DNA from: Nitrospinota bacterium
GTDB lineage: Bacteria; JADFOP01
NCBI GenBank assembly: GCA_022562795.1
Contig: JADFOP010000024.1
Coordinates: 1 to 31,040 of the forward strand
Direction of reading: 5' to 3'
Length of the DNA: 31,040 nt
Shown here: in pieces, positions 1 to 31,040 of the stretch
Numbering within the stretch: position 1 is the stretch's first letter
Layout of the letters: each line of letters starts with the position of its first letter
Translations under genes and position numbers: made by a program
Notes under the pieces: model-generated
What the model saw: the letters and a program-made list of their open reading frames with translations, nothing else
Databases searched by the model: none
Told to the model about the DNA's origin: nothing

Positions 1-1946
1 GACTCCTCCACGCCCTCGGTAATAAGGAGGGCGCGGGCGGCCGTCGTCATGGCTTGATATGCCATTCGGGCTGCCTCGGTATAATTCCCTTGTTCGTACT
101 GGAGGTTGGCTTCAAAGAGCTCCCGCTCCGCCTCGCCCAGCTTCAGCTCCACCTCGGGGACCAATTGGCCGGCGCACTCGCCCGTTCCGACCCCCACGCT
201 GAACGGTTCCTCTTCACCCCAATCGACGTAGAAATCAGGCTGCTCGCTGATGTCAGGGACCTCCCGTAGATGGGCCAGCCCATCGCGGATGCCTTTCTTG
301 CCCACCCGCTCGGCCCACTCGTTAAAGCTCTCACCGTCGCTCCTCTCGTCCCGGTAGCGGCCCACCAGATGTTCTACCGTGGCGGGGATGTTCTTAGCCG
401 GGACCTTTAAGGTCGCCAGGCCGAACGAGTTGGCGTTTTCCGACTTCTGCCCACCCAAGAACAGATGATAGTTGGGCACCACGTTGCTGCCAACACGTTG
501 AGAGGAGCCGAAAAAGCCAATGTTGGCCACGTGGTGCTGACCGCAACTGTTCGGGCATCCGCTGACCTTGATGGAGAGGTCGCGGAACTCTTCGGGGAGG
601 GCCTCAGCTTCGGAGCCGTTGGAGGCAAGCATCTCGCGCAGCCTTAGCGCGAGGCTCTTAGAGGAAGTAATCCCCAGGATGCAGGTATCGGCGCCGGGGC
701 AGGCGGTGATGTCGAGCATCGTCTCGGCCCCCGGCTCGGACAGCCCCGCTTCGTCGAGCGCCTGGTAGAGCTCCCAGAGGTCGGATCGTCTCACCCAGCG
801 CATGAGGAAGTTCTGCTCTACGGTCGTCCGAAGGTTCTCGCCGTTGAATCTCCGAATAATGGAGGCCACGGCCCGAAGCTGTTTTGGATTTATATCGCCT
901 ATCGGCAAGGTGATGTAGACGGAGCAGAAGCCCTCTTGCTTCTGGGGGACGGCGTTGGTGGAGCACCATAGCTCGAAGGCTGGCGAGGTGCCCCCATTTC
1001 CGGGCGGCCCGTCGGGCAGAGCGGGCGACTCCTCCCCTCGCCGCACCACCAAAGGCCGTGAGAACCAGTAGGGATCGCTCCGGAGCACCTCAATCTCTTC
1101 ATGCACTTGACGGCGGAATTCCTCGATCCCAAGCTTCGCGACCAAAAACTTAAGCCGCGCCTTATTGCGGTTTTTCCGCTCGCCCCCTTTGTGAAAAACC
1201 GACAGAATCCCCGCTTGGTGCAGGATGATTTCCTCCGCAGGGAGGAACTCACTGTAGAGCTTGGCCGGATGGGGCTGCGCCCCAAGGCCACCACCGACCC
1301 ATACCTCGAAACCGTACTCGGTGCGGCCGTCGACCTCGCGGGTCCTGGCGATGTGGCCGATGTCGTGCATGTGGGCGAGCCCGCAGGGCTTGTCGGCGCA
1401 GCCGGAGAAGGCGATTTTGAACTTGCGGCCGAGCTGCTGGCATAGAGGATGTCGCAAGAAAGCATTCGTCGTAGCCCGAGCGATGGGCGTCACGTCAAAG
1501 GTTTCATCAGGGCAGACCCCGCTCAAGGAGCAGGCGGTGATGTTGCGGACCGTGTTGCCGCAGGCCTCTCTCGTTGTGAGCCCCACCGAAGCCAACCGGC
1601 GCATGATGGTTGGAACGTCCTCTAGCTGTACGAAGTGGTATTGAACGTCCTGCCTGGTGGTGACGTGGGCTAAGCCGTGGCCATGATTTTCGCTGATTTC
1701 GGCCAACATCTCGAGCTGGGTCGCGTTGAGCAGCCCTGAGGGAATCTTCACGCGCACCATATGGACGCCGGGCTGCCGCTGGCCGTAGATGCCGTGGTTC
1801 AGGCGGAAGTGCTTGAAATGCTCTTCCGATATTTTTCCCCGCTTCAAACGCTCGACCTCTACCTCGAAAATCTGAATCTCACGCTCAATCTCGGGCGCGA
1901 GCGCCTCTCTGTCTGAGGCAAAAAAAGAACGATGCTCCTCGCTCAT
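1..1946 (-). CDS. Siroheme nitrite/sulfite reductase with C-terminal HEPN-like extension (3' end cut by window)
   Basis: The minus strand is open from the ATG at 1946 to the window edge (about 648 codons, no stop). The start has a good ribosome site, AAGGAG about 10 bases upstream. The protein has the two pseudo-repeats of ferredoxin-type nitrite/sulfite reductases. The C-terminal half carries the siroheme-[4Fe-4S] motif C416-x5-C422 ... C464-x3-C468 (CPGADTC, SGCPNSCG). The N-terminal half keeps related cysteines (C139, C145, C183, C188). This family reduces nitrite to ammonia or sulfite to sulfide with six electrons in the cytoplasm; sequence alone does not say which. After about residue 590 there is an extra helical stretch with the pattern ELFEANLQYEQGNYTEAARM followed by AARALL, which resembles a HEPN domain. 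It is divergent from the Rrf2 regulator gene. Nitrite from the linked Nxr/Nar enzyme would be a sensible substrate (inference). Confidence 0.88.
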   Translation of the reverse strand, partial: MSEEHRSFFASDREALAPEIEREIQIFEVEVERLKRGKISEEHFKHFRLNHGIYGQRQPGVHMVRVKIPSGLLNATQLEMLAEISENHGHGLAHVTTRQDVQYHFVQLEDVPTIMRRLASVGLTTREACGNTVRNITACSLSGVCPDETFDVTPIARATTNAFLRHPLCQQLGRKFKIAFSGCADKPCGLAHMHDIGHIARTREVDGRTEYGFEVWVGGGLGAQPHPAKLYSEFLPAEEIILHQAGILSVFHKGGERKNRNKARLKFLVAKLGIEEFRRQVHEEIEVLRSDPYWFSRPLVVRRGEESPALPDGPPGNGGTSPAFELWCSTNAVPQKQEGFCSVYITLPIGDINPKQLRAVASIIRRFNGENLRTTVEQNFLMRWVRRSDLWELYQALDEAGLSEPGAETMLDITACPGADTCILGITSSKSLALRLREMLASNGSEAEALPEEFRDLSIKVSGCPNSCGQHHVANIGFFGSSQRVGSNVVPNYHLFLGGQKSENANSFGLATLKVPAKNIPATVEHLVGRYRDERSDGESFNEWAERVGKKGIRDGLAHLREVPDISEQPDFYVDWGEEEPFSVGVGTGECAGQLVPEVELKLGEAERELFEANLQYEQGNYTEAARMAYQAMTTAARALLITEGVEE

Positions 1947-2240
1947 ATCCCCATCTCCTTCTTGAGAATAAATCTCCAGTCGGTCCAACAATCCGTCTGC
2001 TAGCTAGCACGGGCTCAAGATCGATGTGGAGTCCCCACGTTCTTCCTCACTATCAAGGCTGTCGATTGCACTGGTAACCTGGGCAGAGAAAGCACGTTAT
2101 TATGTGTATACCCTCTAACGAATCAGTGCAGTAGAGGCGCCGCAATGCGCAGCGATCGGACACGGAAACCCTAAGATTCTTAGCAACGCAAAACAAACCA
2201 TCGATGAGAGGCGTCATTCACCCTCCTCTATGGGCGGCCG

Positions 2241-2258
2241 CTCGTGTGGTGACACGAG
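2241..2258. repeat. Perfect 7-bp inverted repeat
   Basis: CTCGTGT and ACACGAG flank a four-base loop GGTG. It lies about 35 bp upstream of the -35 element of the Rrf2 gene. There is no T run, so it is not an obvious terminator. It could be an operator or part of a minus-strand leader. Confidence 0.4.
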
Positions 2259-2291
2259 GGCTCATGAATTTGGAAAAATGCATCGACCCTA

Positions 2292-2320
2292 TTGACATCA
2301 GATCTAAAGGCACTTATTAA
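2292..2320 (+). promoter_or_regulatory. Sigma-70-type promoter of the Rrf2 regulator gene
   Basis: TTGACA at 2292-2297 is a perfect -35 hexamer, followed after exactly 17 bp by TATTAA at 2315-2320 as the -10. Transcription would start near 2327, giving a leader of about 48 bases before the ATG at 2375. The start site falls inside the TATAGATAAA direct repeat, so a protein bound there would block initiation. Confidence 0.6.
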
Positions 2321-2340
2321 TATAGATAAATATAGATAAA
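2321..2340. repeat. Tandem direct repeat TATAGATAAA x2 at the predicted start site
   Basis: Two exact, adjacent 10-bp copies (2321-2330, 2331-2340) follow the -10 of the Rrf2 gene directly and are followed by further AT-rich sequence. A 10-bp period puts both copies on the same face of the helix. This is a possible autoregulatory operator for the Rrf2 protein (inference). Confidence 0.5.
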
Positions 2341-2374
2341 TCGATGAATAAATCAAGTATTAAATAAGGCTACC

Positions 2375-2860
2375 ATGATTTCTGCAACGTCCGAGCATGC
2401 TCTTCGTGCCATAGCCAGCATTGCTGCCGTGACCAATCCCACCTCCCCGGAAACCAGGGAGCCGATTTTGGCTCGCGACCTTTCCTCGAGAGCTGGGGTG
2501 CCCCTCAACTACCTCTCGAAAATCTTAGGAACCCTGAGCAGGGCGGGCATCCTGCAAGCGAGTCGTGGACGGGGCGGCGGATACCGTCTCGTCCGGTCCG
2601 CCGACCAGATCCCCCTCATCGACGTCGTCGAGCTGTTTGACGGGGTCACAGCCCGGCCGGACTGCTTTTTCGGAGGGGGTCGTAAGTGCTCCGACGATGA
2701 TCCCTGCACCGCGCATGATGCCTTTAAGCAGGTCCGGGAGCAGTACATAGATTTCCTTGAATCGACGACAATCGCCGATATCGCGGGCCCCACCTACGCG
2801 GACGGCGCGCCGGCCGGGGGGCTCCCTCCCTTGATCCGACAAGAAAATGCATTCTCTTGA
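2375..2860 (+). CDS. Rrf2-family regulator with three conserved-position cysteines (NsrR/IscR-like)
   Basis: A 161-residue protein. The N-terminal winged helix-turn-helix is typical of Rrf2 proteins: SEHALRAI at the start, then SSRAGVPLNYLSKILGTL at about residues 37-54 and the wing SRGRGGGYRL at 63-72. C97, C105 and C111 (spacing x7 and x5) sit where IscR and NsrR bind a [2Fe-2S] or [4Fe-4S] cluster, though the first spacing is longer than the x4-x5 I recall for those two. It is therefore probably an Fe-S sensor of nitric oxide, oxygen or cluster status. The start has AAGG about 7 bases upstream. It precedes the long respiratory operon, and its TGA stop lies inside the palindromic operator of that operon. 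It is not adjacent to iscS, where iscR usually sits. Sensing specificity cannot be assigned from sequence. Confidence 0.85.
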   Translation: MISATSEHALRAIASIAAVTNPTSPETREPILARDLSSRAGVPLNYLSKILGTLSRAGILQASRGRGGGYRLVRSADQIPLIDVVELFDGVTARPDCFFGGGRKCSDDDPCTAHDAFKQVREQYIDFLESTTIADIAGPTYADGAPAGGLPPLIRQENAFS

Positions 2861-2871
2861 CTTAAGTCAAG
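2856..2871. promoter_or_regulatory. FNR/Dnr-type palindromic site, copy 1
   Basis: CTTGACTTAAGTCAAG is a perfect 16-bp palindrome of the FNR/CRP-superfamily form TTGAC-N4-GTCAA. Its centre (2863.5) is 41.5 bp upstream of a start site predicted at about 2905 from the -10-like TACTTT at 2893-2898. That is the class II activator geometry. The same 16 bases recur at 21729-21744. The stop codon of the Rrf2 gene (2858-2860) is inside the site. Confidence 0.65.
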
Positions 2872-2892
2872 GCTCAAACGGGAGGGCGAACA

Positions 2893-2898
2893 TACTTT
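2893..2898 (+). promoter_or_regulatory. -10 element of the respiratory operon promoter
   Basis: TACTTT lies at the position expected for the -10 of a promoter activated by a factor bound at 2856-2871. No good -35 hexamer is visible apart from the palindrome, which fits activator dependence. The start site would be near 2905. Confidence 0.4.
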
Positions 2899-2982
2899 TA
2901 TTGGAAGACCATAGTTGGAGCCATCCAGGTTGGCTCCTAATGAGGGTTCCGAGGTGAGAGCGAGAGCTCTTGGTTAGTAAAA

Positions 2983-3219
2983 ATGGGTACTTCTCGCCGC
3001 TTTGAGATTTTCCTGGACTGCCTGTGGGGCTTTCCGCTTCTCGCAGGCTTGCTCTTGATTCCGTTGAGCTTGATCACCTTAGATGCGTCGGGAGCGATTG
3101 GTGCTTCGGCCTTGTGGCTTCATCTCGTCTTGCTCGCCACGTTCGCCTACACCTTCAGCCTTCGACTCCGGCACCGATTTCCTTTGTTACAGCGAAAGAG
3201 GAAAAGTAATGAACTGTAG
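2983..3219 (+). CDS. Small two-TM membrane protein of unknown function
   Basis: A 78-residue reading frame with two hydrophobic stretches (about residues 15-34 and 39-57) and a basic C-terminus (RLRHRFPLLQRKRKS). This predicts a small inner-membrane hairpin protein with a cytoplasmic tail. I do not recognise a family. It is the first frame after the predicted promoter at 2893, and its end overlaps one candidate start (3209) of the next gene, which suggests translational coupling. The ribosome site is weak: purines lie mainly 20-30 bases upstream. It could assist assembly or anchoring of the periplasmic complex (speculative). A spurious frame remains possible. Confidence 0.5.
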   Translation: MGTSRRFEIFLDCLWGFPLLAGLLLIPLSLITLDASGAIGASALWLHLVLLATFAYTFSLRLRHRFPLLQRKRKSNEL

Positions 3220-3286
3220 CGTAACTAGGCGTCGGGTGGCGAACAACCATGCGGATACGACTTATCACCCAGAGGGCAAAAGAAAG

Positions 3287-4414
3287 ATGAGGATCTTCCA
3301 GAGGTGCCTGCTTGAGCGACTGGTTGTGGCCGCCTGCATGGTGGCACTGCTTGGCGGGAGCGCTGCCTGGGGGGCCGAGAAGTATTCTCCTCTCGGCCCG
3401 CTTCCAGACCTGAAACAACCTGATTCGGCGAGGGTTGAGCTGGGGCGGTATCTCTTCTTCGATTCGCGGCTCTCGGGTGACACCGCCCTCAGCTGCGCCA
3501 GCTGCCACTTGCCGACCAAAGGTTGGACCGACGGCCTCCCGCTATCCAGAGCGTACCCGGGTTCCGAATACTTCCGAAACGCCAAGACCGTCCTCAACGC
3601 CGTCCACGCCGAGGTCTTATTCTGGGATGGCCGTCTCTCCTCCGACCCGTTTGAAACGCACGTCAGGGACCACCTCACCGAGAGCCACTTCATGAACATG
3701 GACGGGCGCCTCATGCAGGAGCGGATCAAGCAGATCCCAGAATACGTCAAGATGTTCAAGAACGCTTGGAATTCGGAGCCGTCTTTCGGGAAAATCCGCA
3801 ACTCAATCCGCGACTTTGAGAAGACCCTGGTCTCCCGGAACGTCCCCTTCGACAGGTTCATGAAGGGGGACAAAAGGGCGCTATCGGCCAAGGCCAAAAG
3901 AGGCTTGGCCCTATTCAAGGGCAAAGCAGGCTGCATGCGGTGCCACAACGGCGCTTATTTCTCCGACGGGAAGCCGTACAATCTTGGGGTTCCGACCAAC
4001 CCCGACATCGTAAAAAACCCCTTGCGTCACATCGGTATGCGCTCCTTCTTTCTGGGTATGGGGGTTCCAGGGTTTGAACACCTAACAGAGGACGTGGGCT
4101 ATTACACCGTCTCAAAGGTCGAGGCCGACAAGGGAAAGTTTGTGACCCCCACGCTCCGGGAATTATCCCGGACGGCGCCCTACATGCATAATGGGATGCT
4201 GAAGACCCTTGATGAGGTAATTAAGTTCTACGGCAGAGGTGGAGGAAAGAGTCCAAACAAGACGCCGTTGCTCAAACCACTTCGCCTCACCGCCAGCGAG
4301 AAGGCGGCTTTGGTGGAGTTTCTAAAGAGTCTCAGCGGGGATGAGGTTGTCGTCGCGGTTCCCGAGTTACCGAAATATGAGGTTATCAAAAACTGGCTCA
4401 AGGTAAAGAATTAA
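3287..4414 (+). CDS. Di-haem cytochrome c peroxidase-like protein, IdrP-type
   Basis: 375 residues from the ATG at 3287, with a Sec signal peptide (LVVAACMVALLGG, likely cleavage near AWG-AE at about residue 30). Two c-type haem motifs are present: C70-A-S-C73-H74 and C216-M-R-C219-H220. This is the bacterial CcpA/MauG architecture, in which one haem is the active site and the other receives electrons. The C-terminal core TAPYMHNGM...TLDEVIKFY is typical of the family. The protein is periplasmic and reduces peroxide or a related oxidised product using cytochrome c. Iodate reductase operons carry two such genes next to idrA and idrB, as here. An in-frame ATG at 3209 has a better-placed AGAGGA but adds a 26-residue leader before the signal peptide, so I prefer 3287. 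Assignment as IdrP1 or IdrP2 is not possible by eye. Confidence 0.85.
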   Translation: MRIFQRCLLERLVVAACMVALLGGSAAWGAEKYSPLGPLPDLKQPDSARVELGRYLFFDSRLSGDTALSCASCHLPTKGWTDGLPLSRAYPGSEYFRNAKTVLNAVHAEVLFWDGRLSSDPFETHVRDHLTESHFMNMDGRLMQERIKQIPEYVKMFKNAWNSEPSFGKIRNSIRDFEKTLVSRNVPFDRFMKGDKRALSAKAKRGLALFKGKAGCMRCHNGAYFSDGKPYNLGVPTNPDIVKNPLRHIGMRSFFLGMGVPGFEHLTEDVGYYTVSKVEADKGKFVTPTLRELSRTAPYMHNGMLKTLDEVIKFYGRGGGKSPNKTPLLKPLRLTASEKAALVEFLKSLSGDEVVVAVPELPKYEVIKNWLKVKN

Positions 4415-4477
4415 TCGGGCTCGGATAGTAAAGGGGATGCGCAACAGCGTTTCGTCGACAGAGGAGAAGCAAAGCCC

Positions 4478-5629
4478 ATGAGAGTGCGATTTTGGATACT
4501 CATCCCAGTGCTCCTGGCTATCGTTTTGGGTCTCTTCCTGGCGCCCCGGCCTGACATCGCCACGGGGAAAGAACCCTTCCCGTCTCTCGGGCCGTTGGGG
4601 CCGGTACCCACCCCCCCGGACAATCCCACGACGCCGGCCAAAGTGGAATTGGGAAAGCTGCTCTTCTTTGATAACCGCCTCTCCGGCGATGGCAGCACTC
4701 CTTGCCTAAGCTGCCACGTCCCTCAAGTGGGCTGGGGGGACGGAGGGGACATATGTCACGGCTATCCCGGGACGAAGCACTGGCGTAACTGCCAAACGAT
4801 AGTCAATTCGGCGTATTACAATAAGCTGTTCTGGGCCGGCTCCTCCAAAAGCTTGGAGGCCCAGGCGGAGACGGCAGCAAGGGGAGCAGTGGCGGGCAAC
4901 GGGGAGCGTGATATGATGGAAGCCCGCCTCCTTCAGATCCCGGAATATGTCAAGCGGTTCAAGGAGGTCTTTGGGACACGCAGCCCCCATCTCAAGGACG
5001 CCTGGCGCGCCATCGCCGCCTTCGAGCGGACCATCGTTCAGCGAAACACCCCCTTCGACCGCTACATAAAGGGCGACAAGGGGGCGATGTCGGCAAAGGC
5101 CGTAAGGGGACTTGCCCTGTTTTCGGGTAAAGCCGGGTGCGTCCAGTGCCACAACGGCTCCCTCCTAACCGACCAGAAATACTACAATTTAGGCGTGCCA
5201 GAGAATCCCACCTTTCAGAGGGACGCCCAGCACCAGATTACCTTCCGGTTTGAGCAATACGCCAAGGGGGTTACCGAAGATATCTATCGGACGACGAAAA
5301 CCGACCTGGGTCTCTACTACCGGATGAAGCGCAAGGAGGATATGGGGAAGTTCCGGACTCCCTCCCTGCGGTATCTGGTCTACACCGCTCCTTATATGCA
5401 TAACGGGGTCTTTAGGACCCTCGAAGAAGTTATCAAGTTCTACAACAAGGGCGGTGGAGAAGATATCATCCATAGCCTATACGGGTTCAGTACAAAGACC
5501 AATAAAATCAAGCCACTCAATCTTACTGAAAACGAAAAGGGGGCGCTAAAGGCGTTCCTCGAGAGCTTGAGCGGAGAGCAAATCATCGTGAACCCTCCAA
5601 AGCTTCCCGAATACGCGGTCTATAAGTGA
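4478..5629 (+). CDS. Second di-haem cytochrome c peroxidase-like protein, IdrP-type
   Basis: 383 residues with an N-terminal hydrophobic segment (residues 5-22, WILIPVLLAIVLGLFLA) lacking a clear cleavage site, so it may be membrane-anchored in the periplasm. The haem c motifs are C76-L-S-C79-H80 and C221-V-Q-C224-H225. It is a clear paralogue of the preceding gene (shared LSGD, IPEYVK, NxPFDR, FYNLGVP-like, TAPYMHNG and EVIKFY blocks) but divergent enough to suggest a distinct role. A ribosome site GAGGAG lies about 11 bases before the ATG. The spacing is 63 bp from the first paralogue, and the next gene begins within or just after its stop. The paired paralogues with a Rieske protein and an AioA-like subunit are the recognised Idr arrangement. 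Confidence 0.87.
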   Translation: MRVRFWILIPVLLAIVLGLFLAPRPDIATGKEPFPSLGPLGPVPTPPDNPTTPAKVELGKLLFFDNRLSGDGSTPCLSCHVPQVGWGDGGDICHGYPGTKHWRNCQTIVNSAYYNKLFWAGSSKSLEAQAETAARGAVAGNGERDMMEARLLQIPEYVKRFKEVFGTRSPHLKDAWRAIAAFERTIVQRNTPFDRYIKGDKGAMSAKAVRGLALFSGKAGCVQCHNGSLLTDQKYYNLGVPENPTFQRDAQHQITFRFEQYAKGVTEDIYRTTKTDLGLYYRMKRKEDMGKFRTPSLRYLVYTAPYMHNGVFRTLEEVIKFYNKGGGEDIIHSLYGFSTKTNKIKPLNLTENEKGALKAFLESLSGEQIIVNPPKLPEYAVYK

Positions 5630-5658
5630 TGAGCTGCGGGGAGAGGGGAAAAGGGACC

Positions 5659-6213
5659 ATGAATTCAGACCAAGCGCAAGAGAGACCCTGTATGACCAGG
5701 CGGCAGTTTCTGCTGGCCAGTGGGAGCGTTACCCTTACAACCGTCTTTCTGCCCTCGATTCCCGGCCTCCTAGGTCGGGCAGAGGCGGTCCCGGCGACGC
5801 TGACAAAATATCCGAAGAAAAAGGTCGGGAAGCTCAGCGCCTTGAAGACGGATGCGCCCAGGTACTTCAATTATCCCTTTAAAGATATGTATTCGCAGAA
5901 CATGCTCGTGAAATTGGGTGCCCCCGCATCGGGAGGCGTCGGGGCTGATCAAGATATCGTGGCCTTCAGCACCTTGTGCACCCACATGGGAGGACCCCTG
6001 GCCGGGAGATACAAGAGTCAAGATAAGGTCCTGGGGCCCTGCCCGCTCCACTTGACCACCTTTGACCTGACCCGGCACGGGATGGTCGTCGCCGGCCACG
6101 CCACCGAATCTCTGCCCCAGGTCGTCTTGGAGGTCCGGGGCGATACCATCTACGCCACGGGGATTCTGGGTCTGGTTTACGGCAAGCGCAATAACCTTGA
6201 TACGGGAAAGTAG
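5659..6213 (+). CDS. idrB: Tat-exported Rieske [2Fe-2S] small subunit (IdrB/AioB-like)
   Basis: 184 residues from the ATG at 5659, which has AAGGGACC just upstream; GTG 5626 and ATG 5629 are in-frame alternatives overlapping the previous stop. A twin-arginine signal (TRRQFLLASG, residues 13-22) is followed by a hydrophobic run. The Rieske ligands are C107-T-H109 and C128-P-L-H131. The two extra cysteines that form the disulfide in many Rieske proteins are absent: CTHMGG and CPLH replace CTHxGC and CPCH. The C-terminal block FDLTRHGMVVAGHATESLPQ matches the AioB pattern I know. It would transfer electrons between cytochrome c and the Mo subunit and provide the Tat signal for the pair, since the large subunit has none. 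AioB is the alternative name; the neighbouring peroxidases favour IdrB. Confidence 0.85.
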   Translation: MNSDQAQERPCMTRRQFLLASGSVTLTTVFLPSIPGLLGRAEAVPATLTKYPKKKVGKLSALKTDAPRYFNYPFKDMYSQNMLVKLGAPASGGVGADQDIVAFSTLCTHMGGPLAGRYKSQDKVLGPCPLHLTTFDLTRHGMVVAGHATESLPQVVLEVRGDTIYATGILGLVYGKRNNLDTGK

Positions 6214-6254
6214 ATAGGGACCGTTATGGTCTTCCGGTGAGGAGGTAGGACATT

Positions 6255-8930
6255 ATGTCGGAACGGAAATACAAACGGCAGGACAAGGTCCCCTTGCCAC
6301 CGCCTGATGCGAAGGTGTTCACCACGGCCTGCGACTATTGCATTGTGGCGTGCGGGTATAAGGTCTACCGCTGGCCGGTGGGCAAGGAGGGGGGGCTCAA
6401 GGCCAAAGAAAACGCACTGGGCGTAGATTTTCCCGTCTCGCCGCTGAGCGGTAAGTGGGTTACCCCCAATATGCACAACGTGGTGAGGGCCGACGGACGC
6501 CTTCACAACGTTGTCGTCATTCCAGACGGCGATAGCAAGGTGGTCAATGTTGGCGGGACTCACAGCATCCGCGGGGGCTGTATCGCCCAAAAGGTCTTTA
6601 ACCCCGAAACGCCAACTAAGGATCGCCTGCAGCGTCCTCTCCTTCGGGTGGGGGGGAAGCTGACGCCGGTTTCGTGGGATACTGCCTTTGACATTATGGC
6701 CAAGGTCTCTAAGCACGTACTCGACACGCAAGGCGTCCATGCCTGGGCCATGAAGATGTTTTCCTACCATTATTATGAGAACACTTTCGCCTTGACAAAG
6801 TTGGCCTTTAGTTACATTGAAACACCGGCCTTTGCCTTTCACGACAATCCATCCGTGGCGCCCGACACCCCGGGGTTCCGGGATGTTGGATTTGACAACT
6901 TCTCAGCTTCATACGAAGACTGGTCCCTCGCCGACGTCCTCTACATCTCAGGGACCGATCCTTATGAGACCAAAACGGTCATCTTCACCCATTGGATTCT
7001 TAAAGGAATTAACACGCACAATATGAAATTGATCTACGCCCTCCCGCGCAAGACGACGGGCGTGGCTCATGCCGAGGCCACGGGGGGACTGCACCTATGG
7101 CTTATTCCCGGAACTGATACCGTGCTTCACATGGCCATAGCCCGGGTCATCTTGGAGAACGGATGGGAAGATAAGGAGTGGATTGCCCAGTTCACTAATA
7201 ATAAGTGGGGCACCGACTCCGGCTTTGGCCAGGGCACCCGGAACACACAGTGGCAGTGGCGAACCACGTGGGGCAAGCTCGAGACCAAGGGCTTTAAGGA
7301 CTACAAGGAGTGGATCCTGGCCCAGGAGGAGTCGAAGCTCGATGTCGCGGAGAAAATCACTGGGGTCCCCAGAGGCGACATCGTCCGGGCGGCGGAGATG
7401 ATGGCCAAGCCGCGGCCAGACGGGTCGCGCCCTAAGACCTCGATCGGAATCGAGAAGGGCAACTACTGGTCCAACAACTACCTAAACACCGCCTCGATCG
7501 GCTCCTTGGCATTGCTTTGCGGGGCGGGCAACAGGCCGGGCCAGATGGTCTCACGTTTCGGCGGCCACCAGAGGGGAGGCCGTAAAGGGGGCCGCTATCC
7601 CATGGAGAAGTCGCCGGAGAAGTACCCGGGCCGCCGCCGGAAATCTCTCGACCTCGACAGGTGGGTCGAGGCGGGCAATGTGCGGTTCTGCTGGTGCATT
7701 GGCACTACATGGGTTGGCTCCATGACGGCCTCTCAGGCCATGGAGGAGACTTTCAAACGCAGCACTGTTGCCAATCCGCATCAAATCAGGCGGAAAGATG
7801 CAAAGCATGCCGTTGAGGTTCTCAAGCAGCGTGTCGACAACGGCGGGATGATGCTCGTTTTCCAGGATATCTATCTACGCCAGCCGCTGGGTACGAAGTA
7901 TGCAGACCTGGTGCTGCCAGCGGCTACGTGGGGAGAAGAGGACTTCACCCGGTCCAACGGCGAGAGGAGAATTCGCCTTTATTCCAAGTTCTACGATGCG
8001 CCGGGGGAGTCGAAGCCTGATTGGTGGATTGCGGCCCAGTTTGCCAAGAAGATGGGCTCTAAGGGATTCAACTGGAAGGACTCCAACGAAGTCTTCGAGG
8101 AATCGGCCCGCTTCGGGCGCGGCTCCCGCACGGACTATTACCCCCTGGTCTGGCTCGCTAAAAAGAAGGGGATGAGGGCCCATGAGCTGCTTAGGAGCAT
8201 GGGGACTGAAGGTATCCAATGCCCTATCAGGTACGAAGACGGAAAGCTCGTTGGCACGAAGCGACTCCACGACTCCACCCTGAAACTGCCCGAGGGCGGG
8301 CCCGAGGGGCCCACAATCTGGCCCAAGTTCCTCACAGCCTTCAAATCCCAAACGGGCAAGGCCAATTTCATCAAGTCTCCCTGGAGTCTCTTTTCCGACT
8401 TTTACGAGTGGTTTAAGCCGAAGGGCGATGAGCTATGGATCACCAACGGCCGCATCAACGAGATTTGGCAGTCGGGTTACGACGATATGGAGCGGCGGCC
8501 ATACATCACCGAGCGATGGCCGGTCAACTTCATGGAAATCCACCCGGAGGACGCCGAGGCCCGGGGCATCGAAAGCGGGGATTGGGTGGCTGCCGAAAAC
8601 GATCGCGTTCCGGTCCAAGTCAGCGGGTTCTACGGCGTCCAACCCAACGACTTCACCTTTACGGAGCTGATGAAGGCAGGCCACATAAAGCTGACCAAGG
8701 CCAGGATTAACGCCGTGGCCTTAGTCACCCCAGCGGTCCGCAAGGGCGTGGCATGGATGTACTTCCTCGACCCCAAGCAGCCGGCCAACAGTTTAGTTGC
8801 GCGGGTGGTCGACCCCCTTACGAACAACTATCGCTTCAAGCTTGGGATGGGCCGGGTTCGAAAGACCGGCGAGTCACCCTACAAGCGGTCGTTGGAGGAA
8901 ATGTCCTTTGCGCGCCGGGATATTGCATAA
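6255..8930 (+). CDS. idrA: Molybdopterin large subunit of the arsenite oxidase/iodate reductase family (IdrA-like)
   Basis: 891 residues, with GGAGG 9 bases before the ATG. The N-terminus has C26-x2-C29-x3-C33-x70-S104, exactly the AioA-type motif in which serine replaces the fourth cysteine and gives a [3Fe-4S] cluster. Further AioA-family blocks are GTDPYETKT, GGHQRGGRKGG, LVLPAATWGEEDFTRSNGER and NGRINEIWQSGYDD. This family holds Mo-bisMGD without a protein ligand to Mo. There is no signal peptide, so it would be co-exported with the Tat-tagged Rieske subunit. The family includes arsenite oxidase (AioA) and dissimilatory iodate reductase (IdrA). The adjacent pair of di-haem peroxidases is the Idr hallmark and is not part of aio operons, so I favour iodate reduction in the periplasm. 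Only a phylogeny or enzyme assay can separate the two. Confidence 0.87.
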   Translation: MSERKYKRQDKVPLPPPDAKVFTTACDYCIVACGYKVYRWPVGKEGGLKAKENALGVDFPVSPLSGKWVTPNMHNVVRADGRLHNVVVIPDGDSKVVNVGGTHSIRGGCIAQKVFNPETPTKDRLQRPLLRVGGKLTPVSWDTAFDIMAKVSKHVLDTQGVHAWAMKMFSYHYYENTFALTKLAFSYIETPAFAFHDNPSVAPDTPGFRDVGFDNFSASYEDWSLADVLYISGTDPYETKTVIFTHWILKGINTHNMKLIYALPRKTTGVAHAEATGGLHLWLIPGTDTVLHMAIARVILENGWEDKEWIAQFTNNKWGTDSGFGQGTRNTQWQWRTTWGKLETKGFKDYKEWILAQEESKLDVAEKITGVPRGDIVRAAEMMAKPRPDGSRPKTSIGIEKGNYWSNNYLNTASIGSLALLCGAGNRPGQMVSRFGGHQRGGRKGGRYPMEKSPEKYPGRRRKSLDLDRWVEAGNVRFCWCIGTTWVGSMTASQAMEETFKRSTVANPHQIRRKDAKHAVEVLKQRVDNGGMMLVFQDIYLRQPLGTKYADLVLPAATWGEEDFTRSNGERRIRLYSKFYDAPGESKPDWWIAAQFAKKMGSKGFNWKDSNEVFEESARFGRGSRTDYYPLVWLAKKKGMRAHELLRSMGTEGIQCPIRYEDGKLVGTKRLHDSTLKLPEGGPEGPTIWPKFLTAFKSQTGKANFIKSPWSLFSDFYEWFKPKGDELWITNGRINEIWQSGYDDMERRPYITERWPVNFMEIHPEDAEARGIESGDWVAAENDRVPVQVSGFYGVQPNDFTFTELMKAGHIKLTKARINAVALVTPAVRKGVAWMYFLDPKQPANSLVARVVDPLTNNYRFKLGMGRVRKTGESPYKRSLEEMSFARRDIA

Positions 8931-9056
8931 GAGCAACCTTGACCGTCGGAGGCTCACTGGATTCCTCACGGTGTGGGAGCCTTCGGATGGCAGAGATGCA
9001 GGTCAATGGACCGCTATGAGGATTATGTCGTTTATACCCACTTGGGAGGTGCGGCC

Positions 9057-12000
9057 ATGAGGAGAGGGATGACCCGACGGGAGTTTCTTCAGTGGGCTAG
9101 CGCTGCCGGCTTCGGTGCCTTCGTCGCCTCTGCCACCGACGCCTGGGGCCTTGATACGATTAAGAACCCCTTGGCGCACTATCCGAACCGCGGCTGGGAG
9201 AAGACGTATCGCGACATCTGGGACTACGACTCGCTCTTCACCTTCCTCTGCGCGCCCAACGATACGCATAACTGCATTCTAAACGCCTATGTTCGCTCTG
9301 GCGTGATGACCCGGATAGGCCCGACAATGGGCTACGGTAAAGCGACCGACCTTTACGGCAACCAGGCGAGCCACCGTTGGGACCCTCGGGTATGCCAGAA
9401 GGGGCTTGCGCTGACGCGTCGCTTCTACGGCGACCGGCGCGTGCGACACCCAATGGTCCGCGCGGGCTTCAAGCGGTGGGTGGAGGCAGGTTTCCCGCGT
9501 GGTGAGGACGGCCAGCCGCCGGCCGATTATTTCCAGCGCGGACGTGACGAGTGGGTGCGCGCCTCCCACGACGAGGCTGCGGCCATGGTCGCCTCGACCC
9601 TGAAGAACATTGCAGAGACCTACAGCGGCGAGAAGGGCGCAAGTCTGCTTCACGCCCAGGGCTATGACGAAGATATGATCGCCGCCATGAAGGGGGCCGG
9701 CACCCAGGCGCTCAAGTTCCGTGGCGGGATGCCGCTTCTTGGGATGACGCGCATCTTAGGCATGTATCGCATGGCCAACTCTTTGGCGTTGCTCGATGCC
9801 AAAATCAGGGGCGTCGGCCAGGATAAGGCTCTCGGCGGCCGTGGCTTCGATAACTACTCCTGGCACACAGACCTTCCCCCCGGACACCCAATGGTGACCG
9901 GCCAGCAGACGGTCGAGTTTGACCTAAGCGCCGTCGAGCACGCCAAGACCGCCATTGTTTGGGGCATGAACTGGATTAGCACCAAGATGCCAGACGCCCA
10001 CTGGCTGACCGAGGCGCGCCTCAAGGGGACGAAGATCGTTGTAATCGCCTGTGAGTACTCCTCCACGGCGAGCAAGGGTGACGAGGTGATAATCGTTCGT
10101 CCCGGCACGACGCCGGCGCTGGCCCTCGGACTGGCTGGCGTGCTCATACGGGAGAAACGCTACGACGCGGATTACGTCAAGAAATGGACCGACCTGCCGG
10201 TGCTGGTGCGCATGGACACTCTCAAGTACCTCCGGGCCGAGGAGGTCTTCGGCGGCGGTCCCGCACCGCTAAGGAATCAAACACGGGTCTTGCGCAAAGG
10301 TGAGAAGGCTCCTCCGCCCGGCGTTCAGCGTGAGCAGCTCATCCCCGAAGACCTCCGCAACGAGTGGGGCGACTACGTCTGGTGGGACCGCCGAACGAAA
10401 GCCCCGAAGCTCCTCACTCGAGATGAGGTTGGCAAAAAATCAGGGGTAGGCGACCCGCTCCTTGAGGGCTCCGTCAGGGTCACTCTAAAAGATGGATCGG
10501 AGGTCCGCTGCCGCCCGGTGTTCGACCTTGTGCGAGAGTATGTTGAGCATTTCGACCCCAAGACGGTGGAGGACCTCACCTGGGCCCCGGCGACGGCGGT
10601 CACATCCCTCGCCCGGCAGATTGCCAAGGAGCCCGGGACCACCCTCTTTGCGATGGGGATGGGCCCGAACCAGTTCTTTAACAACGATAATAAGGACCGC
10701 GCCGTCTTTCTCCTGGCGGCGCTGACCGGCAATGTCGGCAAGATTTCCGGAAACGTTGGCTCCTACGCGGGCAACTACCGCGTGGCCCTCTTCAACGGCC
10801 TGCCCCAGTACGTCGGCGAGAACCCCTTCGATATCGAGCTCGATCCCTCAAAGCCGGCCCGGCCCAAGAAGTTCTGGAAAGCTGAGTCAGCCCACTACTG
10901 GAACCACGAGGACAAGCCACTCCGGGTGGGCAAGCGCCTGCTGACCGGCGCCACGCACATGCCCACACCGACCAAGTCCCTCTGGTTCGCCAATGCGAAC
11001 TCCATCCTCGGCAACGTCAAGCACCACTACAACGTCGTAGTCAACGTGTTACCTAAGATGGAGATGATTTCGGTTCAGGATTGGTGGTGGACGGCCTCAT
11101 GCGAGTGGGCCGACGTCGTATTCGCGGCGGACTCCTGGGCGGAGCTCAAGCATCCCGACATGACCGCCTCGGTGACGAATCCATTCCTTACGGTCTTTCC
11201 GCGCACGCCTCTGCCGCGCGTTTTCGACACCATTGGGGACATTGAGATCTTGGCTCTCGTTGGCCGCAAGATGGCCGAGCTGACGGGGGACAATCGCTTC
11301 GACGACCACTGGCACTTCGTACGTGAGGGGCGGACCGACGTCTATCTCCAGCGGATTCTCGACCACTCCTCCAACACGAAGGGCTACCGGTTCACGGAGC
11401 TCGAGGAGAAGGCAAAGAAGGGGATACCCACCTTGATGATGAACCGGACCTACCCAAAGGCGGTGGGCTACGAACAGGCCGAGGAGTCGAGGCCCTGGTA
11501 CACCAAGACCGGACGCCTCGAGTTTTACCGCGAAGAGGACGAGTTCATCGAGGCGGGCGAGAATCTGCCGGTCCACCGCGAGCCGATCGACTCCACCTTC
11601 TACGAGCCGAACGTCATTGTCTCCGCGCCGTGTGAGGCCCTCCGGCCGGCCGGCCCGGAGGACTACGGGGTCTCTCCCGACGACCTCTCGAGCGAGACGC
11701 GCCAGGGGCGAAACGTAGTGAAATCCTGGGCCGAAATGAGCCGCTCGCACCATCCGCTGGCCAAGGACGGCTATAAGTTCATCTTCCACACGCCCAAGTT
11801 TCGCCACGGCGCCCACACCATGCCTGTCGATACCGACATGGTCGCCATGCTCTTCGGCCCCTTCGGCGACATCTATCGCCACGATAAGCGAATGCCATTT
11901 GTGGCTGAGGGTTACGTTGACATGAACCCGGACGACGCCAAGGACTTGGGGGTTGAGGACGGCGATTACGTCTGGGTTGACGCCGACCCGAGCGACAGAC

Positions 12001-12515
12001 CGTTCAGGGGTTGGCAGAAGAACAAGCGAGATTATGAGTTCTCGCGCCTGCTTTGCCGGGCCCGCTACTATCCCGGCACGCCGCGCGGGGTCACGCGCAT
12101 GTGGTTCAACATGTACGGGACTACCCCGGGCTCGAGGGAGGGGCACAAGACCCGGCCCGACGGGCTGGCGAAAAACCCGAAGACCAACTACCAGGCGATG
12201 TTCCGCTCGGGCTCACACCAGTCGGCCACTCGAGGGTGGCTGAAGCCCACTTTGATGACCGACTCGCTGGTGCGCAAGGGTGTCTTGGGCCAGGTCATCG
12301 GTAAGGGGTTCGTCCCCGACGTTCACTGTCCCACCGGCGCCCCGCGCGAGGCGTTTGTGAAAATCACCAAGGCCGAGCCGGGTGGCATCGGCGGAGAGGG
12401 CCTGTGGCGTCCCGCGAAGCTCGGCTATCGCCCTCGCTACGAAAGCAAGAAGATGAAGAAATACATCAAGGGGGCATTCATTAAGCAAGGCAAGGGCGAG
12501 GGAGGTAAAAGCTAA
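9057..12515 (+). CDS. nxrA: NXR/Nar-type periplasmic molybdopterin alpha subunit
   Basis: 1152 residues from the ATG at 9057, with GGGAGGT about 7 bases upstream. A Tat signal opens the protein ([14 protein letters not shown], residues 6-19), so it faces the periplasm, unlike proteobacterial NarG. It belongs to the type II DMSO reductase group. D272 in HTDLPP is the expected Mo ligand. The proximal cluster site reads C65-x3-D69-x3-C73-x39-C113; I recall the same Cys/Asp pattern in Nitrospira-type NxrA, whereas NarG has His in the first position. Blocks [39 protein letters not shown] and DDYGVSP-like regions also fit NxrA. The enzyme would interconvert nitrite and nitrate. Whether it runs as oxidase or reductase, or acts on chlorate or selenate, cannot be read from sequence. 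It is 126 bp downstream of idrA and its stop overlaps the beta subunit start. Confidence 0.85.
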
Positions 12516-13651
12516 TGCCGAACGTTCGTAATTGGCAGATCGGGCGGGATATGCCCTATCCCTATGAGGAGGTGCGGCCAAAGAAGCAGTTCGCAGGGGT
12601 TTTTGACATCAACAAGTGCATTGCCTGCCAGACCTGTACCCTCGCCTGCAAGACCACCTGGACGTCGGGAAAGGGCCAGGAGTACATGCTCTGGAACAAC
12701 GTGGAGACGAAACCATACGGCTCTCATCCATTAGGGTGGGACGTGCGAATCCTAAACGAGCTCGGCCCCCAAGAGTGGGACGGCGACAAGTACAAGGGGC
12801 GCACCATTTTCGAGGCGGCTCCTCCCGGAGAGCAGGTGCTCGGTTGGAAACCTGAGGATCTGGATTACGCCCACCCGAACGTCGGCGAAGACGACTCCGT
12901 CGGCAAGGTCGAGAAGGGGCTACACCTTCACGCGCCCCACATGAACTGGTTCTTCTACCTGGCCAAAACGTGCATGCATTGCACCTACCCCGCTTGCCTC
13001 GCCTCCTGCCCGCGCCAATCGATCTACAAGCGGCCCGAGGACGGCATCGTCTTGATAGACCAGGACCGTTGTCGAGGCTACCGAGAGTGCGTGAAGGGCT
13101 GCCCGTACAAGAAGGCCTACTACAACCCGATGACGGGGACCTCCGAGAAGTGCATTGGCTGCTATCCCAAGCACGATGTGAGTGGGCCAAAGGAGGCGCC
13201 GCAGTGCTTCGTCACCTGCATCGGGAAGATTCGGTGTGCCGGCTGGATCTCGCGGCCGGAGAAGGCTCGGGAAGACAACCCCATCGACTACCTCGTCCAC
13301 TTCCGCAAGGTCGCACTTCCGCTTTACCCCCAGTTCGGTCTCGAGCCGAACATGTACTACATCCCCCCGATTCACGTTCCCAAGCCCTTCTTGCGCCAGA
13401 TGTTCGGCCCGGGAGTTGACCACGCCATCGAAACCTACCGTAAGATACCCGACGACAAAGACCTGGCCGGCCTGCTGACGCTCTTCGGCTCCACTCCCCT
13501 GGTTTTCCCGCGGTGGAGGCGGAAGGGGGACACGGTCTTCGGGCTCGACGAGGACGGCAGCGAGATCGTGCGGGTGCCGATCACCGAGCCGGTCCACATC
13601 CGGGTCGCCTTTGATGCGACCCACGGTGTGGTGCGGACTAATATCCCATGA
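12515..13651 (+). CDS. nxrB: NXR/Nar-type iron-sulfur beta subunit
   Basis: 378 residues. The ATG shares a base with the alpha stop (TAATG), with GGAGG upstream. Four cysteine clusters are visible: C35-x2-C38-x2-C41-x3-C45, then [26 protein letters not shown] and CIGC followed by a distal pair in CFVTC. In CRGY the tyrosine replaces one cysteine, as tryptophan does in NarH, so three [4Fe-4S] and one [3Fe-4S] cluster are expected. The N-terminal block [14 protein letters not shown] and [17 protein letters not shown] closely match the NxrB pattern I know from Nitrospira. It passes electrons between the Mo subunit and the haem b subunit. There is no signal peptide, so it would be exported with the Tat-tagged alpha subunit. 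Confidence 0.92.
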
Positions 13652-13664
13652 GGAGGCTGACGCC

Positions 13665-14528
13665 ATGCGACGATTAACCTGTCCTGTCGCCCTTCTGGTG
13701 CTTCTAGTTACGGTTGGGGCGCCCTTCGCCGTCGCTACACCCGAGGCTGCCGCCGAGGTAGTCGCCCTCCGGCGCGGTGTCCTTCCGGCCGATCCCGGTG
13801 ATGTCGCCTGGCGCAAGGCTCCAATGCATGTGGCGCCCCTAGTCCCGCAAAATCTGGTCGCGCCGAGGCTGATGGAGCCCTCGACCAAGGAGGTCCGGGT
13901 GCAAGCGATGACCGATGGAAACCGGGTTGCGTTCCGGCTCGCCTGGGCTGATTCGACTAATGACGACCTCCCTGGAGCAAAGCGCTTTACCGACGCCTGT
14001 GCCGTTATGCTTCCGCAGGACGCCATGGCCCCGGTCCCCTCTCCCATGATGGGCGCTGCCGGGACCCCGGTCGAAATAACCTACTGGTCGGCCTTCTGGC
14101 AGGCGGCGCTTGATGGTCGTGGCGATACGATCAAGGACATCTACCCCGGCGCGGCGGTGGACCACTATCCCTTCGAGGCCCCCTCGCTGAAGCCGGGCTC
14201 GAAAGAGCAGAGGGCGATGGCGATGAGATACGCTCCGGCCCGCGCCCTCGGCAATCGCCGGGTAGGGCCGCGTGAACGCCCGGTCGAGGACCTTGTGGCC
14301 GGGGGGCCGGGAACCATTACCCGGGCGGGTACGACCAAGTCCAACGGCCACGGTAGCCGGACCGAGGAAGGCTGGGCGGTCGTCATCTCCCGTCCCCTAA
14401 CGAAGGGCCTTCGCCCCGGGAGCCAGTCGCATGTTCAATTTGCCGTTTGGAATGGGTCTCATGGCGAGGTGGGCTCGCGCAAGATGTGGTCGGGCTGGAT
14501 TCCTCTACGCATCAAGGAGGATAGGTAG
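13665..14528 (+). CDS. nxrC: Haem b gamma subunit (NxrC/DdhC/EbdC-like), periplasmic
   Basis: 287 residues from the ATG at 13665, with AGGAGG 8 bases upstream. A Sec signal peptide (VALLVLLVTVGAPFAVA) is followed by a soluble beta-rich domain typical of the ethylbenzene dehydrogenase gamma/DdhC family (AWRKAPMHVAPLVPQNL, VAFRLAWADSTNDD, ITYWSAFWQAALDG). These subunits hold one haem b with Met and Lys axial ligands and link the Fe-S chain to periplasmic cytochrome c. I cannot assign the ligands with certainty, although M142-M143 in PSPMMGAAG are candidates. A soluble gamma subunit in place of membrane NarI supports a cytochrome c-linked periplasmic enzyme. Confidence 0.8.
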   Translation: MRRLTCPVALLVLLVTVGAPFAVATPEAAAEVVALRRGVLPADPGDVAWRKAPMHVAPLVPQNLVAPRLMEPSTKEVRVQAMTDGNRVAFRLAWADSTNDDLPGAKRFTDACAVMLPQDAMAPVPSPMMGAAGTPVEITYWSAFWQAALDGRGDTIKDIYPGAAVDHYPFEAPSLKPGSKEQRAMAMRYAPARALGNRRVGPRERPVEDLVAGGPGTITRAGTTKSNGHGSRTEEGWAVVISRPLTKGLRPGSQSHVQFAVWNGSHGEVGSRKMWSGWIPLRIKEDR

Positions 14529-14530
14529 CC

Positions 14531-15127
14531 ATGGCTCGCCCTGACGCTCCGGAGGTTCAGGAATTCTTGGCTGAGGCGGCGGAGTGGCGCCTTATAGGTC
14601 TGCTGTTGGAGCGTCCTCGCTCCGGTTGGGAGGACGAGGTTAAGAGCCTTGGCAGCGAAGTGCTGGACGAGCCTCTTCGGGCGGCGGCCGAAGCTGCCCG
14701 GGAGGCCACCGAGGGAACCTACCTGGGCCTTCTGGGGCCGGGCGGCTTCGTCTCCCCCCGTGAGGTCGCCTACCGTCCCCAGGAGGACCCCGGTAAGATC
14801 ATGTCTGACCTGGCGGCTTTTTACGAAGCTTTCGCCTTCTCCCCCAAGGCCGAGGACCCGCTCGACCACATTGCGGTGGAGGCGGGCTTCGCTGGCTACC
14901 TCCGGTTGAAGGAATTATATGCCTTGGCGCGAAGAGATGAGAAGGGGGCCGCCACGACCGCCGAAGCACACCGCCACTTTCTGGAGGAGCACCTGGGAAC
15001 CTTCGTCGAGCCCTTTGCCCAAGGCCTGGAGCCTTCCGGGGTTTCCTACCTCGTTGCAGCCGCGCGTGGGCTCCTCGAACGAGTAAAGAAATCTTTGGAC
15101 GAAACGGCCGGCGTCTCCGAGCCATAA
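14531..15127 (+). CDS. TorD/NarJ/DdhD-type molybdoenzyme assembly chaperone
   Basis: A 198-residue, mostly helical cytoplasmic protein with AAGGAGG 10 bases before the ATG, starting 2 bp after the gamma subunit stop. The N-terminal [11 protein letters not shown], the middle [13 protein letters not shown] and the acidic region [19 protein letters not shown] (the E-x3-D-H-hydrophobic-E motif) are the TorD-family pattern. The protein would bind the apo alpha subunit, help Mo-bisMGD insertion and hold back Tat export until folding is complete. Position directly after alpha, beta and gamma matches ddh, ser, clr and ebd operons. It may also serve the upstream IdrA, since no second chaperone is present. 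Confidence 0.85.
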
Positions 15128-15147
15128 GACGCCGCTCTGGGTCTATT

Positions 15148-16410
15148 ATGGTCAATATGGATCATCAAGAACCTGTACCCCGCATGAAAGCGATCGACAT
15201 GAATCTGCCCATTTACATGGACAATAACGCCACAACGCCTGTCGACGGGCGGGTCCTGGAGGCGATGCTTCCCTACTTTTGCGAGGAGTACGGTAACGCC
15301 GCAAGCCGAAACCATTCATTTGGTTGGCGGGCTGAGGAGGCCGTAGGGCGGGCCAGGGAGCAGGTCGCCCGGCTGATAGGAGCCAAGCCCAGGGAAATTA
15401 TCTTCACGAGCGGGGCGACCGAGAGCGACAACCTCGCTTTGAAGGGCGTGGCCGAGATGTATCGGGAGAAGGGCGATCACATCATCACCCAGGTGACCGA
15501 GCATAAAGCGGTGCTAGATTCGGCCAAGCGTCTCGAGCGGCAGGGCTTCGAGGTCACCTATCTGCCGGTCGACCGAGACGGGCTGGTAGACCCGGACGAC
15601 GTGCGGCGTGCGCTCAGGGAGACGACGATTCTCATCTCCATCATGGCTGCCAATAACGAGATTGGGGTGGTGCAGCCGTTGGAGGAGATCAGCCGTATCG
15701 CGAAGGAGCGTGGAGTGCTGTTTCACAGCGACGCGGCCCAGGCCGCAGGCAAGGTGCCGGTGGACGTGGAAGCCTGGGGGGTGGATCTTGTGAGTCTGAG
15801 CGCCCACAAGATGTATGGGCCTAAGGGGGTGGGCGCGCTCTACGTTCGGCGTCGAAACCCCCGGGTACGGCTCTCCCCGATGATGGACGGCGGCGGCCAC
15901 GAGCGTGGCATGCGTAGCGGTACCCTCGACGTTCCGGGCATAGTTGGGTTCGGAGCGGCTTGCGAGCTGGCTTACCGGGAGATGGAAGCGGAGGCCGAGC
16001 GACTTCGGTTCCTCAGGGACCGGCTGGAAGGGGGCATCCTGTCCCACGTAGAGGAGGTCTACCGTAACGGCCATGCCGAGCGGCGCCTGCCGGGCACGAG
16101 CAACCTCTCGTTCGCCTACGTGGAGGGCGAAAGCCTGATGATGGGCCTCAACGAGATTGCCGTCTCCAGCGGCAGCGCCTGTACCTCGGCCATCCTCGAG
16201 CCCTCGCACGTCCTGAGGGCGCTCGGAGTGGGCGAGGAGCTAGCCCATTCCTCCATCCGTTTCAGCCTCGGTCGGTTCAACACCGAAGAGGAGGTCGATT
16301 ACGTCATTCAGCGAGTTAAGGAAACAGTGGAGCGGCTCCGAGAGATGTCGCCCCTCTACGAGATGGTCAAAGAGGGGATCGACCTCTCGAGCGTTCAGTG
16401 GCAGACCTGA
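15148..16410 (+). CDS. iscS: Cysteine desulfurase IscS
   Basis: A PLP enzyme that takes sulfur from cysteine for Fe-S assembly, and in other bacteria also for Mo-bisMGD sulfuration and tRNA thiolation. With the start at 15148 the protein has 420 residues: H119, the PLP lysine K221 in [12 protein letters not shown], and the catalytic C345 in SSGSACTSA on the IscS-type flexible loop. An in-frame ATG at 15199 gives [16 protein letters not shown] and 403 residues, almost exactly the E. coli length, and may be the true start. Neither start has a strong ribosome site. The gene follows the TorD-like gene by 20 bp, so the isc genes appear to be in the respiratory transcript. No iscR precedes it. Confidence 0.95.
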
Positions 16411-16434
16411 GGCAGGCAAGGCGGGAACGCAATC

Positions 16435-16857
16435 ATGGCATACAGCGACAAGGTCATCGACCACTACAAAAACCCCCGCAATGTAGGCTCTTTCCCAAAG
16501 GAGGAGCTCGGCGTGGGGACGGGTATCGTCGGGGCCCCAGAGTGTGGCGATGTGATGAAGCTCCAGATCAAGGTCAACGAAGAGACCGAGGTCATCGAAG
16601 AGGCCCTGTTTAAGACCTTCGGTTGCGGCAGCGCCATCGCCTCCTCAAGCCTGGTGACCGAGTGGGTCAAGGGCAAGAGCATCGAGGAAGCTCTCAGTAT
16701 CAAGAACACGCAAATCGTCAACGAGCTGAGCCTTCCGCCGGTCAAGATTCACTGCTCTGTTCTTGCCGAAGACGCCATTAAGGCCGCCATTGCTGATTAC
16801 AAGAAGAAGATCGATCAGGCAGGCAACGAAGCTCATGGCCACCATCGAGACCAATAA
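16435..16857 (+). CDS. iscU: Fe-S cluster scaffold IscU
   Basis: 140 residues. The three cluster cysteines and associated residues are C37-G-D39, C64 in TFGCGSAIASSS and H106-C107 in KIHCSVLAEDA. The HscA-recognition motif LPPVK is at residues 100-104. Thus it is a functional IscU scaffold that assembles [2Fe-2S] and [4Fe-4S] clusters with IscS and hands them over through HscA/HscB. The start has only a weak ribosome site (AGGCGGG upstream). The C-terminal tail NEAHGHHRDQ is slightly longer and more His-rich than usual. It overlaps the hscB start by 23 bp. Confidence 0.96.
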   Translation: MAYSDKVIDHYKNPRNVGSFPKEELGVGTGIVGAPECGDVMKLQIKVNEETEVIEEALFKTFGCGSAIASSSLVTEWVKGKSIEEALSIKNTQIVNELSLPPVKIHCSVLAEDAIKAAIADYKKKIDQAGNEAHGHHRDQ

Positions 16858-17545
16858 GCACACGGATCACCTCTGCTGGTCCTGTTACCAACCCACCGGA
16901 GGGAAACCCTTCTGCCCCGACTGCTTTAAGGTCCAGTTTCATCAGCCCAAGGCCGATTACTTCAGCATCTTGGGGCTGGATGCGAGAAGAATGAGTCTGG
17001 AGCCGGAGAGGCTGGAGGAGGCCTTCTACGCGCTGAGCCGACGTGTTCACCCGGACCACTATCAGAGCCGCAACCCAACGGAACGCCGGATTGTCGAAGA
17101 ATGCGCGGCCTTGGTCAACGTCGCTTACCGCACTTTGCGAGACCCCATCGCCCGAACGGAATACCTCCTTGAACTGGAGACAGGCTCCCCGCAGGAGCAC
17201 CGGGACCAGCCGCCGGCAGAGCTCCTTAGTCAGCTGATGGAAATCGAGGAGATAGTGGAGGCCTACCAAGGTTCGGGAGGAGCCGAACGAGGGGCCCTGA
17301 AAGACTCTCTAAAGGAGGTTCACCGCTCCCTTGAGGCCCGCCGGGAGGCAACAGAGACCGAGCTCCACGAGACCTTCGAACTCTGGGACCGTCTCGTGCT
17401 GGAAGAAGGCTCAGAAGAGCCCAAGGCCTCATTGCTCAAGCGCTTACGGGAGCTTCTTCATCATCGTAGTTATCTCACAACGACCATCCGGGACATCTCG
17501 GCTGCTCTCGCCGGTGACCCGCGCCCGGAGCCCGAGGTGGACTGA
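16835..17545 (+). CDS. hscB: J-domain co-chaperone HscB with N-terminal tetracysteine motif
   Basis: 236 residues from the ATG at 16835, inside the end of iscU. Residues 14-30 hold C14-x2-C17 ... C27-x2-C30, a zinc- or metal-finger-like tetracysteine as in animal and plant HSC20 but absent from E. coli HscB (about 171 residues). The J domain follows (DYFSILGLD, then HPD at 72-74 in RRVHPDHYQ), then a C-terminal three-helix domain that binds IscU. It stimulates the HscA ATPase and delivers IscU. The region after about 165 includes a charged helical stretch longer than in E. coli. It lies between iscU and hscA, the normal order when iscA is missing. Confidence 0.93.
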   Translation: MATIETNKHTDHLCWSCYQPTGGKPFCPDCFKVQFHQPKADYFSILGLDARRMSLEPERLEEAFYALSRRVHPDHYQSRNPTERRIVEECAALVNVAYRTLRDPIARTEYLLELETGSPQEHRDQPPAELLSQLMEIEEIVEAYQGSGGAERGALKDSLKEVHRSLEARREATETELHETFELWDRLVLEEGSEEPKASLLKRLRELLHHRSYLTTTIRDISAALAGDPRPEPEVD

Positions 17546-17551
17546 CCCGCT

Positions 17552-19828
17552 ATGAGTCGCGTCGTCGGAATCGACCTGGGAACCTCCAACAGCCTTGTGG
17601 CCTATATGGATGGTGGCGGGCCTCGCGTTATCGCCGGGCCCGACGGAAGCAAGCTTGTCCCCTCGGTCATCAGCTTTGATGACGGCCAGGCCGTCATTGG
17701 CGAGCAAGCGAGGGCCAGACGCATCACCCGGGTGGACTCCACCGTCTACTCGGTAAAGCGCTTCATGGGCAAGGGGATCGAAGATCTTTCCGCTGAGCTC
17801 GCCTACCTTCCATTTCAGCTTACCGGCAACGAGCGCGAGATTGTCCAGATCAAAGTGGCCGGGAGGGACTACACTCCTATGGAGCTTTCGGCACTGATTC
17901 TTCGGGAGCTCAAGGGCCGAGCCGAGGCCTTCTTCGGCGGGCCGGTTACCAAGGCGGTCATCACCGTCCCAGCTTACTTCCACGACGTCCAGCGGCAGGC
18001 AACCAAGGACGCCGGCAAGCTCGCCGGCCTGGAGGTCTTGCGCATTGTCAACGAGCCCACGGCGGCCTGTCTGGCCTACGGGCTCGACAAGCGCCAAGAC
18101 GGTATCGTAGCCGTCTACGACCTTGGCGGGGGCACCTTCGACATCTCCATCCTCAAGCTCAAGGACGGCATATTCGAGGTGCTCTCAACCAGCGGGGATA
18201 CGATGCTCGGCGGCGACGACCTCGACCACAGGCTCATGGAGCTCATCCTCAATGAGGTTGAGGCTGCCGGTGGCCAGGGCCTCCGCAGTCGGCCGGAGGT
18301 CCTCGAGCGGGTTCGGGCGGCTGCCGAGGAGGCTAAAGTGGCCCTGTCCGAGGCCGAAGAGACATGGATTGTTATCGAGGGCGAAGGGCTAGGGAGCGAC
18401 CTCGACTACCGCCGGCTCCTTACACGGGAAGAATTTGAGGCTCTTGTGGGCGACCTCGTTCAAAAAACCGTTCGCCCCTGCCTCCAGGCTTTGGAGGATG
18501 CCCGTCTCACACCTGAGGAAATTGATGAGGTCCTCCTTGTGGGAGGCTCCACACGGGTGCCAATGGTGCGCCGGGTTGTGGCAGAGACCTTCTCTCGAGA
18601 ACCCCACAGCGAGCTGAACCCGGAGGAGGTCGTCGCTCTGGGGGCGGCCATTCAGGCCGACATCCTGGCGGGGAACAACCAAGAGCTGCTCCTGCTCGAC
18701 ATTACACCTCTGTCGCTCGGCATCGAGACCATGGGCGGCGTGGTGAGTACGCTCATCCCCCGAAATACTACAATTCCCACGCGGGCGACCGAGGTCTTCA
18801 CCACCTTCGTTGACGGCCAGGTCAACGTCGAGATTAACGTGCTCCAGGGCGAGCGGGAGCTGGCCCAGGACTGCCGAAGCCTAGCCTGCTTCACGCTCAC
18901 CGGCATCGAGCCTCAGCCAGCGGGTATACCTCGCATCAAAGTGACCTTTCTCATCGATGCCAACGGTATTCTCAACGTCACGGCACACGATCAGCGGAGC
19001 GGCAAAGCCCAAACGGTGGAGGTTTCCCCTTCCTACGGGCTCGCCGAAGACGAGGTGGAGAGGATGCTCAGGGATAGCATAGAGCACGCTGAAGCCGACG
19101 TCTCCACCAGGCTGCTCATCGAGACCCGCAGCGAGGCCGACATAATCCTCAATGCCACGGCAAGGGCCCTGGCCACTGATGAGGTTGAGATTCCGGCCGA
19201 GGAGCGCTCGGCCATCGAAGAGGCCGTTTCACGGCTGGAAGAGGCAAAGGGCGGCCTCGACCACCATCGGCTGAGGGACGAGATTGAACGGCTCAACGCC
19301 GCGACCAGGCCACTGGCTGAGCGCATCATGGGTGCGGCTCTCGAGGCGGCCCTGAAGGATCGTCCCTTCTCCGAGATTCTCGACTCTCAGGATGCGCTGA
19401 CCATGCCAAAGGTGACGTTCCTGCCGGACAACGAGACGGTCGAGGTGGAGGAGGGCTCCTCCATCCTCGATGCTGCGCTTGATAACGACCTCTGGCTGGA
19501 CCACAACTGCGGTGGTTGCTGCGCCTGCACAACCTGCCACGTGATCGTCAAGGCCGGAGAAGACAGCCTCTCGGAGATGGAGGAGGATGAAGACGTCCGG
19601 CTGGATGGCGCTGAAGGGCTCACCCTGGCCTCCAGGCTGGGCTGCCAGGCCCGGATATTCGGAGACGTGGTGTTGGAAATTCCCGCCCCACCGGGAGCGG
19701 TCCGCATTGTGGATAAGGCTCAGCTCGCGGCCGGCCAAATCGACGAGGAGACCTACAAGGAGCGCTTCAAATCCACAGAGCTAGCTCGCGGCAGGGAAGG
19801 CAGCAAGACAGGGGAGACGAGACGATGA
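17552..19828 (+). CDS. hscA: HscA chaperone fused to a [2Fe-2S] ferredoxin (HscA-Fdx)
   Basis: 758 residues in one uninterrupted frame. Residues 1-617 are a complete specialised Hsp70: [14 protein letters not shown] phosphate loop, [25 protein letters not shown], linker [18 protein letters not shown] and a helical lid. Residues 618-758 are an Isc-type ferredoxin starting [10 protein letters not shown], with C653-x5-C659-x2-C662-x35-C698, the same spacing as E. coli Fdx. HscA normally pulls the cluster out of IscU, and Fdx supplies electrons to IscS/IscU. Here they are physically joined and expressed one to one. The junction codons read ctg acc atg, with an out-of-frame TGA just before the ATG, as if neighbouring hscA and fdx genes had merged. 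An internal start at 19403 could still make free Fdx, but only weak ribosome-site bases (CAGG) precede it. Confidence 0.93.
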
Positions 19829-20043
19829 AACTCTACTGGCAAGACGCCGAAGAAATTGCCATCGAGCTTCACGAAAAATTCCCCGAGGTTGATCCTCTGG
19901 ACGTGCGCTTCACCGACCTCCACCGCTGGGTCTGCGAGCTTCCAGACTTTGAAGACAAGCCCAGTAAGAGCACCGAGGGCATCCTTGAGGCCATCCAGAT
20001 GGCCTGGTGGGAAGAGTGGAAGGAGGCCCAAGTGGGCCGGTAG
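19825..20043 (+). CDS. iscX: IscX (YfhJ) iron-binding regulator of ISC assembly
   Basis: 72 residues, very acidic, matching IscX along its full length: LYWQDAEEIAIELHEKFPEV, RFTDLHRWVCELPDF and an end like ILEAIQMAWWEEW. IscX binds IscS at the same face as frataxin and tunes the rate of cluster synthesis with iron. The ATG overlaps the hscA-fdx stop (ATGA), so translation is coupled. It ends the recognisable isc run; iscA is missing here. Confidence 0.95.
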   Translation: MKLYWQDAEEIAIELHEKFPEVDPLDVRFTDLHRWVCELPDFEDKPSKSTEGILEAIQMAWWEEWKEAQVGR

Positions 20044-20059
20044 GAGGAGGAACCAGCCC

Positions 20060-21166
20060 GTGAGGCAAGCCAAATGGCAAATGGCCGCCTACAGCAGGGC
20101 CGATTTTGACCGAAGTCCCTTTTTGGTCTTCTGGGAGATCACACAGGCCTGCGACTTGGTCTGCAAACATTGTCGAGCGTGCGCACAGCCGGACCGTCAC
20201 CCTGCTGAGCTCAACGGCCACCTCTGCCGCCGGCTTATCGAACAGCTTGCCACCTTCCCTCACAAGCCCGTGCTCGTCCTAACCGGGGGCGATCCCATGA
20301 AGCGCGATGATGTGTTCGACATCGTCCGCTCAGGCGTCGAGGCGGGTCTCACTGTAACGATGACCCCTTCACCCACGCCCTTGGTGACGCCCCAGGCGAT
20401 TGAGCAGCTGCAGGCGGCTGGGCTCAGCCGCCTGGCCGTCTCGCTCGACGGCGCCGATGCCGCCACTCACGACGGTATCCGAGGGGTGTCCGGCAGTTTC
20501 CAGCGCGCCCTCCAGGTCATTCGCGAGGCCCGCGCCACGGGTCTCCCCGTCCAGATAAACACCACCATCTCCAAGCGCAACGTCGAGCAGGTCGATGCGA
20601 TGGCCGCCTTCATCGCCAACCTCGACATCATCCTCTGGTCCGTTTTCTTTCTCGTGCCGGTCGGCCGAGGCGTGGACGAGGAGCGGATCGAACCCGAGCA
20701 CTACGAAGCGGTTTTCGAGCGTCTATGGCGCCACGCCCAGCGGAAGCCCTACAGCATCCAGACCACCGAAGCGCACCACTACCGCCGCTTCGTGTTACAA
20801 GATGGCGGCAACCCCCAGCGCGGCACCGGCGAAGTCGCGGCGGGGGCCGACCCGGTTCAACGCGCCCCGCTCGGCGTGAGCGACGGCAAAGGATGCATGT
20901 TCGTAAGCCACATCGGCCAGATCTTCCCCAGCGGCTTCTTGCCCATCGAGGCTGGCCGCTTCCCCCGCGATTCGGTCGTGGACGTGTACCAAAACGCTCC
21001 TCTTTTCATGGAGCTGCGCGACCCCGACCGTTTCGGAGGGAAGTGCGGGCGCTGCGAGTTCCGTCATATCTGCGGGGGCTCACGCGCCCGGGCCTACGCC
21101 GTCACCGGCGATTACCTGGCCGCCGAACCCGACTGCGTCTATCAGCCAGCCGAGCCTAGAGACTAG
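20060..21166 (+). CDS. Radical SAM/SPASM protein (TIGR04053-like)
   Basis: 368 residues from a GTG at 20060, with GGAGGAGG 9 bases upstream; ATG 20081 is an alternative. The radical SAM cluster motif is C31-x3-C35-x2-C38 in CDLVCKHCRACA, preceded by FDRSPFLVFWEITQ. The barrel blocks LTGGDPMKR and LAVSLDGADAATHDGIRG follow. The C-terminus has a second cysteine cluster, CGRCEFRHICGGSRARA and C in EPDC, as in AhbC/AhbD/NirJ and TIGR04053 proteins. The exact substrate is unknown. Relatives act in haem and haem d1 synthesis or peptide modification. It is 16 bp after iscX and so closes the operon. A role in making a haem or modifying a neighbour is inference only. Confidence 0.85.
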   Translation: MRQAKWQMAAYSRADFDRSPFLVFWEITQACDLVCKHCRACAQPDRHPAELNGHLCRRLIEQLATFPHKPVLVLTGGDPMKRDDVFDIVRSGVEAGLTVTMTPSPTPLVTPQAIEQLQAAGLSRLAVSLDGADAATHDGIRGVSGSFQRALQVIREARATGLPVQINTTISKRNVEQVDAMAAFIANLDIILWSVFFLVPVGRGVDEERIEPEHYEAVFERLWRHAQRKPYSIQTTEAHHYRRFVLQDGGNPQRGTGEVAAGADPVQRAPLGVSDGKGCMFVSHIGQIFPSGFLPIEAGRFPRDSVVDVYQNAPLFMELRDPDRFGGKCGRCEFRHICGGSRARAYAVTGDYLAAEPDCVYQPAEPRD

Positions 21167-21181
21167 GTGTGGCGGCGTCGT

Positions 21182-21616
21182 TCAAGGGCCTGGAGGCTGG
21201 AGGGAGACAACGGGAGGAGAGGCCATCCGGACGGTGGTCAACATATTGACAATGAAGAGGCCGATGCCAGCAGTGATAGCCACGCCAAAGATTCCCGCTA
21301 AGTGCTCCCAGCTCTTTGCGCCCCTCGCACCCAGAGTCCATGTTATCGCCATACCGATCAGCCCTACGTTGGTCAGCCAGAAGTGGGGCCAGATGAGCCT
21401 GGGGTATCGCATGGGCCGGCCGCTGAACCGGGGCATTACGTGATAAGTCACCCCGAAGATCATCATGCTCACCCACCCGAGGAGGTTGATGTGCGCGTGC
21501 ACCCGAAAAATGACCGCCATCGCGGCCGGATGAAAGATCATCACCAGGCCGAGGACGGCCCCAACGGCAAGGTAGAAGAGACTCATATAGACAAACCAGA
21601 GGGTGCTTTTATCCAT
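21182..21616 (-). CDS. Mini haem-copper oxidase subunit I-like membrane protein
   Basis: 144 residues with about four transmembrane helices (roughly 8-28, 36-61, 76-96, 107-127). It aligns by eye with part of cbb3/NorB-type subunit I: HAHINLLGWVSMMIFGVTYH contains H40, H42 and H59, and H29 and H78 lie at other membrane positions. Full subunit I has 12 or more helices, so this is a short stand-alone family and lacks the Cu-haem catalytic core. Such short proteins often lie near nitric oxide genes; a haem-binding or NO-related role is possible but unproven. The ATG at 21616 has GGAG about 9 bases upstream. It converges with the radical SAM gene and diverges from the RIC gene, sharing the upstream region with the second palindrome. 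Confidence 0.75.
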   Translation of the reverse strand: MDKSTLWFVYMSLFYLAVGAVLGLVMIFHPAAMAVIFRVHAHINLLGWVSMMIFGVTYHVMPRFSGRPMRYPRLIWPHFWLTNVGLIGMAITWTLGARGAKSWEHLAGIFGVAITAGIGLFIVNMLTTVRMASPPVVSLQPPGP

Positions 21617-21728
21617 GTCTAATCTCCTATATCAGAGAAATTATCGCAAAAGCATACTTTGTGGCGACCATGGGGTTCAGCTGTCGCACCGAGACACCTT
21701 TGATGAACTACATTTTCCCTTGTTATAC

Positions 21729-21744
21729 CTTGACTTAAGTCAAG
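21729..21744. promoter_or_regulatory. FNR/Dnr-type palindromic site, copy 2
   Basis: This is the same perfect 16-mer CTTGACTTAAGTCAAG as at 2856. Its centre (21736.5) is 41.5 bp upstream of the start predicted from TATATT at 21766-21771 (start near 21778). It drives the RIC/aconitase operon and could also influence the divergent mini oxidase-like gene, whose start codon is 120 bp away on the other side. Confidence 0.7.
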
Positions 21745-21765
21745 CATGCTACCCGCGGAGAATCA

Positions 21766-21771
21766 TATATT
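21766..21771 (+). promoter_or_regulatory. -10 element of the RIC/aconitase operon
   Basis: TATATT matches the TATAAT consensus in five of six positions and lies 21 bp after the palindrome, the spacing for a class II activator. A start near 21778 gives a leader of about 58 bases to the ATG at 21836 and excludes the earlier in-frame ATG at 21746. Confidence 0.55.
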
Positions 21772-21835
21772 AAATAGAGCTATCATATCCATCCCCAAGG
21801 GGTTCTTGACCGGGACATATAGAGGAGACCAACGT

Positions 21836-22588
21836 ATGATAACCAGGGACCAGACTATCAATGAAATAACCCGCAGCTACCCTTATACCATCGAAATCTT
21901 CAACCGGTTCAGAGTCGACGCCTGCTGCGGCGGAGCCCATTCCATAGCCGAGACGATAGGAGCCAATGGGCTAGAGGACCTCACGTCACTGCTGCATTCC
22001 CTCAATCGAAAGACACGTGGGCTCGGAGATAAGTCCCTCGCCGAGGTGATTGAGGAGATCGAGACATCTCACCACGTCTACCTAAAGCAGGAACTCCCTG
22101 CATTGCAGGAAATATTAGATCGACTGGCTGATGAGGCCGAGGGGGGGCCTGCGGCCGCTCCAGCCTTGGAGCTTCGCCGGGCTTTGTCTGCCATGGCAGT
22201 CGAGATCAACGAGCACCTCTTTAAAGAGGAACGGATTCTGTTCCCCACAATCCTGCGGATCGAGGCAGCCCTAGGCGGTGAGGGCCGGATCGACCAGTCC
22301 ATTTTCGGATGCGGCACGAAAGGGCCAATCGACCATATGCACTACGAACACAAGCAGGCCAAGGGTGGGCTCGAGCGGATCGACGAGGCCCTGCGGGCGC
22401 TCGAAGCGACGGGCACGGTGGCTGAGGCAACGGCGATGCTTAGGCCCCGGCTGGAAAGGCTCCACGACGATCTGCTTGAACATATCCGGGCCGAGGAGGA
22501 GGACCTCTTCCCCCGTGCCTTGGACCTGGAGGAACAAGCCCTAGCACAGGTGGGCCAAGCCCCCCCTGACTCAGGAGGGAGGGGATAA
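21836..22588 (+). CDS. RIC/ScdA/YtfE-type di-iron Fe-S cluster repair protein
   Basis: 250 residues from the ATG at 21836, with AGAGGAG about 9 bases upstream. The N-terminal ScdA_N (DUF542) domain has the double cysteine C30-C31 in RVDACCGGAHS. The rest is a hemerythrin-like four-helix bundle with His/Glu ligands in THHVYL-like, INEHLFKEERILFP, IDHMHYEHKQAK and LLEHIRAEEEDLFP blocks. These proteins are di-iron enzymes that repair Fe-S clusters damaged by nitric oxide or peroxide and may deliver iron or handle NO. Expression behind the FNR/Dnr-like box and one base before aconitase, a classic NO-sensitive enzyme, fits this role. Confidence 0.92.
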   Translation: MITRDQTINEITRSYPYTIEIFNRFRVDACCGGAHSIAETIGANGLEDLTSLLHSLNRKTRGLGDKSLAEVIEEIETSHHVYLKQELPALQEILDRLADEAEGGPAAAPALELRRALSAMAVEINEHLFKEERILFPTILRIEAALGGEGRIDQSIFGCGTKGPIDHMHYEHKQAKGGLERIDEALRALEATGTVAEATAMLRPRLERLHDDLLEHIRAEEEDLFPRALDLEEQALAQVGQAPPDSGGRG

Positions 22589-22589
22589 C

Positions 22590-24521
22590 ATGACGCGTGG
22601 GGTCGCCCAGAAGGTGCTGGAGGCGCACCTTGTCTCCGGCACGCTCCGGGCCGGTGAAGAGATCGCCATCACGATCGACCAGACTCTTACCCAAGATGCG
22701 ACGGGAACGATGGCCTGCCTCCAGTTCGAAGCCCTGGGACTGTCCACGGTCCGGACCAAGCGCTCAGTGAGTTATGTAGACCACAACACTCTCCAGACCG
22801 GATTTGAGAGCGCCGACGATCACCTGTTTCTACAAACGATGGCAGCGAGGTACGGTATCTACTTCTCTCGCCCTGGCAACGGCATCTGCCACCAGGTCCA
22901 CATCGAGCGGTTCGGCGTTCCTGGCGAAACCCTCCTGGGCAGCGACAGCCACACGCCGACTGGCGGCGGCCTCGGCATGATCGCAATCGGCTCCGGAGGG
23001 CTCGATGTCGCCGTAGCGATGGGGGGCGGGCCGTTCTGGCTGACCATGCCGAAGATTCTTTACGTCAACCTCACCGGTCGCCTTCGGCCGTGGGTATCGG
23101 CCAAAGACATCATCCTTGAGTTACTACGGCGCTTGTCTGTCAAAGGGGGCATCGGCCGTATCCTTGAGTACGGCGGCCCGGCCGTCAAATATCTCTCGGT
23201 CCCCGAGCGCTCGACCATCGCCAACATGGGGGCCGAGCTCGGGGCTACGACGAGCATCTTCCCCAGCGATGAGCGGACAAGGGCCTTCCTCAAGGCGCAG
23301 CGCCGGGCGAAGGACTGGCGAGAGCTGAAACCAGACAATGGTGCCCAGTACGACGAGGAGATGGAAATCAGCCTTCGTGAGCTGGAGCCGCTTATCGCCT
23401 GTCCCCACAGTCCTGACAACGTCAAGAAAGTTAACGAGATACAAGGAACGAAAGTCCACCAGGTCTGTGTTGGAAGCTGCACCAACTCTTCCTTTATGGA
23501 TCTCATGGTCGTAGCTCAGACCCTCAAGGGAAGGCACATCCATCCTGGGCTTTCCATGGTCCTCACCCCAGGCAGCAAACAGGTGCTGCAGATGATCTCG
23601 GAAAACGGGGCCCTCACCGACCTCATTGCCGCCGGGGTCCGGGTGCTCGAGAGCGCCTGCGGGCCGTGCATCGGCATGGGGCAAGCGCCTCCTTCGGGCG
23701 CCGTTTCGGTTCGGACCTTCAACCGGAACTTCGTGGGCCGATCTGGCACCATGGACGCCCAGGTCTATCTCTCAAGCCCAGAGACTGCCGTTGCATGTGC
23801 GCTAGCGGGCGAAATTACCGACCCTCGGACCCTTGGCCCATATCAGCGCTATGCGCTCCCGAGGCGGTTTGCGGTGGACGATACGATGATAATCACCCCG
23901 GCTCCTGCCGAGGAGGCAAAAAAAGTCCGGGTGGTCCGGGGGCCAAACATCGCCCCGTTGCCAATCAGCAACCCCCTGCCCGACGAGATCAAGGCAGAGG
24001 TGCTATTGAAGCTCGGGGACAATATCACCACCGACCATATATTGCCCGCCGGCGCAAAGGTCCTGCCGCTTAGAAGCAACATCCCGAAAATCAGCGAATT
24101 TGTCTTCTCCGGAGTGGACCCGTCCTTCTGCGAGCGGGCCAAAGCCGCCGGGGCTGGCGTCGTCGTGGGCGGCGAGAACTACGGCCAGGGCTCGAGCCGC
24201 GAGCACGCCGCCCTGGCCCCCATGTACCTGGGGATCAAGGCCGTGCTTGCCAGGTCCTTCGCCCGCATCCACTACGCCAACCTTATCAATTTCGGCATCC
24301 TACCATTGACGTTTGCGGACCCTGCAGATTACGAGAAAATCGAGCAGGGCGATACTCTGGAGATGACCAACCTACTGAAGACCCTTCGAGAGGAGGAACC
24401 TCTGACGGTCGAGAACATTACCAAAGAGGTTACGATCCCGTTAACCTGCGACCTGACACCTCGCCAGAAGGAGATCATCATCCACGGCGGCCTGCTCAAC
24501 GCTACCAAACAAGCGTCATGA
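22590..24521 (+). CDS. Aconitate hydratase, Aquifex type
   Basis: 643 residues, close to the length of the putative Aquifex-type aconitase family (about 650) and shorter than AcnA or AcnB. The [4Fe-4S] ligands are C297 in VGSCTNSS, C357 and C360 in ACGPCIGMG. The C-terminal swivel domain is on the same chain (GDNITTDHILPAGAKV, GGENYGQGSSREHAALAP). It isomerises citrate and isocitrate in the TCA cycle; related 3-isopropylmalate or homoaconitate activity is less likely but possible. GGAGGGAGGGG precedes the ATG, and the gene starts 1 bp after the RIC stop, so repair protein and likely client are co-translated. Confidence 0.9.
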   Translation: MTRGVAQKVLEAHLVSGTLRAGEEIAITIDQTLTQDATGTMACLQFEALGLSTVRTKRSVSYVDHNTLQTGFESADDHLFLQTMAARYGIYFSRPGNGICHQVHIERFGVPGETLLGSDSHTPTGGGLGMIAIGSGGLDVAVAMGGGPFWLTMPKILYVNLTGRLRPWVSAKDIILELLRRLSVKGGIGRILEYGGPAVKYLSVPERSTIANMGAELGATTSIFPSDERTRAFLKAQRRAKDWRELKPDNGAQYDEEMEISLRELEPLIACPHSPDNVKKVNEIQGTKVHQVCVGSCTNSSFMDLMVVAQTLKGRHIHPGLSMVLTPGSKQVLQMISENGALTDLIAAGVRVLESACGPCIGMGQAPPSGAVSVRTFNRNFVGRSGTMDAQVYLSSPETAVACALAGEITDPRTLGPYQRYALPRRFAVDDTMIITPAPAEEAKKVRVVRGPNIAPLPISNPLPDEIKAEVLLKLGDNITTDHILPAGAKVLPLRSNIPKISEFVFSGVDPSFCERAKAAGAGVVVGGENYGQGSSREHAALAPMYLGIKAVLARSFARIHYANLINFGILPLTFADPADYEKIEQGDTLEMTNLLKTLREEEPLTVENITKEVTIPLTCDLTPRQKEIIIHGGLLNATKQAS

Positions 24522-24602
24522 GGAAGGCGGGGCAGTGTGAAATGAACCCCCATTGGAATCTTTCTTAGAGATGGCGTTGATAGGTTGAAGATGTAAAGTC
24601 CC

Positions 24603-25886
24603 ATGAAGGAAGCTGCTTGTCTAGTGACTACTCCTTCGTACTCTCCTAACGTTACCCTCCTTTCCCGGCTCGCCGCGCTTGGGGAGCCCGAATCCGGCCA
24701 GGTAGCGGCGGTACTGGATCGGGCCTGCCAGGCCAAGGGCCTGGTACCCGAGGAGGCGGCGGTGTTATTGGCTGTCACCGATCCTGAGACTCTCCAGGCT
24801 ATCTTCCAGGCTGCCCACGATGTCAAAACAGCCATCTGGGGGCCGCGAGTACGGCTCTTTGCCCCCCTCTATCTGACGAACGACTGCCATAGCAATTGCC
24901 TCTACTGTGGATTCCGGAGCGACAACGTCTTGCTGAAGCGGCGCACCCTGACTATGGAGGAAGCGCTGGCCGAGGGCCGCTTCCTGGAACAGGAGGGCTT
25001 CCAGCGCATCCTCTTGGTCTGCGCCGACGTGCGGGAGCTTTCCTATCTCGACGAGGTGCTCCGCATCATGGAGGCCCTCTACGAGCAGATTGGGCTTCGA
25101 ACCATCAACCTCAACATCGCTCCGCCGTCGGTCGCCCAGCTGCGGCGGTTTCGGGAGGCGGGCGCAGCGATGTATCAGAGCTTCCAGGAGACATACCACC
25201 CTGAGGTCTACCGCTGGGTTCACCCTGAGGGGCGAAAGAAGGTTTTCGCCTGGCGGCTCGCCTCCATGGAGCGTGCCCTGGAGGCGGGATTCACCCTCCT
25301 CGGAATGGGGACCCTCTTGGGCCTTTGCCCGTATCGCTATGATGTCCTTGCCCTCATCGACCACGTCCTCCACCTGCGGGAGCGCTACGGCGTGACCCCG
25401 GCCGCAATCAACGTCCCCCGGATGAGGCCGGCTCTTGGTGCTCCTTTGACCGAAGCCCCTAACCCTGTCGACGACGAGGCCCTCAAGCAAATCATCGCGG
25501 TCTACCGGCTGGCGGTGCCTGAGGCGAGCATTGCCGTCTCCACGCGGGAGCCGGCGGCCCTGCGTGAGGAGACGCTCTTTCTCGGCGCTTCTCAGCTCTC
25601 GGCCGGATCGCGCACCGATCCGGGGGGCTACCATGAGGCTGACCATGCTTCCGCCGAGCAGTTCGTAATACAAGATGACCGGCCCTTAAAGATGGTCATT
25701 GGAGCCCTCCTGCGCCGTGGGCTGCTGCCGGACCTTTACGCACCCCGGTGCCTGGGCAACGGGGAGGAGGAGCCTTACGCCCTGACCGCCCTGTTGCCTT
25801 CCCCCGGCGCAGCCGATCAGACCAGGGCGCTCCTGGCGCTCGCCGACTATTTGGAGCGTCGGCCCCCCCTATCACAATTATGCTGA
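24603..25886 (+). CDS. HydG/ThiH-like radical SAM protein lacking the HydG C-terminal cluster cysteines
   Basis: 427 residues. The radical SAM motif is C95-x3-C99-x2-C102 (CHSNCLYCGF). The body follows HydG closely (INLNIAPPSVAQLRRF, YQSFQETYHPEVYRWVHP, ALEAGFTLLGMGTLLGL, TREPAALREETLFLGASQLSAGSRTDPGGYHE). HydG cleaves tyrosine to make CO and cyanide on an auxiliary cluster held by a C-terminal CxxC...C motif. Here that segment reads DLYAPRCLGNG with only one cysteine, so the auxiliary 'dangler' cluster is unlikely. It could be a tyrosine lyase like ThiH or have a different substrate. No hydrogenase or HydE/HydF genes are nearby. The start has a poor ribosome site. The stop overlaps the start of the following membrane protein. 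Confidence 0.82.
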   Translation: MKEAACLVTTPSYSPNVTLLSRLAALGEPESGQVAAVLDRACQAKGLVPEEAAVLLAVTDPETLQAIFQAAHDVKTAIWGPRVRLFAPLYLTNDCHSNCLYCGFRSDNVLLKRRTLTMEEALAEGRFLEQEGFQRILLVCADVRELSYLDEVLRIMEALYEQIGLRTINLNIAPPSVAQLRRFREAGAAMYQSFQETYHPEVYRWVHPEGRKKVFAWRLASMERALEAGFTLLGMGTLLGLCPYRYDVLALIDHVLHLRERYGVTPAAINVPRMRPALGAPLTEAPNPVDDEALKQIIAVYRLAVPEASIAVSTREPAALREETLFLGASQLSAGSRTDPGGYHEADHASAEQFVIQDDRPLKMVIGALLRRGLLPDLYAPRCLGNGEEEPYALTALLPSPGAADQTRALLALADYLERRPPLSQLC

Positions 25887-27256
25887 GTGCTGTTGGGGTG
25901 TCTTTGAACACCCCGATGGTGCCGTTAGTGGTCTTTATGGACCCTCGCCTATTAGATAGCATTCTGGGTATCATTATTGGAAGCGCCGAGGGGGCCTTTT
26001 TACAGGTCACCGTCTTCGTGGGGGCGGTTCTCCTGCTTTTTAGTTACATTAACTTCCGCAGCCACGGGGCGCTCATCCGCACCATTCAGGAGCGAAAACA
26101 ATGGCAGCCCGTCATCGGAGCCTTTTTGGGCCTTACCCCGGGATGTGGAGGAGCCATTTTCATAATGCCCCTCTACCTCAAGGGCTCCGTTACCTTCGGG
26201 ACGGTCGTGGCGACGCTCATCGCCACGGCGGGTGACTCGGCGTTTGTGATGATTTCAAAGCTTCCCCTGCACTTCGTCGTGATAAGTCTCCTCTCGCTCC
26301 TCGCCGCAATTCTTACGGGCTACGTGGTGGACTATTACGGCTTCGGGGAACACTTGATTCGGGCGCGAGAGAAAAAGAGCGAGCAAGAGCTAGAGAGGAT
26401 GCATCAAAAGGCCGACCATATGCTGCAAAACGTGGAGTGCGCTACTATCACCGGCGGACAGAGTGATCTCATCACCCATATAGGCCATGAGGAAGGAGAC
26501 GAGGTCGACCTCATAATGCATCATACAGTCAAGGGGCATCAGCGGCTCGACACCCTCGGTTATTGGGTCACGCACAAAGGCAGCGGATTCTATTGGGCGT
26601 TTATCACCATCGGGTTGGTCTTGGGCATCATGCTGCTGTTCCAGGTTGGTGTCAACCAATTGAGAATCCCAAAACTGGTTACCGCAATCGGTGTAACGGG
26701 CACCGCATTTTCCATCGTCCTCATGGTCATGGGCGAAAAGTTTCTGGCGGACGACACTCTCGAAGAGGCAGAATTGAAGCTGATGTCGTTGAAGGAGACG
26801 TTAATTCACAATGCCCAGGAGACTGCTTTCGTTGGGACGTGGGTGTTTATCGCGTATCTTCTGTACGGATCCGTGATATTACTGATGGGAGAAGGAGACT
26901 ACGCCCGGGGCGAGCTTCTCGCGCAGGGCCTGATGACCTCTGCGGGGTTGGCGGCGGTAGTTGTCGGAGTCCTCATCGGTCTCATCCCAGGATGTGGGCC
27001 TCAGATTATTTTTGTCACGTTATTCGTCAAGGGATGGCTACCGTTCTCCGCGCTCGTGGCCAATGCAATTTCCCAAGACGGGGATGCGCTGTTTCCTCTC
27101 ATCGCGATGGATAAACGATCGGCTCTGTGGGCAACAGCTATTACTACCGTGCCCGCCTTGATCTTTGGAGTGTCCCTGTATTATCTAGAAATCAGTTGGA
27201 TAGGAGATACGTTAAAGGTTGCCGTAGACAGCCTGGTGACCATGTTCTTCGGATAA
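25880..27256 (+). CDS. Putative 10-TM heavy-metal exporter (ArsP_2-like)
   Basis: 458 residues from the ATG at 25880, which overlaps the previous stop by 7 bases; ATG 25916 (just after a 7-bp hairpin) and ATG 25937 are alternatives. The protein has two homologous halves, each with a GCG signature: LTPGCGGAIF at about 85-94 and LIPGCGPQII at about 368-377, each followed by a KG-turn and a helix ending in GDS/GDA. Between them lies a cytoplasmic loop (about 155-235) rich in His and acidic residues (H175, H180, H200, H203, H214, H215, H220), which looks metal-binding. This architecture matches the putative 10-TM heavy-metal or manganese exporters. The substrate is unknown. An arsenic or metal role near an arsenite-oxidase-like gene is suggestive only. 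Confidence 0.75.
   Translation: MLSAVGVSLNTPMVPLVVFMDPRLLDSILGIIIGSAEGAFLQVTVFVGAVLLLFSYINFRSHGALIRTIQERKQWQPVIGAFLGLTPGCGGAIFIMPLYLKGSVTFGTVVATLIATAGDSAFVMISKLPLHFVVISLLSLLAAILTGYVVDYYGFGEHLIRAREKKSEQELERMHQKADHMLQNVECATITGGQSDLITHIGHEEGDEVDLIMHHTVKGHQRLDTLGYWVTHKGSGFYWAFITIGLVLGIMLLFQVGVNQLRIPKLVTAIGVTGTAFSIVLMVMGEKFLADDTLEEAELKLMSLKETLIHNAQETAFVGTWVFIAYLLYGSVILLMGEGDYARGELLAQGLMTSAGLAAVVVGVLIGLIPGCGPQIIFVTLFVKGWLPFSALVANAISQDGDALFPLIAMDKRSALWATAITTVPALIFGVSLYYLEISWIGDTLKVAVDSLVTMFFG
25895..25914. repeat. Perfect 7-bp inverted repeat at the gene overlap
   Basis: GGGGTGT and ACACCCC are separated by CTTTGA and lie directly before an in-frame ATG at 25916 of the transporter gene. With the 25880 start it is coding sequence; with the 25916 start it would be a hairpin masking the ribosome site. 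Confidence 0.4.
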
Positions 27257-27407
27257 TCTTAAGCCTCTTGTTTGTTGGCAAACTCTAGAGATAGTAGCTT
27301 GTCCATCGGTTGGATAAGAGAAGCGTCTCGGTAGGATCGGTGGGGGCGATGAGCGCCGCTTTTCCGAAATCAAGTACAACGCAGCAAAAGCCTAATGGGT
27401 CCGCCAT

Positions 27408-30400
27408 ATGATTGACTCCGCCCACACTCGCGCCGCCATCAGTGATCTACTCCAGGCGACCTCCTGCGGCCAACGGGAGCTCCGCCTGCTGAAGTCTCTT
27501 GGCTTCACGGACGTGAAGCGGGCCTGGACAAACATCGCTTCGCTTCGAGAGACCATCGGCCCGGCCGACCCGACCGGCCACCTTCTGCCAACCTTCCTGT
27601 CCGAGCTTGTACAGGGGTTCGACGCCGAGGTTGGCCTCAATGCCGCGGAGCGGCTCGCAGCCTCCCTGGAGACACCCGAGCGCCTCGTTCCGCTCTGCCT
27701 GGAGGACGCCTCGAGCCGGCGGGCCCTGGTGGCTTGCCTATCGGGTAGCCCCTACCTCTCTGAGATGCTCATAAGCGAACCTAAGCTCCTGGAGGAAGTC
27801 TTCGGAAGCGGCGAGCTTGGCCGTAGTGTCTTCAAGGACGAGCTAGAGGCTGAGCTCGCTCGCCAGCTGGAAAAGGCCGAGGGAATGGAAGGGGCCATGA
27901 AGGTCTTGCGGCGCTTCCGCCGACGGGCCTTCCTCCGCCTCGGCCTTAGGGACCTCATGAGGGAGGCGGAGTTGACCGAAACGGTAGAGGACCTCTCCAA
28001 CTTGGCCGATGCCTGCCTCGATGCTGGCCTCGGCTTCGTGGAGAACCTCCTTAGAGCTCGATTCGGCGAGCCCCGCTACACCGACAGTGAGGGGGTCGAG
28101 CGCCTGGGCGAGTTTTGCGTCATCGGGATGGGAAAGCTCGGCGGCCAGGAGCTCAACTTCTCATCCGACATCGATCTTATGTACGTCTACGCCTCCGAGC
28201 GGGGTAAAACGACAGGGATTAGAGAACCCTCCGGCCGCCTGACGGGCCAGATCGAGCTCCACGAGTATTACACCCGACTCTCCCAGGAACTCACCCGGCT
28301 CATCGGGGAGCGGACGGCCGACGGGGTCGTCTTCCGCGTAGACCTCCGCCTTCGACCCGAGGGAAAAAGCGGTAACATCTGCGCAAGCCTGAGGACCTAC
28401 GAGCTCTACTACGAGTCGTGGGGCCAAACGTGGGAGCGCCAAGCGCTCCTTAAGGCCCGGCCCGTAGCCGGAAGCCGCCAGCTGGGTGAGGCCTTTCTTG
28501 CCACCATTACCCCCTTCATCTTTCGCAAATACCTTGACTTCGACGCCATCCAGGAAATCCGGGGGATGAAGGAGCGAATCGACAGCCGCCTGGGCATCTC
28601 CGCCCCTAAGGGAGCCCACCACGTCAAGCTCGGGGCTGGCGGCATCCGGGAAGTGGAGTTCGTCATCCAGGCGTTCCAGATGCTGTATGGGGGCCAAGAC
28701 CAATGGCTTCGGGAGGACAACTCCCTGCGGGCCCTCCACCGGCTCTCCGAGCGTGGCCACATCACGTTTGACGAGTACGCCAAGCTCACTAAGGCCTACA
28801 CGTTCCTCAGGGAGCTGGAAAACCGCATTCAGATGACCTACGGCCTCCAGGCCCATAAGATCCCGGATGACGAGAAATCCCGGGCCGCCCTGGCCAGGAA
28901 AATGGGCTTGGAGGGCGACACACCAGACGAGCTCGCCTCCGCGCTATTGAACGCCTACGAGCACCACACGGCTCGGGTCCGGACGGTCTATAACAAATTC
29001 TTCTACACGGCGGATGTGGAGGAGGCAAGCGTCCCGGATAAGGAATATGGCTGGCTCTTCGATCCGGAACTTCGCACGGAAGCCCTCAAGCGCCTCGAAG
29101 CCCTGGGATTCGCTCACCCTGAGAGGGCGGCCAATGACCTCATTCTCCTCCACGATGGCTCCCCCGGCCGCCACCCCTCGGCCCACAGCAGGTTGCTCCT
29201 TCGGCGCCTGGTCCCCACACTCCTGGAGCACCTCAAGACGTTGGCCGACCCCGATATGGCGCTCCGCCACTTCGAGGCATTCATCAACGCCTCTGAGGCG
29301 AGGGAAATGGAAATTTCGATGCTACTGGACCACCCAAGCCTCCTTAAACACCTCCTGGCCCTCTTCGGCCACTCGGAGTTTCTATCCTCCGTCCTCCTTC
29401 GCCAGCCCAACCTGTTTAACACCCTTGTAGACCCGGCCATCATCACTGAACCTGTATCGGCCCCTGCCTTTGAGCGAGAGCTTCACCGAACCCTGGATGC
29501 GATCGACGGCCCAGAGCGGCGCCGAGAAGAGCTCCGTCGGCTAAAAAAGGCGGCGGAGCTTAGAATCGGGCTACGCCACCTCTGGGGCGAGTGCGATCTT
29601 AAGGAGGCCTTTGGCGAGCTAACGGTCGTGGCCGAGGCCGCCCTTCGCTGGGCATTGGCCTCGGCCGAGGAAGAGGCCCTCTCCACCTACGGCCAGCCCC
29701 GCGAGGGGCGAGAAGGGCAGTACCGACCGGCAACCTTCACCGTTATCGGCCTTGGCAAGCTCGGTGGTCGTGAGCTCGACTTCGGCTCAGACCTCGATGT
29801 CATGTTTGTCTTTTCCAAAGAGGGGACCACCGACGGGCGCGGAGCAACGGGCGAGGCCCTGACCAATAGCGCATATTTCTCCCTGCTTGCCCAGCGCATC
29901 ATTCACATCCTCTCATCGACAACCCAGAGCGGCTACGCCTACAAAGTCGATGCCAGGCTTCGGCCAGATGGGATTCATGCGCCCCTGGTCCACAATCTGG
30001 CCGGCCTGAAAGCTTATTACCCGGAGCGTGGCCGGCTCTGGGAGCGGCAGGCCATGATCCGGGCCCGCGCCGTGGCGGGCGAAGAGGCGCTGGGCCGTGC
30101 CGTCATCGAACTGCTGGAGGCGTTCGCATACGGAAGCCCCATCGGCCCAGAGGACATCTTGGCTATGGACGCCATGCGTCGCCGTATGGAGCGAGAGCGG
30201 GTACGGGAGGGCACGGGACGGCGCAACTTTAAGCTTGGTCGGGGTGGGCTGGCCGACATCGAGTTTGCCTGCCAAATTCTCCAGCTCGCCTACGGGCGAG
30301 AGCACCCGGAGGTCCGGGGCCCCAACACCCTCAAGGCGATAGAGCGGCTAGTGGCTGCGGGGGGGCTTGAGCCTACAGAGGGCGAAACCCTAGCAGAGGC

Positions 30401-30632
30401 CTATGGGTTCCTGAGGCGGGTGGAGAAACAGCTCCGCGTCGAAATGGACCGCCCGGTGGAGGTTCTACCGGCGGCGGAGGAAAAGCTCGCCGCCCTCGCC
30501 CGGCGGATGGGTCGCCAGGATGGAAGCCCGGCCGCCCTCGCCGAAGCCTTTCTCGGGGAGTACGATCGCCAGACCAGCCTTGTCAGAGACCTTTACGACG
30601 CCATCCTCACAAGGGAAAGACGTGCCCGGTAA
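27408..30632 (+). CDS. glnE: Bifunctional glutamine synthetase adenylyltransferase/deadenylylase GlnE
   Basis: 1074 residues; E. coli GlnE has about 946, but longer forms are common. Two nucleotidyltransferase domains are present: GMGKLGGQELNFSSDIDLMY at about 240-259 (adenylyl-removing half) and GLGKLGGRELDFGSDLDVMF at about 781-800 (adenylylating half). Each is followed by its helical domain with matching R-LRPxG/RLRPDG and GRGGLADIEF or GAGGIREVEF motifs. It modifies glutamine synthetase in response to PII and glutamine, so nitrogen supply controls ammonium assimilation. The ATG at 27408 has no clear ribosome site. A spacer of 151 bp separates it from the transporter, so it is probably transcribed on its own. 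Confidence 0.96.
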   Translation: MIDSAHTRAAISDLLQATSCGQRELRLLKSLGFTDVKRAWTNIASLRETIGPADPTGHLLPTFLSELVQGFDAEVGLNAAERLAASLETPERLVPLCLEDASSRRALVACLSGSPYLSEMLISEPKLLEEVFGSGELGRSVFKDELEAELARQLEKAEGMEGAMKVLRRFRRRAFLRLGLRDLMREAELTETVEDLSNLADACLDAGLGFVENLLRARFGEPRYTDSEGVERLGEFCVIGMGKLGGQELNFSSDIDLMYVYASERGKTTGIREPSGRLTGQIELHEYYTRLSQELTRLIGERTADGVVFRVDLRLRPEGKSGNICASLRTYELYYESWGQTWERQALLKARPVAGSRQLGEAFLATITPFIFRKYLDFDAIQEIRGMKERIDSRLGISAPKGAHHVKLGAGGIREVEFVIQAFQMLYGGQDQWLREDNSLRALHRLSERGHITFDEYAKLTKAYTFLRELENRIQMTYGLQAHKIPDDEKSRAALARKMGLEGDTPDELASALLNAYEHHTARVRTVYNKFFYTADVEEASVPDKEYGWLFDPELRTEALKRLEALGFAHPERAANDLILLHDGSPGRHPSAHSRLLLRRLVPTLLEHLKTLADPDMALRHFEAFINASEAREMEISMLLDHPSLLKHLLALFGHSEFLSSVLLRQPNLFNTLVDPAIITEPVSAPAFERELHRTLDAIDGPERRREELRRLKKAAELRIGLRHLWGECDLKEAFGELTVVAEAALRWALASAEEEALSTYGQPREGREGQYRPATFTVIGLGKLGGRELDFGSDLDVMFVFSKEGTTDGRGATGEALTNSAYFSLLAQRIIHILSSTTQSGYAYKVDARLRPDGIHAPLVHNLAGLKAYYPERGRLWERQAMIRARAVAGEEALGRAVIELLEAFAYGSPIGPEDILAMDAMRRRMERERVREGTGRRNFKLGRGGLADIEFACQILQLAYGREHPEVRGPNTLKAIERLVAAGGLEPTEGETLAEAYGFLRRVEKQLRVEMDRPVEVLPAAEEKLAALARRMGRQDGSPAALAEAFLGEYDRQTSLVRDLYDAILTRERRAR

Positions 30633-30662
30633 TTGATGATTCGATATTAGCCCTTACAGCCT

Positions 30663-30702
30663 GTTTTCAAGATTCATTTTTGAAGCTTCAAAACACCTTT
30701 TT
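30663..30702 (+). terminator. Weak terminator candidate after glnE
   Basis: GTTTTCAAG (30663-30671) can pair with CTTCAAAAC (30686-30694) with one C-C mismatch, and ACCTTTTT follows. The stem is AT-rich and weak. The position 30 bases after the glnE stop is right for a terminator. Confidence 0.3.
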
Positions 30703-30760
30703 CCTTCATAAACCGAGGGACTGTCGCTCTGTCACAACCTATACGGCAGTCTAATACCTT

Positions 30761-30906
30761 GCGGGGACAGCGGTGTGGGAGAGGCGCAAGCAGGATCCTA
30801 AGACTATACTCATCGACCTGGTACGCAAGCCCACTAAGGTGGAATCCCCCCCCTCCGGAGGCTAGAGATATCCCTACTATCTCCCGCTTCTCCACCCGGT
30901 GTCCGC
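30761..30906 (+). ncRNA. Candidate structured RNA (6S-like fold), unconfirmed
   Basis: The ends pair: GGACA (30765-30769) with TGTCC (30900-30904), CGG (30771-30773) with CCG (30896-30898), then GGAGAGGCG (30778-30786) with CGCTTCTCC (30885-30893) through one G-U wobble. That wobble works only on the plus strand, favouring plus-strand transcription. A perfect GAGATA/TATCTC hairpin (30865-30883) sits beside the inner end of the closing helix, and a small CCAC/GTGG hairpin lies at 30831-30842. A long closing helix, an open centre with a side hairpin and a terminal arm resembles 6S RNA. I see no decisive conserved 6S sequence, so this is a fold-based suggestion only. Confidence 0.27.
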
Positions 30907-30917
30907 CCAAAACGAAT

Positions 30918-30946
30918 GAGCCCAGAACTCATTGAATCCCGGGCTC
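30918..30946 (-). terminator. Rho-independent-like terminator downstream of tRNA-Gly
   Basis: On the minus strand GAGCCC pairs with GGGCTC across a 17-base loop, followed by ATTCGTTTT. It begins 5 bases after the tRNA CCA end, a usual position for a tRNA terminator. The loop is long and the T run short, so strength is uncertain. Confidence 0.4.
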
Positions 30947-30951
30947 TAAGA

Positions 30952-31027
30952 TGGAGCGGGCAACGGGTCTCGAACCCGCGACCTCCGGCTTGGGAAGCCG
31001 ACGCTCTACCAGCTGAGCTATGCCCGC
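30952..31027 (-). tRNA. tRNA-Gly (anticodon CCC), CCA end encoded
   Basis: A complete 76-base cloverleaf on the minus strand. The acceptor stem GCGGGCA pairs with TGCCCGC, followed by discriminator T and encoded CCA. The D arm is GCTC-AGCTGGTA-GAGC. The anticodon arm TCGGC-TTCCCAA-GCCGG gives anticodon CCC. The T arm is GCGGG-TTCGAGA-CCCGT. It reads the GGG glycine codon. Both T-loop and D-loop invariant bases are present, so it should be functional. Confidence 0.97.
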
Positions 31028-31040
31028 CCCTATTTCATCG

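Follow-up and report, generated by a model that had tools for sequence, protein, structure and literature searches.

The closest described systems are the iodate reductase (Idr) clusters, IdrABP1P2, of Pseudomonas sp. SCT, Denitromonas sp. IR-12, and Azoarcus sp. DN11. Here, idrAB is 'always preceded' by peroxidase genes, and verified iodate respirers account for a small subclade of the IdrA tree (PMC8801600). The non-proteobacterial MAG of Ca. Methylomirabilis iodofontis also has idr, in the order P-P-B-A, and encodes other nitrogen-oxide metabolism (PMC10989891). The arsenite oxidases (AioAB) of A. faecalis and Rhizobium NT-26 belong to the same family and share a [3Fe-4S] motif and a Rieske partner. 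However, their loci lack peroxidases, and ars genes often adjoin aio.

We analysed a stretch of 31,040 nucleotides, hereafter the window, from Ca. Nitrosediminicola aerophilus (JADFOP01; MAG B6D1T2). This host, from sediment of the Mariana Trench, has been proposed to oxidize nitrite (PMC11009272). In the NXR operon published for Ca. Nitrosediminicolota, nxrABCD precedes iscS, iscU, and hscAB, as in the window. The Mo enzyme gene upstream of nxr was named 'arsenite oxidase' there, and the publication does not mention iodate (PMC11009272). In contrast, we read the upstream genes as idr, and the published 'arsenite oxidase' gene very likely corresponds to this cluster.

Four idr-type genes in the order P-P-B-A

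The cluster consists of four intact genes, all on the forward strand. The first (3287..4414) encodes an Idr-type di-haem peroxidase, with two CxxCH motifs and predicted Sec export (CCP_MauG, E 1e-41). Its reading frame opens at 3083, but the likeliest start is the ATG at 3287, which yields a Sec signal peptide. Among solved structures, the protein is nearest to bacterial cytochrome c peroxidases. Note that we use 'P1' for this gene by position, and that the literature may name the same gene P2. The second peroxidase (4478..5629; CCP_MauG, E 5e-44) is also Idr-type, has two CxxCH motifs, and is predicted to be Sec-exported. It is 45% identical to the first, and its PDB matches are cytochrome c551 peroxidases. 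Next is an idrB-type Rieske subunit (5626..6213, likely ATG start 5659), with Tat signal RRQF, a CXHX18CX2H motif, and no disulphide cysteines. The idrA-type Mo-bisPGD catalytic subunit (6255..8930) has a [3Fe-4S] motif of exactly CX2CX3CX70S and no signal peptide of its own. All signal peptides were judged by eye.

Both peroxidase genes were found in 70 relatives, and in 69 of these the pair lies ahead of B and A, ordered as in the window. The idr cluster of an Azonexus plasmid is also P-P-B-A. We conclude that this is the standard idr order. Since E-values reach 1e-142, and the order is repeated in 69/70 relatives, the four-gene arrangement is not due to chance. The pair of peroxidases is retained in different phyla, and none of the four aio plasmid loci examined has it. 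A first-pass annotation had listed two di-haem peroxidases, a Tat-exported Rieske protein, and a Mo subunit with C-x2-C-x3-C-x70-S, and had stated that aio operons lack the peroxidases. The former holds for all four genes and the latter for the four plasmid loci. Conversely, its claim that P-P-B-A departs from a known A-B-P1-P2 order failed, given the relatives and two publications (PMC8801600, PMC10989891), and we dismissed unusual gene order as a novelty.

The missing Rieske disulphide was considered as a mark unique to Idr: the two cysteines are missing from nearly all Idr loci and present together in three loci on Aio plasmids. Proteobacterial AioB proteins without the bridge exist, and hence the mark was not relied on.

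Upstream of the cluster is an Rrf2-family protein (2375..2860, forward strand; TIGR00738 above cut-off, PF02082) with Cys motif C-x7-C-x5-C. It is 99% identical to its sister-species counterpart, and Rrf2 genes also occur upstream of nxr at two other loci (L116 and L143). It is likely the regulator of the operon. Unlike in SCT, IR-12, and DN11, no two-component system, cytochrome c (c551 in those strains), or moaA adjoins the window cluster, an observation that sits against the Idr reading. Consensus promoters and terminators in the window showed no excess over shuffled sequences, leaving operon boundaries unreadable from them.

The Mo subunit belongs to the Idr clade

To place the Mo subunit we compared 65 Idr-type sequences with six AioA, two of them structurally solved. 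The Idr-type loci were defined by the peroxidase pair and gathered by similarity to the window protein. The biochemically verified IdrA of SCT, IR-12, DN11, and R. azorensis are absent from this tree. The Idr/Aio split received SH-aLRT support of 100, with the window protein on the Idr side and outside AioA. Identity was 55-70% to Idr-type proteins, 99.7% to the sister species, and 33-34% to AioA. All seven Idr/Aio-diagnostic columns have the Idr state. An Idr profile built from Proteobacteria only gave 1456 bits for window IdrA, versus 333-371 bits for AioA, while the AioA profile gave window IdrA 616 bits, versus at least 1243 for the two solved AioA. Furthermore, CX2CX3CX70S, described for IdrA of DN11 (PMC10149662), CXHX18CX2H, and the Tat motif, all found in the verified DN11 enzyme, are present in the window. 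The [3Fe-4S] and Rieske motifs, Tat/Sec signals, and Idr clade are also common to SCT and IR-12. We conclude that, judged against Idr-type loci recognised by their two peroxidases, the window Mo subunit is of the Idr clade, not AioA. The first-pass annotation had called an Idr-type gene set and proposed a phylogeny of this protein as a check. The phylogeny was run without verified IdrA, and the call holds on clade, columns, profiles, and DN11 motifs, all of which are sequence evidence.

In AioA, the arsenite pocket is formed by His195, Glu203, Arg419, and His423. The window equivalents are H196, Asp204, R434, and H438; three of the four are kept and Glu203 is replaced. The Glu that follows GGHQ in AioA is Arg in window IdrA. 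AioA has no protein ligand to Mo, and Ala199 occupies that position. The equivalent residue is Ser200 in the window and S, G, or A across the Idr set. Hence, there is no conserved ligand, although a Ser ligand in the window protein is not excluded. NCBIfam model TIGR02693 labels window IdrA an arsenite oxidase, above its cut-off. The first-pass annotation had warned that such a label would probably be wrong; this held, both for TIGR02693 and for the host-genome publication.

Within the Idr clade, window IdrA is closest to marine Planctomycetota/Verrucomicrobiota proteins (69-70%), a different subclade from that of SCT, IR-12, and DN11. It falls outside our proxy for the verified subclade. This, and the choice of the Idr set by similarity to the window, count against the Idr reading. 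One clade (L009/L015) has a sensor kinase/sigma-54 regulator, cytochrome c, and moaA nearby, as in verified iodate respirers. In the tree, Roseobacteraceae, which include verified reducers, are found on the opposite side of the window. Because the two flank the window, phylogenetic bracketing supports its assignment as Idr.

An NXR-type operon follows idrA

The first-pass annotation ended the gene set at 8930 and did not mention NXR. In fact, genes continue in the same direction, with a complete NXR-type operon, nxrABCD, starting 126 bp past idrA and running to 15127. The nxrA-type catalytic subunit (8973..12515) has a likely ATG start at 9057 and Tat signal TRREF. It scores 928 bits to Kuenenia NxrA 7b04, with the next best match at 183. 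The nxrB-type iron-sulfur subunit (12515..13651) scores 388 bits to Kuenenia NxrB 7b04. The nxrC-type haem-b gamma subunit (EB_dh; 13665..14528, PF09459) has a Sec signal and matches Kuenenia NxrC (60 bits, 1.6e-15). A NarJ-type chaperone, nxrD (14531..15127), matches PF02613, with TIGR03482 below its cut-off. Hence, NxrABC are homologous to solved NXR and, from their Tat and Sec signals, predicted to be periplasmic. Directly after nxrD are iscS, iscU, hscB, and hscA-ferredoxin (15148..19828), for Fe-S assembly, all on the forward strand. Of these, iscS and hscA were called by NCBIfam, and iscU and hscB were assigned from their sequences and the gene order; the block is colinear in another locus (L016). 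A gene at 25748-27256, 17 kb downstream of the cluster, encodes an 'arsenic efflux' family permease (NF037962), a further observation against the Idr reading.

Window NxrA belongs to a second NXR clade, sister to the anammox-type (Kuenenia) clade and not within it. Note that Kuenenia is the only named reference in our tree, since Nitrotoga, Nitrospira, and Nitrospina NxrA were left out; published work puts window-type NxrA near Nitrotoga and Chloroflexota nitrite oxidizers (PMC11009272). In the sister species, the idr cluster is the same and iscS directly follows idrA, and a search of its genome found no nxr match elsewhere. In some other genomes, idr and nxr are on separate contigs. Omnitrophota (L030) and Rokubacteria (L035) likewise contain Idr-NXR neighbourhoods, in which the NXR belongs to another clade. 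NXR is more frequent in genomes with Idr (11/49 versus 33/380, p 0.009, uncorrected for kinship). No report of Idr together with NXR was found in the literature searched.

Proposed role and alternative readings

Gene content, clade, motifs, export signals, and neighbours of the cluster are shown by the sequence. That it encodes a periplasmic iodate reductase is likely, with iodate activity and export inferred from sequence alone. In this view, IdrAB would be exported jointly through the IdrB Tat signal. Electrons would pass from a periplasmic c-type cytochrome, via the Rieske and [3Fe-4S] centres, to the Mo site, where iodate would be reduced to hypoiodous acid. In the model of Reyes-Umana et al. 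(PMC8692401), disproportionation of this product yields iodide and iodate, and peroxide or other oxidants are cleared by the pair of peroxidases. The most likely role would be an extra high-potential electron sink for the proposed nitrite oxidizer during oxygen shortage, with idr probably co-expressed with NXR under control of the Rrf2 regulator. The electron source may be NXR, or quinol via alternative complex III (ACIII); sequence decides neither. Against the Idr reading, the host is described as specialised on the oxic zone (PMC11009272), whereas Idr functions at low oxygen (PMC11445184). Chlorite dismutase, part of the SCT model, gave one partial PF06778 match (58 bits) on contig C10, away from idr. 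This was not distinguished from haem-synthesis ChdC/HemQ, and was unused.

The strongest alternative, which we narrowly disfavour, is that both enzymes are anaerobic reductases, with Idr acting on iodate and the NXR-type enzyme on nitrate, each fed from quinol via ACIII and cytochrome c. Adjacency would then reflect shared need under anoxia, not one enzyme feeding the other, and Idr would still be an iodate reductase. NXR is reversible. As both enzymes are periplasmic by their signal peptides, energy is conserved only from electrons that come through upstream pumps, which argues against direct Idr-NXR coupling as a means of energy conservation, and the host has complex I and ACIII (PMC11009272). 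The same nxr operon in the nearest relatives carries a cytochrome b/cytochrome c/FAD module, fitting a quinone-linked enzyme. However, that cytochrome b had no match in the window's genome (a search without positive control), and the authors of PMC11009272 argue for nitrite oxidation from ecology, absent organic substrate transporters, and rTCA genes.

It is also possible that adjacency is meaningless: a single lineage may have gained nxr between idrA and iscS by chance, or the assembly of the contig may be wrong. The sister species and the genomes with separate contigs fit this. Against it are the published statement that MAGs from different sites generally share the arrangement (PMC11009272), the Omnitrophota and Rokubacteria neighbourhoods, and the enrichment of NXR in Idr genomes.

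We consider it unlikely that this Idr-family enzyme acts on a different substrate or in a different direction, such as iodide oxidation by a nitrifier or use of another halogen oxyanion. The small share of confirmed iodate respirers in the IdrA tree, the host's assignment to oxic sediment, and active debate over nitrifier iodide oxidation (PMC8300602, PMC12335899) favour it. Conversely, with iodate/iodide at +0.72 V (PMC8801600) and oxygen at +0.82 V, iodide oxidation would yield little energy, and tested Idr enzymes, in the literature searched, act as reductases. An arsenite oxidase beside two unrelated peroxidases is very unlikely: the TIGR02693 and published labels, three pocket residues, and the permease favour it, but the fully supported position outside AioA, Asp for Glu203, a peroxidase pair kept across phyla and missing at aio loci, and the lack of neighbouring arsR, arsC, or acr3, in contrast to the aio loci of Burkholderia, Acidiphilium, and Cytobacillus, oppose it.

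Returning to Idr as an iodate reductase, a bolder reading, which we regard as no more than possible, is that nitrite is oxidized by NXR, with electrons passing through periplasmic cytochrome c to Idr and iodate as acceptor. Geochemical work has led to proposals of iodate-driven nitrite oxidation (Babbin 2017, cited in PMC8114937; PMC11373643), and iodate is one proposed oxidant for marine nitrite oxidation without measurable oxygen, a long-standing puzzle (PMC11373643). No organism or gene set for it was found in the literature searched. The window has candidates for both enzymes in one co-directional block, and its host is a proposed sediment nitrite oxidizer with a global distribution. Unlike Ca. 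Methylomirabilis iodofontis, a methane oxidizer with no NXR reported beside idr, the window has idr directly before nxr, and the old idea of iodate replacing oxygen therefore becomes directly testable. The pairing was apparently overlooked because the Mo enzyme was named arsenite oxidase. If true, the coupling would give nitrite oxidation without oxygen, in low-oxygen seawater and sediment, a candidate genetic basis. Even uncoupled, the window would extend the list of candidate iodate reducers in marine sediment by a phylum, and by a nitrifier guild. The nitrate/nitrite couple lies at +0.43 V. By simple calculation, nitrite oxidation with iodate (+0.72 V) is downhill by about -56 kJ per two electrons. 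NCBIfam TIGR02693 is also shown to mislabel Idr-type proteins.

Identity of the iodate reductase-type genes

The window, G000:C24, is one entire contig of 31,040 bp. Reading frames and translations place four genes, tightly packed, on the + strand. The first two encode di-haem peroxidases (3287-4414 and 4478-5629), each with two CxxCH motifs and a match to Pfam CCP_MauG (1e-41 and 5e-44 respectively). Next are a Rieske protein (5626-6213; Pfam Rieske; exact CXHX18CX2H and RRQF motifs) and a Mo-bisPGD protein (6255-8930; Pfam Rieske_3, for 3Fe-4S, and Molybdopterin; exact CX2CX3CX70S motif). The first-pass annotation listed these same four genes, and that observation held. So did its start for peroxidase 1, at 3287; the frame has an earlier first start, at 3083, but the Sec signal begins at 3287. 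It also remarked that the order peroxidase-peroxidase-Rieske-Mo protein (P-P-B-A) differs from a known A-B-P1-P2 order. This was mistaken, since the peroxidases have the same order in 69 of the 70 relatives with both in reach, always precede idrAB (PMC8801600), and are arranged P2-P1-B-A in SCT, IR-12 and M. iodofontis (PMC10989891).

Note that the Mo protein has Ser200, where Idr proteins have S, G or A. We take this to be the Ala199 position of the arsenite oxidase large subunit, AioA; other family members bind Mo at that position.

The alternative is that the Mo protein is an arsenite oxidase. NCBIfam TIGR02693 (arsenite oxidase) matches it above cut-off (475.8 vs 359). Hence, automatic annotation assigns this label, as the first-pass annotation predicted. 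Its further claim, that the protein is Idr and not AioA, held at the sequence level in tree, alignment columns and profiles. The 71-row tree included A. faecalis and NT-26 AioA, but no biochemically verified IdrA. All Idr-type rows, including the window, fall on one side of a branch with SH-aLRT 100, and the window's neighbours are Pirellulales (Arabian9, ETNP7) and Verrucomicrobia MAGs. The 85 Idr rows differ from the 6 Aio rows at seven columns, where exceptions are few or absent; at 7/7 the window sides with Idr, and the arsenite-pocket Glu203 is Asp. With a proteobacteria-only Idr profile, the score is 1456 bits for the window but no more than 371 for AioA. Conversely, an AioA profile gives the window 616 bits and solved AioA at least 1243. 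Identity to plasmid records is bimodal, at 54-55% for three loci (Azonexus, Vibrio and Thiothrix) and 28-32% for aio loci. A scan of named genomes found 80 loci at 57-100% identity.

This placement is weakened by the lack of a verified IdrA and by an Idr set gathered for its likeness to the window's own protein. Plasmid loci of Azonexus and Thiothrix served as proxies for the verified type, because they share the neighbours sensor kinase, sigma-54 regulator, cytochrome c and moaA. Roseobacteraceae, which include verified iodate reducers (PMC11445184), sit on the window's other side in the tree. Hence, iodate reduction is inferred, from tree position and without activity data, to be the simplest ancestral function of this span. 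We conclude that the Idr reading is well supported by sequence, while iodate activity is untested.

An nxr operon follows idrA

The nitrite oxidoreductase (NXR) gene nxrA runs from 8973, with a probable ATG at 9057, 126 bp past the idrA stop. Genes for nxrB, nxrC and a NarJ-type chaperone follow. The best structural match of NxrA is Kuenenia nitrite oxidoreductase subunit A (7b04), at 928 bits; the next structure, 4ydd (DMSO reductase family type II), which we take to be perchlorate reductase, scores 183. NxrB (388 bits) and NxrC (1.6e-15) also match the Kuenenia structure. The NxrA tree splits in two: Kuenenia and several groundwater MAGs form one clade, and the window lies in the other. Tat and Sec signals imply that NxrA and NxrC are periplasmic.

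The host genome (2,151,810 bases, 84 contigs, 97.1% completeness) was identified with MAG B6D1T2 of PMC11009272, Table 1. This MAG, recovered from Mariana Trench sediment, is Ca. Nitrosediminicola aerophilus of the phylum Ca. Nitrosediminicolota (GTDB JADFOP01). That paper groups its NXR close to those of nitrite oxidizers in Nitrotoga and Chloroflexota. It describes 'thiosulfate reductase and arsenite oxidase' in front of an array of nxrABCD, then iscS, iscU and hscAB, and does not mention iodate. Since the window fits this description, we infer that the published 'arsenite oxidase' is very likely the window's idrA. In the literature searched, we found no account of idr and nxr lying together and co-directionally as they do in this host, a proposed nitrite oxidizer.

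In Nitrospinae bacterium AH_259_B05_G02_I21, of the same genus, the locus is colinear with window positions 1-8942 and 15207-30481, and iscS directly follows idrA. No NxrA match was found in that genome (85% complete). Hence, nxr entered or left the stretch between idrA and iscS as a single block, and the sister species retains idr without it. Between the two, idrA is 98.4% identical in nucleotides (IdrA 99.7% in protein) and the Rrf2 gene (2375-2860) 99%, with its protein likewise at 99%, against 76-96% for genes neighbouring them; other compared proteins are 66-96% identical. Strong constraint or recent recombination could each explain this likeness.

The closest NxrA relatives, at loci L143 (77%) and L116 (73%), lie in the order Rrf2, GltD-like FAD/Fe-S protein, cytochrome b, multihaem cytochrome c, nxrABCD. 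The genes before nxr are possibly a quinone/NAD-linked NXR or nitrate reductase module. In the window, idr genes fill the slot, between Rrf2 and nxr, occupied there by the cytochrome module. A query for that cytochrome b, run without a positive control, found no match in the window's genome.

Idr and NXR genes also meet elsewhere. An Omnitrophota MAG (1128-13598 of its locus) has Rrf2, cytochrome-fused NxrC, NxrA, P-P-B-A and cytochrome c in one direction, with nxrB absent between NxrA and the idr genes. In a Rokubacteria MAG, Idr and NXR are on opposite strands, ~7 kb apart. Both NxrA proteins belong to the Kuenenia clade. A further genome, G031, has Idr and NXR ~31 kb apart on one contig. 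NXR-type genes occur in 11/49 Idr genomes vs 33/380 others (p 0.009); because kinship is uncorrected, this excess is only suggestive.

Possible roles of the two enzymes

Most likely, periplasmic cytochrome c would supply IdrAB with the electrons for iodate reduction; HIO would disproportionate and the peroxidases would clear oxidants (PMC8692401). Two readings of the pairing with NXR can be considered. In the first, Idr reduces iodate and the NXR-type enzyme reduces nitrate, both fed from quinol. This dual-reductase reading conserves energy more easily than nitrite-iodate coupling. In the second, nitrite oxidation is coupled to iodate. The iodate/iodide couple is at +0.72 V (PMC8801600) and the nitrite couple at +0.43 V, so nitrite is a possible donor. 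However, we infer that NXR-to-Idr electron flow builds no proton motive force, because both enzymes are periplasmic, with protons released and consumed on the same side. Coupling may instead act as a sink or keep NXR turning. It may also feed the oxidase, if HIO yields oxygen by dismutation, as the SCT model has it; an oxidase of the haem-copper type is present. Coupling is unlikely, though sequence does not decide the matter. The idr-nxr block makes iodate-dependent nitrite oxidation testable.

Other genes in the window

At 3-1991 (minus strand), a NirA/sulfite-reductase-like protein with a C-terminal HEPN-like stretch is cut by the contig end. A 10TM permease of the 'arsenic efflux' family NF037962 / ArsP_2 (25748-27256), of uncertain substrate, is kept in the sister species. 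After the isc genes, 19856-22588 encodes a radical-SAM protein (TIGR04053), a 144-aa COX1-like protein (minus strand) and a RIC/ScdA-type Fe-S repair protein, and resembles a nitric-oxide or Fe-S stress neighbourhood.
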